A stretch of 64,000 nt of DNA, from NCBI RefSeq assembly GCF_003605755.1, contig NZ_RAHJ01000014.1:62001-126000 (forward strand), in the 5' to 3' direction. This stretch comes from Tsuneonella suprasediminis. GTDB lineage: Bacteria > Pseudomonadota > Alphaproteobacteria > Sphingomonadales > Sphingomonadaceae. The notes below the pieces were generated by a model that saw only the letters and a list, made by a program, of their open reading frames with translations, was not told the DNA's origin and did no database searches. The number at the start of each line of letters is the position of its first letter. Within the stretch, counting starts at the first letter, position 1. Below are positions 1 to 64,000 of this stretch, piece by piece. Both the position numbers and the translations under genes were made by a program.

Positions 1-1
1 C

Positions 2-865
2 GATGGCTATGTCCGTCAGCCGGTTTCGGTCGATCTCGACGGCAATGCCAACACCCTCTACGACAACAATGAGTCGACTTTCGGCCCGACCCAGACCCCG
101 ATCAGCTATCGCGACGATGCATGGTCGTTCACCGGCGGTGCGAATTTCGAAATCATGCCCGGTATCGGCATCTTCGCTCGCTATAGTCAGGGCAAGAGCT
201 TCCCGCAGTTCGATAACCTGCGCGAAGGCGTGACCGATATCGCCACTGTGAAGACCGTCGAAGGCGGTCTGAAAGTGTCGGGTCCGATGATACGCTTCTA
301 TGCCACCGGGTTCCATAACGACTTCGACGGTCTTTCGTCGGTCCAGCTGGTAGGCACGACGCCGACAGTGGCCTCTGGCGGGGCGGAAGCGACCGGTGTG
401 GAAGTCGATGGTTCGGTCGGTCCGTTCTATGGCTTCAGCCTGGGCTTCGCCGGAACCTACCTCGATGCGACGTATCAGGATTTCTTCACTGGTAACGGCA
501 CGATCGACAACACCGGCAACCGGGTGCAGCGTCAGCCAAAGTGGCAGTGGCGCGTAACCCCGAGCTACGAACTCGAAGTGGGCGGGTTCAGGCCGACGGT
601 GTACGCCACGGTTCAATACTATGGCGATCGTTTCTCCGACCCGGAAAACCAGCAGTTGCTGCCGTCGTTCTATCAGCTCGATGCCGGTGTCTCTGTCGAT
701 GTGATGGAACGCCTGAACCTGCGGGTGACCGGCACCAACCTGACCAACGAAATCGGTTTGACCGAAGGCAACCCGCGGATCATCGGCTCGCAGGGTTCGG
801 GCACGATCCTCGCCCGACCGATCCTGGGCCGTTCGTTCACCTTCTCCGCTGCGTACAAGTTCTGA
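2..865 (+). CDS. TonB-dependent receptor, C-terminal part (truncated by window edge)
   Basis: The open frame runs in from the left edge with no start codon in the window, so only the last 287 or so residues are present. The sequence is made of alternating beta-strand segments typical of the outer-membrane barrel of TonB-dependent receptors. It contains the late-barrel motif with FARYSQGKSFPQ and it ends in ...SFTFSAAYKF, with a terminal aromatic residue as expected for barrel insertion by BAM. A strong terminator follows 27 bases after the stop. The convergent neighbour is a periplasmic trehalase, so a sugar-related ligand is possible, but the plug and ligand-specific loops lie outside the window and this is inference only. 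Confidence 0.88.
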   Translation, partial: DGYVRQPVSVDLDGNANTLYDNNESTFGPTQTPISYRDDAWSFTGGANFEIMPGIGIFARYSQGKSFPQFDNLREGVTDIATVKTVEGGLKVSGPMIRFYATGFHNDFDGLSSVQLVGTTPTVASGGAEATGVEVDGSVGPFYGFSLGFAGTYLDATYQDFFTGNGTIDNTGNRVQRQPKWQWRVTPSYELEVGGFRPTVYATVQYYGDRFSDPENQQLLPSFYQLDAGVSVDVMERLNLRVTGTNLTNEIGLTEGNPRIIGSQGSGTILARPILGRSFTFSAAYKF

Positions 866-892
866 TCGCAGTCTGAAGAGGCGCAAAAACAG

Positions 893-930
893 CGGGCCGG
901 CGGAGATAAACCGCCGGCCCGTTTTGCTTT
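893..930 (+). terminator. Rho-independent terminator after the TonB receptor
   Basis: An 11-bp perfect GC-rich stem (893-903 pairs with 911-921) with a 7-base loop is followed by a T-rich tract TTTTGCTTT. It ends the receptor transcript. It may also serve the convergent trehalase gene, although the opposite side is less T-rich. Confidence 0.88.
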
Positions 931-968
931 GGTCTTTGCGACTTACCCCAAGCTGTCGGGGCAGATGG

Positions 969-2570
969 CTATTCCGCGCTGGCGCTGTCCTGCGTCGGAT
1001 CGATATCGGGATAACGGTCCATCAGCGCGCTGGCGATGCCATTGGTCCAGCCGAAGCCATCCTGTAGCGGGTATTCGCCGCCACCGCCGGGCTTGCGTTC
1101 TTCGACATCGTATTTTTCCAGCATCTTGCCGGTTTCGGCATATGTCCGCGCAACGGTATGCAGCCAGCGGTCGGCAATCGTGCGGGCCAGTGCGCCGTGG
1201 CCATATCGATCCAGCCCATCCACCGCGATCCATTGCAACGGTGCCCAGCCATTGGGCGTATCCCATTGCTGACCCGAACGGATACGCGTGGTCCGCAACC
1301 CGCCTTGCGCCAGCAATTCGGCCTCTGTCGTCGCCGCCACATCGTCGGCCTGCTCCTGCCCCGCCATACCAACGAACAGCGGGTAGAGCGTCGCGGCGGA
1401 AAGCGTCGCGGTCACTTTGCCGGCGGCGGCATTCCAGTCGGCATAGCGCTTTTCATCCGGCACCCACAGGTAGGTATCGACTGCCACCCGTCGGCGGATC
1501 GCCTGTTTGCGGTATTTGCGCGAACAGGCCTTGTCTCCCGCTTCCCGGCATTGGTCCGCGATACGAATTTCCATCGCGTAGAGCAGAGCGTTGAGATCGA
1601 CCGGCACGATATCGGTGGTGTGCACCGTCGCCAGCGTGCGCCCGTCGGCAAACCAGCGCGAACTGAAATCCCACCCGCTTTCCGCAGCGGCGCGCAAATC
1701 GCGATAGACTTGCGGCGCAGGCCGACCGGGGATTTCCGCCGCGGTCGCGCGGTCTTCGGCATAGGATTCGTCACGCGGGGTGTCGCGACCGTCCCAATAT
1801 CGGTTGAGCATAGTGCCATCGGGCATCGCCACCACCCGTTCGCACGGCTTGCCCCGGGTCGCGCATCTTGCGCCCGCCATCCAGAAATCGTGTTCGGTTT
1901 TCAGCGCCGCCAGCCGCCGCGCCTTAACCGTGGCATCATCGGTCTGTTGCAGGTCGAGCATCAGGCCATAGAACGGCGGCTGCGACCGGCTGACATAATA
2001 GGTGCGGGTGCCATTGGGAATGTGGCCATAGCGTTCGATCAGGCTGACGAAATCGTCCAGCATCGATTCGACCAGCTTCTGATCCCCGTCGGCCCGCAGG
2101 CCGAGCATAGTGAAGTAGCTGTCCCAGTAATAGATTTCGCGGAAACGGCCACCCGGCACGATATAGGGTGCGGGCAGCGGGATCTTCGAACTGCCCGCTA
2201 CCGCCGGTTCGGGCTGACGCACCAGTTGCGGCCACAGCGCCTTGATATGATCGCGCATCGGCAAGAGCGGGGTATCGTTGACCCCCGGCACAGTGAAGTT
2301 CGCCAGCACGAACGCCTTGAGCGCGACCGCATCGCGCGGCGGGGCCGTGTTGTAATCGGCCATGATCGCCTGCGGATCGCGGGTGGGCACGGCATCGACG
2401 AATGTCTTGTTGTCCCCGAACACCCGCCCTTCCTGCACTCTGATGAACAGATCGCCATAGATATCCGCCGGGGTCGGCGGCGCAGCATTGGCCGCCAGCG
2501 CAAACACAGCGGCAGCGCCCAGTGCCAGGCGGGCAAGGCGGGATTTCAGGCGAGGGATCGGCTTGGTCAT
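969..2570 (-). CDS. treA: Periplasmic trehalase (GH37)
   Basis: Hydrolyses alpha,alpha-trehalose to two glucose molecules, in the periplasm judging by the N-terminal signal peptide (basic start, then LARLALGAAAVFALAANA). Both trehalase signatures are visible: PGGRFREIYYWDSY at about residues 139-152 and QWDTPNGWAP near 435-444, plus the Gly-rich GGGGEYPLQDGFGWTNG near 496-512. The expected catalytic pair is present: Asp in ESGWDFSSRW (about 301) and Glu in EKYDVEE (about 485). The product is 533 residues, normal for the family. The ATG at 2570 was chosen over one six codons upstream because AGAGGA lies just ahead of it. The next gene upstream on the same strand is an esterase, 54 bases away. 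Confidence 0.93.
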   Translation of the reverse strand: MTKPIPRLKSRLARLALGAAAVFALAANAAPPTPADIYGDLFIRVQEGRVFGDNKTFVDAVPTRDPQAIMADYNTAPPRDAVALKAFVLANFTVPGVNDTPLLPMRDHIKALWPQLVRQPEPAVAGSSKIPLPAPYIVPGGRFREIYYWDSYFTMLGLRADGDQKLVESMLDDFVSLIERYGHIPNGTRTYYVSRSQPPFYGLMLDLQQTDDATVKARRLAALKTEHDFWMAGARCATRGKPCERVVAMPDGTMLNRYWDGRDTPRDESYAEDRATAAEIPGRPAPQVYRDLRAAAESGWDFSSRWFADGRTLATVHTTDIVPVDLNALLYAMEIRIADQCREAGDKACSRKYRKQAIRRRVAVDTYLWVPDEKRYADWNAAAGKVTATLSAATLYPLFVGMAGQEQADDVAATTEAELLAQGGLRTTRIRSGQQWDTPNGWAPLQWIAVDGLDRYGHGALARTIADRWLHTVARTYAETGKMLEKYDVEERKPGGGGEYPLQDGFGWTNGIASALMDRYPDIDPTQDSASAE

Positions 2571-2624
2571 CGTGTCCTCTTCAGGCAAAAATAGGTATGG
2601 CGACAGGGCTCAGGCGACAGTCGC

Positions 2625-3704
2625 CTACTGGCGGTCGGCAGCGCGCGGGGCGCGGCCCAGATGGCGGTCGAAAAAGTCCACGATCCGCGCGAATGCTTCG
2701 TGCGATTCAGGCATGTCGGGCCACATGAAGAAAGCGTGGGGCAATCCGTCGAACAGATACAACTCGCTTTTCACCCCAGCCGCAGCAAGGCGACGGTGCG
2801 CCAGTGTCAGCGCGCTGGCCGCGAAATCGCGCCCGCCCGCCAGCAGCAAGGTCGGCGGCATAGCAGCCGTCGTCGCATCGCAGGTCAGCGGATAGGCCGT
2901 GCAATCATCGCGCGGCACATCGATAAGGTATGGATTGGCGGTTTGCTTTGGTAATCCGGCGGGCGGTGGCATCTTCTCCCTGCCGAGAAAGGCCGAGAGA
3001 TACGGGCTATCGCCTGAATAAGGCGCGCCCGTGCCGCAGAAGGTGCCGATGGCGCCGGGCCGGGGCAGGCCATGCGCGGCGAACCACGCGGTCGCCTGTG
3101 CGGTGATAATTCCGCCTGCCGAACATCCATATATCCCTACATTGGCCGCTGGATATTCATCGAGCAACGCGCGATAGACCGCGGCCACATCCTCCGACGC
3201 AGCGGGATATGTGTGTTCAGGGGCCAGCCGGTAATCGACTGTCACCACTTTGATCCGGCCAGTGGCAGCGATGGGAATCGCTTCGACCAGCGCACCGCTG
3301 CCCGCCCCCCACATAAATGCGCCGCCGTGTACATTGATCAGCACCCGATTGCGGTTCGCCAGGGCGATCCCGCCTTGCGGAGTCACCACGTCCACCGGCA
3401 CTCCGCCAATCTCGCTGCGGGTATCGATTGTGGCGAAAGCACGGTTCATTTCAGCCAGACGGCGATCGTTCCACGCACCGTAAAACGCACGCTGTTGAGC
3501 CAGATTCCCGGCGATGGCGGCGGGCGCCGTTTCCACTTTCATCTGCGCGAGAATATTGCGGGCAGCAGAACTCAACTGGCTGGATGGTGGCACGGCGTCC
3601 GCAGAGATGTGCTGCACAGGTTCACCAGCACCGTGAGAGCATCCTGCAATACCAAGCGATAACAGTCCTGCAGCCAAGATCGTGCGAATTGTATATCTCC
3701 CCAT
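2625..3704 (-). CDS. Alpha/beta hydrolase (HSL-type esterase), predicted lipoprotein
   Basis: About 359 residues. The N-terminus is a lipoprotein signal peptide with lipobox LGIAGC (Cys about 22), so the enzyme is probably membrane-anchored and faces the periplasm. The oxyanion motif HGGAF, nucleophile elbow GCSAGG, acid GGRDF and catalytic His in LPHAFF give the full triad of hormone-sensitive-lipase-type carboxylesterases. The substrate cannot be read from sequence. The start at 3704 is chosen because it begins directly ahead of the signal peptide; a longer frame upstream would bury it. It lies upstream of the trehalase on the same strand with a 54-base gap, so co-transcription is possible. 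Confidence 0.85.
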   Translation of the reverse strand: MGRYTIRTILAAGLLSLGIAGCSHGAGEPVQHISADAVPPSSQLSSAARNILAQMKVETAPAAIAGNLAQQRAFYGAWNDRRLAEMNRAFATIDTRSEIGGVPVDVVTPQGGIALANRNRVLINVHGGAFMWGAGSGALVEAIPIAATGRIKVVTVDYRLAPEHTYPAASEDVAAVYRALLDEYPAANVGIYGCSAGGIITAQATAWFAAHGLPRPGAIGTFCGTGAPYSGDSPYLSAFLGREKMPPPAGLPKQTANPYLIDVPRDDCTAYPLTCDATTAAMPPTLLLAGGRDFAASALTLAHRRLAAAGVKSELYLFDGLPHAFFMWPDMPESHEAFARIVDFFDRHLGRAPRAADRQ

Positions 3705-3981
3705 GCCGCAACCCACGGACGTCCTCTTACCAGCAGACGTAGTTTGACAGTCAAGTATTTTACCCCGCCATCCCCGCATCGCTCAAACAAGAAAGCGGGC
3801 GCATTTCGCCGCCGGGCCGAGGCAAACAGGCTGCGTGGTTACAGCGGCAATAGTATTTTCCCCTAAGCCCAGGCGGCTTAAATCTTGACCCAAGCTGTCG
3901 TTCAATCAGCCTGAACGGCGGCGTCTTGCGGTTTTCCGACCAGGCACATGCCGATCCCAATGCACAGGGAGGACCCGCCAG

Positions 3982-4512
3982 ATGCCGCCGAAGACAATTG
4001 TCAGTTTGCTGGCCGGCGCAGGCGTCATCTCGATTTGCCTGTCCGCCGGGCTGGCGCGGGCCGGGGGCGGATCGGTGTCGAGCCCGGTTCAGGTATCGCT
4101 CCGCATCCTTCCTGCCAGTGCATCGCCAGCCCCACGCCCGGCTCGCAAAGTACCAGTGACTGTGCCGGCGGGCACTGCAGTGACACTTCGAATAGTCGAC
4201 CGTCTCCCTCCCTCACAGGAAGGCACTGTCGTCGCCCGCCGTTTCCTGATGGAGGTGGCCCGTCCCCTCACCGTGGGCGGGCTGGTCGCAGTGCCCGCCC
4301 ACACCCCGGCGGAAGGCGAACTGATGCCCGCCCCCGCCAGTCGCAAATCCGTTCCGCAAATGGCGCAGGCCAACTGGCTGTTGTTGGACAATCAGTCTGT
4401 GCCGCTATCGGGCCAGTTCGCGTATTCCGGTTCTTCCCCTGACGGCACGATAGAGGCCGTGATGCTGCAGGATATGACTATAATCGTCGATGCACCGGTC
4501 GCATCGGAATAA
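3982..4512 (+). CDS. Hypothetical secreted protein, 176 aa
   Basis: Not recognised as a named family. A clear Sec signal peptide (VSLLAGAGVISICLSAGLARA) is followed by a Pro/Ala-rich stretch and a compact beta-rich domain of about 110 residues with VTVPAGTAVTLRIVDRL and a late VMLQDMTIIVDAPVASE. A good ribosome site (AGGGAGGA) precedes the ATG, which supports the start. It is transcribed away from the esterase and convergently with the DUF2721 gene, with a 20-base gap. The VPAGT-V-LR pattern resembles beta-barrel-like periplasmic proteins that handle cell-envelope partners, but no function should be inferred. Confidence 0.7.
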   Translation: MPPKTIVSLLAGAGVISICLSAGLARAGGGSVSSPVQVSLRILPASASPAPRPARKVPVTVPAGTAVTLRIVDRLPPSQEGTVVARRFLMEVARPLTVGGLVAVPAHTPAEGELMPAPASRKSVPQMAQANWLLLDNQSVPLSGQFAYSGSSPDGTIEAVMLQDMTIIVDAPVASE

Positions 4513-4532
4513 CCCGGCCCGCTCCGCTCGTT

Positions 4533-4973
4533 TCAAATGGAACGGTCGCGTTCCAGATATTCTTCCGGAATCTGCAATGCTGCCGATGCCGCGCGCGTTT
4601 CAATCAGGAACAGCACCAGTCCACCCATCAGCAGAGTGATCGCCAACGTGAAGCTGGCCGCCGCGAAGTGTTCCAGGGCCACATGGGTTATCCCTTGCAC
4701 GAACAGCAGGGCCACAGTCAGCCCGATCGACAGGCCGGACAACACCAGAAACAGCACCGCCCGACCGATTAGCTTGATCCGCCGGTCGATCAGGCGGATT
4801 TCGCGCACGACCATATCGTGTTCGATACCTACGGTGTTGGCGTAGCGATCCTGCAATGCGCGGCTGCGATCGACCACCCGCCCCAGCCGGGTCGACAGAA
4901 GGTTGAGAATATTTCCGATAGCGACCAGCGCGAACACCGGTGCCAGCGCAAGCTGGATCGTTTGCGCGATCAT
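4533..4973 (-). CDS. DUF2721-family membrane protein
   Basis: A 146-residue protein with an N-terminal hydrophobic segment, the conserved NILNLLSTRLGRVVDRSRALQDR stretch (broken here for length: it spans residues about 22-44), and two further membrane segments. This pattern is typical of DUF2721 proteins of unknown function. It starts 3 bases after the stop of the upstream SDR gene, so it is very likely the last gene of the acyl-CoA dehydrogenase/SDR operon. The significance of that link is unknown. Confidence 0.82.
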   Translation of the reverse strand: MIAQTIQLALAPVFALVAIGNILNLLSTRLGRVVDRSRALQDRYANTVGIEHDMVVREIRLIDRRIKLIGRAVLFLVLSGLSIGLTVALLFVQGITHVALEHFAAASFTLAITLLMGGLVLFLIETRAASAALQIPEEYLERDRSI

Positions 4974-4976
4974 CGA

Positions 4977-5792
4977 TCAGGCGAGTCCTTTGGAAGTATC
5001 CATCCTCCCCGCATCGCCCACCGAGCTACCGCCGTCAACGTTCAGAATTGCCCCGGTAATATAACTGGCGGCGGGCGAGCTGAGAAATACCGCCGCATCA
5101 GCAATCTCGCCCACTTCGCCCCATCTCTTGGTCGGGATGCGATTTTCATGGGCGGCGCGGGTCACGGGATCGGGGGCGAGACGCGCCATCCCTTCCGTCC
5201 CGTCGATGGGGCCGGGTGAAATGCCGTTGACCCGCACATCGGGCCCCCATTCGATGGCCAGCGTGCGGATCACCTGATTGACCCCTGCCTTCGCCGCGCA
5301 GGCATGAATCTGCATCGCCATCGCCTGTTCCGCCTGACCGGCGGTGATCGCGATCAGGCTGGCCCCCGGCAGGTTGAGCAGATCGTGGCAGGCGCGGAAG
5401 GTGTTGAATGTGCCGAGCAGATCGATATCGACCACTGTCTTGAATGCATTGGCCGACATGCCGAGCGCAGGCGCCAGGAAATTCCCCGCTGCCCCGGCCA
5501 CGACAATGTCCAGCTTGCCAAACGCATCCACTGCCGTTTCCAGCGCAGCCCGAATGGCCGCGAAATCGCGGACATCAGCGCTCAGCCCGCGCGCGTCGTG
5601 GCCAATCTCGGCTGCCGCGCGGGCGGCCTTGTCCGGGTCACGCCCGCACACCGCCACTTTCGCGCCCAATTCGGCAAGCCGTTTGGCGATGCCCAGATTG
5701 ATCCCGCTGGTGCCGCCTGCGATAAAGGCGACTTTCCCGTCCAGCAAACCGTCGCGGAACGTTTGCCCGGCCATCGCCGCACCGCCGCTCAC
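4977..5792 (-). CDS. SDR oxidoreductase, probable 2,4-dienoyl-CoA reductase (DECR2-like)
   Basis: Classical SDR fold of about 271 residues with the NAD(P) motif GGTSGINLG near residues 26-34 and SPGPIDGTEG near the substrate loop. The usual YxxxK is absent: the stretch reads MQIHACAAKAGV with Lys but no Tyr at the standard spacing. That is the arrangement remembered for 2,4-dienoyl-CoA reductases of the peroxisomal DECR2 type (HAGSAKAAV), so the missing Tyr is a family trait, not a lesion. It would reduce 2,4-dienoyl-CoA during unsaturated fatty acid oxidation. A GTG start overlaps the stop of the upstream acyl-CoA dehydrogenase (GTGA); an ATG at 5774 is an alternative. Confidence 0.82.
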   Translation of the reverse strand: MSGGAAMAGQTFRDGLLDGKVAFIAGGTSGINLGIAKRLAELGAKVAVCGRDPDKAARAAAEIGHDARGLSADVRDFAAIRAALETAVDAFGKLDIVVAGAAGNFLAPALGMSANAFKTVVDIDLLGTFNTFRACHDLLNLPGASLIAITAGQAEQAMAMQIHACAAKAGVNQVIRTLAIEWGPDVRVNGISPGPIDGTEGMARLAPDPVTRAAHENRIPTKRWGEVGEIADAAVFLSSPAASYITGAILNVDGGSSVGDAGRMDTSKGLA

Positions 5793-6952
5793 ATCGACCT
5801 CGCGATCAGCATCTTCATGATTTCATTCGACCCGCCGAAAATCCGGCTGATGCGGCTGTCGCGGAACATCTTGGCGATGGCATATTCGTTGATATAGCCC
5901 CAGCCGCCGTGGAATTGCAGGCACTTGTCCACCACTTCGCCCTGCAATTCAGTCAGCCAGTATTTGGCGATCGAGGCGGTTGTCACATCCAGTTCGCCGC
6001 GCAGCAATTTGGCGATGCAATCGTTGAGGAAGACTTTGCCCGCGGTCGCCTTGGCCTTCAGATCGGCCAGCACGAATTGCGTGTTCTGGAAATCCCAGAT
6101 CGTTTTGCCGAACGCCTTGCGTTGTTTGACATATTCGACCGTGGTTTCCAGCGCGCGCTCGATCGTGCTCATCGCGCCGACAGCGATCACCAGCCGTTCC
6201 TGCGGCAATTCGCCCATCAACTGATAAAACCCGCGCCCTTCGACCCCGCCGAGCACGTTTTCGCCGGGCACGAACACGTCGTCGAAAAACAGTTCGCTGG
6301 TATCGGCGGCATCCATCCCGACCTTGTCCAGCTTCTTGCCGCGCCGAAACCCTTCCGCGCCATCGGTTTCGAGGCACATCAGGCTAATGCCCTTGGCCCC
6401 TTCCCTGGGGTCGGTCTTGGCGACGACCACAACGAAATTGGCAAGCTGACCGCTGGAGATAAAGGTCTTGGCACCGTTCAGCCGGTATCCGTTGCCGTCC
6501 TTGATTGCCGTCGTGGAAATGTTCTGCAGATCCGATCCCGCGCCCGGCTCGGTCATCGCAATCGCGCTGATCAGTTCGCCGCTGACCAGCCGGGGCAGCC
6601 ATTTCTTCTTCTGCTCTTCGGTCCCGTGGCGGACGATGTACGGCAGGATGATGACATTGTGCAGGCTGGCCGCGAACCCGTCGACACCCTTTTCCGCCTG
6701 CTGCGACAGGACGACCAGATCGTGACGGAAATCGCCGCCGTGCCCGCCATATTCGACCGGCACTGTCATCCCCAGCAGGCCAGCCGCGCCCGCTTCGGTC
6801 CAGAATTCGCGATCGACCTGCCCGTTTTCGCGCCATGTCTCCACCCGTTTGGCCGGGGCATGTTGTTCGAAAAACTTGCCGACCGCATCGGAAAAGATCG
6901 CAATCTCTTCATCTTCCATGAATTGCGGCGGGGGAACGTCGATAACGGGCAT
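5789..6952 (-). CDS. Acyl-CoA dehydrogenase (LCAD/IVD-like)
   Basis: FAD-dependent alpha,beta-dehydrogenation of acyl-CoA. The 387-residue chain has the signatures AMTEPGAGSDL (about 132-142), the FAD/ETF region and QFHGGWGYINEYAIAKMFRD near the C-terminus. The late position occupied by Glu in MCAD reads GGSNEIMK, while LPQERLVIA carries Glu near residue 252. That matches the catalytic base position remembered for the long-chain and isovaleryl types. First gene of an operon with the DECR2-like reductase and DUF2721 protein. A perfect inverted repeat lies in the divergent promoter region upstream. Confidence 0.93.
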   Translation of the reverse strand: MPVIDVPPPQFMEDEEIAIFSDAVGKFFEQHAPAKRVETWRENGQVDREFWTEAGAAGLLGMTVPVEYGGHGGDFRHDLVVLSQQAEKGVDGFAASLHNVIILPYIVRHGTEEQKKKWLPRLVSGELISAIAMTEPGAGSDLQNISTTAIKDGNGYRLNGAKTFISSGQLANFVVVVAKTDPREGAKGISLMCLETDGAEGFRRGKKLDKVGMDAADTSELFFDDVFVPGENVLGGVEGRGFYQLMGELPQERLVIAVGAMSTIERALETTVEYVKQRKAFGKTIWDFQNTQFVLADLKAKATAGKVFLNDCIAKLLRGELDVTTASIAKYWLTELQGEVVDKCLQFHGGWGYINEYAIAKMFRDSRISRIFGGSNEIMKMLIARSM

Positions 6953-7020
6953 TGCGGGAAGTCCTCTCTCGTGATTGTCTTTGACAGGAGCCTATCCTAT
7001 CGGTGGCGATCCGCAACGCA

Positions 7021-7044
7021 TTTTACGCTCACGTAAGCGTAAAA
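7021..7044. promoter_or_regulatory. Operator-like palindrome in divergent promoter
   Basis: TTTTACGCT and AGCGTAAAA form a perfect 9-bp inverted repeat around CACGTA, in the 111-base gap between the acyl-CoA dehydrogenase operon and the alpha/beta hydrolase gene. A related, imperfect sequence lies in the next divergent acyl-CoA gap at 11936. The layout suggests a shared repressor of acyl-CoA catabolism, but no regulator gene for it is in this window. Confidence 0.6.
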
Positions 7045-7063
7045 GGTGCTCAATGGAGGATAA

Positions 7064-7936
7064 ATGGACCTGATCGGCCCGACTTCGCAGAGTTACATAT
7101 CGCAGCGCACTCGCCTGCATTACGTCGATTGGGGCAATGCCGGGGCGCCGCCGCTGATCCTGCTGCATGGCGGACGCGACCATTGTCGCAACTGGGACTG
7201 GACCGCGGAAGCGTTGCGTGAAGACTGGCACGTGATCTGCCCCGATCTGCGCGGCCACGGCGACAGCGAATGGAACAACAACGGGCATTACCCGATCATG
7301 GGCTTCGTCTTCGATCTGAGCCAGTTGATCCATCAGCTTCAGCTCGCCCCGGTAACGATCGTCGCGCATTCGCTGGGTGGGAATATCGCGATCCGCTATA
7401 CCGGGCTGTACCCGGAAAACGTCCGCAAACTGGTGGCGATCGAAGGGCTCGGCCCCAGTCCCAAGGTGCAGGCGGAACGGCGCGAGAAGCCCTACCATCA
7501 GCACTGGATCGAATGGATCGACAAGAAGCGCGAAGCCAGCAGCCGCCAGCCCAAACGCTACGCAACATTCGAAGGTGCGCTGAGCCGGATGCACGAAGCC
7601 AACAGCTATCTCACTGCGGAACAGGCGCGCCATCTCACGCTGCACGCAGTGATGCGAAACGAAGACGGCACCTTCAGCTGGAAATTCGATCCGCATCTCC
7701 ATGCATGGCCGCTGGACGATGTATCGTCGCGCGGATTGCAGGAAATGTGGGGGCGGATCACATGCCCCACGCGCTTCATCTATGGCGCAGATTCATGGGC
7801 CTCCAACCCCGAGAAGGATGGGCGGCTGGCGTATTTCGGGGACAACGTATCCGTCACAGAATACGAGCGTGCTGGACACTGGGTCCACCACGACAGGTTC
7901 ACCGATTTTGTGAAAGAACTGCGGGACTTTCTATAA
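7064..7936 (+). CDS. Alpha/beta hydrolase
   Basis: A 290-residue cytoplasmic hydrolase without a signal peptide. It has the early LLHGGRDHCRNWD oxyanion region, DLRGHGDSEW, nucleophile elbow HSLGG (Ser near residue 106) and a terminal catalytic His in RAGHWVHHDRF. This is the MhpC/haloalkane-dehalogenase-like architecture; the substrate is unknown. The ATG is preceded by TGGAGGA. It is divergent from the acyl-CoA dehydrogenase operon and shares the operator-like palindrome, so a role in releasing acids from esters or CoA-linked intermediates of the same pathway is plausible. That is inference from position. Confidence 0.88.
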   Translation: MDLIGPTSQSYISQRTRLHYVDWGNAGAPPLILLHGGRDHCRNWDWTAEALREDWHVICPDLRGHGDSEWNNNGHYPIMGFVFDLSQLIHQLQLAPVTIVAHSLGGNIAIRYTGLYPENVRKLVAIEGLGPSPKVQAERREKPYHQHWIEWIDKKREASSRQPKRYATFEGALSRMHEANSYLTAEQARHLTLHAVMRNEDGTFSWKFDPHLHAWPLDDVSSRGLQEMWGRITCPTRFIYGADSWASNPEKDGRLAYFGDNVSVTEYERAGHWVHHDRFTDFVKELRDFL

Positions 7937-8005
7937 CCTATAACCGCACAAAATTGGCGGCAGGGGCGCATTCCGCCGCCTTTGCCGCGCCAGATCCTGC
8001 CACGC

Positions 8006-8803
8006 TCATTCTTCGAAATGACTTGGCTGCCCTGCCGGATACGGAGCGACGAACAGCGTTTGCCAGCCACGGGCGTAGACCCCGCGCTCATCTGCGAACG
8101 TGGTATGAGTCACGGCATCGCCGCGCCCGCCGCTAGCTCCCTGTGAATCGATCATCAGCCATTCGCCCACCGGCTCGCGATAAAGGTGCAATCCGATATC
8201 GGTATTGGCGAAAGAATACTCGCGCCCGTCCACCGGTGTGCCGATCCCGTTGCCCATATCCGACAGGATCGCGGCCTGACACAACGGCGATGCCACTTGC
8301 CCCGCTACCACGGAAAAGCGCGGCTTGGCCCACACGATACCGCGCCCGGGCAGCCCCACTTTGCCTTCCACCGGGCGCATTTCCGCGAACCCACCGAGCG
8401 CAGGCCCGCGAAAGAAAGGCCGCACTGCGACATCCTGCCAGCGGGGGTAATCCTGCGCGAAATCGGCAGCGGGCGTTTCCGCATCGCGCAACCACATCGC
8501 GCTGGCTCTGGCGCCCACGCGGCCGTCTTCACTACTTAACGTCGCGCTGGAAAACGACAGACGGCCACCACGCTTGTCCCATGTGTGCTCCAGGCGCAGC
8601 AGCGCATTGGGCACTTCGCCCAGAAAATCGACGGTAAACCGCGCCAGATGCATCGCATCGGGTCGTTCCATTTCGAATGCACGCATCAACAGGCCGGACA
8701 CGGCCAGCCCGGTGATCGCCGTTCCACTCCACGGGCTGCGCGCAAGCGCGGTCGGCACGAACAGATCGCCGTCGCAGGTGAAGAATGCTGTCTCGTCTGC
8801 CAT
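8006..8803 (-). CDS. Acyl-CoA thioesterase family protein (TesB-like double hotdog)
   Basis: About 265 residues with two hotdog halves. The N-terminal half has FVPTALARSPWSGTAITG and the HLARFTVDFLGEVP strand, and the C-terminal half has FANTDIGLHLYREPVGEWLMIDSQG. This is the pattern of TesB-like thioesterase proteins that hydrolyse acyl-CoA to free acid and CoA. The ATG overlaps the stop of the upstream acyl-CoA dehydrogenase by one base (TGATG), so the two are translationally coupled. It is the last gene of a four-gene operon: enoyl-CoA hydratase, racemase, dehydrogenase, thioesterase. Confidence 0.82.
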   Translation of the reverse strand: MADETAFFTCDGDLFVPTALARSPWSGTAITGLAVSGLLMRAFEMERPDAMHLARFTVDFLGEVPNALLRLEHTWDKRGGRLSFSSATLSSEDGRVGARASAMWLRDAETPAADFAQDYPRWQDVAVRPFFRGPALGGFAEMRPVEGKVGLPGRGIVWAKPRFSVVAGQVASPLCQAAILSDMGNGIGTPVDGREYSFANTDIGLHLYREPVGEWLMIDSQGASGGRGDAVTHTTFADERGVYARGWQTLFVAPYPAGQPSHFEE

Positions 8804-9945
8804 CAGAGCGACCGGCTCACCACTTCCTTCATGATTTCATTAGTGCCGCCGAAAATGCGCGTCACGCGCGCATCGCGCCACAGACGAGCCACGAGGTATT
8901 CGTTCATGTAGCCAGCACCACCATGCAATTGCAGCGCCACATCGCACACCCGGCCCTGCATATCGGTGTGCCACTGCTTCGCTGCACTCGCTTCGGCCGT
9001 GCTCAGCTCACCGCGCAAATGGCGGGCCAGCGCCCAGTCGAGGTGCGCCCATCCGACCTGAAGCTGCGAAGCGAGATCGGCCAGTGTGAACTTGGTGTTC
9101 TGGAATTCGAACACGCTTTGCCCGAAGGCCTTGCGATCCTTGGTGAATACCACCGCTTCATCGAACGCCCTTTGCGCGCTCGCCTGCGCGCTGATGGCGA
9201 TAGACAGTCGTTCCTGCGGCAATTCTTCCATCAGGTGGATAAAGCCACGCCCTTCCCCGCCGAGCAGGTTTTCCTGCGGCACCCGCACGTCTTCGAAAAA
9301 CAGTTCGCTGGTATCGGCGGCATGCTGTCCGATCTTGTCGAGATTACGCCCTTTGGTGAAACCCGGGGTGCCATCTTCGACGAGGATGAGACTGGTGCCT
9401 TTCGCACCCATGCTGGGATCGGTCTTGGCGACGACAATCACCATGTCGCAATTCTGGCCGTTAGTGATGTAAGTCTTGGACCCGTTGATGATGAAGTCGT
9501 TGCCATCCTTCTTCGCAGTGGTCCGAATGCCCTGCAGATCGCTCCCGGCGCCCGGCTCGGTCATCGCGATGGCAGTGATGACATCGCCCGAAACCATGCC
9601 CGGCAACCACCGTTGCTTCTGTTCGGGTGTGCCAAGCCGTTCGATATATCCGGCAGTAATATCGTTCTGAAGCGTGAACCCGGCAGACGACCCGATGTAG
9701 CAGGTTTCCTCGTTCACGACCGCACAATAGCCGAAATCGAGGCCCAGCCCGCCGTTCTCTTCCGCAACCGTGGGGCACAGCATTCCCGCCGCGCCCACGG
9801 CTTTCCACGCTTCGCGCGGGACGATGCCGTTGCGTTCGTGCTCTTCGAGATGTGGCACCATGACATCGGCGAGCACTTTTCGCACGGTGTCGCGAAACAT
9901 CTCGTGCTCAGGCGTATAGGCGGTGCGGCGGGAAGTATCGAGCAT
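8803..9945 (-). CDS. Acyl-CoA dehydrogenase (second, LCAD/IVD-like)
   Basis: A 380-residue acyl-CoA dehydrogenase with AMTEPGAGSDLQG, ADTSELFFEDVRVP and LQLHGGAGYMNEYLVARLWRDAR. As in the enzyme at 5.8-7 kb, the base is likely Glu in LPQERLSIA, not the MCAD position (GGTNEIMK). The two dehydrogenases are paralogues with clearly different sequences, so different chain lengths or branching are likely. Its stop overlaps the thioesterase start, and it begins 14 bases after the racemase stop. Context (alpha-methylacyl-CoA racemase) suggests methyl-branched substrates; that is inference. Confidence 0.93.
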   Translation of the reverse strand: MLDTSRRTAYTPEHEMFRDTVRKVLADVMVPHLEEHERNGIVPREAWKAVGAAGMLCPTVAEENGGLGLDFGYCAVVNEETCYIGSSAGFTLQNDITAGYIERLGTPEQKQRWLPGMVSGDVITAIAMTEPGAGSDLQGIRTTAKKDGNDFIINGSKTYITNGQNCDMVIVVAKTDPSMGAKGTSLILVEDGTPGFTKGRNLDKIGQHAADTSELFFEDVRVPQENLLGGEGRGFIHLMEELPQERLSIAISAQASAQRAFDEAVVFTKDRKAFGQSVFEFQNTKFTLADLASQLQVGWAHLDWALARHLRGELSTAEASAAKQWHTDMQGRVCDVALQLHGGAGYMNEYLVARLWRDARVTRIFGGTNEIMKEVVSRSL

Positions 9946-9959
9946 CGGGGCTTCTCCTG

Positions 9960-11120
9960 TCAGGCAACCGTGCCGGCTTCGCGCAACGCAGCGCGTTCGG
10001 CGGCATCGATGCCCAGGGTTTCGAGTATTTCATCGGAATGATCGCCCGGCATCGGCGCAGGCGCGGGCGTGTCGGTGGCGGTGTGCGAATAACGCGGTGC
10101 CGGTGCAGGTTGCTTGCCACCAGCGCCATCGAAAAACGTACCGCGCGCCACGTTATGCGGATGCGCGATCGCTTCGCTCATAGTCAGCACCGGGGCGTAG
10201 CATATATCGGTATGCTCCATCAGTGCGTCCCACTCGGCGCGAGTCTTGCCCTTGAACAACGCGGTCAGCTTTTCCTTCAACGCACTCCATTGGCCGCTGT
10301 CGTGCTGGGCATCGAAATCGTGATCTTCAGTCAGCCCGGCAACGCGGCGCAATTCGGCATAGAACTGCGGTTCGATACTGCCGATGGATACGAACTTACC
10401 ATCTGCGGTTTCGTATGTGTCGTAGAAGTGCGCCCCGGTATCGAGCATGTTCGCGCCCAGATCTTCCGACCACACGCCCATGTTCTTCATCCCGTGGATC
10501 ATCGCCATCAGTACGGCGGTGCCGTCGGTCATCGCGCAATCGATCACCTGCCCCTGCCCGCCACGCGCGACGTTGAGCAGAGCGCTGACCATGCCGAACG
10601 CCAGCATCATCCCGCCACCGCCAAAATCGCCGACCATATTGATCGGCGGGGTTGGCTTGCCACCGCTGCGCCCATAGTGCGCCAGCGCCCCGGCCAGCGC
10701 GATATAGTTGATATCGTGCCCGGCATAGGGAGCGTAAGGGCCGGTCTGGCCCCACCCTGTCATCCGGCCATAGACCAGTTTGGGATTGTCGCTCAGCAGT
10801 TCTTCCGGTCCCAGACCAAGCCGTTCCATCACACCGGGGCGGAACCCTTCGATGATGCCATCGACACTGGCGCAGAGTTTACGGGCGAGCGCAACGCCTT
10901 CGGCTGTTTTCAGGTTGAGCGCGACCGATTTGCGACCCCGCGCCAGAACATCCGCATTGGTAATCGGCATCGATCCGCCACGGTCGCCGCTGGCCCGATC
11001 GATGCGGATCACTTCCGCTCCGTGATCGGCCAGCATCATACCGCAAAACGGCCCCGGCCCGATACCGGCGAATTCGACAATGCGGATGCCGCTCAGCGGC
11101 CCGCCCCTGGCGGCGGGCAT
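9960..11120 (-). CDS. Alpha-methylacyl-CoA racemase (CaiB/BaiF family)
   Basis: A 386-residue class III CoA-transferase-fold protein with LSGIRIVEFAGIGPGP at the N-terminus. It carries the racemase-type residues His in AGHDINYIALAG (about 135) and Asp in VGDFGGGG (about 165). These correspond to the catalytic residues remembered for the Mycobacterium MCR enzyme and favour racemase over CoA transferase. The reaction would interconvert (2R)- and (2S)-2-methylacyl-CoA, which is needed before beta-oxidation of branched chains such as isoprenoid or sterol side chains. The start codon shares a base with the stop of the enoyl-CoA hydratase gene (TAATG). Confidence 0.88.
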   Translation of the reverse strand: MPAARGGPLSGIRIVEFAGIGPGPFCGMMLADHGAEVIRIDRASGDRGGSMPITNADVLARGRKSVALNLKTAEGVALARKLCASVDGIIEGFRPGVMERLGLGPEELLSDNPKLVYGRMTGWGQTGPYAPYAGHDINYIALAGALAHYGRSGGKPTPPINMVGDFGGGGMMLAFGMVSALLNVARGGQGQVIDCAMTDGTAVLMAMIHGMKNMGVWSEDLGANMLDTGAHFYDTYETADGKFVSIGSIEPQFYAELRRVAGLTEDHDFDAQHDSGQWSALKEKLTALFKGKTRAEWDALMEHTDICYAPVLTMSEAIAHPHNVARGTFFDGAGGKQPAPAPRYSHTATDTPAPAPMPGDHSDEILETLGIDAAERAALREAGTVA

Positions 11121-11881
11121 TACTTGCCTTTCCAGTTCGGCTTACGCTTTTCAGCGAAGGCGGCCGCGCCTTCGCGGGCATCTTCGGATACGAACACCGG
11201 CGCGATCAGTTGCGCCTGCCGGTCATAGCGTTCGTCCATCGGCCAGCCGCGCGATTCCTTCACGATCTGTTTCGACACCTTCACCGCCAGCGGGCCGTTG
11301 GCGGCAATCGTGGCGGCCAGCGCCATCGCACCGTCGAGCGCAGGACCATCCACCACGCGGTTGATCAGCCCCAGATCATAGGCGCGCGGCGCATCGATGA
11401 AATCGCCGGTCAGCGCCAATTCCAGCGCGATGCGTTCGGGGATCTGATCGGGCAACATCATCACACCGCCCGCCGCAGCGACCAGCCCGCGCTTCACTTC
11501 GGGAATGCCGAATTTCGCGCCCGCGCTGGCCACTACCAGATCGCAGGCGATCATCAGCTCCAGCCCGCCTGCCAGCGCATACCCTTCGACTGCGGCGATC
11601 AACGGTTTTTTCGGGGGCGCCTGCACCACGCCGCCAAATCCGCGCCCTTCGACTATCGGAGATTCGCCGCGCAGGAACCCTTTCAGATCCATCCCCGAAC
11701 AGAACGTGCCGCCAGCCCCGGTCAGAATGCCGACCCGCAAACTGTCTTCCGCGTCGAGCCGGTCCATCGCCGCGGCGATCCCTTCGGCCGCGGCCTTGGT
11801 CATCGCGTTCTTGGCTTCGGGGCGGTTGATCGTAACGATCAACACACCGTCCTCCTCATGCGTCAGCACTTCCTGTGACAT
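11120..11881 (-). CDS. Enoyl-CoA hydratase/isomerase (crotonase family)
   Basis: About 253 residues from the ATG at 11881, which has GGAG about 10 bases upstream; a longer in-frame extension with an unlikely N-terminus was not used. Crotonase features are TINRPEAKNA, the first oxyanion segment GTFCSGMDLKGF, and EGYALAGGLELMIACDLVVAS, followed by GIPEVKRGL with the conserved Glu. It hydrates trans-2-enoyl-CoA. It heads the operon with racemase, dehydrogenase and thioesterase. It is divergent from the thiolase gene; the 103-base gap holds an imperfect TTTACGC-type operator-like sequence. Confidence 0.9.
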   Translation of the reverse strand: MSQEVLTHEEDGVLIVTINRPEAKNAMTKAAAEGIAAAMDRLDAEDSLRVGILTGAGGTFCSGMDLKGFLRGESPIVEGRGFGGVVQAPPKKPLIAAVEGYALAGGLELMIACDLVVASAGAKFGIPEVKRGLVAAAGGVMMLPDQIPERIALELALTGDFIDAPRAYDLGLINRVVDGPALDGAMALAATIAANGPLAVKVSKQIVKESRGWPMDERYDRQAQLIAPVFVSEDAREGAAAFAEKRKPNWKGK

Positions 11882-11935
11882 TCCATCGCTCTCCAATTGC
11901 AAACTGAAACTTGCTTGTGCTTGTGCTGGCCAAGC

Positions 11936-11951
11936 TTTACGCAAACGTCAA
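11936..11951. promoter_or_regulatory. Possible second operator for acyl-CoA genes
   Basis: TTTACGCAAACGTCAA lies in the divergent gap between the hydratase operon and the thiolase gene. It shares TTTACGC with the palindrome at 7021 and is an imperfect inverted repeat. It resembles in style the sites of TetR/MerR-type regulators of branched-chain and fatty acyl-CoA catabolism. Support is pattern and position only. Confidence 0.4.
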
Positions 11952-11984
11952 CCCGATTCCAAAACGGACACAAGAGGATATCTG

Positions 11985-13253
11985 ATGGCAGAAGCGTATA
12001 TCATCGATGCCGTGCGTACACCGCGCGGCGTTGGCAAAGTCGGCAAGGGCGCACTGGCCCACATGCACCCGCAACACGTGGCTGCCACAGTGCTGAAAGC
12101 CATTGCCGAACGCAACGATCTCGACACCAGAGACGTGGACGACGTGATCTGGTCGACCTCTACGCAAAAGGGCAAACAGGGCGGCGATCTGGGCCGCATG
12201 GCCGCGCTCGATGCAGGCTACGATCAGACCAGTTCGGGTATGACGCTCGACCGGTTCTGCGGTGGCGGCATCACCAGTGTGAATCTGGCTGCGGCACAGA
12301 TCATGAGCGGAATGGCCGATCTGGTCGTCGCCGGTGGCACTGAAATGATGAGCTACACCGCATCCAGTATGCAGGAAGAAATGCAGGCCGGGATCATGCC
12401 GCTGGGCATGGGATCGGGCAACGCGCGGCTACAGGCGGTGCACCCGCAGAGCCATCAGGGCGTGTGCGGCGATGCCATTGCCACGATTGAAGGGTTCACC
12501 CGTGAAGAACTCGACGCGCTGGCACTGCGGAGTCAGGAGAAGGCGGCGGTTGCGATTGCCGAAGGACGGTTCGACAAATCGCTGATCCCGGTGGTCGATG
12601 CCGATGGCAACATGGTGCTCGACAAGGAAGAATTCCCGCGTCCCGAAACGACCGCCGAAGGCCTCGCCGCGCTGAGGCCGAGCTTCGAGAAAATCGCGCA
12701 AGTGCCGCTCGACGACAAGGGCACGACTTTCGCCGGGCTTATCAAGCAGAAGTACCCCGATCTGAAAATCAAACACGTGCACCACGCGGGTAACAGTTCG
12801 GGCGTGGTCGATGGCTCCGCTGCGGTGCTGCTGGCCAGCAAGGATTATGCGAAGGCGCACGGGATGAAGCCGCGTGCACGCATCGTCGCCACCGCCAATC
12901 AGGGCGACGATCCCACGCTGATGCTCAATGCCCCCGTCCCGGCAGCGAAGAAGGTTCTCGCCAAGGCCGGCCTCAGGAAAGAGGACATCGATCTGTGGGA
13001 AATCAACGAGGCGTTCTCGGTCGTCGCAGCCAAGTTCATCCGCGATCTCGAACTGCCCGACGATAAGGTCAACGTGAATGGCGGCGCAATGGCGCTGGGC
13101 CACCCGATCGGCGCGACCGGATCGATCCTGATCGGCACTGTCGTGGACGAACTGGAACGCACCGGCGGGCGCTATGGCCTTGTCACGATGTGCGCGGCCG
13201 GCGGAATGGCCCCGGCCATTATCGTCGAACGGGTGGACGACTTCGTCGACTGA
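11985..13253 (+). CDS. Acetyl-CoA C-acyltransferase (thiolase)
   Basis: A 422-residue thiolase that cleaves 3-ketoacyl-CoA to acetyl-CoA and a shortened acyl-CoA. The nucleophilic Cys is in LDRFCGGGITSVNLA (about Cys92). The activating His lies in GGAMALGHPIGATG (about 373) and the second Cys in CAAGGMAP (about 403). The N-terminal IDAVRTPRG is classical. RFCGGG replaces the more usual RFCSSG, as seen in some FadA/PhaA-like subgroups. The ATG has AGAGGA ahead of it; a longer upstream frame runs antisense through the hydratase and was ignored. It is divergent from the hydratase operon, so together they form a full beta-oxidation set. Confidence 0.93.
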   Translation: MAEAYIIDAVRTPRGVGKVGKGALAHMHPQHVAATVLKAIAERNDLDTRDVDDVIWSTSTQKGKQGGDLGRMAALDAGYDQTSSGMTLDRFCGGGITSVNLAAAQIMSGMADLVVAGGTEMMSYTASSMQEEMQAGIMPLGMGSGNARLQAVHPQSHQGVCGDAIATIEGFTREELDALALRSQEKAAVAIAEGRFDKSLIPVVDADGNMVLDKEEFPRPETTAEGLAALRPSFEKIAQVPLDDKGTTFAGLIKQKYPDLKIKHVHHAGNSSGVVDGSAAVLLASKDYAKAHGMKPRARIVATANQGDDPTLMLNAPVPAAKKVLAKAGLRKEDIDLWEINEAFSVVAAKFIRDLELPDDKVNVNGGAMALGHPIGATGSILIGTVVDELERTGGRYGLVTMCAAGGMAPAIIVERVDDFVD

Positions 13254-13259
13254 TCGGGT

Positions 13260-13283
13260 GCGGGAGGGCCCCTGCCCTCCCGC
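13260..13283 (+). terminator. GC hairpin after the thiolase, possible terminator
   Basis: A perfect 10-bp stem (GCGGGAGGGC with GCCCTCCCGC) and 4-base loop begins 7 bases after the thiolase stop. There is no U-tract, so it may be a Rho-assisted or attenuating structure and not a strong intrinsic terminator. Confidence 0.4.
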
Positions 13284-13394
13284 CCAACACCCTGAAGAGT
13301 CGACACAAGAGGCCGCCTGTCCCTTTGACTCCATATGCACGGCATGGTATTTGGTTTCACAAGAAACTAACTATCTTCACCGAGGACCCTCTGC

Positions 13395-14495
13395 ATGGCC
13401 GACCTTTTCGAAAATCCCGCCGGGCTCGATGGCTTCGAATTCGTCGAATTCTGCGCCCCTGAAAAGGGCACGCTGGAGCCGGTATTCGAAGCGATGGGCT
13501 TCACCCATGTCGCCACGCACCGTTCGAAAGACGTGCATCTGTGGCGGCAGGGCGGGATCAACCTGATCGCCAACTACGAACCCAAAAGCGCGGCATGGTT
13601 CTTCGCCCGCGAACACGGCCCCAGCGCATGCGGGATGGCCTTCCGGGTGAAGGATGCCCGCAAGGCCTATGCCGATCTGCTGGATAAAGGGGCGGAACCG
13701 GTTCAGGTCGATACCGGGCCGATGGAACTCCACATTCCCGCCATTCGCGGCATCGGCGGCGCGATCCTCTATCTGGTAGATCGTTACGAGGATGACGACG
13801 GGAAAGGTCTGTCGATCTACGATATCGACTTCGAATACCTGCCGGGCGTCGACAAGCACCCGGTTGGCGCGGGCTTCGCACTGATCGATCACCTGACGCA
13901 CAACGTCTATGGCGGTCGGATGAAGTATTGGGCGGATTACTACGAAACGCTCTTCAACTTCCGCGAAATCCGCTATTTCGATATCAAGGGCGAATATACC
14001 GGTCTGACCAGCAAAGCGCTGACTGCACCCGACGGCAAGATCCGCATCCCGCTGAATGAAGAGGGAGAAGGTGGCAAAGGCCAGATCGAAGAGTTCCTGC
14101 GCGATTTTAACGGCGAAGGCATTCAGCACATCGCGCTGATCTGCGACGATCTGGTCGCCGCGTGGGACCGCCTCAAGCAATACGGTGTCCCGTTCATGAC
14201 CGCGCCGCCCCAGACTTATTACGACATGCTCGACGAACGTTTGCCGGGCCACGGCGAGGATGCCAGTGCGCTGGCCACCCGCGGCATCCTGCTCGACGGC
14301 ACGACCGAAGGCGGCCAGCCACGTCTGTTGCTGCAGATATTCGCTCAGGCGCAGATCGGCCCGGTGTTCTTCGAATTCATTCAGCGCAAGGGCGATGACG
14401 GGTTCGGTGAAGGCAATTTCAAGGCGCTGTTCGAAAGCATGGAACGCGATCAGATCCAACGCGGCACACTTGCAGTGGAAGAGCCCGCCCAATGA
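13395..14495 (+). CDS. hppD: 4-hydroxyphenylpyruvate dioxygenase
   Basis: Converts 4-hydroxyphenylpyruvate and O2 to homogentisate in tyrosine degradation. The 366-residue chain has two VOC-type halves. The Fe(II) ligands are visible as His166 in LIDHLTHNV, His245 in GIQHIAL and Glu327 in [10 protein letters not shown]. The C-terminal [18 protein letters not shown] is diagnostic for the family. GAGGA lies about 9 bases upstream of the ATG. It overlaps the following VOC gene by 4 bases (ATGA). Homogentisate 1,2-dioxygenase is not in this window, so the rest of the pathway must be elsewhere. Confidence 0.95.
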
Positions 14496-15058
14496 CCGGA
14501 CATCCAATCACTCTGGGCGGTATCCATCACGCCGCCTATCGCTGCAAAGACGCGAAAGAAACGGTCGAATGGTACGCCCGCGTGCTCGGCATGGAATACA
14601 CCACCGCGTTTGCAGAGGATCACGTGCCCTCCACCGGCGAGTTCGATCCGTACATGCACGTGTTCCTCGACGCGGGTAACGGCAATGTGCTGGCGTTCTT
14701 CGAACTGCCTAACCAGCCAGAGATGGGCCGCGACGGGAATACACCTGCATGGGTGCAGCATCTGGCGTTCAAGGTCGGCAGCGAGGAAGAACTGCTCGCC
14801 GCGAAGGCGCATGTCGAAGAGCAGGGGATCGACGTGCTCGGCCCCACGCACCACGGCATTTTCAAATCGATCTATTTCTTCGATCCCAATGGCCACCGCG
14901 TCGAACTGGCCTGCGATATCGGCACCGACGAGCAATACGCCGAGCTTAAGCGCGTGGCGATGCCCATGCTGGACGAATGGAGCCAGACAAAAAAGGCCCC
15001 GCGCCATGCGGACTGGCTACACGAAATCGCCCGCAAGGAGCATGGGCACCAAGCTTAG
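14492..15058 (+). CDS. VOC (glyoxalase/bleomycin resistance/dioxygenase) family protein
   Basis: A 188-residue protein translationally coupled to hppD. It has beta-alpha-beta-beta-beta modules starting with [27 protein letters not shown] (His near residue 12) and a second half with VQHLAFKV and [15 protein letters not shown]. The latter gives the typical metal-binding His and Glu pattern. The C-terminus carries an extra helical tail of about 40 residues. Its substrate is unknown. The tight coupling suggests a role next to homogentisate or hydroxyphenylpyruvate metabolism, for example handling a side product, but this is inference. It overlaps the 3' end of the convergent wecC-like gene by 4 bases. 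Confidence 0.85.
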
Positions 15059-16359
15059 CCCGCTTTGCGGAGCTCCACCGCTGGTTCCGCTACAGCGGGC
15101 TGATCGGGCCAGATACCGCGGGTATCGTACACCGCTTTATCGGCCCGCTCGGCCAGCGGGACGGACCTGAAGACATCGTGGTCGACCAGCACGATCATCA
15201 CGTCACATTCTTCCAGCGCCGTATCGATATCGATTTGCTGTGCGCCGGTCCCTTCGAATTCACGAGGTAATTCCATCGCATACGGCTCGACGATGTTGAC
15301 CCGCTCACCATAGCGGCGGGCCAGCGTGGCCGCGACCAGCCGCGCCGGGCTTTCGCGGAAATCGTCGATATTGGCCTTGAACGCCAGACCGAGGCAGGCA
15401 ATCCGCGCCTTAGGATTGGCTTCCACCAGTTCCGCGGCACGAGCGATCACGTGGTGGATCTTGCTGTCGTTAACCCCCCGCGCCGTGCGAATCAGCGGAG
15501 TTTCATCGGGAGCGCCATGAACGATAAACCACGGATCGACCGCAATGCAGTGGCCACCCACGCCGGGGCCTGGGGTCAGGATGTTCACACGCGGGTGGCG
15601 GTTGGCCAGCCGGATCACTTCCCACACGTCCAGCCCCATCGCATCGCTGACGATCGACAGTTCGTTCGCAAATGCGATGTTCACGTCGCGATAGGCATTC
15701 TCGACCAGTTTGGTCATCTCCGCACTGCGCGCATCGGTGGTAACGCATGTGCCCCGCACGAAGCGTTTGTAGAAGCTTAGCGCCTTACGCGCGCAACGCG
15801 GCGTAATCCCGCCAATTGAGCGGTCGTTATTGGTCAGTTCTTCCAGAATGCGGCCCGGCAACACCCGTTCGGGGCAATATGCGATGGAAACATCGGGAAT
15901 GCCATCGGTCATTCCCGGCAGTTTCAGATCGGGGCGAGCCTGCGCGATCATATCGCGCATTGCCTCGGTCGTGCCGACCGGCGACGTCGATTCGAGAATG
16001 ATCGTATCGCCCGCCTTCAGCACAGCGGCAACATTCCGCGCTGCCTCAAGCACATAGGACGTATCGGGAGTGTGCGCGTCATCCTTGTGGAATGGCGTAG
16101 GCACGGCGATCACAAATACGTCGGCCGCGCGAACCTGAGTTCCCGCGCGCAGCAAGCCACGCTGTACAACGCCCTGCACCAGCCCATCGAGATCAACTTC
16201 CTCGATATGGATTTCGCCGCGATTGATCGTGTCGACGACAGTCTGGCTCACATCGACACCATGAACCGTCATCCCCGAACGGGCGATGACCGCCGCCGTT
16301 GGCAGGCCGATATAGCCAAGACCGATAACCGAAACTTCAGGCAAATTTTCGCCGCGCAT
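15055..16359 (-). CDS. wecC: UDP-N-acetyl-D-mannosamine dehydrogenase-like nucleotide-sugar dehydrogenase
   Basis: Oxidises the C6 alcohol of a UDP-sugar to an acid using 2 NAD+. The 434-residue protein has the N-terminal Rossmann motif VIGLGYIGLPTAA, IAVPTPF, ESTSPVGTTE, the catalytic Lys region MTKLVENAYRDVNIAFANE, and active-site Cys271 in GPGVGGHCIAVDPWF. The NRGEIHIEE and LANRHPRVNI stretches match what is remembered of E. coli WecC, not UDP-glucose dehydrogenase. No UDP-GlcNAc 2-epimerase (wecB) is adjacent. The product probably feeds a surface polysaccharide; the exopolysaccharide operon of this window lies 39 kb away. Confidence 0.9.
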   Translation of the reverse strand: MRGENLPEVSVIGLGYIGLPTAAVIARSGMTVHGVDVSQTVVDTINRGEIHIEEVDLDGLVQGVVQRGLLRAGTQVRAADVFVIAVPTPFHKDDAHTPDTSYVLEAARNVAAVLKAGDTIILESTSPVGTTEAMRDMIAQARPDLKLPGMTDGIPDVSIAYCPERVLPGRILEELTNNDRSIGGITPRCARKALSFYKRFVRGTCVTTDARSAEMTKLVENAYRDVNIAFANELSIVSDAMGLDVWEVIRLANRHPRVNILTPGPGVGGHCIAVDPWFIVHGAPDETPLIRTARGVNDSKIHHVIARAAELVEANPKARIACLGLAFKANIDDFRESPARLVAATLARRYGERVNIVEPYAMELPREFEGTGAQQIDIDTALEECDVMIVLVDHDVFRSVPLAERADKAVYDTRGIWPDQPAVAEPAVELRKAG

Positions 16360-16664
16360 GGTATTCCCTTGCTGATATTGCCTGCCCGCTGTGGCAGCAA
16401 AGGGTTGAGATTACGGTAACGATGCTACGCTGTTTCTGATTCCCATATCATGGATCCTACGACTAGTGCACAACGCCAACAGGCTCTTTGCATTATGGGT
16501 TTTTATCTAGTCACTGCTTGCAGCGATCTTAGTACTATCGCGCTAATTCGATAAAGCCGCTTCGATCCCCCGCGAGCGGTCGCTTGTTCTGTGCGCTTCC
16601 TGAAGCACGAACTTCGGAACCCAGGGCATCGCCCACCCCCAACAGGGCGGTCGCCCGAACACAA

Positions 16665-16696
16665 GGCCCCACATACCGCCTGGCGGATGTGGGGCC
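16665..16696. repeat. Long perfect hairpin in the wecC-luxR gap
   Basis: Arms 16665-16674 and 16687-16696 (GGCCCCACAT with ATGTGGGGCC) enclose a second inner stem (CCGCC/GGCGG), giving one nearly continuous 15-bp hairpin. It lies 55 bases after the stop of the luxR-type gene on the minus strand, so it may terminate that transcript, but there is no long U-tract. The rest of the 390-base gap (16360-16751) has an AT-richer stretch around 16430-16560, where the wecC promoter should lie; nothing else was recognised. Confidence 0.55.
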
Positions 16697-16751
16697 AACT
16701 GTTGGTAGTAAAGAGGCCGAACCGAATATCAGCCCGCTTCGCGTCAGCCGA

Positions 16752-17378
16752 TCAGGCCTCGCCAGTAATGCCCAGAGTCATATCGCCGCCCTCCATCGCG
16801 ATACGCACGGCTTCGGCCGTCGAATGTGCATCCAGCTTGTTCAACAGGTTGGCGCGATGCAATTCGACAGTGCGCGGGCTGATCGACAGATTGCGCGCGA
16901 TCACTTTGCTCGAATCCCCGCGCGATACATGCATCAGCACCTCGCGCTCCCGCTTGCTGAGCGGTTCAAGACGCTTGAGCGCACCGACACGCAAATCATG
17001 CTGTGCCCGCTCGCAATCGGACCGGGCGATCACCCGGTCAAGCCGTTCGCAAGCCTTCTCTCCGGTGAAAGGGTATTCGAGATAATCGGACGCCCCGTCA
17101 CGGATAACATCGACGATCTCCGCCAAATCGCGCTGCTGACAGTAAACGATTACCGGGAACCACTGGTCGAACCGATCACGAAACGCCACCAAACCCTTCA
17201 CTGCAGCGGGGTGCGACATATGGACGAAAATTGCCCCGATAGGGGGCCCCAGAGCCAATAGCTCTTCAAGCGTTTCCATCGGTTGTGCAGCAAGACCTGA
17301 CTTGGTCAATTCCCAAGTCAGCTCTGCCCTGCGACGGTTTGAACTATCCAATACGAATACGCGACGCTGCGATCCCAT
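16752..17378 (-). CDS. LuxR-type response regulator with degenerate receiver domain
   Basis: A 208-residue FixJ/NarL-like protein. The C-terminal helix-turn-helix is complete: LSKREREVLMHVSRGDSSKV followed by IARNLSISPRTVELHRANLL. The N-terminal receiver-like domain lacks the phospho-acceptor Asp: the beta-3 segment reads AIFVHMSHP, with His53 where Asp is expected, and only one acidic residue (Asp11) remains in the early acidic pocket. It is therefore probably not controlled by classical phosphotransfer. The ATG at 17378 follows GGGAGG; a TTG five codons upstream is less likely. The neighbouring tandem-PilZ protein suggests a role in surface or exopolysaccharide control; this is inference. 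Confidence 0.85.
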   Translation of the reverse strand: MGSQRRVFVLDSSNRRRAELTWELTKSGLAAQPMETLEELLALGPPIGAIFVHMSHPAAVKGLVAFRDRFDQWFPVIVYCQQRDLAEIVDVIRDGASDYLEYPFTGEKACERLDRVIARSDCERAQHDLRVGALKRLEPLSKREREVLMHVSRGDSSKVIARNLSISPRTVELHRANLLNKLDAHSTAEAVRIAMEGGDMTLGITGEA

Positions 17379-17669
17379 AGCCGATCCTCCCAAAATTCCG
17401 GCACCAGATAGAAAGTTATACGAACCTCATTAAAAATCCATTCCAGTAAAAATACTGGCATAAGGATGCGGTTCCCGACAAACCTCCGCAATACCGGATT
17501 TTATTTTACCTTCATGGTCAAGGAGAAGCGGGCTGGGCGAAAAATTTCGCGATACAAAACCGTTCTCGGCATGAAGCGATATCTGCCCCACAAACAATGG
17601 GTGGGCGAATATGCAGAAGACCACCTTGCCCCTCACTACCGCTTTGGGTTCGGAGGGGGATTTGGCGTT

Positions 17670-17870
17670 CCAGACTCCCTAGGATCAGGCCCTATTGATT
17701 GGCAGGTGCTGATCGATGGCCTGCCCAAGGTAAAGTGGATACTCGCGGATCGAGACTACGGCGCCGGATGGTTCAGGGACGCGCTTGAACAGAAGGCCAT
17801 CAAACCCAGCATTTCGGACTGTAAATCTCGTTCCATGCCCGTCAGGTATGATAAACGCCGACACACTTGA
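17670..17870 (+). pseudogene. IS5-family transposase remnant
   Basis: The plus-strand frame reads VLIDGLPKVKWILADRDYG and then AGWFRDALEQKAI, ending MPVRYDKRRHT and stop. This matches the C-terminal third of IS5-type DDE transposases (LLADRGYDADWFRDAL...YDKRRYKRRNRIE as remembered), cut before the final conserved Glu region. Upstream to about 17466 the same frame is open but not convincingly transposase. No terminal repeats were found. The fragment ends 3 bases before the pilZ stop on the other strand, so an old insertion or deletion reshaped the luxR-pilZ gap. Confidence 0.7.
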
Positions 17871-17872
17871 GA

Positions 17873-18814
17873 CTAGCTTTTCTGCGATGCCCTAGTCGGG
17901 CGAACAGACACTTGCATCGCCTTCACGATCTCATTGAGCTCAGCAGTGCGAAGGGAACGGTTCCACTCCACACCGAAGCATCCATCTTTTTGCCAGCGGA
18001 CAGTGACATTTTCAAATTGCTGGCCGCCAACCAGGACCGTTGCCCGTTCCCCTGGTAAAATCTGACGAGAGGCTTCAATGCAGGCCCCGCCCTGTGAAAG
18101 ATTACGCAATATGCCTTCGTGCCGCAAACCATTGAGGTAAAATATGATCGGCACTTGATGAGCGAGGCGCACGGCGCGGTAGTCGTCTGGGCGAGCAACC
18201 GGCAACCGCAGCGTTTCGTCCAAATGGAACACGCCAAAATCATCGCCATTCACCCACTTCACTGTGGATTCGATCGGCCTTTTCTCGTCGACGCTATAAA
18301 CGATACAATCGCCCACTTCGACAGAGATGGGCGCGCGAAGTCTTGCGCCGTGGCGCGAGATATTGCGAACTACGCCAAACGCCTTCGCCTCACCACAAGC
18401 TATCGATGCAGGAATGTAAACTGATTGATAACGCTGCTCGCTACGGCGATCGCGCTGCGGTGCGTATATGTCTGCGGCATCTGCCGTGAAATTCTCAACA
18501 TCGGAATTACTCGCCCCCGCAAAACCATCGTGGGCATTGGGTGCGACCAGTCGACAGGCACCAGATACAAGGGCACGCGCTTCGCCCGGCGCAACCGTTC
18601 TCAGCGCATATTCGCAAGTACGAAGTTTTTCATCCAAACCTGTTTCATCAAAGGTGCTTGCAGCCTCCGCGAGTTGATGGAGTATCGATACGGCGGCATC
18701 CAGTTCCGATCGCGGTATGCGCTCGCTCCGCGCCATACTGTTCAGGAGAGTGTGTGCATATTGCTTACGTTCAAAATACATCGTGCGAAGTGCGTCGGTA
18801 TGATTGGTCGCCAT
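17873..18814 (-). CDS. Tandem PilZ-domain protein
   Basis: A 313-residue cytoplasmic protein. An N-terminal helical region (residues about 1-110) precedes two PilZ domains. The first has DRRSEQRY followed by NISRHGARLRAP; the second has AHQVPIIFYLNG then NLSQGGACIEAS. The first carries the RxxxR-like and NxSxxG c-di-GMP motifs; the second keeps NxSxxG but its arginine motif is weak (AVRLAHQV). It probably senses c-di-GMP and controls motility or surface polymers. A 127-codon frame ends 4 bases upstream on the same strand, so the two may be co-translated. Confidence 0.85.
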   Translation of the reverse strand: MATNHTDALRTMYFERKQYAHTLLNSMARSERIPRSELDAAVSILHQLAEAASTFDETGLDEKLRTCEYALRTVAPGEARALVSGACRLVAPNAHDGFAGASNSDVENFTADAADIYAPQRDRRSEQRYQSVYIPASIACGEAKAFGVVRNISRHGARLRAPISVEVGDCIVYSVDEKRPIESTVKWVNGDDFGVFHLDETLRLPVARPDDYRAVRLAHQVPIIFYLNGLRHEGILRNLSQGGACIEASRQILPGERATVLVGGQQFENVTVRWQKDGCFGVEWNRSLRTAELNEIVKAMQVSVRPTRASQKS

Positions 18815-18818
18815 TTCG

Positions 18819-19199
18819 TTAATACCCCTGTCCTGAAACGCAGCATGCGGCGAGCGACTTCAGCAAGGATGGCAATCGGCGAGGGCCAGACTGGATCGGT
18901 GTGCAAGCCTGTCCAAACTGCGCCGCTCCACTGCCAACTTCCCTATTGCGCACAGCTAATACAACGGGTGATCGTCGGCGTATGTGCGACATATTACGAA
19001 TGCATTGCCGATAATCGATGACACCAGGTCGGGATGCCCCATAATCGAGCTCAACCGACTGCGCCTTTCCTCCATTCCAGGCGTCTCGCATATACTTGCT
19101 ATTATTCGAAATTATGGAGGTAAGCCTGCGTTCTGGCACAGTACCCCCTCCGATGTTCGCGATAGTCGGATCGTTTTTTGCAGGAATGGTCTCAACCAT
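18819..19199 (-). CDS. Hypothetical protein upstream of the PilZ gene
   Basis: Unrecognised. The frame starts at an ATG with GGGAGG seven bases ahead and ends 4 bases before the PilZ gene start, the spacing of a coupled gene pair. The product of about 126 residues has no signal peptide and no clear domain. Composition is Ser/Arg/Gly-rich with RRRSPVVLAVRNREVGSG in the middle. Reality depends on the good ribosome site and spacing alone; it could be an untranslated leader. Confidence 0.4.
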   Translation of the reverse strand: MVETIPAKNDPTIANIGGGTVPERRLTSIISNNSKYMRDAWNGGKAQSVELDYGASRPGVIDYRQCIRNMSHIRRRSPVVLAVRNREVGSGAAQFGQACTPIQSGPRRLPSLLKSLAACCVSGQGY

Positions 19200-19328
19200 G
19201 CACAACCTCCCAATGGAGGTCATGCCTAACGCCATCCCATCAACCTTACGTAGCGATTAATGTAGTATTTTCATATATGTAGGGTGAAAGTGGAAAATCA
19301 CTCTGACGATCGCGTGAAATGCACGGCC

Positions 19329-19772
19329 TTAGTGAAGAAAACGCCTGCCTACAGAACGGCTTGGCCGCTTGGGAACCAGCTTCGTTTGCGACAGCGCTGC
19401 TGCCAGTGCACCAATCATGGCCAGAGCGATGGAATTCGCGAAGAATGTCACTTCGTCCCCGCTTCCGTCCATGTGAATTGTCGCCAGTGAACTGCCTGCA
19501 GCAGACTTGCTCAACACGAAACTGGTTTTATCGCCACATAAATCAAGCAGCGCACATTCTGTCGCGTCGTTTCCCACATGAGCCAGGAAGGCGCGCCTGT
19601 CCGTGGCGGTGCCGAGATGATCCCTCAACATCTCCGGGGAAGCGGATATCAATTCGAACAGACGCACTGCCAGCTCAGGCGCATCGCACGCCTTTGCATC
19701 AGTACATTGATCTGCCAGATCGCTCAGCCCCTGATTCCAGAGCGGCCGTCTGTTGCGTGCTTCATTCGCCAA
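19329..19772 (-). CDS. Hypothetical protein, 147 aa
   Basis: Unrecognised. A plausible globular sequence: an N-terminal helical part (LWNQGLSDLADQCTDAK...LAVRLFELISASPEMLRDHLG), a region with CALLDLCGDKTSFVLSK, and a hydrophobic segment FFANSIALAMIGALAAAL near the C-terminus. The C-terminus is basic. The start is a TTG at 19772, so the true N-terminus is uncertain. It sits between the PilZ gene pair and an insertion-sequence scar, with 130 bases of AT-richer sequence (19200-19328) upstream of the pair that probably carries their promoter. Confidence 0.5.
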   Translation of the reverse strand: MANEARNRRPLWNQGLSDLADQCTDAKACDAPELAVRLFELISASPEMLRDHLGTATDRRAFLAHVGNDATECALLDLCGDKTSFVLSKSAAGSSLATIHMDGSGDEVTFFANSIALAMIGALAAALSQTKLVPKRPSRSVGRRFLH

Positions 19773-20000
19773 TTTCTAAACACTCTTCTTTGCCGGTCAC
19801 GCTATTACGTTTCCCGGCTGTGTGGTGCGACCCGAAACGGCACGGCCGCTATAATTGTCCGTTAGTTAACTTCAACTGATAATTGACAAGTGCATTACCC
19901 ATCAGATTCTGCACAGGGCACCTGCCCTCTCTGCATGGTCCACGAGAACATTGAAGCGTTAGGCTCAGGACCCATTACTGGCACCGTTGAGGTTTGAAGC

Positions 20001-20264
20001 AAAATGGCCCAGCGCAAGGAGAAAGGGCGCAGGGATATGTCAATATTTCAAGACCTTTTGACGTAGCGATGGGCCATTTTGGTCAAATCCCTGCGGGACA
20101 TCTAATGAATCGTGAGTCTAGCCAACACTGCCAGATTGGCGATATGACTTAAGACAATGCACGCCAAATGCGTATGGTTATGGAAACAACGTTTGAAGCC
20201 CATGAAATGGATGGCTCGCCGCACAAGATAGTCATCATCAACGGATGCTTTTCGTACTTTCGCA
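20001..20264. mobile_element. Possible insertion-sequence remnant
   Basis: The 640-base gap 19773-20416 has no confident gene. AAAATGGCCCA at 20001-20011 and its exact reverse complement at 20070-20080 form an 11-bp inverted repeat. Just beyond it, the minus strand from about 20264 to the stop at 20102 reads DDDYLVRRAIHFMGFKRC then FHNHTHLACIVLSHIANLAV. That is transposase-C-terminus-like, and an in-frame stop precedes it. I read this as a decayed element end; the family is not assigned. Confidence 0.3.
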
Positions 20265-20416
20265 AAGCGCTCTCACGGACACGCCACAAACTCTGGCGTT
20301 AGACGTCATCAATTCAAAACCAACAAATAACGGGTCACGCCAAACAGCATCGTGACCTGGCGGAGCAGGCCCTGCCAATCTCGACCGGATGGATGCTCAC
20401 TGCATACCGAGGCAGG

Positions 20417-21622
20417 CTATCGAGTGCCTGTCGCCAACTCTTCCTCCACCCGCGTGAAGGCACTGTGCAGGCCAGTATCGGCATCCAGCACATCGGTCGC
20501 AATGTAAGCGACACCCGTGCCGAACTGCGAGTCGATCCACAGGCCGGATTTAAGGCCGTATGCGTCGCCTGCGTGCCCTACGCGCGGACGGCCATCTCCG
20601 AAGGGATCGTCGTGACAGCCTTGCTCATGTGTCGCGAGAGTCTGACTGGCAAGGCCGTAACGACACAGAAAACCCTTTTCCGTTTCGCCATTGCTGCCGT
20701 CGGAACGCCATTCTGGCTTCAGCAGCTCACGAACGGAAGCGGGGCGCAGCAAGCGCACTTTATCCAACTTGCCATTGTTCAGCAGCATCCGGCCGATCGT
20801 CGCCAGCCCCTTCGCCGAAATACGTAAGCCGCCCTGCGGCGCGAAGATCGCTCCATTGCGACCCGGTTGCCACACAGACAGATCGCACGAACCGTCGGTC
20901 GCTGGTGTCACCGGGCAATCGGGCATCGTGCCGTGGTTATCGTCTTTGGTCGGCTGCCGTTCGCGATACAGTACCATCGCCCGCCCGGCGAAGGCAGGGG
21001 TGCAGGCTGCCCAGTTATAACACCCTTCCAGACCCAGCGGCTCCAGCACCAGCCGCTGCATCAGCAGATCGAACCGTTCGCCGGTCGCGCGCTCCATCAC
21101 AGCGGCGACGACGGGGGTGTTGAAATTGGTGTATCGGTAATATGACCCTGGCGCATGATCGGCATCCCATGCCCGCGGATCAGCCAGTATCGCGCCCATG
21201 TCGGCATCCAGCGGCAGGACATAATCGATCGTATCGGTCAGGCTGGAACGGTGCGACAGCAACAATCGCAGTGTGATTGGGACATCGGGAAATGCCGGGT
21301 TTCGCAAGCGATAGCCCAACAGATCGGAGACATCGGCGTCGAGGTCGAGCTTGCCAGCTTCCACCAATCGCATCGCGCCAATGGAGACAACCAGCTTGGA
21401 TATCGATGCCACCCGCGCCGGATCGTCCGCAGTCACTGTGCGGCCGGTGGCAAGATCGGCCACTCCTTCGCTGCGAATATCGGTGATGCCATTGCGATCG
21501 AACGCCACGCGCACAGTGGCCAACGGCTCCTGCCGTGGGGGCTCATCGTGCGCGACAGCATGACCGGACACCGAAAGAGCGAGCATCGCCAGCAATGGCG
21601 GCATAAAGCGTCTGTAACTCAT
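20417..21622 (-). CDS. Serine hydrolase, class C beta-lactamase/EstB-like, secreted
   Basis: A 401-residue protein with a Sec signal peptide ([17 protein letters not shown]). The three active-site elements of the penicillin-recognising fold are present: SISK (SxxK, near residue 73), YTN in YYRYTNFN, and HAG in VGHAGDAYG replacing KTG. This is typical of the serine beta-lactamase-like family that includes esterases, D-aminopeptidases and DD-peptidases. It is divergent from a LysR regulator whose other side starts the D-glutamate operon, so a role in releasing D-amino acids or peptides in the periplasm is reasonable but unproven. Confidence 0.86.
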
Positions 21623-21826
21623 TGCGAAAAGCTAACGCGATATGCCGACAAACGCGATATTCTTGCTGACAGGGTGCATAACCAATGGCTATTCTTCTGC
21701 CTCAAGCTGCACGCTCCCACGCCTTGGGTTCGCTTTCTGCCCAACCCCGGCCAGAAAAAGGTCGCAATAATATGTCGATATTACAACGAGCTTTGTTCAT
21801 GATCCGAGCGCACGAGGGCTGATCCG

Positions 21827-22720
21827 ATGAATTTGCGGCACATCGAAATATTCCACGCAGTTTACGTCAACGGATCGGTCAGCGCAGCAGCGCGCATGCT
21901 CAATGTTTCGCAGCCATCGGTTTCGAAGGTGCTGCGCCACGCCGAATCGCTGCTCGGCTTCCAATTGTTCGACCGTACAGGCGGGCGCCTGATCCCAACC
22001 GACGATGCCCACACGCTGTTTGCCGAAGTGCGGGAAATTCAGGACCGGGTCTATGCCTTGCGCGCCGCAAGCCGGAACCTGAAGCGCGGAGCAGGAGCCA
22101 TCCTGAAAATTTCCGCGCTGCCATCGCTGACACTCGATCTGGTGCCGGGCGCAGTGGCGCAATTTCTCCGCACCCATCCTACGGTTAAGTTCGATCTGCA
22201 GACAATCCATCACGAGGATTTGCTCCGCAAGCTCTATGAACGCGAAACCGATGTAGCGATCGCCTACGAAGTACCGCAGGATGCCCCGCTCGCCAGCCAG
22301 TACCTCGGCTCTGGCGAACTGATGGTGCTCTATCGCGAATCCGAAATGCCCGATGCACCGCCGCGTGTCCCATTGGAAGACCTCGCTGGCAAACCACTGA
22401 TCAGCCTCGCCACCAGTGGCCCGATCGGGGTACTGTTCACCAGCGAGATCGAACGGCGCGGGATCGAGCTGGACGAAGTGGTTTCGGCCCGCACGTTCCA
22501 TATCGCCACGGCTCTGGTGCGGCAGGGTGTGGGGATGACCGTCGTGGACAGCTTCACGGCGATGGCCTCGCTCACGCCGGGGTTGGCGATGCGGCCGCTT
22601 GCCCCTCGACTAACCTTCGATATCCATGCGATTTATCTGCAAAATCGCCCGCCGACCGCGCTCGCCACCGATTTCGTGAAGGCATTGGCGCGCCGGGTTG
22701 AGGCCGTGTCGGCAATATAA
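21827..22720 (+). CDS. LysR-family transcriptional regulator of the D-glutamate genes
   Basis: A 297-residue LysR protein. The N-terminal winged helix is clear: MNLRHIEIFHAVYVNGSVSA then AARMLNVSQPSVSKVLRHAE, followed by a substrate-binding domain with LKISALPSLTLDLVPGAVAQF and a GVGMTVVDSFTA segment. It lies 70 bases ahead of dgcN on the same strand and is divergent from the serine hydrolase. Local control of dgcN-dgcA is the simplest reading. The 204-base divergent gap (21623-21826) should contain the promoters and LysR sites; no sure T-N11-A box was picked. Confidence 0.9.
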   Translation: MNLRHIEIFHAVYVNGSVSAAARMLNVSQPSVSKVLRHAESLLGFQLFDRTGGRLIPTDDAHTLFAEVREIQDRVYALRAASRNLKRGAGAILKISALPSLTLDLVPGAVAQFLRTHPTVKFDLQTIHHEDLLRKLYERETDVAIAYEVPQDAPLASQYLGSGELMVLYRESEMPDAPPRVPLEDLAGKPLISLATSGPIGVLFTSEIERRGIELDEVVSARTFHIATALVRQGVGMTVVDSFTAMASLTPGLAMRPLAPRLTFDIHAIYLQNRPPTALATDFVKALARRVEAVSAI

Positions 22721-22790
22721 CGGCAAGTTATGGAATGCCTCCTGCACTGAATGCGCGCACTCACGCCAGACGCTGTATTCGGTGAGAACC

Positions 22791-23798
22791 ATGATAAACG
22801 GTCCCTTCCTTCTCTATCTGGGTCATTCGACCGACCCCGTTGGCATCAAAACCTCCCGTGGACTGGCCGATTTTCGGCGGCAGGATTGTGTTGGCGAATT
22901 CCGGTATGACGATTGCCCGCTGACGCTCGGCCTGCCGCGGATGACTCTGGCCGAAGGTGCCGCGGCGGGTGCCCGAACGCTCGTGCTTGGTATCGCCAAT
23001 TCGGGTGGGACGATGGACCCGGCTCTGATCGACGACGCTGCCGAAGCACTCGATAACGGGATGCATGTCGTATCCGGCCTGCATCAGCGCCTGCGCGATG
23101 TGCCGCAGCTGGCCGAACTTGCTGCCGCGAAAGGGCTCGACCTGATCGACGTTCGCAATCCACCTGCCGATCTGAAGGTCGGCACTGGGCGGCCACGTGC
23201 CGGGCGGCGGATACTGACAGTGGGTACCGATTGCTCGGTCGGCAAAATGTACACCACCATTGCTCTGACCCAAGGCCTGAAGGCGCGCGGCGAATCCGCC
23301 GATTTTCGTGCCACCGGGCAAACCGGAATTCTGATCGCGGGGTCCGGCGTACCGCTCGATGCAGTCGTGGCCGATTTCATTTCAGGCGCGATCGAACAGG
23401 TCGCCCCGGCTCGCGACGACGGCGGATGGGATGTGATCGAAGGGCAAGGGTCGCTGTTTCACCCTTCGTTCGCCGGGGTATCGACGGGACTGATCCACGG
23501 GGCGCAGGCAGAGGCGTTGGTGCTGTGCCACGATCCGGCGCGGCAGGGGATGCGCGGCCTGCCCGAACGGCCGCTGCCCGGTCTGGCCGAATGCCTGGCG
23601 CTGAACCTGCGAATGGCCGCGCTGACCAGTCCCGGTGTGCGCGCTGCGGGGGTATGCCTCAATACATCGAGCCTTGCCGAAGATGCCGCACGCGAATTGT
23701 GCGAGAGCACCGGTACGGAGCTAGGCCTGCCGTGCACCGACCCGGTGCGGTTCGGTGTCGATAACGTGATCGATAATCTCTTATGCCCCGCAAACTAA
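22791..23798 (+). CDS. dgcN: DUF1611 protein, D-glutamate N-acetyltransferase (DgcN-like)
   Basis: A 335-residue DUF1611-family protein: an N-terminal domain starting FLLYLGHSTDPVGIKTSRGL, then a P-loop-like VGTDCSVGKMYTT near residue 142, ATGQTGILIAGSG and DVIEGQGSLFHP. In published work, as I remember it, DgcN acetylates D-glutamate to N-acetyl-D-glutamate, which DgcA then racemises to the L form. The gene pair here has exactly that order, which raises confidence. GGTGAG precedes the ATG. The 3' end overlaps the epimerase gene by 16 bases. Confidence 0.85.
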   Translation: MINGPFLLYLGHSTDPVGIKTSRGLADFRRQDCVGEFRYDDCPLTLGLPRMTLAEGAAAGARTLVLGIANSGGTMDPALIDDAAEALDNGMHVVSGLHQRLRDVPQLAELAAAKGLDLIDVRNPPADLKVGTGRPRAGRRILTVGTDCSVGKMYTTIALTQGLKARGESADFRATGQTGILIAGSGVPLDAVVADFISGAIEQVAPARDDGGWDVIEGQGSLFHPSFAGVSTGLIHGAQAEALVLCHDPARQGMRGLPERPLPGLAECLALNLRMAALTSPGVRAAGVCLNTSSLAEDAARELCESTGTELGLPCTDPVRFGVDNVIDNLLCPAN

Positions 23799-24766
23799 GC
23801 GCCCGCCACGACCGTTTCGCTCTCCATACTCCGTTTCGTATCGCACGCGGAGTGAAGACCGCTGCCGATGTCGTGACAGTGGAGATTTCCGATGGCGCTG
23901 CGACCGGGCGCGGTGAAGGGGTGCCATACCCGCGCTATGGCGAAAGCATCGAGAGCGCGCTGGCGGAAATCGCCGCAGTTCGCGCCGCATTGGAGGCGGG
24001 TGCCGGGCGCCACGAGATTATCGGTCTGATGCGGCCCGGTGCCGCCCGCAATGCCGTCGATTGCGCGCTATGGGATCTGGAAGCAAAGCTGGCTGGAAAG
24101 ACGGTTGCCGCTCTGATCGGCACGCCCGAACCCGGCCCTGTCGCAACCGCGCTGACCGTGGTCATCGACACGCCAGATGAAATGGCCCGCGCCGCTGCGG
24201 CGATTGCCGACGTCCCGCTGATCAAAGTGAAAGTGGATGCCAGCGATCCGGCGACAGCGATCCGCGCTGTCCGGCAGGCCGCACCCGATACCGCACTGAT
24301 CGTCGATCCCAACGAAAGCTGGGACGAAGCGCTTGTGCGCGCGACAATGCCGGTGCTGGTCGAATGCAAAGTCGATACTCTGGAACAGCCCTGCCCTGCC
24401 GAAAACGATGGCTGGCTGGCAGGATACGACAGCCCGGTGCCGATCTGCGCCGATGAATCGCTGCACACCGTGGCAGAGCTGGACGCTGTCGCCGCCCGCT
24501 ATGGCGCGGTGAATATCAAGCTGGACAAGACAGGCGGGCTGACCACCGCGCTCGAACTGGCGAAGGCGGCGCGGGCACACGGGCTGAAACTGATGAGCGG
24601 GTGCATGGTCTGCTCATCGCTCGGCATCGCACCTGCATTGCACATCGCACGGCAGGCCGACTGGGCCGACCTTGACGGGCCAACATGGCTGGCCGACGAT
24701 CGCGCGGGCGGCACACGCACCGAACACGGCATCATGCAACCACCAACGGAAGGTTTCTGGGGATGA
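23783..24766 (+). CDS. dgcA: Enolase-superfamily epimerase, N-acetyl-D-glutamate racemase (DgcA-like)
   Basis: A 327-residue member of the dipeptide-epimerase (YcjG/YkfB) branch of the enolase superfamily. Catalytic and metal residues are in place: KVK (Lys148, Lys150), metal ligands Asp175 in IVDPNESW, Glu201 in LEQP and Asp224 in ICADES, then Lys in NIKLDKTGG (246 or 249). On family alone this would be L-Ala-D/L-Glu epimerase. Adjacency and overlap with dgcN favour N-acetyl-D-glutamate racemase. Its last codon overlaps the start of the D-aminoacylase gene (ATGA). Confidence 0.86.
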   Translation: MPRKLSARHDRFALHTPFRIARGVKTAADVVTVEISDGAATGRGEGVPYPRYGESIESALAEIAAVRAALEAGAGRHEIIGLMRPGAARNAVDCALWDLEAKLAGKTVAALIGTPEPGPVATALTVVIDTPDEMARAAAAIADVPLIKVKVDASDPATAIRAVRQAAPDTALIVDPNESWDEALVRATMPVLVECKVDTLEQPCPAENDGWLAGYDSPVPICADESLHTVAELDAVAARYGAVNIKLDKTGGLTTALELAKAARAHGLKLMSGCMVCSSLGIAPALHIARQADWADLDGPTWLADDRAGGTRTEHGIMQPPTEGFWG

Positions 24767-26334
24767 AGACACGTCTGGGTATCGCGGCTTTGGCGTCCAT
24801 TCTGCTGGCGTCCTGTGCGACCCCCGGCGTTGTTCCGGCTGAGGCCGATCTGCTGATTCAGGGCGGCACTGTCTATCCCGGCGGTGCGGAGCCATTCACC
24901 GGCGATGTCGCCATCAGGGGCGATCGGATCGTCGCGGTCGGCCCGCAGCTCCACATTGCTGCCGCGCGGACGATCGATGCCAGGGGCATGGTCGTGGCCC
25001 CCGGCTTCATCGACCCGCATACCCATATGGAAGGCTGGATCACGGCAGACGATGCCAGCCGCCGTCTGGTCGAACCATTCCTGATGCAAGGCGTGACCAC
25101 TGCATTCGTCGGCAACGATGGCGGCGGGCGGATCGATATCGGCAATCTGCTGGCCAGCGCAAAGGCCAGGCCTGTTGGGATCAATTACGGCAGCTTCACT
25201 GGCTTCGGCACGATCCGCGCAAAAGTCATCGGCATGGACCGCCGCGCCCCGACCGACACCGAACTGGCGCAGGAAAAGGTACTGGTAAAGCAGGCCATGT
25301 GCGAAGGGGCGCTGGGTCTTTCGACCGGGCTGTTCTACGCTCCGCAAAGTTTCTCGAAAACCGACGAAGTGATCGCTCTGTCACGTGTCGCCGGCGAAAT
25401 GGGCGGAAAATACGACAGCCATTTGCGGGACGAAGCGAACTATAACATCGGCCTCGCCGCTGCAGTCGATGAAGCGATCGCTATCGCCCGCGACGGGCAT
25501 ATCCCGGTTCACATTTCGCATATCAAGGCGCTGGGTGTGGATGTGCATGGTATGGCTCCGGCGATTATCGCCAAGATCGAACAGGCCCGCGCCGAAGGGC
25601 TGTCGATCACCGCCAGCCAGTATCCGTGGAACGCCAGCGGCACGAGCCTGGTATCGTCGCTGGTCCCGCTATGGGCGCAGGATGGCGGGCGCACGGCGAT
25701 GCTCGCCCGGTTCGACGATCCCGCGCAGCAGACCCGCCTGCGGGCAGACATCACCGAGAACATGCGCCGCCGTGGCGGGCCGGGAAGCCTGCTGATCGTG
25801 CAAGGGAAGTGGCGCGGGCAACGGCTGGATGCCGTGGCGAAGGCAATGAATACCGACGCCGTTTCCGCCGCTATCGCCGCGATCCGTCAGTCCGATGCCG
25901 CTACGATCAGCTTCAACATGGCGGAAAGCGATATCGAAGCGTTCATGCGGCAGCCGTGGGTGATGACCGACAGCGATGCCTCGACAGCGCACCCACGCGT
26001 TTATGGCAGCTTTGCCCGCAAATATGCGGTCTATGTAAAAGAGCGCAAAGTCCTGACCACGCGCGAATTTATCGACCGCAGTTCGGCCACGGTGGCGGAC
26101 TGGTTCGGGCTGGCCGACCGGGGGCATTTGCGCGCGGGTGCATTTGCCGATGTCGTGGTGTTCGATCCGCAGACGTTTGCATCACGCGCAACCTACGAAG
26201 CCCCCGAACAGACGGCGGCCGGGGTGCGCGATGTCGTGGTCAACGGCGCGCTGGCCGTTGCCGATGGCAAGCTGACCGGCACAGCGGCAGGGCGTGCTCT
26301 GCCACATACCCCGCCCGCCGGTTCCTGCCGGTAA
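24763..26334 (+). CDS. N-acyl-D-amino-acid deacylase (D-aminoacylase), predicted lipoprotein
   Basis: A 523-residue amidohydrolase-superfamily enzyme with lipobox ILLASC (Cys about 15), so it is exported and lipid-anchored. It carries the D-aminoacylase pattern: VVAPGFIDPHTHMEGW (zinc His-x-His), LGLSTGLFYAP, PVHISHIKALG with His ligands, SQYPWNASGTSL and late VMTDSDAS. Such enzymes release D-amino acids from N-acyl-D-amino acids. With dgcN and dgcA downstream in the cell, periplasmic hydrolysis would supply free D-glutamate to the pathway. A loss of the lipobox would argue against that order. It is the last gene of the overlapping dgcN-dgcA operon. Confidence 0.88.
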   Translation: MKTRLGIAALASILLASCATPGVVPAEADLLIQGGTVYPGGAEPFTGDVAIRGDRIVAVGPQLHIAAARTIDARGMVVAPGFIDPHTHMEGWITADDASRRLVEPFLMQGVTTAFVGNDGGGRIDIGNLLASAKARPVGINYGSFTGFGTIRAKVIGMDRRAPTDTELAQEKVLVKQAMCEGALGLSTGLFYAPQSFSKTDEVIALSRVAGEMGGKYDSHLRDEANYNIGLAAAVDEAIAIARDGHIPVHISHIKALGVDVHGMAPAIIAKIEQARAEGLSITASQYPWNASGTSLVSSLVPLWAQDGGRTAMLARFDDPAQQTRLRADITENMRRRGGPGSLLIVQGKWRGQRLDAVAKAMNTDAVSAAIAAIRQSDAATISFNMAESDIEAFMRQPWVMTDSDASTAHPRVYGSFARKYAVYVKERKVLTTREFIDRSSATVADWFGLADRGHLRAGAFADVVVFDPQTFASRATYEAPEQTAAGVRDVVVNGALAVADGKLTGTAAGRALPHTPPAGSCR

Positions 26335-26384
26335 CACGCGGCAAGCCAGATTCGGTGAGGTGGAACAAAGTTCGCCTCATCGTG

Positions 26385-26413
26385 CGTCGCCCCGGCCCCG
26401 ATCCGGGGCGACG
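26385..26413. repeat. Perfect GC palindrome (REP-like)
   Basis: CGTCGCCCCGG and CCGGGGCGACG form an 11-bp perfect inverted repeat around a 7-base loop, 51 bases after the D-aminoacylase stop. Related motifs (AAGCTGGACCCCGGC) follow directly. This style of element is scattered in sphingomonad intergenic regions; it may also end transcription. Confidence 0.6.
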
Positions 26414-26511
26414 CTTTCCTTCCAAAACATTGCCCTGCAGAAGCTGGACCCCGGCTTGTGGGCCATGGTGACGGTAGGGAGGAACTGACTTGACCAGGCA
26501 ACCCCGCCCCC

Positions 26512-26630
26512 CGTCATTGCGAGGAGCGTAGCGACGCGGCAATCCATAGACTGCACCTCGCCTCAATCACAACCGATGCGATAGGCAGTGCCTTTGCTCC
26601 ATGGATTGCTTCACTATGTTCGCAATGACG
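26512..26630. repeat. Dispersed intergenic repeat pair (CGTCATTGCGAGGAGCG type)
   Basis: CGTCATTGCGAGGAGCG... at 26512-26547 (ending GCGGCAATCCAT) has its inverted partner ATGGATTGC...CGCAATGACG at 26601-26630, so the unit is a 119-base imperfect palindrome. The same consensus is known to me as a widespread dispersed repeat in alphaproteobacterial genomes. It lies between two convergent genes in the D-amino-acid region. No gene was seen in the remaining gap 26335-26674. Confidence 0.75.
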
Positions 26631-26674
26631 AAAAGGTGGCTATCGAGGGCGCCTTAGGCGCCAACCCTCTCCCA

Positions 26675-28546
26675 TCAGTAAAAGCGTACCGCGCCCAGAC
26701 GTAACGATGCGCTGCCCCCGGCTTCACCCGATAGCTGAATACGCAGTGCGCGCAGTTGCGACAGGTCCAGTGCCGCATCGGCATCGCGACTGCGAAACGC
26801 GCTGAACGGGATGCGGATCGTGGTTTCGCCGCCACCTGCCTTGAACGGGGCGGCGAACCAATCCCCGCCCGACAGACCATAGGATTCGAGCACCAGCCGA
26901 TATTGGCCTGTGCCCTGTGCCTTGAATTCGACCCCTGCAAATTTCCGCGCATCGGCAACGAAAATCGGCCCCCGCGTCAGCGGCAGCACCCATTGGACAT
27001 AAGGGCGCGGCGCGGCCCCCATCTGTGCGGCGAGGAAAGTATGCTTCCCTTCCCCCTGCTCCCCCCACTGCTCCCCATCGCCTGCATGGGCATCGTGAAC
27101 CGCGATCAGATGCGAATGATCGATCCCCGGATCGGTGGTCGCCACTGGCAAGGTATCGAGATCGGTCCGCCCGTCTGCCCGTGCCCCGGTCATGATCGGC
27201 CCGGTCATCGCGACCGACGGCATGGCCGACATCGCGGGCGCATCGCGCAGCGCGCGCAGCTTCGCCAGTGGCGCTTCGCATCCGGCCACCCATACCCGCG
27301 CCACATGCCACAGGTCTTCGATCCGTTTATCCGGCTGGCCATCGACCAACACCAGATCGGCCCGCATGCCGGGGGCAATCGTGCCGTGGTCGCCATCCTG
27401 CCGCATAATTTCCGCGCTGGTACGGGTCGCCGCCACCAGAGCTTGCGCCGGGGTATAGCCGAGCTGAGTCAGCCACCAGATCTCGCGCACCGCACCCGGC
27501 CCATGATAGACCCCGCCGATCCCCGCATCGGTGCCGATGCCGACAGGAACGCCCGCCTTCTTCAGCCGCCGGATATTGTCGCGCATGATCGTCCAGCGCC
27601 GCGCATCATAAGGCTGGACAGTACGGTCGTCGCTGGCGGCCTGGGCTGCTTCCCGCGCGCGTTCGCCGGGATTGAGTTCGGCCATTTCCGCCGCCGACAT
27701 CGTGCGCGTCTGTTGCGGTTCATAGACCACCAGCGTCGCGATGTAGGCGGTACGGTTCTTCTTCATCAGATCGATCAGCTCTTTATCGATCAGAGCATCG
27801 CCAACCCCGTGGCCGACTGCATTCACCCCTGCCGCCGCCGCCACTTTCGCCTCTTCCAGCCTGACAGTGTGCGTCACCACCGGCTTGCCCTGCTTGTGCG
27901 CGTCAGCGACGATAGCGGCCAGTGTCGGCTCGTTCATATCCATCAGATCGGGATCGCGGCCATAGCGCCAGCCGTCCGCGAACACCTTGATCATGTCGGG
28001 ATTGTATCTGAGCGCCAGCGGCATTTCGGCATGGGCGGCGCGCGGGGTCGCCACTTGCATGGTAAAGAAATTACCCCAGCCATATTCGGTGCCATGCCCG
28101 CCGGGCACCCCGAACCGGATCGCTTCGTTCAGATGCGGCGCCCAGTAATCGCCCGATTTCACCATTTCGCGGATCGGCGCAATCATTTCGCCCGATACCG
28201 AGAAGTCGTTGATCGAAGTAACTCCAGCCAGCAGATATCCGGCCCATGCCTTCGGCAGATCTTCGGGCGCGCTATATGCCGGGGAACGGGTGTGGGTATG
28301 CAGATCGTGCAGGCCGGGGATCAGGGTCTTGCCTGTGCCGTCGACACGCTCGACATCGGCAGGGACATCGATATCGCTGCCCACGGCGACGATCCGCTCT
28401 CCCTCCACCAGCACATCGGCGACGCGCGCCTTCGCGCCGGTGCCATCGAACACCCGCGCCCCTTCGATCAGGATGGCATCGGCTGCCAGTGCGGCATGGG
28501 CCGTGGACAGCGCAAGAGCCGCAATGCAGAGGGCGAGGCGTTTCAT
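26675..28546 (-). CDS. Secreted amidohydrolase with C-terminal CIA30-like domain
   Basis: A 623-residue two-domain protein. A signal peptide (LALCIAALALSTAHAALA) is followed by a metal-dependent amidohydrolase domain: TLIPGLHDLHTHTRS (HxH), VVTHTVRLEEAKVA, VNAVGHGVGDALI and GIGTDAGIGG (metal Asp). From about residue 450 a beta-sandwich follows with VQWVLPLTRGPIFVADARKF, IRIPFSAF and LRALRIQLSG, which resembles the CIA30/carbohydrate-binding fold. The start at 28546 follows GGAAGT. A much longer open frame exists upstream but runs antisense through dacB and has no signal peptide. Substrate unknown; imidazolonepropionase- or prolidase-like in style. Confidence 0.82.
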   Translation of the reverse strand: MKRLALCIAALALSTAHAALAADAILIEGARVFDGTGAKARVADVLVEGERIVAVGSDIDVPADVERVDGTGKTLIPGLHDLHTHTRSPAYSAPEDLPKAWAGYLLAGVTSINDFSVSGEMIAPIREMVKSGDYWAPHLNEAIRFGVPGGHGTEYGWGNFFTMQVATPRAAHAEMPLALRYNPDMIKVFADGWRYGRDPDLMDMNEPTLAAIVADAHKQGKPVVTHTVRLEEAKVAAAAGVNAVGHGVGDALIDKELIDLMKKNRTAYIATLVVYEPQQTRTMSAAEMAELNPGERAREAAQAASDDRTVQPYDARRWTIMRDNIRRLKKAGVPVGIGTDAGIGGVYHGPGAVREIWWLTQLGYTPAQALVAATRTSAEIMRQDGDHGTIAPGMRADLVLVDGQPDKRIEDLWHVARVWVAGCEAPLAKLRALRDAPAMSAMPSVAMTGPIMTGARADGRTDLDTLPVATTDPGIDHSHLIAVHDAHAGDGEQWGEQGEGKHTFLAAQMGAAPRPYVQWVLPLTRGPIFVADARKFAGVEFKAQGTGQYRLVLESYGLSGGDWFAAPFKAGGGETTIRIPFSAFRSRDADAALDLSQLRALRIQLSGEAGGSASLRLGAVRFY

Positions 28547-28702
28547 AGTCGGTACTTCCCCGGTTTTGCAGGCTGCGAGTGTGCCGGGCACGCCAATGCG
28601 CTGCAAGTCTGCCCTAACCCGCCATGCGGCCCGGTTATGACAAAGGCAAATCTTGGTATCGCCCCCGCTTGCCTCCGCGCGATGTTGCGATAACCTCGCC
28701 CG

Positions 28703-30199
28703 ATGCACAGATCGACCCTTGCCGCTGCCATCGCCTTCGCCCTGCTGGCAGTGCCCGCTCACGCCGATGCCGGCGCCCCCACCGCCCCTGCGCGCGAGAT
28801 GTCTCATTCGCCTGCGACAGGCGATGCCGCTGCAATACTGGCGGAAGCCGGACCGGGCACACGCTGGGGGCTGGTGATCGCTGATCCCAATGGGGAAGAG
28901 ATCGTCACCATCGATCCCGAGGGGCGCTTCATGCCCGCATCCAATACCAAGATTTTCACCACCGCTGTGGCGATGTGGTCGGTCGCCAGCGGCCAGTTCA
29001 CCGATGCCGAAGGCGCTGGCGCGACCGTTCGGCTGGAACCGGGCGCCCATCGCGGGGCGCGCGATGTCGTGCTGGCCGGATATGGCGATGCGCGCCTGTC
29101 CGCGGCGGACGATTGCGTGACCGACTGCCTGTCGACACTGGCCGATGCCATCGCCGCGAAAACCCGCCGGGTCGGCAATGTCGTGGGGGACGATACCGCC
29201 TTTCCCGATCAGCGCTGGAGCCCGGGGATGAGCTGGAACAACATCCCCAGCCCGTGGGGCACGGGGGTTTCCGCACTGACGCTGGACGACAACGAAACCC
29301 GCGCGCTGGTAACACCGGGCGAGATCGGAGAAGCACCGCAAGTAACGGTGAGCGAATACTACACCGTTGAAAATCATGCCCGAACGATCGAAGGCGACAG
29401 CGAAGCCATCGCTTACGACCGGATGCCCAACAGCCGGGTGCTGATTGTCACCGGCACCATTGGCAATGACGCGGAACCCGAAAGCCTGCGGCTCGGCATC
29501 GACGATCCCGCGCATTACGCCGCATGGCGGCTGGCACAAATGCTGCGCGCGCGCGGGGTTGCTGTCACCGGCGAAGTGCTGTCGCGGCATCGCCCGTTGC
29601 TGCCTGAAGACGATCCGGCACTCCGCGCCGGACCGGCGGCGCGTCCGCCCCGGCCATCTGCGCTGGCCACCGCCACGCCCGCCCCGCTGTACGATGACAT
29701 CGTGACAATCAACAAAGTCAGCCAGAACCTTCACGCCGACCTGCTGTTGCGGCGAGTGGGGGCGATTGGCGGCACCGGATCGATTGCCGACGGGCAGGCG
29801 GTCGTGCGTGCCATGCTGGCTGAGGCGGGCGTGCCCGAACGCATGGTCAGCCTGTCGGACGGTTCGGGCATGTCGAGTTATAACCGGGTCGCGCCACGCG
29901 GCATGGTCACTTTTCTGAACTGGATCGCCCGGCAGCCATGGGGCGCGAAGTGGACTGAAACACTGCCCATCGGCGGGACCGACGGATCGCTACGCCGCCG
30001 CTTCGCGGACACGCCGCTGGCAGGGCAGATCCACGCCAAGACCGGCTCTCTCAATGCCACCAACGCACTGGCCGGATACCTGACTGCGGCAAGCGGCAAA
30101 CGCTATACGTTCGCGATCTACGCCAACGATGTGCCCGATGACGTGCGCGCAACCCAGTATATGGACCGCGCGCTGACGGCATTCGCCGCCGCGCACTGA
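28703..30199 (+). CDS. dacB: D-alanyl-D-alanine carboxypeptidase/endopeptidase (PBP4, DacB)
   Basis: A 498-residue penicillin-binding protein of class C type 4. A signal peptide (AAAIAFALLAVPAHA) leads to the active-site SNTK (Ser80, Lys83). SSYN in LSDGSGMSSYNRV supplies the SxN element, and HAKTGSL the KTG. A large insert between SxxK and SxN is normal for PBP4. It trims D-Ala or cross-links in peptidoglycan and so releases D-amino-acid-containing products into the periplasm. It is divergent from the CIA30-type amidohydrolase and convergent with the symporter gene, 13 bases apart. Confidence 0.92.
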   Translation: MHRSTLAAAIAFALLAVPAHADAGAPTAPAREMSHSPATGDAAAILAEAGPGTRWGLVIADPNGEEIVTIDPEGRFMPASNTKIFTTAVAMWSVASGQFTDAEGAGATVRLEPGAHRGARDVVLAGYGDARLSAADDCVTDCLSTLADAIAAKTRRVGNVVGDDTAFPDQRWSPGMSWNNIPSPWGTGVSALTLDDNETRALVTPGEIGEAPQVTVSEYYTVENHARTIEGDSEAIAYDRMPNSRVLIVTGTIGNDAEPESLRLGIDDPAHYAAWRLAQMLRARGVAVTGEVLSRHRPLLPEDDPALRAGPAARPPRPSALATATPAPLYDDIVTINKVSQNLHADLLLRRVGAIGGTGSIADGQAVVRAMLAEAGVPERMVSLSDGSGMSSYNRVAPRGMVTFLNWIARQPWGAKWTETLPIGGTDGSLRRRFADTPLAGQIHAKTGSLNATNALAGYLTAASGKRYTFAIYANDVPDDVRATQYMDRALTAFAAAH

Positions 30200-30212
30200 T
30201 TTCGGCTCCGCT

Positions 30213-31547
30213 TTACAGGCGCAAGTCATGTTCGCCCGGCGATGAATCGACGGGTGCTTGCCCTCCGGCGGCATAGACATCCCGCTCCATCTCGCCCAGC
30301 CGCGCGGCCATCACCGTGGCATTGACCATATTGCTCGACACATTGACCGTCGTTCGCATCATATCCAGCAAGCGGTCGAACGGCAGGATGAAGCCCACGA
30401 TCAGCGCGGATTCGACGTCGCTCACCCCGACGACGATCAGCACCGCCGCCATCATGAACATCGCGGCAGAGGGGACCGGCGGCGCACCCAGCGCCAGCAA
30501 CGTCGATACCGCGACCACCAGCATCAGATCGCCAAGCGATGGCGCAATGCCCAGCGCCTGAATCGCGAACATAGACAGCAGCGCAACGAACATCGCCGTG
30601 CCATCGCGGGCGATGCCCACCCCAACAGGCAGGACGGTGGAGGCAATGCTTTTGTCGATGCCGAACTTTTCCTCTGCAATGGCCAGCTCGACCGGCAAGC
30701 TGGCCGAACTGGACGAAGTGGAGAAGGCAATCACCAGCGCGTCGATCGCACCGCGCAGATATGGCAACGGAGATAGCCGCGCCAACAGCGCGATCAGCCC
30801 GACGTGCACGATCAGCAACTGCAGAACGCAGCCCAGCAAAGTGCCCAGCGCCAACAGGGAAATATTGACGAACACACCCAGCCCGTGCGCCCCGACAGCC
30901 GCCGCCATCAGGCCAAACACCCCGATGGGCGCCACTTCCATCACGAATACCACCAGCCGCATCATCGCTTCGGATGCCAGCCCGATCACATTGGCCAGCG
31001 GCTGCCCCCGCTCGCCCAGCGTCAGAATGCCGACTGCGAAGAAGATCGCGAAGAAGATGATCGCCAGCATATCCCCGTCGGCCAGCGCCTGTACCGGATT
31101 GACCGGGATGATCGACAGCAACTGTTCGGACAATGTCCGCCCTGCTGCGATGGTCTGCGGTTTGGCGCCGACGAGACTTACCCCGTCACCCGGTTGCAGC
31201 AACAGGCCAATTGCCATGCCCAGCGTCGCTGCAACCAAAGCGCTGGCGGCAAACAGCGATAACGCGCGCACCCCCAACGACCCCAACCGTTTGGGATTGC
31301 CCATGCCGATCACCCCGGCAGTGATGGTGAAAAAGATCAGCGGCGCAACCAGCATTCGGGCCAGCCGTACGAATATATCGCCCAGCAAGTGCAGGCGAAC
31401 CGCATCTTCGCCCCAGATCAGGCCCGCTGCCACCCCAGCGACGAAGGCGGGCACGATCCGTTTCCACAACGGTATGTCGAACCAATACCGCTGCAAGGCA
31501 CTGCGAGACGTGTCCTGACCACTTTGTTCGTAACCCGCATTTGCCAT
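30213..31547 (-). CDS. Dicarboxylate/amino acid:cation symporter (DAACS, GltP-like)
   Basis: A 444-residue membrane protein with about eight hydrophobic segments. The serine-rich hairpin FSTSSSSASLPV (about 300) and the downstream GIARDGTAMF, in place of the more common NMDGT, identify the glutamate/C4-dicarboxylate symporter family. It would import glutamate, aspartate or a dicarboxylate with a cation. The ATG at 31547 follows GGGGGC. The gene is divergent from gntR; the gap carries the ATTGTTGACAAT palindrome, so it is probably GntR-regulated. Import of D- or L-glutamate would suit the dgc genes 6 kb away; this is inference. Confidence 0.9.
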   Translation of the reverse strand: MANAGYEQSGQDTSRSALQRYWFDIPLWKRIVPAFVAGVAAGLIWGEDAVRLHLLGDIFVRLARMLVAPLIFFTITAGVIGMGNPKRLGSLGVRALSLFAASALVAATLGMAIGLLLQPGDGVSLVGAKPQTIAAGRTLSEQLLSIIPVNPVQALADGDMLAIIFFAIFFAVGILTLGERGQPLANVIGLASEAMMRLVVFVMEVAPIGVFGLMAAAVGAHGLGVFVNISLLALGTLLGCVLQLLIVHVGLIALLARLSPLPYLRGAIDALVIAFSTSSSSASLPVELAIAEEKFGIDKSIASTVLPVGVGIARDGTAMFVALLSMFAIQALGIAPSLGDLMLVVAVSTLLALGAPPVPSAAMFMMAAVLIVVGVSDVESALIVGFILPFDRLLDMMRTTVNVSSNMVNATVMAARLGEMERDVYAAGGQAPVDSSPGEHDLRL

Positions 31548-31653
31548 CGGCTGCCCCCGCCTTCCGCCTGAATGCCGACATCGTGCACAAATTGCTGGCT
31601 CGCCCACGGCATTCAGACCGCTCGTGTCGGAGGAGAAACTAACCAAAAGCTAT

Positions 31654-31665
31654 ATTGTTGACAAT
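31654..31665. promoter_or_regulatory. GntR box 1 (ATTGTTGACAAT)
   Basis: ATTGT-TG-ACAAT is a perfect 5-bp inverted repeat with the GT-N2-AC core expected for FadR-subfamily GntR sites. It lies in the symporter-gntR gap, 107 bases from the symporter start and 133 from gntR, so it could serve both and allow autoregulation. The same core recurs at 35507 and 38078. Confidence 0.72.
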
Positions 31666-31797
31666 CGACTTTATAGCCAGCAGAGGCGCTTTTCGCCTAC
31701 AGTTCCCGAACCGGCATCAATGGCCGGTCCTCCACCCGATTGCCTGTCCAATTCGGATAGGCTAGCCTGAAAAGAGTTACTTAATGGAAGATCAGTC

Positions 31798-32478
31798 GTG
31801 AAAATGCCGACCGTCCCCAAATTGCAAAAGCAGACGTTCGGTGCCCGTATCGCTGACGAATTGCGCCGGAGTATTTTTGCGGGAGAAATCGCGCCCGGTT
31901 CCGCATTGATCGAAACTGCTCTGGCCAGTCAGTTCGGTGTCAGTCGCGGCCCTCTGCGCGAAGCGATCAGGCAGCTTATCGACGAAGGATTGCTGGTTCA
32001 GGTTCCCTTTACCGGTACGCACGTGGTGGAACTGTCTGAACAGGCCGTACGCGAAATCTACTCGCTGCGAACGACATTGGAAACGTTCGCATTTCGCCTC
32101 GCATGGGATCGCCGCGATGCGGAATTCGCGAACGAACTGAAAGCGCGGCAGGCCGCTCTGATCGACGCGATCGATCTGGGCGATGAGCTGGAATGTATTC
32201 GCCGCGAATTGGATTTGCATTCGCTAGTATATGAAACGGCCAATCATCAGATTCTGCTGGAAGTGTGGAACGGGCTGAAAGGGAAACTGCAGCTGTATTG
32301 GGCGTCGCACCATATGGCGCACGGCCGCCGCGGCCCGCGCCGGGATAGCCATGACAGCTTTCTCGATGCCGCACTGGGCGATGACTTACCCGCGATGGAG
32401 GCTGAAATAGAAACCCACATGCGCCTTGGCAGTGAAACGACCGAACGTTTTCTGAAGGATCGCAATCAAACCGCCTGA
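31798..32478 (+). CDS. GntR-family regulator (FadR/FCD subfamily)
   Basis: A 226-residue regulator. The winged helix is RIADELRRSIFAGEIAPGS then LIETALASQFGVSRGPLREA, followed by an all-helical FCD domain with the metal-binding pattern Asp/His (RRELDLHSLVYETANH), HDSFLDAALGDD and a late THMRLGSE. A GTG at 31798 has GGAAG eight bases ahead; the ATG two codons in is equivalent. Three copies of the same palindrome in nearby gaps define its likely regulon: the symporter, itself, the TonB receptor, the amidohydrolase-PhzF operon and the aminotransferase-DUF885 pair. Confidence 0.9.
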   Translation: MKMPTVPKLQKQTFGARIADELRRSIFAGEIAPGSALIETALASQFGVSRGPLREAIRQLIDEGLLVQVPFTGTHVVELSEQAVREIYSLRTTLETFAFRLAWDRRDAEFANELKARQAALIDAIDLGDELECIRRELDLHSLVYETANHQILLEVWNGLKGKLQLYWASHHMAHGRRGPRRDSHDSFLDAALGDDLPAMEAEIETHMRLGSETTERFLKDRNQTA

Positions 32479-32561
32479 AGTCTGCGTAAGCCGACCTTCG
32501 AGCGGCAGCCTTACCCCGGCTTGCAGCAGATGCGGCACGTCGGGGGAAGGCCGGGCAAGGA

Positions 32562-35459
32562 TCAAAATTTGACGTTGATCCCCGCGAAATACCTGCGACC
32601 CAGCACATCGTAAGTCGCCTCCGCGGTATTGACCGGACCGCCCAACCGCGTTCCCAGCAGCGGAGGGGCGTTGTCGAAGAGGTTGTTCACACCGCCGTAG
32701 AGCGAGAGGCTGTTGGTCAGTTCCACCCGCAACGCGAGATCGAAATAGCTCTCTGCCGGGAAATGGTCGCGATAGGCGGTCTGCCCTTCGCGCAGAGTTA
32801 TCGGGCTGAGATAGCGCCCACGCGCCGTAACGCTCAACGGGCCGCTGGAATATGTCGCGGCAACCTGAGCCTTGAACGCCTGCGAAATCCACGAACCCGC
32901 CCCGGTGCAGCCCGGACCGAACCGGCCCGAACAGGCAATCGGCTCGCTACCCGGCAGGGGAACGGTCGTATCGTCGAACTGGCGATTGCCGGCAAACCGG
33001 AACACAAGGCTGCCGGTATCGCCAAACAGCGACAGCCCGCCTTGCAGCGGCAGATGGTAATCGATCTGAAAATCGATCCCGCGCACCTTGCGGCTGGCGA
33101 CGTTCATCAGCGTGGTCTGAATCGTCGCAATATCGCCATTGGGGAAGCGCGACACTCGCTGACAGAACGGATCGTTCAGATCGAGAGCCTGAAAACACTG
33201 ATCGATCGTCGCCTGAGCCGAAACGTTCGAAATCGCATTATCGACTGCGATATCGTAAAAATCCGCAGTGATGTTCAGCCGCCGGGCAAACGGCGGCGTC
33301 AGGACGATGCCGACCGTGTATGTATCGGAATTCTCTTCCTGAAGATTGGGGTTGCCACCGCCCATCACGTTCACATTCGTGCCGACCTGCACAAATGTGT
33401 CGATATCGGCAGCGGGAATACCCTGCGCGACACAGAAAGCCTTCGCCGCCGCCGACGGCGCGCGCCTGTAATCGCACGGATCGGTGCCCGACGAAGAGCC
33501 GGAACTGGCATTGGCAAACAGGTCCGACAGGCTCGGCGCTCGCACCGATTGCTGGTAGGCTCCGCGCAAACGAAGCCAGGGGGTGATGCCCCATTGCCCA
33601 CCCAGCTTATACGCAAATGTAGAGCCGATCGACGAATAATGGGAAAAGCGGACCGCCCCTTCCAGCGACAGGTCGTGAAAGAAAGGGCGATCCGCCAGCA
33701 AGGGGATGCGGATCTCCCCATACTGTTCGAACACATCGACATCGCCGCTGTTGGGCGGATTGGGCACATTGGCGGAAAGCTGACCCGCCGCCACCTGAGC
33801 ATCGGGTTTGAAGGTGAAGCTTTCCTTGCGATATTCGATCCCGAACGCGACCGCGACTGGCCCTGCGGGCAAATCGAACAAGCTCCCGCTGATGGTGGCC
33901 GCGGCAAGATCGCGGGTTACTTCGGTGGTATCGGTCGCGGCGGGGCTGATAAATGCCGCCGCTTCGGGTGACACCGAACCGACGCCGAAAATATTCACGG
34001 GCACGCAACCCATCGTCTGGGTCCGGCACACCGCGTCGCCCGTGTCGGGATCGATCACCACATCCAGCCCCAGGGCAAGTCTGTCTTTGGAAACCGTGCC
34101 ATAAGCCGCCCGAAACTGGCTGACCGACTGATGCGAGTAATAGGCATCCCAGGCCCAATCCCGCTGGCCGACAGCGAATTTGCCTTTCAGCCCCAGCGTG
34201 CCCTGATACGATTTACGGCGAAAATCGTAGGAACGCGGGCCGAGTTCGATTGGCCGGGTCAACACGTTGGTCAGCGTATAAGTGCCATCGCCATCGGGAT
34301 CGAACAGCCACGCATTGGCAGACAGGAATTCGCGCGTGGCGACCGACAACGCCGGATTGGTTGCCGCCCCCGGAATTTCCAGTTGCCCTGACCGCCCGTT
34401 CTGAGCGCGAAACGCCACCGGCGCGATCTGATAGCTGTTGAGGTTATCGACGAAATACCCTTCGGCATAAGCTGTGATCGAATCCGTCAGATCGTAATGC
34501 CCGATCACTGTCAGCTGGTAGCGTTCCTGCGGGCGCATCAGCAGGTTATCACTGCCGAAGTTATAAAGGTCTTCGGGGTTGCAGAACGGTTGTGCCGCTC
34601 CGGTTGAATCGAAACGCACCCCGGTCACCGAACAATTGGCCCCGGCCAGATCGACTCCGACCAGACGTTCGCGCTGAGCGGATGACAGCCCGAGATAACT
34701 GCCCGGAATCTGAGTGGCCCCGCCGGGCACCAGTTCATCGCCGGATTCGACCAGCGCGGTTCGCGAGAATTCGCGGTCCCCCGCCGAGATCGCAGACTGG
34801 CGGTGATAAGCAAGGCTGGCGGCGACGTTTCCGCGATTGTCGGCAAAATTGCCGCCGAGCGTCACGCTCGCTTTGTGCCGCTGCCCATCGCCCCGCTCGG
34901 TCACGGCGAAGCTGTAATCGGCTTCGATCCCTTCAAACTTGTCGTCGAGAATGAAGTTCACGACACCGGCTACGGCATCGGAACCATAGACTGCCGATGC
35001 CCCGCCGGTTACCACTTCGACCCGCTTCACCAAAGCTTCGGGAATTGTCGAAAGATCGACGAGGAGATCGGGATTGACCGGCACAAACCGTCGGCCATTG
35101 ACCAGCACCAGCGTTCGTGATGCGCCCAGCCCGCGCATGTCCGCCGTGTATATGCCCGCGGCATTGGTATTGCCCGCCGTCGCCCCTCCCTGCGCCTTGA
35201 GCTGCGGCAGTTCGTTGAGTGTTTGTTCGATCGTGCCGTTGCCCGAAAGCCGGATCTGATCTTCGGAAACAACGCTGACCGGACTGGTCGCAGTCAGGTC
35301 GGCGCGCTGGAGCCGGGTTCCGGTGACGACGATTGGTTCATCGTTTGCTCCCTCTTGTGCAAACGAAGGCGCGGCAGCGGTCAGCGCAATCAGTGATGCC
35401 CCCACCCCCAATACGATGCGGGAACGTCGATAGTCGGCGATCAAATCGAGAATTGCCAT
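32562..35459 (-). CDS. TonB-dependent receptor, GntR-box associated
   Basis: A 965-residue outer-membrane receptor. Signal peptide ASLIALTAAAPSFA, TonB-box-like EPIVVTGTR, plug domain with TLVLVNGRRFVPVNPD and RVEVVTGGASAVYGSDAVAG, then a large barrel ending in YFAGINVKF. The QEGANDEPIVVTGTR start and long barrel match the sphingomonad receptors that import peptides or oligomeric carbon sources. A ribosome site GGGGGTAAG precedes the ATG. GntR box 2 lies 48 bases upstream of the start, so it is probably induced with the catabolic genes. Ligand unknown; peptidoglycan fragments or peptides are inferred from context. Confidence 0.93.
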   Translation of the reverse strand: MAILDLIADYRRSRIVLGVGASLIALTAAAPSFAQEGANDEPIVVTGTRLQRADLTATSPVSVVSEDQIRLSGNGTIEQTLNELPQLKAQGGATAGNTNAAGIYTADMRGLGASRTLVLVNGRRFVPVNPDLLVDLSTIPEALVKRVEVVTGGASAVYGSDAVAGVVNFILDDKFEGIEADYSFAVTERGDGQRHKASVTLGGNFADNRGNVAASLAYHRQSAISAGDREFSRTALVESGDELVPGGATQIPGSYLGLSSAQRERLVGVDLAGANCSVTGVRFDSTGAAQPFCNPEDLYNFGSDNLLMRPQERYQLTVIGHYDLTDSITAYAEGYFVDNLNSYQIAPVAFRAQNGRSGQLEIPGAATNPALSVATREFLSANAWLFDPDGDGTYTLTNVLTRPIELGPRSYDFRRKSYQGTLGLKGKFAVGQRDWAWDAYYSHQSVSQFRAAYGTVSKDRLALGLDVVIDPDTGDAVCRTQTMGCVPVNIFGVGSVSPEAAAFISPAATDTTEVTRDLAAATISGSLFDLPAGPVAVAFGIEYRKESFTFKPDAQVAAGQLSANVPNPPNSGDVDVFEQYGEIRIPLLADRPFFHDLSLEGAVRFSHYSSIGSTFAYKLGGQWGITPWLRLRGAYQQSVRAPSLSDLFANASSGSSSGTDPCDYRRAPSAAAKAFCVAQGIPAADIDTFVQVGTNVNVMGGGNPNLQEENSDTYTVGIVLTPPFARRLNITADFYDIAVDNAISNVSAQATIDQCFQALDLNDPFCQRVSRFPNGDIATIQTTLMNVASRKVRGIDFQIDYHLPLQGGLSLFGDTGSLVFRFAGNRQFDDTTVPLPGSEPIACSGRFGPGCTGAGSWISQAFKAQVAATYSSGPLSVTARGRYLSPITLREGQTAYRDHFPAESYFDLALRVELTNSLSLYGGVNNLFDNAPPLLGTRLGGPVNTAEATYDVLGRRYFAGINVKF

Positions 35460-35506
35460 GCTTACCCCCTGATTACGTCAAGCGTGAGAACCCATAACCC
35501 ATCAAT

Positions 35507-35518
35507 ATTGTCAACAAT
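35507..35518. promoter_or_regulatory. GntR box 2 (ATTGTCAACAAT)
   Basis: This is the exact reverse complement of boxes 1 and 3 in the 12-base core. It lies 48 bases upstream of the TonB receptor start, in the gap after the PhzF gene. A small stem-loop with a T5 run on the minus strand (about 35532-35555) may end the PhzF transcript just before it, giving the receptor its own regulated promoter. Confidence 0.72.
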
Positions 35519-35570
35519 CAACATTGTATGAAAAAGCTTCTTGCTGGCAAGCCTTTTGTCGTTCCGGCGC

Positions 35571-36410
35571 TCACGAGCAGGCGCCTGCCATCATGGGCGA
35601 ACCGGCGAAGGGGGTGATCGTAGTTGCGAATCCGCCCACTGCGACACGGTTGCCGAGATGGCGGGTCGCAATCGCTCCTCCGCGTCGGGACGCCTGCCAG
35701 CACATCAGATTCCCGCCGAGCCGGGGGAGCCAGTATGGCGCGAGACAGACATGGGCCGTGCCAGTGGCCTGATCTTCGTCCACCCCCACAATCGGGGCAA
35801 AGTTGCGCGAGACGATATGATAGCCAGGCATATCCGAGGGTGCCGTCACGATCAGCGACCGCACCCCCATTGCGACAAGCGCCCCAAAGTCCGGCCGCGC
35901 GGCCCGAACCGCCGCCGCACTGGCACATTCGAGCAGCCAGCGCCCACCAAAACGGGACGCTGCAATCCATTCCATCCCGACACATTCGGCAAGCGGGGCG
36001 GGAACCGTTTCGTGCGCGCCCTGAATAGCGGCGAATTCCAGCCAGATCATACCATCGGATTCGCGCCGGGCCGTAATGTCAGCGCCGTCATTTGTCCGAA
36101 AGGCAATCGTATCGCCACGCAGGCCCGCCGCAGATTGCCACAGCACATGCGCCGCCGCCAGCGTGGCGTGGCCGCATAGATCGACTTCCTTCAGCGGGGA
36201 AAACCAACGGATGATCCATCGGTCGCCATCTGCGAACAGGAATGCCGTCTCCGGTTGCCCCAGCCCGGTCGCGATGGCCTGCATATACGTATCGGGAATG
36301 GGGCGCGGCAAAATGCACACCCCGGCCGGATTGCCGCCATCGGCAGAATTGGCAAACGCCGCGACGATGGAGGTAGAGACGCCGCTTATCGCTTTTTCGG
36401 GCGCCTCCAT
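35571..36410 (-). CDS. PhzF-family epimerase/isomerase
   Basis: About 279 residues with the diaminopimelate-epimerase-like fold of PhzF/YddE proteins. Features are the N-terminal FANSADGGNPAGVCIL, QPETAFLF with the conserved catalytic Glu position, EVDLCGHATLAAAHVLW and EDQATGTAHVCLAPYW. Members isomerise small acids; many have no known substrate. The ATG overlaps the stop of the upstream amidohydrolase (TGATG); a GTG one codon earlier is possible. In this setting it may epimerise or isomerise an amino-acid-derived intermediate. The exact reaction is unknown. Confidence 0.86.
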   Translation of the reverse strand: MEAPEKAISGVSTSIVAAFANSADGGNPAGVCILPRPIPDTYMQAIATGLGQPETAFLFADGDRWIIRWFSPLKEVDLCGHATLAAAHVLWQSAAGLRGDTIAFRTNDGADITARRESDGMIWLEFAAIQGAHETVPAPLAECVGMEWIAASRFGGRWLLECASAAAVRAARPDFGALVAMGVRSLIVTAPSDMPGYHIVSRNFAPIVGVDEDQATGTAHVCLAPYWLPRLGGNLMCWQASRRGGAIATRHLGNRVAVGGFATTITPFAGSPMMAGACS

Positions 36411-38028
36411 CACGAACCGTCGCCGCGCCGTTCGGCGGAAACAATATTCTCCACGTCCGCCAGCAAGCGATCAGGATCGTAGATCCGCCCGTCTACGATA
36501 ACCGCACGAATGCGGCTGCGGCGTTGCGGCCGGCCGGTCGCCTTATCGACCGGTCCACGCCCGATCAGCACTTTGAAATCCTCCAGCGGATTTTCATCGA
36601 GGATCACCATGTCGGCAACAAATCCGGGCCGCAGCACACCCATCCGGGGTTGTTGCAGAACCCGCGCGCCGTTCTGGGTCGCCGCCCGCACCACTTCCAG
36701 CGGGGTCAGTCCAGCTTCCAGCAGCAGTTCCAGCTCGCGAACCGTCTGGAACCCGTAAAGCTGGAACGGACCGCCCGAGTCCGAACCGACCGAGACATGC
36801 CCGCCTTGCCGCACATATTCGCGGATAAAGCGCATCCAGTTGCGATAGGCTGTGCTGCTGACGCCTCGTCATTGCTCGTCCACCGGTCGAAGATCGCCCC
36901 GTGGCGGCTGGGATCGGGCGTGCGCCAGCGGTGCAGATCGCCGGGCCGCGTATAGCGATCGAGCCAGGGGACATTGGCCGCACGGGTAAAGTCGCGCTGC
37001 TTTTCATAAACCACCATCGTCGGGTTCATCGTGAACCGCCCGTCCCGGCTGGCCTGCGCCAGTTCGGGTGCGACTTCGCTCAGCAATCTGTCCATGTCGG
37101 TCTGGTTCCAGATGGCGAGCGTCTCGCGGAAGCGCTGCCGTTCGTCATCGTAGTTATACGACAGCGGCATGACAGGGATCGTCGTGTGCGGCAGAGCCAG
37201 TTCGGGATAGCCATAGTGGTGTTCGACGGTGGTCGCTCCACCGTTCACCGCGACCAGAGCGTTCACACCGGGCGACGCGCTTTGCGGGATATGGATCGCC
37301 AGCCCCATCCCGTATCGTTCGGTTTCGCGGCCAAGCGCACGCACCATGTCGGGATACTGGTTGCCCACTCTGACGAGTTTGATCCCGTCCACACCCAGTT
37401 CGTGCCAACGCTTCACCAGCGCCGGAACCTGATCGGCGGTACGCACCGAATCCGGCAGGAAGGGATAAACCCACATGCGCGGAGCGACCACCTGCCCGGC
37501 GGCGATCCGTTTCTTTTCCGACAGGAACCCTTCGGGCACCGTGGTCCCTTCACCGAAATTCCCATCGAGATTCCGCAAGCTGGTCACCCCGTGAGCGAGG
37601 AACAGCTTGTAAATGAACGCGCGCGGAGTGGGCGGATAGAGGTGGGCGTGCGTATCGATGATGCCCGGCATCACAAACCGGCCCTCTGCATCGATCGTTA
37701 ACCCATCGAAATCGGTTCCACCCTGCTTTTCCAGAGCCAGTCCGGTGCTGGAAAGGATCGGGGTCGAATCGCGGATTTCGGTGATGATCCCGCCGCGAAC
37801 ATATATGTCCACTTTCCCCCGCAGCGGAGCCCCCGACCCGTCGATCAGCATGGCGTTGCGAACCACCATTTCCGAATGCTGCGGAGCGATCTGGACAGGA
37901 TCTCCCCCGCCCTCCCCCGGCTCGGTTTGCGCCAGTGCCAGGGCGCTTGGAAACAGCGCAGCAAACAGCATCGTGGCGACCAGTCGCGCCATTCTGCAGA
38001 CACCGCCTTTATTGGAAGAATGCGTCAT
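36410..38028 (-). pseudogene. Secreted amidohydrolase disrupted by a single-base frameshift
   Basis: The gene reads from an ATG at 38028 (GGGGGGCAAG ahead) with a signal peptide (MLFAALFPSALALAQ), MPGIIDTHAHLYPP (HxH metal site), AIHIPQSASPG, and TTVEHHYGYPEL. At about 36850 the frame changes: the first part ends ...NDEASAAQ and then drifts, while the next frame continues AYRNWMRFIREYVRQGG, HVSVGSDSGGPFQL (metal Asp) and RPGFVADMVILDENPLEDFK. One missing G (CAGGCC read as CAGCC) restores one continuous protein of about 539 residues. Either a true lesion or a sequencing error. It heads an operon with the PhzF gene, and GntR box 3 lies upstream. Confidence 0.85.
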
Positions 38029-38077
38029 CTTGCCCCCCCGCAGCAAAAATTTGCCTACAACCGGGAATATCAAGTCG

Positions 38078-38089
38078 ATTGTTGACAAT
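38078..38089. promoter_or_regulatory. GntR box 3 (ATTGTTGACAAT)
   Basis: Identical 12-base core to box 1, with the flanks CG and CAA also shared in part. It lies in the divergent gap between the amidohydrolase-PhzF operon (50 bases from its start) and the aminotransferase gene (57 bases from its start), so one site could control both directions. Confidence 0.74.
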
Positions 38090-38145
38090 CAACCATTGAT
38101 TCAATAGCTGGCATCAATGATGTTCACCACTAAGGGGCTGGAGCA

Positions 38146-39090
38146 ATGACGGGCTCTGCCAATTCGGAAAATTCTTTTCCGACCGATATCGCCAGCGCGC
38201 AGGGATATGTTGGCGACCCGCGCAACGACGACGTTCGCATTTATGTGAACGGACAGTTCCACACCCGCAACTCAGCGACAGTGTCGATTTTCGATGCTGG
38301 CTTCATTCTGGGCGATGGGGTTTGGGAAGGGGTGCGTCTCGTGCGCGGTAATCTGGTGGAGCTGGACGCACACCTCGACCGCCTGTTCGAAGGGGCACGG
38401 GCGATCCAGCTCGACATCGGCCTTGATCGGAAAGGCGTGGAACAGATCATCCGCGACACATTGGCGGAAAACGACATGCACGACGGGGTGCATATCCGGC
38501 TGATGATTACGCGGGGCAAAAAACGGACCCCGAATCAGGATCCCCGGTTCACTGCGGGCCCGCCGACGATCGTGGTAGTTGCCGAATACAAGGCCTGCCG
38601 TCCACTGAGCGAGAAAACCGGCCTGCGGCTGCTGACATCGACTATCCGCTGCAGCACCCCCGATGTATTCGACCTGCGGCTTAACTCTCACAGCAGGCTC
38701 AACTTCATTCAGGCTCTGATTCAGGCGATCAATGCCAATTGCGACGAAGCCCTGATGCTGGATCAGCGTGGCTTTGTGGCAAGCTGCAATTCCACTAACT
38801 TCTTCATCGTGCGCGGGCAGGAACTGTGGACCTCCACCGGTGCATGCTGCTTCAATGGCATTACCCGCGCCAAAACCATCGCTCTGTATGAAGATGGCAT
38901 GGGCGTGGTTCGGCAAAAGGACTTCACACTTGCGGAAACCTACTCCGCCGACGAAGCCTTCCTGACCGGCACTTTGGGCGGCATCACACCGGTCAGCGTT
39001 ATCGACGGGCGGACTATCGGCGATGGGCAGACCGGGCCGGTTACCGCCGCGATAAGTGCAGCATATCTGCGCCATATCGGGGCTGCTTAG
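38146..39090 (+). CDS. Class IV (D-amino-acid/branched-chain type) aminotransferase with altered active-site Lys
   Basis: A 314-residue fold-type IV PLP enzyme: RIYVNGQFHTRNSATVSIFD, DGVWEGVRLVRG, DEALMLDQRGFVASCNSTNF (the conserved Glu/Asp and Asn-rich PLP region) and LTGTLGGITPVSVIDGR. D-amino-acid transaminases and IlvE belong here. The residue expected to be the PLP-binding Lys reads Arg184 in NSHSRLNF (codon AGG, 38695-38697); relatives, as I remember them, have NSHSKLN. A single A-to-G change would explain this. If real, normal transamination should be lost. It is divergent from the amidohydrolase across GntR box 3 and followed by the DUF885 gene, 72 bases away. Confidence 0.85.
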   Translation: MTGSANSENSFPTDIASAQGYVGDPRNDDVRIYVNGQFHTRNSATVSIFDAGFILGDGVWEGVRLVRGNLVELDAHLDRLFEGARAIQLDIGLDRKGVEQIIRDTLAENDMHDGVHIRLMITRGKKRTPNQDPRFTAGPPTIVVVAEYKACRPLSEKTGLRLLTSTIRCSTPDVFDLRLNSHSRLNFIQALIQAINANCDEALMLDQRGFVASCNSTNFFIVRGQELWTSTGACCFNGITRAKTIALYEDGMGVVRQKDFTLAETYSADEAFLTGTLGGITPVSVIDGRTIGDGQTGPVTAAISAAYLRHIGAA

Positions 39091-39162
39091 GCTCAGGCCC
39101 CATTCTACAGCACCGCAGCGCCAGCCGTCGCATCGAACGGGAAACAGGGAGGGTACAACGCC

Positions 39163-40905
39163 ATGAAAGCTTTGAAAGCCATACATTTCGGCCATCTGTG
39201 CGGTGTAGCCTTGGCGATCTGCCTTGTGTCGACCCCTGCTTTGGGCCGCACCACTGCGGAACCGTCTCTTGATTCCATCGCGCACGAATATACGCACGTG
39301 CAGGACCGCAGCGAACCCGGCATCGCGCCCGACTGGCCGGACATCTCGCCCGTGGCACAGGAAGAAAAGCAGCGCCGCCTGCAAACGTTGCTGACCCAGC
39401 TCGACAACTTGCCGCCGACCGACGATGTCAACCGGCAGTTCGACCGTGCGATGTTGCGTTATATGCTGGAAAGCGATCTGGCGGCGTTCCCGTTCGATCA
39501 AAGCCGGATGCCGTTTTCCAACGGTCAGGGTTTCTTCCGCATCCCCGGCAATGTGGCCAACACCACCACGATCCGCAATCGGGCCGATGCCGATAACTGG
39601 CTGGCGCGGCTGGCCAGTGCCCCCGACTTCTATACCGCGCACATCGCCAATATGCGGCGCGGGCTGAAAGACGGGTTCACGCAGCCGGGCCTGATCGTGG
39701 ATGAAATGCTGCGCCCGTTGCAGGCGGCGGTGGATACGCCGGTGGCCGACGATGCCCTGCTGAAACCTTTCGCCAGCCTGCCGCCCTCTATCGCCCCGAC
39801 GGATCAGGCGCGGTTGCGGACCGAAGCGGTGCGCCTGATCGCGGAGAAAGTGCGCCCCGCGCAACGCGCCGCGGTGAAGTTCATGCGCGAGGAATACCGG
39901 CCTGCTGCACGTTCCACGCTGGCCGCGCGCGATCTGCCCGGTGGAGAAGAATTCTATCCCTATCTGATCCGCAAGTTCACCACGACCGATCTCACCCCGG
40001 AACAGATCCACGCCATCGGGGAAAGCGAAGTCGCGCGCATCAGGGGCGAAATGGAAGCGATCGCGCGATCGACCGGCTTCACCGGCACTATCGCTGAATT
40101 CAACGACGCGCTGCGCGCCGATCCCGCCAACTTTGCGGCCAGCCCCGAAGATTACATGGAAAAGGCATCCGAAGTGTCGAAACGCGCAGACCGCGCGATT
40201 CCGCGATGGTTCGGCAAACTGCCCCGTTTGACCTGGGGCCCGTTATTCAAAACACCGGCGCAGGAAGGCACCGCCAATATCTATCTGCGCGGGTCGCTGG
40301 AAAAAGGCGTACCGGGCAGCATCATGATGTCGCACCGCGACGCGACCAAATCGCCACTGTACCAGTTGCCCGCATGGGTCATCCACGAAGGGGTGCCAGG
40401 CCATCATTTCCAGATTTCGCGGACGCAGGAAAACGAGGACTTGCCTGAATTCCGGCGCGAGGCACGGGTCACCGCACTGATCGAAGGCTGGGCGCTGTAT
40501 GCCGAAGGGCTGGCGGAAGAAATGGGCCTCTACCACACCGAGAAAGAGCGGTTCGGCCGCCTGTCGTTCGAAATGTATCGCGCGTGCCGACTGGTGATGG
40601 ATACCGGCATCCACTGGATGCGCTGGTCGCGCGAACGGGCGCGCGAATGTCTGGCGCAGAACACCGCGCTCAGCCCCGCGATGGTGGAGTTCGAAACCAA
40701 CCGCTATATCAGCCAGCCCGGTCAGGCGCTGGCTTACAAGATCGGGGAGCTACGCATCCGTGAAATCCGCACCCGCGCGGAACGGGCGCTGGGGCCCAAA
40801 TTCGATATCCGCGCATTCCACGATGCCCTGATCGACGGCGGGCCGATGCCGCTGGCCATGCTCGACCGGTATATGGATGACTGGATCGCCGCGCAGGCGA
40901 AATAA
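39163..40905 (+). CDS. DUF885-family predicted zinc metallopeptidase, secreted
   Basis: A 580-residue protein with a signal peptide (VALAICLVSTPALG). The thermolysin-like zinc motif is in WVIHEGVPGHHFQ near residue 407 (HEGxPGHH instead of HExxH), and the downstream EGWALYAEGLAEEMG near 438 provides the third ligand and base. This is the standard DUF885 pattern. Such proteins are thought to act as peptidases. With a class IV aminotransferase ahead and a TonB receptor nearby it probably cleaves imported or periplasmic peptides; the specificity is unknown. It ends 7 bases before the convergent serine hydrolase. Confidence 0.88.
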   Translation: MKALKAIHFGHLCGVALAICLVSTPALGRTTAEPSLDSIAHEYTHVQDRSEPGIAPDWPDISPVAQEEKQRRLQTLLTQLDNLPPTDDVNRQFDRAMLRYMLESDLAAFPFDQSRMPFSNGQGFFRIPGNVANTTTIRNRADADNWLARLASAPDFYTAHIANMRRGLKDGFTQPGLIVDEMLRPLQAAVDTPVADDALLKPFASLPPSIAPTDQARLRTEAVRLIAEKVRPAQRAAVKFMREEYRPAARSTLAARDLPGGEEFYPYLIRKFTTTDLTPEQIHAIGESEVARIRGEMEAIARSTGFTGTIAEFNDALRADPANFAASPEDYMEKASEVSKRADRAIPRWFGKLPRLTWGPLFKTPAQEGTANIYLRGSLEKGVPGSIMMSHRDATKSPLYQLPAWVIHEGVPGHHFQISRTQENEDLPEFRREARVTALIEGWALYAEGLAEEMGLYHTEKERFGRLSFEMYRACRLVMDTGIHWMRWSRERARECLAQNTALSPAMVEFETNRYISQPGQALAYKIGELRIREIRTRAERALGPKFDIRAFHDALIDGGPMPLAMLDRYMDDWIAAQAK

Positions 40906-40912
40906 CGCGGCC

Positions 40913-41938
40913 TCAGCTCTCCCCGCCACTATCAAAGGCAGCGATCAGCGCGTCGCCGGTGGCGGGGCGCAGTCTGAAAATCTCCGTCGCACCGTGGCGC
41001 GTGGGGTGGACACGGTTGGTCAGCAGTGTCCAGCTGAGCCCGCGTTCGAAATCGACCCACAGGCCGGTGCCGGTAAAGCCGGTGTGGCCGATGGTTTCAT
41101 CCGAACAGGCATCGCCCCCCGGCCACCCGGCGAAGCGCCGTTCCCAGCCGCAGGTCCGGTCGCCGTTGCAACGTTCGCGCATCGCCGCCAGCATCGCCGC
41201 ACTGGCCCCGCTGCCATCGAGCAGCCCGCGCGCGAAATCGAGCACGCCATCGACTGTACCGAACAACCCGGCATGGCCCGCCGCGCCGCCCAGCGCGAAG
41301 GCGTTTTCATCGTGCACTTCGCCCTGCAAGACCCGGTCCCGCCACATGCACCGTTCTGTCGCCACCGTCGGGCCGGGCGGCGGGCCGAATGCCAGCCCGT
41401 CGCCCAGCGACCACTCGGCCAGCGACGCACCCGTTATCCGTTCGATAGCGATGCCCAGCAGAATGAAGTTGATGTCGGAATAGACCGGCGGCCCCGCGCG
41501 CCATTCGCGCTGCAACACGAATGCGCGCAGCCGCGCCGGATCATCGCCATAAGTATAGATCGGCTCCACCGCAGGCAGATGCGTGCGATGCGCCAGACAG
41601 TCGCGGAAGGTCAGCCTGCGCTCCGCCGCGCCGAGTGGATCGTATTGCCGCAAGTCGGGGATCGCGTCGGTCAGCGGGCGGTCGAGGTCGACCCGCCCTT
41701 CGTCCGCCAGCCGCAGGATCATCGTGGCAGTGGCGATCACTTTGGACACCGACGCCAGATCGAACCAGTGATCGCGGGTCAGCGCCTGCCGCTCCGGCTC
41801 TGTCGCGGCGCATCCGGCCAGCCGCACGGCCCGCTGCCCGTCGGCAGTGACGACGCCCAGCGTCGCGCCGGGTATGTGCCTATTGGCCACCGCCTGTGCA
41901 GCGGGGGCGAAGGCGCGTTGGGCAATCCGTTCGATCAT
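40913..41938 (-). CDS. Serine hydrolase (class C beta-lactamase fold), cytoplasmic
   Basis: About 341 residues without a signal peptide. LASVSKVIAT gives SxxK (near 63), YSDIN the Tyr element and GHTGFTG the HTG triad equivalent of KTG. The frame begins ATG overlapping the stop of the AmpG-like transporter (ATGA). This coupling points to a cytosolic hydrolase that acts on what the transporter brings in, for example a muropeptide amide or ester. That is inference; beta-lactamase activity is unlikely given the missing signal peptide. Confidence 0.85.
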   Translation of the reverse strand: MIERIAQRAFAPAAQAVANRHIPGATLGVVTADGQRAVRLAGCAATEPERQALTRDHWFDLASVSKVIATATMILRLADEGRVDLDRPLTDAIPDLRQYDPLGAAERRLTFRDCLAHRTHLPAVEPIYTYGDDPARLRAFVLQREWRAGPPVYSDINFILLGIAIERITGASLAEWSLGDGLAFGPPPGPTVATERCMWRDRVLQGEVHDENAFALGGAAGHAGLFGTVDGVLDFARGLLDGSGASAAMLAAMRERCNGDRTCGWERRFAGWPGGDACSDETIGHTGFTGTGLWVDFERGLSWTLLTNRVHPTRHGATEIFRLRPATGDALIAAFDSGGES

Positions 41939-43467
41939 GCGCCGAACACGCTTTCCGGGGTAATGACCTCTTCATCCGGTTCGCGCGCGGCAACGCGCGT
42001 CACGAACGGGATCAGCACCACGGCGACCACGGTCACAAACCCGGCGAACAGGAAGAAACCGTCGTACCCGACCGCCTTCTGCATTGTACCCGAAGCCCCC
42101 GCCAGCAAGCGGGCCAGCAGGAAGGCGAAGCCGGACAGGAAGGCATATTGCGCCGCCGGATAACGCGGGTTCACCAGCATCGAGAGATAAACCACGAACA
42201 CTGTGCCCGCCAGACCGTTGCCGAACTGATCGAGCGCGACCGAGGCATAGAGCACCCATCCTGCGGGCGGGGTCCACCACAGCCAGACATAGACCCAGTT
42301 GCCCAGCGCCGCGACCACCGCGCCCGCCGCCAGCGCCGGCCCCAGCCGCCACTTCGCCGCGATCCATCCGCCAATCGCCACGCCCAGCATACTGGCGGGC
42401 AAGGCCACCGCGCCATCGGCAATCCCGATCTGATCGAGCGAGTAACCGCGTTCGTTCCACAACGGGTGCGACAGCGTCAGCGCCAGCACATCGCCCACCC
42501 GGTAGAGCGACACAAATGCCAGCACCGCCAGCGTGGCATAGCCATAGCGCCAGAAGATATCGACATACGGCCCCGCCACGGGGGACCGACGCCAGGGCGC
42601 ATCGGCCCCCATCTTGCGGATACGCGGCAGCGCGAAGGCCAGCGCGATGAACGGCAACATGCACACCACCAGCACGAACGGGGTGATATTGCTGTCGGAA
42701 TCGACCCCCGCCGCCGCCACGCTGCGTAATGCGACCCAGCCGATGGCCGCAGTGGCCACTGTTACCAGCGCAGCGATAATTCCGCTGGCGACGACGCCGC
42801 TGGCCAGCGATGCCCAGCGCCCGCCGCGCGCGTCCGCCTCCCCACGCATCGCAGCAAGGATCGGAAACGGCGCGAAGGCCGCAGCGGCAATCGCCAGATA
42901 GGCCCATGTCCAGTCGGCCCGCGCTGCGATCAGCGCGGCCCCGCTGCCTGCGGCGACCATTGCGCTGCGGTATCCCCACAGGTTCGCGGCCACCACCGGC
43001 CCCTGTTCCGATTGCGACGGGGCCAGTTCGATCCGCCAGCCATCGGCGGCGATTTCCAGCGTCGTGGTCCAGAACGCCAGCGTCACAGCGAACAGCGCCG
43101 TAAGCGGCAGACTGGTATCGTCGCTGGTCGCGGCCATACCGATCATCGCGGTAAAAATGCCCAGTTGCGCCAGCATGATCCAACCGCGCCGCTTGCCCCA
43201 GAACCGGGAGAAGCCCGGCGCATCCCATTTTTCCAGCAGTGGCGCCCACAGGAATTTGAACGTCGGCAACAGCGCGACCCAGGCGAAAAACCCGATGATC
43301 GCAATATCGACCCCATGTTTCGCCAGCCGCAACGTGAGCACGGCATTGAACATGTAAAACGGCAGCCCTGCGGAAAAGCCGAGGAGCAGGTAGAGGCCGA
43401 GCAGCCGCCCGGGCACTTTCGCTTTTTCGCCTGCCTCTGCGGCACCTGCAATCACTGTCACGCACAC
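41935..43467 (-). CDS. AmpG-like MFS transporter (muropeptide permease family)
   Basis: A 510-residue membrane protein with about 12-14 hydrophobic segments. The start region GLYLLLGFSAGLPFYMFNAV and then LTLRLAKHGVDIAIIGFFAW is typical of AmpG-type permeases that import anhydromuropeptides into the cytoplasm. LEIAADGWRIEL, the late LDQFGNGLAGTVFVVYLSML, and the long central segment fit too. The start is GTG (43467) with GGGGA nearby; GTG codons four or more residues in are alternatives. It is coupled to the serine hydrolase by ATGA overlap, and divergent from the TonB receptor with 193 bases between. This supports a peptidoglycan recycling role. Confidence 0.8.
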   Translation of the reverse strand: MCVTVIAGAAEAGEKAKVPGRLLGLYLLLGFSAGLPFYMFNAVLTLRLAKHGVDIAIIGFFAWVALLPTFKFLWAPLLEKWDAPGFSRFWGKRRGWIMLAQLGIFTAMIGMAATSDDTSLPLTALFAVTLAFWTTTLEIAADGWRIELAPSQSEQGPVVAANLWGYRSAMVAAGSGAALIAARADWTWAYLAIAAAAFAPFPILAAMRGEADARGGRWASLASGVVASGIIAALVTVATAAIGWVALRSVAAAGVDSDSNITPFVLVVCMLPFIALAFALPRIRKMGADAPWRRSPVAGPYVDIFWRYGYATLAVLAFVSLYRVGDVLALTLSHPLWNERGYSLDQIGIADGAVALPASMLGVAIGGWIAAKWRLGPALAAGAVVAALGNWVYVWLWWTPPAGWVLYASVALDQFGNGLAGTVFVVYLSMLVNPRYPAAQYAFLSGFAFLLARLLAGASGTMQKAVGYDGFFLFAGFVTVVAVVLIPFVTRVAAREPDEEVITPESVFGA

Positions 43468-43660
43468 ATCCCCATTGCGGCCATTCCCCTGTAACCGAAT
43501 TGCCGCATATCGGTAACGAAATGTGTGCGAGGCAAGCCTCCCCCGCTGGACAATTCCATTAGGTTATAGCAGCCACAAAGGAAACTATGGTGCTCTGCCT
43601 TACAAACGCCCTTTAAATGCAAGGGAGGGGTAACACAATTCCAACAGGGGGGTTTCATCA

Positions 43661-46600
43661 ATGCGAGCCGTTTCCATAAAGACCGTTCTGACCATCGGCT
43701 GCGCGATGGGCGCGCTGGCCGCGATGCCGACTGCGGCAGCAGCGCAGGACCAGACCGCTGACGAGGGCACTTCAGTCACCAGCGCCCCAGCCGATCAGGT
43801 AACATCGCCGGGCCAGACCGCCATTATCGTCACCGGATCGCGCATCAAGCAGGATCCGACCAAGAGTTCGCTGCCACTGCAGGTCATCACCACGAAAGAT
43901 CTGACCCGCGAAGGGATTAACAGCCCTGAACAGCTGATCTCCTTCCTGTCGACCAACGGCAACGGTGCCGATAACCTGGCATCGAACAGCGACGTGACCA
44001 GCGGTGCCCAGCGCGGCACCAATGGCCTGTCCGCCGCCAACCTGCGCGGTCAGGGCGCATCGTCCACTCTGGTGCTGCTCAATGGCCGCCGCGTCGCCGC
44101 ACACGGTCTGACCGGTTCGGCGGTTGACGTGAACCAGATTCCGTTCGCGGCGCTGGAACGGGTCGAAGTGCTGAAAGACGGCGCATCGGCGCTCTATGGC
44201 ACCGACGCTGTCGGCGGGGTGATCAACTTCATCACCCGGACCGATTTCGAAGGGGTCGATCTGACCGGCTTCACCGACATCACGCAGGAAGGCGACAGCC
44301 CGATCTATCGCCTGTCGGGCACGGTCGGCTATGGCAATCTGGCCGAACAGGGTTTCAACATCATGGCCTCCGTCAGCAAGAGCTGGAACGGAATCCTGCG
44401 CGGTTCGGATCGCGACTTCGTGAACGGCAATCAGCCCAATCGCGGCCTGTCAGTCGATACCCGCGGCACCCCGATTGCCACGATGATGGCCAACGGTGCC
44501 AATGCGTTCTTCGCCCCCAACGGCAGCTTGCTGAGCGGGGCGGACCTGACCATTCCGGGCACCACGATCAACGCCAACGGCGGGATCAACGTGCTCGATC
44601 TGCCGGGCGGCGCAGGGTGCGATTCGTTCGATGGCGGCATGGCTTACGATCACGAACTGTGGGCCAACGATTCCGCCTATTACGCCTGTGCATGGGATAC
44701 CGGCCGCGCCGCGATCCTGCAGCAGCCGCTGGAAACGCTGACCTATTACGGCCGCGCCACGGTTGCGCTGGGGCAGCACCAGTTGTCGTTCGAAGTGACC
44801 GGATCGGACGCGGATTCGTCGAAGCAGTTTTCCAGCAACCAGTATGCCGGAAACACCAGCACGACACCGCTGTATTATCCGCTCAATCCGCTGACCGAAG
44901 ATACCTACAACGAAATCTACAATCAGCTGGTCGAGGTATTCCCGGATATCGCCCAGAACTATGGCAAACCGATTGCCTATCGCTGGCGCTGCACGGTCTG
45001 CGGGCCACGTGAATACAAGACCAATACCAAGACGTTCCGCGCGGGCGCCTTCATCGAAGGGCCGATCGGCGGCGACTGGGATTACCGCGCGGGCGGTTCT
45101 TACGCGCAGAGCGAAGCCACCTCTGTGCTCGGTTCGGGCTATTCGTATCGCGGCGTGTTCTCGTCGACTGACCGGGCCAACTCGTCGGGCGTTCCGGGGG
45201 CCGTGCGCGGTTCGCCCGATCCGCGTGCACCCACTGCGCCGGGCGCGACCGATCCGGGCATCATCGGCCTGCTGAACAGCGGGATCATCAACCCGTTCTC
45301 GATCTACCAGACACCCGAAGCGCTCGCCGCGCTCAAGGCCGTGTCGGCTGACGGCACTGTCCTCTACGGCGGCAAGTACGACGTGTGGCAGTTCGATGCG
45401 TCGGTCTCCGGCTCGCTGTTCCAGCTCCCCGCCGGTGCGGTCAAGCTGGCGGCAGGCGTCGATTATCGCCGCGAAGCCTACAGCTTCAACGGGTCGCCAG
45501 AGGCGGAACTGGATCAGCCGGAAATCTTCAACGTCGCGTTCGACAACGTCAACGCGCTGAAAGAAGCCAGCCGCACGGTGAAGGCGGTGTATGGCGAACT
45601 GCTGATCCCGGTGTTCGACATGCTCGAAGTGACCGCCGCAGGCCGCCTCGACGATTACAGCGGTTTTGGCACGACCTTCAATCCGAAGTTCACCGCCAAG
45701 TTCACGCCGACCGACTGGCTGATGTTCCGCGGATCGTACAACACCGGTTTCCGCGTGCCGAACTTCAACCAGATCTTCAACGGCGTGACCGAAAGCCCCA
45801 ATCCGGGCAACACGCTGGTCGATCCCACGACCTGTCCGGGTGGTGCGGTCAGTTCGGATCCGGGTTGCGAAGCGATCACGCCCGACACGCTGACCGGGGG
45901 CAACCTCAACCTCGGCCCGGAAACGTCGAAGCAGTATTCGTTCGGCGTCGTTCTGACACCGTCGCGCTATTTCAGTGCATCGGTCGATTACTGGTCGATC
46001 GCAGTGGACGATACCATCGGCGCGCTGACACTGACGCAGCTGCTCGACAATATCGCCTACTTCCCTGAACGCGTGACCCGCACCAACGGGATCATCACGC
46101 AGGTCGATCTGCGGGCCGACAACATCGGTTCGCGCCGCACCGAAGGTCTGGAAATCTCGCTGCGCGGCGGTGCGGATGTGGGCGGCGGCACGCTGTCCGT
46201 TGGGATGGATGGAACCTATCTGCTCAAGAAGAAGGAAAAATTCCTTCCCTCGGCACCGTATGGCGACAGCCTGATCGGGGTGTTCACCTTCTCCGGCGAC
46301 CTTGGCCTGAAGTGGAAACACAATGCGTGGATCAACTACACCAAGGACAACGTCTCGCTGAACTTCTCGCAGATCTATCGCGACGGATATGAAAATCAGG
46401 CGCTGCCCGGCATCGAAAACGGTTCGGTGACCCGCCCCGATTATAACGAGCGGGTGAAGGCCTACATCGTTTACAACGCATCGGTCTCGGTCGATGTCGA
46501 TGAACGCTTCCGCATCACCGCCGGTGTGAAGAACGTGTTCAACACCGACCCGCCGTTCGCCGTCACTTACGACAGCAACACCGGCGCCGGCAGTTCGTGG

Positions 46601-46663
46601 GAACCCCGCGTTGCCGATCCGCGTGGCCGCTCGTTCACGATGATGGCCCAAATGAAGTTCTGA
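43661..46663 (+). CDS. TonB-dependent receptor, 1000 aa
   Basis: Signal peptide LAAMPTAAAAQ, TonB-box-like TAIIVTGSRIKQ, plug with STLVLLNGRRVAAHGLTG and RVEVLKDGASALYGTDAVGG, and a long barrel ending PRGRSFTMMAQMKF. The plug GAQRGTNGLSAANLRGQGA is typical of the sphingomonad peptide or oligosaccharide receptors. CAWDTGRAAIL and CTVCGPREY give two Cys pairs in the extracellular loops, which may form disulfides. AGGGGGG lies close before the ATG. It is divergent from the AmpG-like operon and may feed the same uptake route. Confidence 0.93.
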   Translation: MRAVSIKTVLTIGCAMGALAAMPTAAAAQDQTADEGTSVTSAPADQVTSPGQTAIIVTGSRIKQDPTKSSLPLQVITTKDLTREGINSPEQLISFLSTNGNGADNLASNSDVTSGAQRGTNGLSAANLRGQGASSTLVLLNGRRVAAHGLTGSAVDVNQIPFAALERVEVLKDGASALYGTDAVGGVINFITRTDFEGVDLTGFTDITQEGDSPIYRLSGTVGYGNLAEQGFNIMASVSKSWNGILRGSDRDFVNGNQPNRGLSVDTRGTPIATMMANGANAFFAPNGSLLSGADLTIPGTTINANGGINVLDLPGGAGCDSFDGGMAYDHELWANDSAYYACAWDTGRAAILQQPLETLTYYGRATVALGQHQLSFEVTGSDADSSKQFSSNQYAGNTSTTPLYYPLNPLTEDTYNEIYNQLVEVFPDIAQNYGKPIAYRWRCTVCGPREYKTNTKTFRAGAFIEGPIGGDWDYRAGGSYAQSEATSVLGSGYSYRGVFSSTDRANSSGVPGAVRGSPDPRAPTAPGATDPGIIGLLNSGIINPFSIYQTPEALAALKAVSADGTVLYGGKYDVWQFDASVSGSLFQLPAGAVKLAAGVDYRREAYSFNGSPEAELDQPEIFNVAFDNVNALKEASRTVKAVYGELLIPVFDMLEVTAAGRLDDYSGFGTTFNPKFTAKFTPTDWLMFRGSYNTGFRVPNFNQIFNGVTESPNPGNTLVDPTTCPGGAVSSDPGCEAITPDTLTGGNLNLGPETSKQYSFGVVLTPSRYFSASVDYWSIAVDDTIGALTLTQLLDNIAYFPERVTRTNGIITQVDLRADNIGSRRTEGLEISLRGGADVGGGTLSVGMDGTYLLKKKEKFLPSAPYGDSLIGVFTFSGDLGLKWKHNAWINYTKDNVSLNFSQIYRDGYENQALPGIENGSVTRPDYNERVKAYIVYNASVSVDVDERFRITAGVKNVFNTDPPFAVTYDSNTGAGSSWEPRVADPRGRSFTMMAQMKF

Positions 46664-46687
46664 CGCCTCGATCGCATAAGAGCGCAT

Positions 46688-46723
46688 GGCCCGCAGCGAG
46701 CAATCTCGCTGCGGGCCTTTTTT
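46688..46723 (+). terminator. Rho-independent terminator between the receptor and BCCT gene
   Basis: A perfect 13-bp stem (GGCCCGCAGCGAG with CTCGCTGCGGGCC), CAAT loop and T6 tract follow the receptor stop by 24 bases. It ends 23 bases before the convergent BCCT gene's stop and could act on both sides. Confidence 0.92.
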
Positions 46724-46745
46724 GTCGCGGTCGTGGGTGGAGGCG

Positions 46746-48737
46746 TCAGGTCACCCGGCGCGCGTGCCGGAACCGGGCGTAGCGGTTGAGCAGATCGTGG
46801 ATCAGCTGATCTTCGGTGAAGCCGGTCACGTCGTGAGCATGCTCCCCTTCCGACGATTGCGCCATCGCGCGATAGTGCTGCCGATCTTCGTCGCTGACCT
46901 TTTTGGTTTCGGCCCATGCAAAGCTGGGCGCACGATAGCGCCGCGCGCGCACGGTATAGCGGAATTCGCCCCGATCCCCGTGCGAGATACGCAGATCCAC
47001 GTGATCGGGGTCCGAATGCAATTCTGCCGCAAGCCCGCTTTCCGCCATCTGATCGGCCACCGCCTGCAAGGCAGACCGCGCCGGGCCGGAGAGGAAGCTT
47101 TCCAGTTCGGGCCGCGCGTGGAAATGGGTGATGCTGGACAGGCGCTGCTGCCAGCTCATCGCAGTGCCGCCATCCTCCTCCGGCTCCACCGTCGAAAGGT
47201 CCATCGCCGCACCCTTGCCTTCCATCTGCAGCGCGCGGAGCAGGCCGTAACAGATGAACACCATCACCACCGCAAACGGCAACGCACTGGCAATCGCCGC
47301 TGTCTGCAACGCGCGCAGACCGCCCGCCACCAGCAGCACCGCCGCCACACCGCCCGCGCACACCGCCCAGAACACCCGCTGCCACACCGGCGGGTTGTCC
47401 ACCGCGCCCGAGGTAATCATGTCGATCACCAGCGCGCCGGAATCGGCCGACGTCACGAAGAACGTGATAATCAGCAAAGTGGCAATGCCCGATACCACTG
47501 TCGACAGCGGCAGTTGCGCCAGTGTTTCGAACAGCGCGACCGGCATATTATCGGCCACCGTTGCAGCAATCGGCGCCACCCCGCTGAAATCCAGCGCGAT
47601 CGCGGTGTTACCGAATACCGTCATCCACAGGAAGGTGAACAGCGTGGGCACCAAAAGCACCCCGCCCACGAATTCGCGGATCGTGCGTCCGCGCGAAATA
47701 CGGGCGATGAACATGCCGACAAACGGCGACCACGCTATCCACCAGCCCCAGTAGAACAGCGTCCAGTTGCCCAGCCAGGGGTTCGGTTCATAAGCATACA
47801 TGCGGAACGTCAGCTTAACGACTTCGCTCAGATACTGGCCGACATTCTGCACGAACGTCTGCAACAGAAATACCGTGGAGCCTGCCAGCAGCACGAACAG
47901 CAGCAGCAGCCCGGCCAGAACGATGTTCAGTTCCGACAAACGCTTCACACCTTTGTCGAGCCCCATCACCACCGACACGGTCGCCATCCCGGTAATCACC
48001 GCGATCAGCACGAGCTGAATCGTGGTATTGGTGGGAATCCCGAACAGATAGTGGAAGCCTGCATTCACCTGCAGCACACCCAGCCCCAGCGAAGTGGCCA
48101 CGCCGAACATCGTGCCCAGAACGGCAAAGATATCGACCGCATGGCCGATCGGCCCGTAAATCCGTTCCCCGATCAGCGGATAAAGCGCGGAACGGATCGT
48201 CAGCGGCAAACCCCGGCGGAATGCGAAATAGGCCAGCGCCAGCCCGACGACGATATAGATCGCCCACGCATGCAGCCCCCAATGGAAGAACGTGAGGACC
48301 ATCGCCTCCCGCGCGGACTGGATGGTCTGCCCATCGCCGGTCGGCGGCATGGTATAGTGCTGAATAGGTTCGGCCACGCCGAAGAAGATCAGCCCGATCC
48401 CCATCCCCGCGCTGAACAGCATCGCGAACCATGACAGATAGCTGTATTCCGGCTCGCTATCGTCCGGCCCCAGCTTCACATCGCCATATCGGCTGAACAT
48501 CAGGAACAGGGCGAACATCAGGAACCCGGCGACGGCAGCAATATAGAGCCAGCCGAAATCCATCACGATCAGAGCCTGCGTCGCATCGAACACCCGGCTG
48601 GCCCGTTCGGGCACCAGTGCCCCGACAATCGCGAAGGCGAGGATCAGCACAGCGGAGACATAGAACACCGGCGGATTGATCTTCATCCGCGCCCCTGTCC
48701 CGTCAGGCGCCGCCTGCGGCAAGCCCGGATCGCTCAT
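46746..48737 (-). CDS. betT: BCCT-family transporter (BetT-like) with cytoplasmic C-terminal extension
   Basis: A 663-residue transporter for choline, betaine or related quaternary amines. Twelve membrane segments are visible. The family motif is GMGIGLIFFGVAEP and the Trp-rich transport segment is FYWGWWIAWSPFVGMFIARISRGRT, written here as two parts: FYWGWWIAWSPF and VGMFIARISRGRT. It has the long (about 150-residue) C-terminal domain after residue 510 seen in osmo-regulated BetT proteins, with conserved FHARPELESFLSGPAR and FTEDQLIHDLLNRYARFRHAR. No choline dehydrogenase is adjacent. Substrate assignment is tentative. Confidence 0.88.
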   Translation of the reverse strand: MSDPGLPQAAPDGTGARMKINPPVFYVSAVLILAFAIVGALVPERASRVFDATQALIVMDFGWLYIAAVAGFLMFALFLMFSRYGDVKLGPDDSEPEYSYLSWFAMLFSAGMGIGLIFFGVAEPIQHYTMPPTGDGQTIQSAREAMVLTFFHWGLHAWAIYIVVGLALAYFAFRRGLPLTIRSALYPLIGERIYGPIGHAVDIFAVLGTMFGVATSLGLGVLQVNAGFHYLFGIPTNTTIQLVLIAVITGMATVSVVMGLDKGVKRLSELNIVLAGLLLLFVLLAGSTVFLLQTFVQNVGQYLSEVVKLTFRMYAYEPNPWLGNWTLFYWGWWIAWSPFVGMFIARISRGRTIREFVGGVLLVPTLFTFLWMTVFGNTAIALDFSGVAPIAATVADNMPVALFETLAQLPLSTVVSGIATLLIITFFVTSADSGALVIDMITSGAVDNPPVWQRVFWAVCAGGVAAVLLVAGGLRALQTAAIASALPFAVVMVFICYGLLRALQMEGKGAAMDLSTVEPEEDGGTAMSWQQRLSSITHFHARPELESFLSGPARSALQAVADQMAESGLAAELHSDPDHVDLRISHGDRGEFRYTVRARRYRAPSFAWAETKKVSDEDRQHYRAMAQSSEGEHAHDVTGFTEDQLIHDLLNRYARFRHARRVT

Positions 48738-48904
48738 CGCGCACCCCTGCGGCCTGCCCCGCCATTAATACCAACCAATAGAAAATTTTCATGCACTTGC
48801 ACTCTAAAGATAGATATTCTCCTCAATATAATTAATTAATTTGTTAAATAAAAGATGAAGCCATGAATATTGATAACGGCAAAGAAAATGAATAACGGAC
48901 ACGA
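48738..48904. other. AT-rich divergent promoter region
   Basis: A stretch of 167 bases between the BCCT gene and the porin gene is much more AT-rich than its surroundings (for example AATATAATTAATTAATTTG around 48817-48833). It should hold the divergent promoters; individual boxes were not assigned. Confidence 0.5.
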
Positions 48905-49819
48905 ATGAAACGCGCAATTTTATCCATAGCCGTATCCTTAATTATTGCAAATCCAGCCTATTGCCAGGCTGTTCTTCCACCCGAATCGGCACAATACGCC
49001 GATGCCCCGCCCGCACTGGAAAATCAGGCCACCGCATCGCATCCTGATCGTATATCGGTCAACATGGGCACGTCTTTCGTGACTCAGTATATTTCGCGCG
49101 GCGTATCGTTTTCGGATCAGCCGAGTGTGCAGCCATACGTAACGGTTCAGGTGGCATTGCCCGAACTGGCAGGCGGGGCGATTACCGATGCCAGCGTATT
49201 CGTGGGCGCATGGAACAGCATCCAGTTTGCGGAACCGGGATTGGGTCAGGCCAACGATGGCGCTATCCCCGGCTGGTACGAAACCGATCTGTATACCGGT
49301 GCCTCTGTCGAACTGGCCGACACGTGGACAGTATCGGGGGCCTATTATCGCTATCTGTCTCCGGCAGACTCGTTCAAAGGATACAACGATCTCGAACTGA
49401 TCGTCAGCTACGACGACACCGGGCTATGGGAACGCACGGGCCTGCCCAACGGGTTTTCGCTCTCTCCGCGGGTGCGGATGGTGCAGGAAACGGGGAAATC
49501 CGGCGGGGCCGATGCGCTATATATCGAACCCCGCATAACCGTGGGCATGAACGTGGGCGACGGGGACAATCCGCTCCATCTCGCCATTCCGCTCGCGGCC
49601 GGGTTTTCCGACACGTATTATCATGCAGCCGACGGCAGCACGCCTGCATTCGGGTTCTTCCGCACCGGCGTCACCCTGTCGGGCACACCATTGCCGCATA
49701 CCGCCAGCAGCCTGCGCGTCAGCGGCGGGATCGATCTGTGGTTCCCCAACGGCGAATCGCTGAGCGGATTGGACAGCACCAATATCGTCGCAAAGCTGGG
49801 GCTGGACTGGACGCTGTAA
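48905..49819 (+). CDS. TorF-family putative porin
   Basis: A 304-residue outer-membrane protein with a signal peptide (ILSIAVSLIIANPAYCQA). The first barrel strands VNMGTSFVTQYISRGVSFSD match the TorF (Gcw_chp) pattern, with repeated aromatic strands such as YETDLYTGASVEL and GAYYRYLSPADS, and it ends in LGLDWTL. Function is probably uptake of small solutes. It is divergent from the BCCT transporter and precedes a convergent tetR gene; the gap 49820-49959 is gene-free. Confidence 0.82.
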   Translation: MKRAILSIAVSLIIANPAYCQAVLPPESAQYADAPPALENQATASHPDRISVNMGTSFVTQYISRGVSFSDQPSVQPYVTVQVALPELAGGAITDASVFVGAWNSIQFAEPGLGQANDGAIPGWYETDLYTGASVELADTWTVSGAYYRYLSPADSFKGYNDLELIVSYDDTGLWERTGLPNGFSLSPRVRMVQETGKSGGADALYIEPRITVGMNVGDGDNPLHLAIPLAAGFSDTYYHAADGSTPAFGFFRTGVTLSGTPLPHTASSLRVSGGIDLWFPNGESLSGLDSTNIVAKLGLDWTL

Positions 49820-49959
49820 CCGGCCTGCCGTCACCCAACTGCCCATCAACCTATATGTATGGCGCGGGCCAGATCGCCCTGCCCCCGCCCACAGCTGTTC
49901 TGGCTGGCGCACAGGGGGCAACGCGAACGCCCGCCAGCCGGAAACCGCGTGCGCGATTG

Positions 49960-50514
49960 TCAGGTCTCTTTCGGCGGGTTGCAGGCGCAGAATACATTGC
50001 CAATCATCGTGCCCAGTTCTTCCGATGTCATATCCGCCAGCGGCGGAATACGGGTGACTTCGCGCCCGAAGGCGATGCCCAGGACCATCGCCCCGAAACA
50101 CACCGCCTGATCGGGCGGCAGGCCGGTTACGCGCGGCTGATGTTCGCGCACGCGCAATTCGAAGAATTCGCGCATCAGGGCCGCCGCCTCTTCATCCGAT
50201 GCGGCCGCTCGCAGCAGGCCGAAAAAGGTTTTGTCCTGATGCCAGTGCTCCAGCAAGCTGGCTGCAATTTCGGGCAATTGCCCCGGCGCCCCCGGCTGCG
50301 CGTCAGGAAAGCTTTCCAACGGAGAATCCACCGCTTCGAAAAACAGCTTACGCTTCGATCCGAAGTATCGCATCACCAGCGCCGGATCGCACCCGGCCTC
50401 CGCCGCGATATTGCGGATCGTCGCCCGGTCGTACCCTTTTTCCGCGAACAGCCGCTTGGTCGCCGCCAGGATCGCTGCTCTCGTTTTCTCTCCGCTGCGT
50501 CGTTTTGCGGTCAT
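49960..50514 (-). CDS. TetR-family repressor of the efflux operon
   Basis: A 184-residue TetR protein: KTRAAILAATKRLFAEKGYD followed by RATIRNIAAEAGCDPALVMR and YFGSKRKLFFEAV is the HTH domain, and the C-terminal half is helical ligand-binding. It is divergent from the outer-membrane factor/EmrA/EmrB operon, and the 146-base gap holds two palindromes with identical GTCAAC/GTTGAC arms. Repression of the efflux genes and itself is therefore the natural reading. Confidence 0.92.
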   Translation of the reverse strand: MTAKRRSGEKTRAAILAATKRLFAEKGYDRATIRNIAAEAGCDPALVMRYFGSKRKLFFEAVDSPLESFPDAQPGAPGQLPEIAASLLEHWHQDKTFFGLLRAAASDEEAAALMREFFELRVREHQPRVTGLPPDQAVCFGAMVLGIAFGREVTRIPPLADMTSEELGTMIGNVFCACNPPKET

Positions 50515-50528
50515 TGTCCCAACCTTGC

Positions 50529-50544
50529 GTCAACAGGCGTTGAC
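50529..50544. promoter_or_regulatory. TetR operator 1 (GTCAAC-N4-GTTGAC)
   Basis: Perfect 6-bp arms around AGGC, 15 bases upstream of the tetR start. It shares both arms with operator 2, and the centres are 36 bases apart. Confidence 0.78.
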
Positions 50545-50564
50545 ATACGCATTATCAGGCCTAA

Positions 50565-50580
50565 GTCAACGCGCGTTGAC
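50565..50580. promoter_or_regulatory. TetR operator 2 (GTCAACGCGCGTTGAC)
   Basis: A fully palindromic 16-mer (8-bp arms), extended by A and T on the outside. It lies on the efflux-operon side of the divergent gap, 81 bases before the chosen outer-membrane factor start. Confidence 0.82.
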
Positions 50581-50660
50581 TGAGAGTGATTCGCGTATCG
50601 CGACTCTCGTAAGACTGAAAGCTACTGGCCATGCCGTATTCTCCATCCCCCCGGTCCGCC

Positions 50661-52106
50661 ATGAAACATGCGGCGTCGGCGCTGGCCATCGTTGCCCTGC
50701 TCGGCGCCTGCACCGCCCCCGATCTGGGCGATCGACCGCAAATGCGGGCTCCGGCCTCGCTCGCGTCGCAACAGTCGCTATCGATCGGTCCGGTTGCCGA
50801 TCAATGGCCCAACGATCGGTGGTGGGCGGTTTACGGCGATACCCAGCTCGATGCTCTGGTGGCGGAAGCGCTGGCCAACTCTCCCACGGTGGCGCAGGCC
50901 GCCGCGCGCGTGCGGGCGGCACGCGGGCTGGTCGAACGCGCCGGTGCCGCCGGGATGCCGCAACTTAACGCATCGGGCGAAGCGGGCGCGAAGAAGCAGA
51001 GCTATAACAATGGCATTCCGGCGGACTTCGTGCCCAAGGGCTGGAAATCCTATGGCACGCTGTCGCTTGGGGCCAGTTTCGACCTCGACCTGTGGGGCAA
51101 GCACCGCGACGAACTGGCGGCAGCTACGTCCGAAGCGCTGGCCACCGAAGTCGACGCGCGCGAGGCGGCGCTGGCACTGGAAAGCAACGTAGTGGAAGCC
51201 TACACCCGGCTCAACGTCCTGTTCGAAGAAGAAGACCTGCTGGCCGCCACCGCCGACGCGCGGCAACGCAGCGTCGATCTCTACGCCAAACGCTATGCCA
51301 GCGGGCTGGACAGCCAGCTTCCGCAGCGGCAGGCCGAAACCCAGCTTGCCGGGGCGAAAGCCGCGCTGGAAGCCAACGCCGAACAGATCGCGCTGCAACG
51401 CCATGTGATCGCCGCATTGCTGGGTGCCGGGCCGGATCGCGGCCTCTCGATCACGCGATCCCCGCTCAAGGGTCCGTTTGCCCGCATCCCGGTCCCCGCC
51501 GATGCCGGAATCGCGCTGGCCGGACGGCGGGCCGACATCGTGGCCGCCCGTTTACGGGTCGAAGCGCAGGGGCAACGCATCGATGTCGCACGAAAAGCGT
51601 TCCTGCCCGACATAAACCTGTCTGGAGTGATCGGTTTGATGTCACTTGGAGTATCGAATCTGTTCGATTCGGGCAGTGACTATGGAAATGCCAGTGGTGC
51701 CATAAGCTTACCGCTGTTCGATGGTGGTGATAGACGTGGTAATCTGGTGCAGACCCGCGGGCAGTACGATGCTTTGGTCGCGCAGTATAATGCCACAGTA
51801 GTTCAGGCACTTAAGGAAGTGGCGGACGCTCTTTCGAGCCGCGCCAGCGTGGAACAGCAGGCTGCATCGGCAGAGCAGGCCGCGCGGTCCGCGGCGCAGG
51901 CCTATCGCCTGGCCGACGATCGCTATCGCGCCGGGCTCAGCACTTATCTCGATGTTTTATCAGCGCAAACAGCCATGCTGTCGGCGCAGAAACAGGCGCT
52001 GGAAACCCGCTCCCGCCTCGTTTTGACAGATATCCAGCTCGTTCGCGCCCTCGGCGGCGGCTATGCCGAAACCGACGCGGCCCAGACAGGAACCGACCGC
52101 CCATGA
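50661..52106 (+). CDS. Efflux outer-membrane factor (NodT/TolC-like lipoprotein)
   Basis: About 481 residues. The signal peptide ends at the lipobox ALLGAC, so the protein is lipid-anchored. WWAVYGDTQLDALVAEAL and the repeated helical hairpins (AQAAARVRAARGLVERAGAAGMP in the first repeat, VEQQAASAEQAARSAAQAYR in the second) are the NodT-type duplicated structure. It forms the outer-membrane channel of a tripartite pump with the next two genes. The ATG at 50661 begins directly ahead of the signal peptide; one at 50631 is possible. It overlaps emrA by 4 bases. Confidence 0.9.
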   Translation: MKHAASALAIVALLGACTAPDLGDRPQMRAPASLASQQSLSIGPVADQWPNDRWWAVYGDTQLDALVAEALANSPTVAQAAARVRAARGLVERAGAAGMPQLNASGEAGAKKQSYNNGIPADFVPKGWKSYGTLSLGASFDLDLWGKHRDELAAATSEALATEVDAREAALALESNVVEAYTRLNVLFEEEDLLAATADARQRSVDLYAKRYASGLDSQLPQRQAETQLAGAKAALEANAEQIALQRHVIAALLGAGPDRGLSITRSPLKGPFARIPVPADAGIALAGRRADIVAARLRVEAQGQRIDVARKAFLPDINLSGVIGLMSLGVSNLFDSGSDYGNASGAISLPLFDGGDRRGNLVQTRGQYDALVAQYNATVVQALKEVADALSSRASVEQQAASAEQAARSAAQAYRLADDRYRAGLSTYLDVLSAQTAMLSAQKQALETRSRLVLTDIQLVRALGGGYAETDAAQTGTDRP

Positions 52107-53248
52107 CCGACCAGACCGAAGCCCCCGCAGCCAATGGCAGCGAAGCCGTAATCCCTGCCAGCAAGCGCAAGAAGCTCTTGATACGATTGGCAATTATTGT
52201 CGTTGCTTTGGCTGCGCTCTTTGTCGCCTACGACTGGCTGATCGGCTCGAAAATCGTCTCGACCGACAACGCCTATGTCCAGGGTTCCAACGCAATGGTG
52301 ACCCCGCTTACCAGCGGCAAGATCGTCGCCGTCCCCGTCACCGAAACCCAGATGGTGAAGAAGGGGCAACTTCTCTTCCAAATCGATGATACCGATCAGA
52401 AAATTGCCGTAGCCAAGGCCGAAGCAGACCTTGCCGCCGCCCGCCGCCAGTATCGCGCGGTCGCCGCGCAAGGCAGCGCTCAGGCAGATCAGGCCGCAGC
52501 TCAGGCAGCCGGTGTGGCGCAGGCTCAGGCGCAGCTCTCCGCTGCTCAGGCCGATCTGGCGAAGGCGCAAACCGACTATAACCGTCGGAAATCGTTGCAA
52601 GGAACGGGCGCCATCTCGGCAGACGAACTGACCGCTACGACCACCGCACTGCAAGCAGCCCGTGCCCGCGTCGCTCAACTTTCCGCCGCCGTCACGCAGC
52701 AGCAGAGCCAGTTGCGGAGCGCCGCCAGCAACCGTCAGGCGACACTTGCCCCGATCAGCGGCACCACTATCGAAGGCAGCCCCGCTGTCCAGCAGGCAAA
52801 GGCCGCTCTGGATGCCGCGAAGCTGGACCTCGAACGAACCAAAGTGCGCGCGCCCGTCGATGGCGTCGTGTCGCAAGTGACAGCGCGCGTCGGCCAGATG
52901 ATCCAGCGCGGGAGCACAGCGATGGTCGTGGTCCCGGTCGGCAGCCTCTATGTCGATGCCAACTTCAAGGAAACCCAACTGGGCAAAGTGCGCCCCGGAC
53001 AGACGGTGGAGCTGACTTCCGACTTTTACGGCAGCGACGTTGTTTTTCATGGCAAAGTTGTTGGCTTCGCGGGCGGCACCGGCGCGGCATTCGCGCCCAT
53101 TCCGGCTCAGAACGCCACCGGCAACTGGATCAAGGTGGTCCAGCGTTTGCCGGTCCGTATCGAACTCGACCCCAAGGAGCTGGCGGCTCACCCGCTCCGT
53201 GTCGGTCTGTCGATGGAAGCTGAGATCGACGTTTCGGGTAACGACTGA
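52103..53248 (+). CDS. emrA: HlyD-family periplasmic adaptor (EmrA-like)
   Basis: A 381-residue membrane-fusion protein. One N-terminal membrane anchor (LIRLAIIVVALAALFVAYDWL, about residues 26-46), then biotinyl-lipoyl halves TDNAYVQGSN and VRAPVDGVVSQVTARVGQMI on either side of a long coiled-coil rich in Ala/Gln (residues about 100-240), and a beta-barrel with VDANFKETQLGKVRPGQ. This is the EmrA/FarA layout. It links the inner-membrane pump and the outer-membrane factor. ATGA overlap on the left and TGATG on the right make a coupled operon. Confidence 0.92.
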   Translation: MTDQTEAPAANGSEAVIPASKRKKLLIRLAIIVVALAALFVAYDWLIGSKIVSTDNAYVQGSNAMVTPLTSGKIVAVPVTETQMVKKGQLLFQIDDTDQKIAVAKAEADLAAARRQYRAVAAQGSAQADQAAAQAAGVAQAQAQLSAAQADLAKAQTDYNRRKSLQGTGAISADELTATTTALQAARARVAQLSAAVTQQQSQLRSAASNRQATLAPISGTTIEGSPAVQQAKAALDAAKLDLERTKVRAPVDGVVSQVTARVGQMIQRGSTAMVVVPVGSLYVDANFKETQLGKVRPGQTVELTSDFYGSDVVFHGKVVGFAGGTGAAFAPIPAQNATGNWIKVVQRLPVRIELDPKELAAHPLRVGLSMEAEIDVSGND

Positions 53249-54798
53249 TGGCCACGCAGCCTGCCGCCCCGCGATCGACCGAGCCACCGCCACTGGCGGG
53301 CGGTCGGCTCGTGCTCGCCGCCGTTATGCTGGCGCTGGCGAACTTCATTATCGTGCTGGATATGACCGTCGCCAACGTCTCGATCCCGCATATCGCAGGT
53401 GGGCTGGGCGTATCGGCCAGTCAGGGCACATGGGTCGTCACCACTTATTCGGTGGCGGAGGCGATCTGCGTTCCGCTGACCGGCTTTTTCGTCAAGCGGT
53501 TCGGTACGTTAAAGGCCATTCTCGGTTCACTGATCGGGTTTGGCGTGTTCTCCACCCTGTGCGGGATGGCGCCGTCGCTTAACTCGCTGATTTTGTTCCG
53601 TCTGGGGCAGGGGTTTGCAGGCGGCCCGCTGATGCCGCTCACGCAGACAATGTTGCTCACGGTATTCCCGCGCGACAAGCAGCCCGCCGCGATGGCGATC
53701 TGGGCGATCACCACTATCGTCGCACCGATTGTTGGGCCGATTCTAGGCGGATGGATCAGCGACACGACCACCTGGCGGTGGATCTTTTTCATCAATATTC
53801 CCGTGGTGTTCGTCTGTTTTGCCGGGATCGTCGCAATCCTGCGCCCCTATGACAGCGGGCGCGAGGAAAGCGTTTCAATCGACAAGATCGGGCTGGCGAT
53901 GCTGGTCGTCTGGGTTGGCGCGCTGCAACTGTTTCTGGATAAAGGGCAGGAACTCGACTGGTTCGGCTCCTCCTTCATCGTGGGTTGCGCGATTGTCGCG
54001 GCGATCGGTTGTGTGGCGTTCGTGATCTGGGAACTGGGCGAACGCGAACCAATCGTGGACATTTCCGTGTTCCGCCACCGGGGTTTCACCGCCAGCGTGT
54101 TCACGATGGCATTCGGTTTCGGCACATTCTTCGCCACAGTGGTTATCATTCCCCAGTGGCTGCAGCAGTCGATGGGCTACACCGCGACACAGGCGGGCAT
54201 CGTTACCGGCGTTAACGGGGTGTTCGCTGTGCTGACAGCACCGTTCATCCCCCGACTGATGAACAAGTTCGACCCCCGCATACTGGTGTTCTTCGGGCTA
54301 AGCTGGCTTGGCGCGATGAGCGTGCTGCGGATGTTCTGGACGAGCGATTCTACCTTCTGGGAAATCATGTTGCCCCAATTGATACAGGGCATGGGAATGA
54401 CGGCATTCTTCGTCCCTATCACCGTGATCAGTCTGGGCGCTGTCGAACCGCGGGAAACGGCGTCTGCAGCGGGGATACTGTCTTTTGCCCGGTCCCTGGC
54501 CGCGGCGGTCGGGACTTCGATCTACACGACGCAATGGGCCAATCTGACCCGAATGGACCAGACCGCGCTGGTCGGCACCCTCAACGATCCCGACAGCGTG
54601 ATCCGCAAGCTCGAAGGTATGGGACTGCCTCCGTCCTCCGCAATTGCGGCTTTCGGGCAGCAGGTGCAGCAACAGGCCATTGTTCTGGCGACAGAGCACA
54701 TTTTCGCTCTCACATCGGTATTCTTCGTGATAGCCGCCGCAACGATCTGGCTGGCCCCTCGCCCGCCCAAGGATGTCGATACGAGCGCCGCTCACTAA
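53248..54798 (+). CDS. emrB: DHA2-family MFS drug exporter (EmrB-like)
   Basis: A 516-residue transporter with 14 membrane segments. The first segment FIIVLDMTVANVSIPHIAG has the DHA2 motif (LDxTVxNVxxP), followed by TWVVTTYSVAEAICVPLTGF and GPILGGWISDTTTWRWIFFI (motif C region). It exports toxic hydrophobic compounds using the proton gradient, together with EmrA and the outer-membrane factor. The gene is the last of the operon; a hairpin without a U-tract follows 49 bases after its stop. Confidence 0.94.
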   Translation: MATQPAAPRSTEPPPLAGGRLVLAAVMLALANFIIVLDMTVANVSIPHIAGGLGVSASQGTWVVTTYSVAEAICVPLTGFFVKRFGTLKAILGSLIGFGVFSTLCGMAPSLNSLILFRLGQGFAGGPLMPLTQTMLLTVFPRDKQPAAMAIWAITTIVAPIVGPILGGWISDTTTWRWIFFINIPVVFVCFAGIVAILRPYDSGREESVSIDKIGLAMLVVWVGALQLFLDKGQELDWFGSSFIVGCAIVAAIGCVAFVIWELGEREPIVDISVFRHRGFTASVFTMAFGFGTFFATVVIIPQWLQQSMGYTATQAGIVTGVNGVFAVLTAPFIPRLMNKFDPRILVFFGLSWLGAMSVLRMFWTSDSTFWEIMLPQLIQGMGMTAFFVPITVISLGAVEPRETASAAGILSFARSLAAAVGTSIYTTQWANLTRMDQTALVGTLNDPDSVIRKLEGMGLPPSSAIAAFGQQVQQQAIVLATEHIFALTSVFFVIAAATIWLAPRPPKDVDTSAAH

Positions 54799-54847
54799 GA
54801 TTGAGCCGGAGCGGAATCCGACCCGCAAATCAGCATTGGGCAAAATC

Positions 54848-54873
54848 CCCCCGAACCTTGACCGGTTCGGGGG
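54848..54873 (+). terminator. Hairpin after emrB, possible terminator
   Basis: CCCCCGAACC pairs with GGTTCGGGGG over 10 bp with a 6-base loop. The right side lacks a T-run, so its function as an intrinsic terminator is uncertain. Confidence 0.45.
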
Positions 54874-55260
54874 CATAGTCCTGCATGCATATCAGGCTGA
54901 AGGCCCGCCCACTCGCGCCAACGCTCTTTCGAAGACGCAACTGAACCCCATGCAAATCAGCATAAACAAGAACTTATAATAATGTAGTTGCCAAACGATC
55001 TACAAAATATAGTAATAATTTATAATAATAAACGCAATTTTTACTTATTAACGAAGACCAGCAAATTATCCATCTTGCACATCATTCATCGCACCCAATG
55101 ACATCGTATATTTTTGGTTTTCATTCGGCATCATGCACACTCTCCCAGACCTGACCTGCGGATTGGGCATCGGCAGAAGGCAGCATCGGTCGGCAACCAC
55201 AACGCCAAACAGCCCACCGTTAGCCCATCATCTGGCCGTTAACGCTTGATATTGCCCACG
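54874..55260. other. AT-rich leader before the exopolysaccharide operon
   Basis: This 387-base gene-free stretch is strongly AT-rich from about 54950 to 55080 (runs such as AATTTATAATAATAAAC), unlike the GC-rich genes around it. It must contain the promoter for the sugar transferase-wzy-wza-wzc operon. No clear open frame or repeat was found. It could hold sites for an H-NS-like or MucR-like silencer, which is speculation. Confidence 0.5.
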
Positions 55261-55884
55261 ATGCCGCCCGGCACACTCAGCCGTAATCAGCGGCTACTCA
55301 AACGTGCATTCGATCTATGCGTTGCACTGACAGGGATCGTGCTGCTGGCGCCCGTCATGATGTTGACCGTTTTGGCGATCCGACTTGAAGATGGTCATCC
55401 GGCGCTGTTTGTCCAAACCCGCGTCGGGCGGGGCAACCGATTATTCCCTATGTACAAATTCCGCTCCATGCAGCCGGAACGGTGCGACGATCTCGGCAGA
55501 CGATCGACGGCGCATAATGATGAGCGCCTGACCCGTGTGGGGCGGTTCATCCGCCTCACCAGCATCGACGAATTGCCTCAACTGTTCAACGTGTTGCGCG
55601 GGGAAATGAGCATCGTCGGGCCGCGCCCTCACGCTCTCGGCTCACGCGCAGGCACACGGCTGTTCTGGGAAATCGACCGCCAGTACTGGCATCGGCACGC
55701 GTTGAAGCCGGGAATGACCGGCCTTGCACAGGTGCGCGGATTGCGCGGCCCGACCGAACGCGAAGAAGACCTGACCCGCCGCCTCGCATCCGATCTCGAA
55801 TACGCGCGCGGATGGAGCATGTGGGTCGATCTGTGGATCGTCATTCGCACGGTCCGCGTACTGATCCATCCGCGCGCCTTCTGA
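55261..55884 (+). CDS. Undecaprenyl-phosphate sugar transferase (exopolysaccharide initiating enzyme)
   Basis: About 207 residues. A single N-terminal membrane helix (FDLCVALTGIVLLAPVMMLTVLA) is followed by the bacterial sugar transferase domain: MYKFRSM, SIDELPQLFNVLRGEMSIVG and GPRPH, then KPGMTGLAQVRG. It transfers the first sugar-1-phosphate to undecaprenyl phosphate. It is a short monotopic form (PglC/WcaJ C-terminal type) without the large N-terminal membrane domain. The ATG at 55261 is chosen; a TTG 5 codons upstream is possible. First gene of the operon. Confidence 0.9.
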   Translation: MPPGTLSRNQRLLKRAFDLCVALTGIVLLAPVMMLTVLAIRLEDGHPALFVQTRVGRGNRLFPMYKFRSMQPERCDDLGRRSTAHNDERLTRVGRFIRLTSIDELPQLFNVLRGEMSIVGPRPHALGSRAGTRLFWEIDRQYWHRHALKPGMTGLAQVRGLRGPTEREEDLTRRLASDLEYARGWSMWVDLWIVIRTVRVLIHPRAF

Positions 55885-55894
55885 TGCGGCACAT

Positions 55895-57256
55895 ATGACC
55901 GGGTCATCAGATGCTATCCAACCAACACTGCGGCAGATTGCTGTGCCCGCGATAGTGGTTTGCTTCCTTCTGCTTGGCGGGAAAGATGCGCGATTTCTGG
56001 GATGGCAATTGCCGCTGCTGCAACTGATGGCAGCGGTCGCTTTCGGCCTGATATTCCTGCCTCCCCGGCATGGTGTACTGGCGGGCGTTGGGGGCGCTGC
56101 CATCGCGCCGGCTTTGATCGTGCTGCAACTGCTTCCGCTGCCACCCGGCCTGCTCGCGCAATCCCAACCGGCGCTGATCAGCGAAATCCGCGATTATACC
56201 GGGCACAATGGCTGGTCGGCGTCGACCATCGATTTATACGCGACGTTCGGGTTTCTCGCTTTCACATTATTGGGCGCGACCCTCTACGTCATTTTCCGCA
56301 ATGCCGCCCGGGCGGTTGTTATCCGTTGCCTGTACGCAACCGTAATCGTCGCTCTAGCGAGCCTGCCCATCGCGGCGATCCAAGTGTCGAGCGGTGGGGG
56401 CGCTTTCGATTTCTGGGACAGTCCGCATGTTCTGAACGGCGCGGGATTATTCGCCAACCGCAATCATCAGGCGCTGTTTCTTGGCCTTGCAGGCACAACT
56501 GTCTGGTGGCTGGCGGGGCTTAGGGGCGCGCGTTCCAGCTGGGCACCCGACAAGACCCGCAGCATCGCGTTGCTCTGCTCGCTCGCGCTCTTGCTGGGCG
56601 CTGTCGGGACAGCATCGCGCGCAGGCATAGTCTTGGCGCTAGGCTCCACAATTATCGCCATAGTGCTGTTTCAGGGGCTATCGCGCCGAATGGGGATTGC
56701 AGTCATATCGATCGCGCTGGGTGCCTTTGCATCTGGTCTGGCTACGCTTGCCATCTTCAACCCCACCATCGCCGGTGCCTTAAACCGGTTTGAGGCGATC
56801 GATGCCGACGCACGCTGGCAGTTGTGGGCTACAAGCTGGGTTGCAGCGAAAGAGTTTTTCCCACTCGGCTCCGGCTACGGCACGTTCATCCCGGTCTATG
56901 CGATGGTTGAGCCGATCAATCAGCTCACACCGGCATATGCCAACCATGCCCACAACGAATATCTCGAACTGTTTCTGGAAGGCAGCTTGCTTTTCGTTAT
57001 CGGGTTCGTGCTTTTTCTGGCGGTATTCGCAAAGCGGCTGACTGCGATCTTCCGGCGGCAAGATAGCCCGCCCTCGCTGGCGCAGCTGGGCGGGCTCTGG
57101 ACTATCGCATTCCTGCTGCACTCACTCGTCGACTACCCCGTAAGGACGCCGTCGCTGCTGGCGTTATTCGCGATGGGTCTGGCGATGACATTTGCCGAGC
57201 GCGGCGAGCAGGCGGCGCATGGCTCCCCACCCCATCCAAGGACAGAAAATCGATGA
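55895..57256 (+). CDS. O-antigen ligase/polymerase family protein (Wzy-like)
   Basis: A 453-residue multi-spanning membrane protein with about 10-12 hydrophobic segments. The large periplasmic loop carries GLFANRNHQALFLG, GTASRAGIVLALG and NHAHNEYLELFLEGS, which are the conserved loops of the WaaL/Wzy family. It polymerises or ligates undecaprenyl-linked repeat units. The start is 11 bases after the sugar transferase stop and the stop overlaps the wza start (ATGA), so it belongs firmly in the operon. Confidence 0.87.
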   Translation: MTGSSDAIQPTLRQIAVPAIVVCFLLLGGKDARFLGWQLPLLQLMAAVAFGLIFLPPRHGVLAGVGGAAIAPALIVLQLLPLPPGLLAQSQPALISEIRDYTGHNGWSASTIDLYATFGFLAFTLLGATLYVIFRNAARAVVIRCLYATVIVALASLPIAAIQVSSGGGAFDFWDSPHVLNGAGLFANRNHQALFLGLAGTTVWWLAGLRGARSSWAPDKTRSIALLCSLALLLGAVGTASRAGIVLALGSTIIAIVLFQGLSRRMGIAVISIALGAFASGLATLAIFNPTIAGALNRFEAIDADARWQLWATSWVAAKEFFPLGSGYGTFIPVYAMVEPINQLTPAYANHAHNEYLELFLEGSLLFVIGFVLFLAVFAKRLTAIFRRQDSPPSLAQLGGLWTIAFLLHSLVDYPVRTPSLLALFAMGLAMTFAERGEQAAHGSPPHPRTENR

Positions 57257-57939
57257 AGACGATGCTTCGCCTCGCTTTGCCCGGCATGGCTATACTGGCA
57301 GGTTGCGCGCCCACGCCGTCGCTCGATAGCACACCGGCGCGACTGGCCTCCCCCAGCGCGTTTCCCAGCGCTCAACACGCCATTTATCGCGTCGGACCGG
57401 CGGATATTTTGCAGATCAATGTGTTTGGCGAACCGGACTTGTCGTTCGAAGCGATATCGGTCGATGCGACCGGGGCCATTCCTTTCCCGCTGATCGGTAA
57501 CGTGGTAGTTTCCGGCCTGACTGGAGAGGAAATTGCCAGCCATATCGCCGGCCGGCTTGGGCAACGATACATCGTCGATCCGCAAGTTACTGTGTTCATC
57601 GCCAGATCGGCTGCTCAGCGGCTGACAGTCGAAGGGGACGTAGTGAAGCCGGGAGTGTTCGATATGCAGGGCGACACTTCGCTGATTCAGGCGATGGCGA
57701 TGGCTCAGGGGCCGACCCGCACGGCCAAACTGAACGAAATCATCGTGTTTCGGGAAGTGGGGGAGGAACTGTATGTGGCCCGCTTCGATCTGGCGAAAGT
57801 CCGCAAGGGCATCGAACCGAACATCCCGCTGGAGGGCGGAGACATCGTGGTGGTCGGATACTCTCAGGTCAAAGGCGCCCTGCGCGATGTCCTGCAGGCA
57901 TCGCCTCTGCTGACCGCGCTGTTCGTCCGTGCGCTCTGA
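57253..57939 (+). CDS. Polysaccharide export lipoprotein (Wza-like)
   Basis: A 228-residue outer-membrane export protein with lipobox LAGC (about Cys18). It contains the Poly_export region IYRVGPADILQINVFGEPDLS, written in parts as IYRVGPADILQ and INVFGEPDLSF, followed by the SLBB-like VEGDVVKPGVFDMQG. The form is short and has only one SLBB repeat, common in sphingomonads. It forms the exit channel with the Wzc-like kinase. A GTG start of the next gene overlaps its 3' end. Confidence 0.9.
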   Translation: MKTMLRLALPGMAILAGCAPTPSLDSTPARLASPSAFPSAQHAIYRVGPADILQINVFGEPDLSFEAISVDATGAIPFPLIGNVVVSGLTGEEIASHIAGRLGQRYIVDPQVTVFIARSAAQRLTVEGDVVKPGVFDMQGDTSLIQAMAMAQGPTRTAKLNEIIVFREVGEELYVARFDLAKVRKGIEPNIPLEGGDIVVVGYSQVKGALRDVLQASPLLTALFVRAL

Positions 57940-60139
57940 TCACGCAGCCGAATCCGGGCTTATGTCTGCTGCAAACCACGCCACCGCCATCGCCCCCTCT
58001 CGTGCGGAGCACCCCCCCGGCCGTCCTGCATATCCGCTGGAACAACCCATCGCGTTCGATTCCGGCGCAATCTGGTCGGCCATTTATCGTGCCCGTTATT
58101 GGATCTGCGGGATAATTGCTGCGACTATTCTGTGCGGCGCCATCGCCCTGATGCTCGCCACGCCGATTTACGCCGCTTCCGCCTCTGTGCAGATCGATCA
58201 GGCGCCTGTTAAAATCGTCGGCACAGAGGAAGCGGACGCATCCGCTGCGATTCAGGATGCCGACCGTTTTCTACAAACCCAGATAGAGATCCTGAAAAGC
58301 CGTTCACTGGCGGAAATCGTCGCAAAAGATCTGCACCTGCTGACGAGCGACAATTTCCTGAACAGTATGGGCATCGCCCCAGACTATGATGGCTTGTCGG
58401 GCAACGAGCGGCGGCAGAAGCGGGAGGGGGCCGTTGTGGACGCACTGACCGCCCATCTTTCGACGAACCTGCCTCTCGACAGCCGGATCGTCACCGTCAC
58501 TTTCGAAAGCCCGGATGCAGAATTGTCCGCGCGGATTGCAAACAGTTACGTGGACAATTTCGTCCTGAATAACCTGCAGCGCCGTCGCGATACATTGAAC
58601 TACGCCCGTCGGTTCCTCGCCAGCCAGCTGGCGGAGGCGCGCAGCCGACTGGCACAGAGTGAAATGGACGCCACCCGCTATGCCGAAAAGGCACGCATCG
58701 TCGGAACTGCCAATGACGAGCAGCAAGTGGGGAGCGCCGCGCAAACCCTGACAGGTCAATCGCTCCAACAGCTCAACAGCGATCTCAACACAGCAGCTGC
58801 GCGTCGCATCGCTGCAGCCCGACAATGGGCGGCCATTGTCGATCTGCCGGCCCTCAGCATACCGCAAGTCAACCAGAACGAAGCCGTCCAGCGATTGTCC
58901 GAACAACTCAGCAGTAAACGGGCCGCTCTGGCGGCAGAGCGTGCGCGGCATCTGCCCGATCATCCCGGCGTGAGGCAACTGCAGTCCGAAATCAGTGCCC
59001 TGTCGGACCAGTTGGCTCTGCACGCCCGCAATATCCGGCAGGGGCTGCGTGCGCCATACGACAGCGCGCTCGGCACAGAGCGAGAACTCAGGGATCGCCT
59101 GACTTCGCTCAAGAAAGAACAATTGCGCGAACAACGCGCTGCGATTCAACTGGGCATTCTTGAACGGCAGAACCAGACAAACCGCACCCAATACGAAACC
59201 CTTCTGGCTCGATATACCGAACTGACAGCACAATCCGGGGTGCAAACCAATAACCTGTCACTGGTCGACCGCGCACGTGTGCCCGATCGCCCGGTGAAAC
59301 CGAACGGCTCGCTCGTTCTCGCGCTTGCAGGCATGATCGGACTGGGGTCCGCCACGCTGTTTGTATTTTTCCGAGAACACATCTTTGGTCGCCTCCGCAC
59401 CCCCGATGATGTCGAACGCCGCCTTCGCCTGTCGCTGTACGGGGTCACTCCCGATGTGAGCGACCAACCGGCCTGCGATGCCCTGCACGATCCGGGAAGC
59501 GAATTGTCGGAAGCATACGCGGCCATTCGCGCGTCGCTCAACATTTCATCGATCGGGGGCCTGCCGCACAGCCTGGCATTTACCAGCGCGACCGAAGGCG
59601 AGGGTAAATCTGTATCCTGCTTCGCGCTGGCCACCGCTTACGCCCGCCTCGGCAAGAAAGTTCTGGTCATCGATGCCGATCTTCGCAAACCGTGCCAGCA
59701 CATCTTGTTCGGGATGGATAACGATGTCGGATTATCGGCTGTCCTTGCGCGCGCCGCAAACCTGGCCGACGTCGTCCGCCATGATGCCAGACGGCAGCTC
59801 GATGTGATGCCATCCGGCGCCTGTCCACCAAACCCGGCGGAACTGTTGGCGGGGGACAATCTCGCCCCTCTCATCGCACAGCTTTCAGAGCAATACGATG
59901 GAATCTTCATCGATTGCCCGCCCATTCTCGGCTTTGCCGATGCGATCGAACTGGCCAGCGTGTCGGAACAGACCGTGCTGGTGGTTCGGTCTGGCGCAAA
60001 CAGAGTTCATTCCGCTCGTCAGGCATTCCGTCGCCTCAGCGATATACAGGGACGCATCGGCGGTGTGATACTCAGCCGGTTCGATGCCCGAAAATCGGGA
60101 TACGGCGCGCAGTATGGCCAGAACCTCAGATATGGCTGA
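57929..60139 (+). CDS. Exopolysaccharide co-polymerase and tyrosine autokinase (Wzc-like)
   Basis: A 736-residue fused protein. It has an N-terminal membrane helix (ICGIIAATILCGAIALMLATPI), a long Wzz-type periplasmic coiled-coil (residues about 110-430), a second helix (GSLVLALAGMIGLGSATLFVFF), then the BY-kinase domain: Walker A SATEGEGKSVSC, Walker A' VLVIDADLRKP and Walker B GIFIDCPPI. The C-terminus carries a small Tyr cluster (YGAQYGQNLRYG). It controls chain length and export by cycling phosphorylation. The GTG at 57929 overlaps wza; an ATG at 57962 is an alternative. Confidence 0.93.
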   Translation: MRSDHAAESGLMSAANHATAIAPSRAEHPPGRPAYPLEQPIAFDSGAIWSAIYRARYWICGIIAATILCGAIALMLATPIYAASASVQIDQAPVKIVGTEEADASAAIQDADRFLQTQIEILKSRSLAEIVAKDLHLLTSDNFLNSMGIAPDYDGLSGNERRQKREGAVVDALTAHLSTNLPLDSRIVTVTFESPDAELSARIANSYVDNFVLNNLQRRRDTLNYARRFLASQLAEARSRLAQSEMDATRYAEKARIVGTANDEQQVGSAAQTLTGQSLQQLNSDLNTAAARRIAAARQWAAIVDLPALSIPQVNQNEAVQRLSEQLSSKRAALAAERARHLPDHPGVRQLQSEISALSDQLALHARNIRQGLRAPYDSALGTERELRDRLTSLKKEQLREQRAAIQLGILERQNQTNRTQYETLLARYTELTAQSGVQTNNLSLVDRARVPDRPVKPNGSLVLALAGMIGLGSATLFVFFREHIFGRLRTPDDVERRLRLSLYGVTPDVSDQPACDALHDPGSELSEAYAAIRASLNISSIGGLPHSLAFTSATEGEGKSVSCFALATAYARLGKKVLVIDADLRKPCQHILFGMDNDVGLSAVLARAANLADVVRHDARRQLDVMPSGACPPNPAELLAGDNLAPLIAQLSEQYDGIFIDCPPILGFADAIELASVSEQTVLVVRSGANRVHSARQAFRRLSDIQGRIGGVILSRFDARKSGYGAQYGQNLRYG

Positions 60140-61328
60140 ACGCAAACGTTCGGGCCGAGCCTGTTGCGCGATAATTGCGTCGGCAGTTTTGATAGCCAGC
60201 TTTGCCGCTTGCGATGTTGTTGCCCGATCGGGGCGCAATCTGCCCAGCGATTTCAGGACTTCTCTGTTGTCGCAGGATACCCGGCCCAATCTGGCCGACG
60301 CAGCTGCAACCGCAGCTCTCCGCCACCTCTCATCTGCTCCGTTAGCGAGTGAGCACCTGAATGCGATTTTGGTAGCGCGGGCCAGCGATTTATCCGGTGA
60401 CGATCGAGGGTGGACGCTGCTCGGCCGGATGGGTTACCGCCATTCCGATGCACAGGTGAACCTGATGATCCGCGCGGCAGCGGCGGCCAATGTAGCGGAG
60501 GTGGCACGACATGCCAACGCACTGATGCGAAGGGATAAATTCGCATCTCAGGCAACAAGTCACCTGCTGGTTCTGGAGCAAAGCGCCGAGGGGAAGCGCG
60601 CTATCGTGGCAACAATAGCCGACAGTTCGCCGTGGGCCACGCGCTACCTTTCGGACCTGTCCCATGTGTCCGGCACGGATGCGTTGGAGCACAGGGTTGG
60701 CTTGTTGCAGCAACTGGATCATTCTGACCTGGTCCCTGCACCTGCCCTGGCCGCCACTATGCGGAAAGCTGTCGATTATCAGGCCCCTGCCGCACTCGAT
60801 GCACTGTCTCGCATTGCTAAGCGGGATCGCGGAAAGCTCAGCCTCAACGCCCGGTCGCCGGCGGATTTTGTACCGGATTCCAGCGGGCTGCAATTGGCGA
60901 TAGCGTGGCATTTTCCACAAACGCGCCACCTGCAATCCCGCCCCGCCCATTCTCCGTTCACTGGCGCGCAGGTGGAATGGGACGGAAGCTCATCCGCCAC
61001 AATCGCCCAGCGCGCAATCCTTGTGCCGAGGGAGGAGCAGGGCCGTTCATTCGGGTTTGCACTGGAAGCAGCAGGCCTGACCGATCTGAACAAGCTGTCG
61101 CTATGGCAAATCTGCCCGGATGCGGTTGTGCCCGCAGAACGCCGAATTCGGGAAAACATCGCGATATTTCAGATGGCTAAACCAGCATGTGCAATTCCCC
61201 GGATCGCAATCCGCATTACGCCTGTAGTTGCACAGGGCAGCGAGAGCTTTGTTCTGCGGATCGTGCCTTACGGTGGCGATGGCTCTGCGCCCAACGCCCA
61301 TCGCACCCGCAGTGGCGGGCCGCATTGA
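60132..61328 (+). CDS. Unrecognised membrane-anchored or exported protein ending the exopolysaccharide operon
   Basis: About 398 residues. The ATG overlaps the wzc stop (ATGGCTGA), so it is coupled. An N-terminal hydrophobic segment (AIIASAVLIASFAAC) may be a signal peptide or lipobox-like (FAAC). A helical repeat-rich middle (residues about 40-250, with ALRHLSSAPL, LMIRAAAAANVAEVARHANALM and so on) looks TPR/SEL1-like. The C-terminal part is beta-rich with FTGAQVEWDGSS, SFGFALEAAGL and FVLRIVPYGG. No family was recognised. Its place suggests a role in polymer export or modification. Confidence 0.7.
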   Translation: MAERKRSGRACCAIIASAVLIASFAACDVVARSGRNLPSDFRTSLLSQDTRPNLADAAATAALRHLSSAPLASEHLNAILVARASDLSGDDRGWTLLGRMGYRHSDAQVNLMIRAAAAANVAEVARHANALMRRDKFASQATSHLLVLEQSAEGKRAIVATIADSSPWATRYLSDLSHVSGTDALEHRVGLLQQLDHSDLVPAPALAATMRKAVDYQAPAALDALSRIAKRDRGKLSLNARSPADFVPDSSGLQLAIAWHFPQTRHLQSRPAHSPFTGAQVEWDGSSSATIAQRAILVPREEQGRSFGFALEAAGLTDLNKLSLWQICPDAVVPAERRIRENIAIFQMAKPACAIPRIAIRITPVVAQGSESFVLRIVPYGGDGSAPNAHRTRSGGPH

Positions 61329-61334
61329 CTGCAG

Positions 61335-61410
61335 AAAATTGCGAATGATCTGAAAGAGATGGTGCCCCATAGAGGACAAAGATGGGCACTCAGATCATTG
61401 GAGAATTTCT
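61335..61410. repeat. Nested inverted repeat, possible structured RNA or element end
   Basis: Left arm 61335-61354 and right arm 61391-61410 pair over 10 perfect bases (AATGATCTGA with TCAGATCATT) plus flanking matches. Inside, GTGCCC (61363) and GGGCAC (61385) add a second stem that abuts the right arm. It begins 7 bases after the last exopolysaccharide gene. It could be a terminator-like structure, a small RNA or a mobile-element scar. Confidence 0.5.
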
Positions 61411-62041
61411 GCCGATTTGCCGTAGTCACTTCCGCTTTGCGCCCTAATACCGGTCGTTTGCCCTCCTTCAACAATTTCCCGAAAGCGGACATCGTATCGC
61501 TTCTCACCGTGCGGCAGCAATAGGGATGAAGCCGTCATGCGCGAACGCCACGGCGAACGGCAGCTATCGACAGGAGTGGTTGTTCAGCGGCTGCAAGCTG
61601 CACGTCGAGCCTGCGCCAGTTCCCGACGAGAGCGAAGCGCTCGGCACAATTATGATTCCGGCGGACACCCCGCTCAGCTGAAATCGTACCCCGGGAATTA
61701 GCGTGCCGCCAACAGTACACGGATGAGCTCTTAAACGTCGGCCTCATCAACGTCGATGCCATCATCGTCGCTTTGGAGGGTGAGCACATGCTGGTTTGCG
61801 GAAACGACGCACCTGCCCAATTCGACGTGATTGACGACGCTGCGGCATGTTGGGCGATCGAGCACGGCGGGCCAACCGGCCGCGATACTGGTACGCTCGG
61901 CGCCTCGGTCTGCTGTGCTATCCGCTTCGCACCGGGTCTGGGCTTGCGGATCGCGCGGAGCTTCACCGAAGAGATCGGCGGGTTTATTGCGGCAGTTAGC
62001 CCGGTATCGCCAAGGTGACGCTGCGCCGCTATTCAGTCCCA
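61411..62041. other. Apparently gene-free, decayed region
   Basis: No confident gene. A plus-strand frame to about 62018 reads ELLNVGLINVDAIIVALEGE then MLVCGNDAPAQFDVIDDAAA, and a minus-strand frame overlaps it. Neither has a good ribosome site or a recognised domain, and stops break the plus frame at 61630-61680. This looks like a remnant joined to the gntR gene, which marks an edge of a rearranged segment. Confidence 0.4.
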
Positions 62042-62785
62042 ATGGATTCGGACGAACAATTCACGGTCGTGGATCACGCGATCGATACGCTGCGTGAAGC
62101 AATCCGATCGGGACAATTCGAGCCGGGCTCAAGGTTGGTAATCGCCGATATCGGCAAGAGGCTGTCGATCAGCAGCGGGGCCGTGCGAGAAGCGATCCGC
62201 CGTCTGACCGGTGAGGGACTGGTGGAGATCGTCCCGCACCGCGGTGCTTCGGTACGCAAGGTCACCGGGACCGATGTCGCCGAGATTTTTGAACTGCGCG
62301 AAGCGATCGAAGGCCTTGCGGCGCGGCTCGCGGCGCGACGGATGGACGCTGACGGCAGGGCGCGTTTGCGGGCCATTCTCGCCGATCTCGATCGGCATGA
62401 TGTCGATGACGACGCCGAAAACTATTTGATCGCCAACCAGGCATTCCATCAGTTGATCTATTCCATCGCCGCGAATGATCGGGTCCGCACACTGGCGATG
62501 CAATTGATCCTGCCACTGTACCAGCTGAGGTTACCGCACCGGATGGCGGGGGACGCTCGCGAGGTCGCGCATCTTGAACACCACGCCATCGCCGCGACGC
62601 TGATGGTGGGGGACGAGGATGCCGCCGCCGCCGCGATGATGCGGCACATCCGCAGTTCGGGCGCGAACCTGCGCGCAGCCGTCGAACTGCTCGAAGCCCC
62701 CAGAAAGCGGCGGCGAGCGCCACGGAGCGCGCCTAGGCAGGAAGATACGCCGTCCCCGCCAAAAGACGACGCGCAGTCCGACTGA
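62042..62785 (+). CDS. GntR-family regulator (FCD subfamily), second copy
   Basis: About 247 residues. HTH domain TVVDHAIDTLREAIRSGQFEPGS followed by IADIGKRLSISSGAVREAIRRLTG, here shown in parts, then an FCD domain with IFELREAIEGLAARLA, NQAFHQLIYSIAAN (metal His) and HLEHHAIAATLMVGDEDAA. The C-terminus has a basic/Pro-rich tail (RKRRRAPRSAP). The 3' end overlaps the convergent PrpF-type gene by 53 bases. It probably controls that catabolic gene and the transporter upstream of it. The start is uncertain: GTG at 62015 or ATG at 62042. Confidence 0.85.
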   Translation: MDSDEQFTVVDHAIDTLREAIRSGQFEPGSRLVIADIGKRLSISSGAVREAIRRLTGEGLVEIVPHRGASVRKVTGTDVAEIFELREAIEGLAARLAARRMDADGRARLRAILADLDRHDVDDDAENYLIANQAFHQLIYSIAANDRVRTLAMQLILPLYQLRLPHRMAGDAREVAHLEHHAIAATLMVGDEDAAAAAMMRHIRSSGANLRAAVELLEAPRKRRRAPRSAPRQEDTPSPPKDDAQSD

Positions 62786-63866
62786 AGCCCACCGACGTGA
62801 AGGTGATTCCGCCTGTGCTATCGGATTTGGCGACAACGGTGACGGGCATGCTCCCTAGTGGATGACCGGCGCGCAACCGTTTGGGATCGGCGATCCGTGC
62901 AGCCTGCGCCACTGTCGATCCCGGGATGCGCGACGCCGCGGCCACGCTTACCGACGATGTGCCGGCCAGGCTTTCATGCATCCGCCCCATGAACAGCAGG
63001 CGCACGCACAGGTCGATGTCGTCCGCAGTGACGATAGCTCCATCAGACGTGGTGTATCGCTGCGGCGGCGACACGATGCCCAGCATAGGCAGCCCCAGGT
63101 CGACGTCCTGCCAGCGGGCGATCATGCCCCCCGCCACGGCCACCTTGCCGCGAATTTCGTGCACCGTCGCGAGCAGGGCAGGGTCGCCATCGATCTGCGC
63201 GGCCAGTTCTATGCCCTCCATCCCCAAGTCTTCGGCAGGAACCCAGACGCAGGGATTGCCCATGTCGCACAGCGTAAAGCGGATGCGGCGCCCATCCTCG
63301 AGCGTCAGCACGTTCTCAGCCGCGCCGGTGGGGAGCAGGCGCCCCGTCTTGGCACCGGTGGTAGCGGTATAGTCCAGGACGATCTCCGCCCCCGTACCGG
63401 GGACGCCGGGGATGGTGAAATCGCCGGTCACGCGCGCGCGTCCATCGGCAACTGGTACGATTGCGGTCAGGATCTTGTCGGTGTTGACGTTGTAAATCCG
63501 CACCTGCGTTGTCGGCCCGGTCCCCGGGACCAGCCCTTCGTCGATGGCGAACGGACCGACTCCGGACGAAATATTCCCGCAATTTCCGCTGTAGCTGATG
63601 GACGCGCTGTCGATATCGACCTGCGCGAACAGATAATCCACATCGGCGTCGTCGCGTGCAGAGGGGCTGATGATCGCGATCTTGGAGGTGATCGGGCGCG
63701 ATCCGCCCAGCCCGTCGATCTGGATAAGATCGGGACTGCCCATCAGCCGGATCAGCATCGCGTCGCGCTCCGGGCCCGGTGGCGGCAGATCGCGGGCGTG
63801 GAGGAACGGCCCCTTGCTGGTCCCAGCGCGCATCAGCACGCACGGCAGGGTGATCTGATCGGCCAT
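62733..63866 (-). CDS. PrpF-family isomerase (2-methylaconitate or 4-oxalomesaconate type)
   Basis: A 377-residue PrpF-fold protein. N-terminal RAGTSKGPF, the catalytic Cys in SYSGNCGNISSGVGPF (about 95), and the late FMGRMHESLAGTSS and RIPGSTVAQAAR are typical. Members move double bonds in tricarboxylate-like acids: PrpF acts on 2-methylaconitate, LigU/GalD on 4-oxalomesaconate in aromatic-acid degradation. Sphingomonads carry LigU, so the aromatic route is a plausible reading, but sequence alone cannot choose. Its ATG overlaps the stop of the next gene upstream (TGATG). Confidence 0.9.
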   Translation of the reverse strand: MADQITLPCVLMRAGTSKGPFLHARDLPPPGPERDAMLIRLMGSPDLIQIDGLGGSRPITSKIAIISPSARDDADVDYLFAQVDIDSASISYSGNCGNISSGVGPFAIDEGLVPGTGPTTQVRIYNVNTDKILTAIVPVADGRARVTGDFTIPGVPGTGAEIVLDYTATTGAKTGRLLPTGAAENVLTLEDGRRIRFTLCDMGNPCVWVPAEDLGMEGIELAAQIDGDPALLATVHEIRGKVAVAGGMIARWQDVDLGLPMLGIVSPPQRYTTSDGAIVTADDIDLCVRLLFMGRMHESLAGTSSVSVAAASRIPGSTVAQAARIADPKRLRAGHPLGSMPVTVVAKSDSTGGITFTSVGFSRTARRLLAGTAYLPA

Positions 63867-64000
63867 CAGGCGGGTTCCTCGTCGACAATGTGTTGACGTA
63901 CCGCGGCACCAAACGGTTTCAACCCTGCTGCAAACGCGAGTGCTGCGGCGACCGTGGCGATCGCACAGGTCATCGCCAACCCATCCGATAAGGCGTGCGA
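63866..64000 (-). CDS. 3' end of a probable MFS-type transporter (partial)
   Basis: Forty-four codons and a stop on the minus strand, running off the window edge. The sequence LAMTCAIATVAAALAFAAGL looks like a final membrane helix followed by a short charged tail (RQHIVDEEPA). It is coupled to the PrpF gene by TGATG and could be the uptake transporter for its substrate. Too short for a family assignment. Confidence 0.6.
   Translation of the reverse strand, partial: SHALSDGLAMTCAIATVAAALAFAAGLKPFGAAVRQHIVDEEPA

Follow-up and report, generated by a model that had tools for sequence, protein, structure and literature searches.

A probable local GntR/FCD regulon in Tsuneonella suprasediminis includes an aminotransferase-like protein without the catalytic lysine

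Introduction

Sphingomonads and their relatives carry scavenging clusters in which a TonB receptor is grouped with a local regulator, hydrolases and an inner-membrane transporter. In the 64,000-nucleotide stretch of the T. suprasediminis genome analysed here (the window), a regulator, a receptor, hydrolases and an inner-membrane transporter likewise lie together. The system differs from those clusters by a lysine-less aminotransferase-like protein (AT4), a PhzF-family protein and links to putA and proC. AT4 resembles the class IV transaminases, which include BCAT, DAAT and aminodeoxychorismate lyase, in its PF01063 domain and in Arg79 and Thr276, but the catalytic lysine and the glutamate at the ring nitrogen are both replaced. 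An asparagine at the lysine place and an NSHSRLN stretch are common to AT4 and an aminotransferase-like protein of Variovorax paradoxus (PDB 7z79), for which we found no function or publication in the literature searched, most of it outside subscription journals. According to the PDB titles, entry 9j32 is the N174K mutant of the same Variovorax protein.

For the regulator, a described counterpart is PrpR (PA0797) of Pseudomonas aeruginosa, a GntR/FCD repressor of the methylcitrate operon. The study of PrpR (PMC9765439) predicts a 12-nt palindrome, ATTGTCGACAAT, located 84 bp ahead of the prpR gene, describes a gel shift in which a 250-bp prpR upstream fragment holding ATTGTCGACAAT was bound, and demonstrates repression. 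Both proteins combine a GntR with an FCD domain and share the predicted operator core ATTGT-N2-ACAAT, whereas PrpR controls the prp operon and the sites in the window flank uptake and hydrolase genes.

Results

The features of the locus are collected in Table 1. An initial annotation had described a 12-base palindrome in three copies; all three are exact matches to ATTGTTGACAAT, against 0.02 expected in the window and with three copies in none of 100 shuffles, but rather than a perfect palindrome this is an inverted repeat in which ATTGT and ACAAT flank a 2-bp centre. Across the whole genome (3,304,416 bases, 22 contigs), ATTGTNNACAAT occurs at 4 places, and ATTGT-N2-ACAAT is found at the three window sites and once within an unrelated ORF, so that the exact word is neither frequent nor unlinked to gntR. 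The fourth site (C6:8467), on another contig, carries a T in place of the right-hand flanking C and was set aside as an operator because it lies inside its 213-aa ORF. With one mismatch allowed, 56 places match, compared with 17 for the reversed control pattern, and one-mismatch sites of this genome were accordingly left out of use.

Table 1. Genes and operator sites of the locus, in window coordinates
Feature	Position	Strand	Remarks
SDF (sodium:dicarboxylate/DAACS) symporter	30213..31547	-	Pfam SDF E 6.7e-100
Operator site 1	31654..31665	+	between symporter and gntR; among 24 sites aligned
gntR, FCD-type regulator (226 aa)	31798..32478	+	Pfam GntR + FCD
TonB-dependent receptor	32562..35459	-	Pfam plug + barrel
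Operator site 2	35507..35518	-	ahead of TonB receptor
PhzF-family isomerase	35571..36413	-	Pfam PhzC-PhzF E 6e-42
Amidohydrolase (imidodipeptidase-like superfamily), probably exported	36410..38028	-	broken frame
Operator site 3	38078..38089	+	intergenic, flanked by the amidohydrolase and AT4 genes
Class IV aminotransferase-like protein (AT4)	38146..39090	+	PF01063; Asn180, Ser213
DUF885 protein	39163..40905	+	Pfam DUF885 E 4.6e-146

Measured to preferred start codons, which were chosen by eye from the sequence, site 1 lies 132 bp from gntR (GTG 31798) and 106 bp from the symporter (ATG 31547), site 2 lies 47 bp from the receptor (ATG 35459), and site 3 lies 56 bp from the AT4 gene (ATG 38146) and 49 bp from the amidohydrolase (ATG 38028). 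With the longest ORFs, which use TTG starts, the symporter would open at 31646 and site 3 would overlap the amidohydrolase start; for the symporter, ATG 31547 is preferred. A promoter-like match reading towards the receptor (TTGCCA-16-TACAAT, minus strand, 35550-35523) has its -10 element 4 bp ahead of site 2, which covers the expected start. This match adjoins site 2 only, and promoter matches in the region show no excess (3 versus 2.0 in shuffles). Each site also contains a TTGACA pointing at gntR, the receptor or AT4, respectively. We make no -35 claim for it, because the promoter scan returned no match using TTGACA within the sites and because the receptor site of S. flavalba reads ATTGTCAACAAT in the receptor direction.

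The gntR product exceeds both Pfam cut-offs, with 60.5 bits for the GntR domain and 54.1 bits for FCD, and has the stretch SRGPLREAI in common with 7xp0, the nearest solved regulator. Its homologues were counted in 18 loci, which are all the distinct matches at E-value limits of 1e-20, 1e-3, 1e-45 and 1e-30; weaker homologues fall outside this count. In 15 of the 18, an exact operator copy precedes the aligned gntR start by no more than about 150 bp, and at least one exact copy is present somewhere in 17. Among the exceptions, the T. flava locus (L007) has a one-mismatch operator upstream of gntR, L121 has its copy ahead of an operon that gntR ends, and L010, whose homologue is only 30% identical, has no operator. 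With the annotated gntR start of L114 (8872) the operator would fall inside the gene; with that of the near-identical L115 (8989) it would remain outside. The operator is absent from all 22 related AT4-family loci without a close GntR homologue, among them L074, with gntR-like fragments, and L076, with a 28% GntR. By this comparison of loci, the operators are tied to the adjacent GntR/FCD gene, and the earlier proposal of a three-site local regulon of this regulator gains support from both the exact-site specificity and the co-occurrence. AT4 accompanies the regulator in 16 of the 18 loci, and in 12 of these an ABC transporter is present as well; the two homologues without AT4 nearby are those of L117 (36%, operator present) and L010. 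Among 148 related genomes, the regulator was found in two, this one and T. flava.

Could the three copies be a chance or repeat-derived word? Some 12-mers do recur in 64 kb by chance, but besides the excess over expectation and the co-occurrence with the regulator, the S. flavalba locus (L008) retains exact operators at the places equivalent to sites 2 and 3 although the flanks have diverged, and we consider such an origin exceedingly improbable. It is also conceivable that the protein is a propionate or methylcitrate regulator of the PrpR/PmiR type with a shared operator, and that the window genes form a side regulon. The operator core is indeed that of P. aeruginosa PrpR; 7xp0, the structure named above, is one that we take to be PmiR, the same protein as PrpR; and MmgE/PrpD-family genes adjoin four AT4 loci. 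Those four loci, however, lack the regulator and the operator, the regulator lies with AT4 in 16 of the 18 loci counted above, and none of the 26 window ORFs (some of them antisense) encodes a methylcitrate-cycle protein by Pfam, a result that holds for the window. Taken together, this makes a PrpR-like role very unlikely.

AT4 belongs to PF01063 (150.8 bits; cut-off 28.5). In an alignment of 76 sequences, which are the distinct ones among the loci retrieved with the window's own included, the position of the catalytic lysine (Asn180 in AT4) is asparagine in 76 of 76, and that of the glutamate that presumably faces the PLP ring nitrogen (Ser213 in AT4) is serine or threonine in 76 of 76. The lysine is present in three aligned BCAT rows and in the genome's own aminodeoxychorismate-lyase-like protein (L126); the genome's BCAT-like protein (L127) has a lysine in the motif but is poorly aligned there. 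Both L126 and L127, which are the genome's class IV proteins besides AT4 and lie outside the 76-sequence alignment, keep the glutamate, as do the BCAT rows. The AT4 family alignment contains no invariant lysine column that could supply a substitute, and Arg79 (76 of 76) and Thr276 (75 of 76) align with conserved BCAT motifs. AT4 misses the cut-offs of all the NCBIfam models that were listed for it, including TIGR01121 (141.5; cut-off 277.45) and PRK06680, the 'D-amino-acid transaminase' model (167.5; cut-off 320). Its nearest solved structure is 7z79 (E 6e-118); the structure model of AT4 has a mean pLDDT of 46.1 and is excluded from the evidence, the comparison being used for PDB titles only.

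The absence of the lysine makes it improbable that AT4 is a transaminase. The locus had earlier been read as a regulon for the catabolism of D-amino acids and peptides that includes a transamination step; in such a scheme, the import and degradation of a D-amino-acid peptide, AT4 would be a working D-amino-acid transaminase. Membership in the class IV family and the PRK06680 match are in keeping with this, and serine hydrolase, MFS and S13 neighbours could hint at wall chemistry. The two residue replacements, the lack of an invariant substitute lysine and the missed NCBIfam cut-offs speak against a D-amino-acid transaminase identity for AT4, and that assignment was rejected; the transamination claim finds no support, nor does the D-amino-acid reading tied to it, and we regard the scheme as a whole as most improbable.

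What, then, might a lysine-free protein of this fold do? Fold-II beta-eliminases use serine or threonine at the ring nitrogen, and a PF19798-type sulfotransferase match lies within 1.5 kb of at least 47 of 56 examined family members outside the GntR/ABC clade, a lower bound since in many loci the sequence covered reaches just 1.5 kb to either side, compared with none of 20 inside it. One unlikely but specific proposal is that AT4 represents a large family of lysine-free fold-type-IV proteins that would bind either PLP, with no internal aldimine formed, or a different phosphate cofactor and would carry out elimination rather than transamination; substrates might be O-sulfated, halogenated or other amino acids that bear a good leaving group. 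In the literature searched, mostly outside subscription journals and judged by titles and abstract openings, we recognised no report of the regulon or of a lysine-less family, and the accessible part of one article held nothing concerning lysine-less proteins (PMC10003956).

The remaining genes differ in their state of preservation. The symporter and the receptor are each 76% identical to their S. flavalba counterparts, and comparison with T. flava gives dN/dS values of 0.056 for gntR, 0.096 for the receptor and 0.106 for the symporter, the range of 0.056-0.106 including AT4; two neighbours outside the regulon have values of 0.104 and 0.118, and low dN/dS is thus not specific to the regulon. 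The phzF and DUF885 genes have open frames in the window. PhzF exceeds the cut-off of its subfamily model (TIGR00654, 81.8; cut-off 76.2), and the DUF885 protein, predicted from its sequence to be probably an exported metallopeptidase, is 70% identical in S. flavalba, with fragments only in T. flava. The amidohydrolase frame is split by a 1-nt deletion near 36850 into ORFs 36706-38088 and 36410-36835 and is probably a pseudogene, unless the missing base is an assembly error.

In S. flavalba, gntR, symporter, receptor, DUF885, phzF, amidohydrolase and AT4 genes lie together with three exact operators and one with a single mismatch, despite gene rearrangement: DUF885 stands behind the receptor there and behind AT4 in the window. 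This agrees with the previous suggestion of one dedicated uptake-and-degradation system. The S. flavalba amidohydrolase is intact (539 aa, Amidohydro_1 67.9 bits), and the locus also includes a serine carboxypeptidase and putA, the latter 3 bp after the SDF gene. Across 396 genomes of the order, a match to the amidohydrolase at E 1e-90 or better was found in 3, namely this one, S. flavalba and a distant one (40%). T. flava has lost phzF (no match), its amidohydrolase and DUF885 genes have decayed, and two of its three operators carry a mismatch, the copy at the site 3 place being exact and that at the site 2 place having one mismatch. Given the amidohydrolase frameshift here and the decay of genes and operators in T. 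flava, the pathway may be dying in Tsuneonella.

The 12 ABC-type operons gave no matches to the window-type hydrolases at E 1e-12; a ClC anion-channel gene follows AT4 in 6 of the 12, and ProC is encoded in 5, all rhizobial or rhodobacterial. The nearest solved structures to the ProC of one such locus (L072) are pyrroline-5-carboxylate reductases. The ABC binding protein of L072 was uninformative about a substrate, its nearest solved structures being for the most part cyclohexadienyl dehydratases, ancestral or modern. The AT4 tree places its three sphingomonad rows amid those of other Alphaproteobacteria.

It is possible, if doubtful, that function has been retained only by the regulator, the symporter, the receptor and AT4, that the hydrolases are relics and that a free amino-acid derivative is imported. 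The frameshifted amidohydrolase, the state of T. flava, in which these four genes stay constrained, and the 12 relatives in which an ABC transporter joins regulator and AT4, with no hydrolase matches at E 1e-12, all point that way. Against it stand the open DUF885 and phzF frames of the window, the open S10 carboxypeptidase frame of T. flava (543 codons) and the S. flavalba locus, in which the whole set is open and the S10 frame runs to the locus end.

Discussion

We consider it likely that the locus forms a local GntR/FCD regulon for the import and breakdown of a peptide-like compound, with repression as the most likely mode of control. We envision a scenario whereby GntR binds GATTGT-N2-ACAATC-type operators in the gap between gntR and the symporter gene, ahead of the receptor gene and in the space from which the amidohydrolase-phzF and AT4-DUF885 units diverge, and comes off them when a small substrate-derived inducer is present. 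The TonB receptor would import the peptide-like compound, from which presumably exported hydrolases, DUF885 and in relatives also the S10 serine carboxypeptidase and the amidohydrolase, would free an amino-acid-like unit. This unit might then be carried inside by the SDF symporter and be acted upon by AT4, in some relatives also by an enzyme linked to proline, which is PutA in S. flavalba and ProC in the five operons named above.

The best reading of the comparison is that the regulon is partly decaying and horizontally acquired, and a regulator, AT4 and transporter module does occur in other Alphaproteobacteria. Regulator, AT4 and amino-acid transporter together make up a core that was probably transferred horizontally from other Alphaproteobacteria, the outer-membrane and periplasmic front end being probably an addition made in sphingomonads.

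The locus offers a testable regulon, its three operators being defined and its regulator conserved. If the elimination proposal were true, the regulon would scavenge peptides or amino acids with a sulfate- or halogen-type leaving group. Relatives of AT4 are publicly annotated as D-amino-acid or branched-chain transaminases, and such annotations call for caution. AT4 gives entry to a widespread family of aminotransferase-like proteins in which the fold family is kept and the lysine that defines the chemistry has been lost, and a catabolic operon that includes the matching sensor provides a practical route to the function of that family.

Putative operator sites and their probable regulator

As the initial annotation had claimed, the exact motif ATTGTTGACAAT occurs three times in the window, where 0.02 copies are expected and where none of 100 shuffles held three or more. 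The accompanying claim that all copies are intergenic holds if the symporter is started at ATG 31547 and the amidohydrolase at ATG 38028; the longest ORFs of these genes have TTG starts that fall nearer to, or beneath, the sites. In a scan of the whole genome (3.30 Mb searched), which had been proposed as a check, ATTGT-N2-ACAAT was found at four places, three in the regulon and the fourth within a 213-aa ORF on a different contig; one-mismatch copies, which are frequent (56 vs 17 for a reversed control), were left out of these counts. A promoter-like match, TTGCCA-16-TACAAT (10/12), is oriented to the receptor, and site 2 starts 4 bp past its -10; the promoter scan gave no such match at sites 1 and 3, and the three promoter matches in the region are no excess over shuffles (2.0).

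Does the regulator go with the sites? A homologue search found the GntR protein in 2 of 148 related genomes (this one and T. flava), in 4 loci of assembled genome contigs, in 6 of 385 genomes of the class (this one counted) and in 8 plasmid records, and the comparison set comprised 18 loci, namely the window and 17 other distinct ones. Fifteen of the 18 carry an exact ATTGTNNACAAT ahead of the aligned gntR start, at a distance of no more than about 150 bp. In T. flava the copy upstream of gntR has one mismatch and the site at AT4, the class IV aminotransferase-like gene, is exact; in L121 gntR is the last gene of an operon that the exact site precedes; and at the Clostridia homologue L010 (30% identity) the exact site was not found. 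The site is absent from all 22 loci of the AT4 family (413 kb) that lack a close homologue of the regulator, two of which carry gntR fragments or a 28% GntR. In another of these 22, L071, visual inspection suggests a gntR-like tail, with an annotated IS5 transposase a short way off. Across 24 aligned sites (three with one mismatch), the core is preceded by G in 16 and followed by C in 22. The window GntR shares SRGPLREAI with 7xp0, the nearest solved regulator, which we take to be the same protein as PrpR/PmiR. In the published account, the Pseudomonas aeruginosa GntR/FCD protein PrpR is shown to repress, its predicted site is ATTGTCGACAAT, and it bound a 250-bp upstream fragment containing ATTGTCGACAAT (PMC9765439).

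The regulon in relatives

Pfam and NCBIfam assign to the locus an SDF symporter, an FCD-type GntR, a TonB receptor, PhzF, an amidohydrolase fragment, AT4 and DUF885. The missing amidohydrolase base could be a true lesion or an assembly error.

Features of the window
Feature	Position	Strand	Remark
Operator site 1	31654	+	near symporter and gntR
Operator site 2	35507	-	near TonB receptor
Operator site 3	38078	+	near amidohydrolase and AT4
Amidohydrolase, two frames	36706-38088 and 36410-36835		one base missing near 36850 vs intact S. flavalba gene
AT4	38146-39090	+	class IV aminotransferase-like
Two amidohydrolase-family genes	24685-29734		549-aa and 1019-aa proteins; near regulon; exact motif absent at both
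Beta-lactamase-family serine hydrolase and MFS-like gene	40913-43467	-	4-base overlap; kept in T. flava; exact motif absent nearby
Second TonB receptor	43661-46663		adjoined by BCCT gene
BCCT betaine/carnitine/choline transporter	46746-48737	-	

In Sphingomonas flavalba, four operators, three of them exact and one with a single mismatch, are found at gntR/SDF, at the receptor and at the divergently read amidohydrolase and AT4 units. There, putA begins 3 bp after SDF, AT4 is followed by an S10 serine carboxypeptidase frame that is still open where the locus ends, and DUF885 comes after the receptor. DUF885 thus has the regulon's operons as neighbours whichever arrangement is taken, an argument for a joint function. 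T. flava retains gntR, SDF, receptor and AT4, plus an open S10 frame of 543 codons; no phzF match was found at its locus, and amidohydrolase and DUF885 are present as fragments only. Between the window and T. flava, dN/dS is 0.056 for gntR, 0.106 for SDF, 0.096 for the receptor and 0.092 for AT4, values that indicate constraint but nothing special, because two neighbours outside the regulon give 0.104 and 0.118. Overall, the regulon claimed around gntR has good support, and it is conserved.

A wider module

All of the 18 regulator loci except L010 and L117 contain AT4, 16 in total, and 12 of these (L009, L072, L073, L089, L112-L115, L118-L121) combine regulator, amino-acid ABC transporter and AT4; ClC is the next gene in six of the 12, five contain proC, and in L121 a match to putA precedes the operator. 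In the AT4 tree, window, T. flava and S. flavalba group together (SH-aLRT 98) within a 20-row clade (SH-aLRT 96) of which 15 rows are GntR-linked, and most AT4-like proteins from the same family and order are placed outside it. Because the regulator occurs in so few related genomes, and given this placement, horizontal acquisition would be the simplest reading of the module's distribution.

A ClC-type chloride channel gene lies directly behind AT4 in L009, L071, L072, L073, L089, L114 and L115, and about 2.5 kb from the aminotransferase-like gene in L116. MmgE/PrpD-family genes occur in the ABC-transporter/AT4 cluster of L070, L075, L090 and L091, loci without GntR regulator or operator.

AT4 and its family

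As judged from its residues, AT4 is not an ordinary aminotransferase. Aligned to three branched-chain aminotransferases, Asn180 (RLNSHSRLN) pairs with the catalytic lysine (NIKSLNYLN); Asn180, His182 and Ser183 are found in all 76 distinct AT4-family sequences examined (this one counted), position 213, Glu in canonical enzymes, is Ser or Thr in all 76, and the family alignment has no invariant lysine column. The transamination and D-amino-acid catabolism read into the locus earlier find no support. In each of the genome's two other class IV proteins, the matching motifs contain Lys and Glu: in the one read as aminodeoxychorismate-lyase-like, Lys pairs with Asn180 and Glu with Ser213, and the BCAT-like one aligns poorly at the lysine. 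The nearest solved structure is 7z79, 'aminotransferase-like protein from Variovorax paradoxus', whose N174K mutant is deposited as 9j32; a literature search found no paper on this protein.

Outside the GntR/ABC clade, a PF19798-type sulfotransferase match lies within 1.5 kb of lysine-less class IV aminotransferase-like genes in 41 of 50 clade II rows and in 6 of 6 intermediate ones; L092, L093, L094, L097 and L099-L103 are among the loci concerned. Within that clade, none of 20 rows has such a match. In the five loci that were scanned with Pfam, sulfotransferase and aminotransferase-like gene are direct neighbours with the same orientation.

How might the system work?

We envision a scenario whereby the GntR protein, as a putative repressor, would block expression of the three units for as long as it has no breakdown product bound. 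A peptide-like compound would be imported and cut by the receptor and putatively exported hydrolases, the freed unit would enter through the symporter, and AT4, in some relatives together with proline-linked enzymes, would act on it. The putA links in S. flavalba and L121, along with the proC links, weakly suggest that the product may be near proline or pyrroline-carboxylate.
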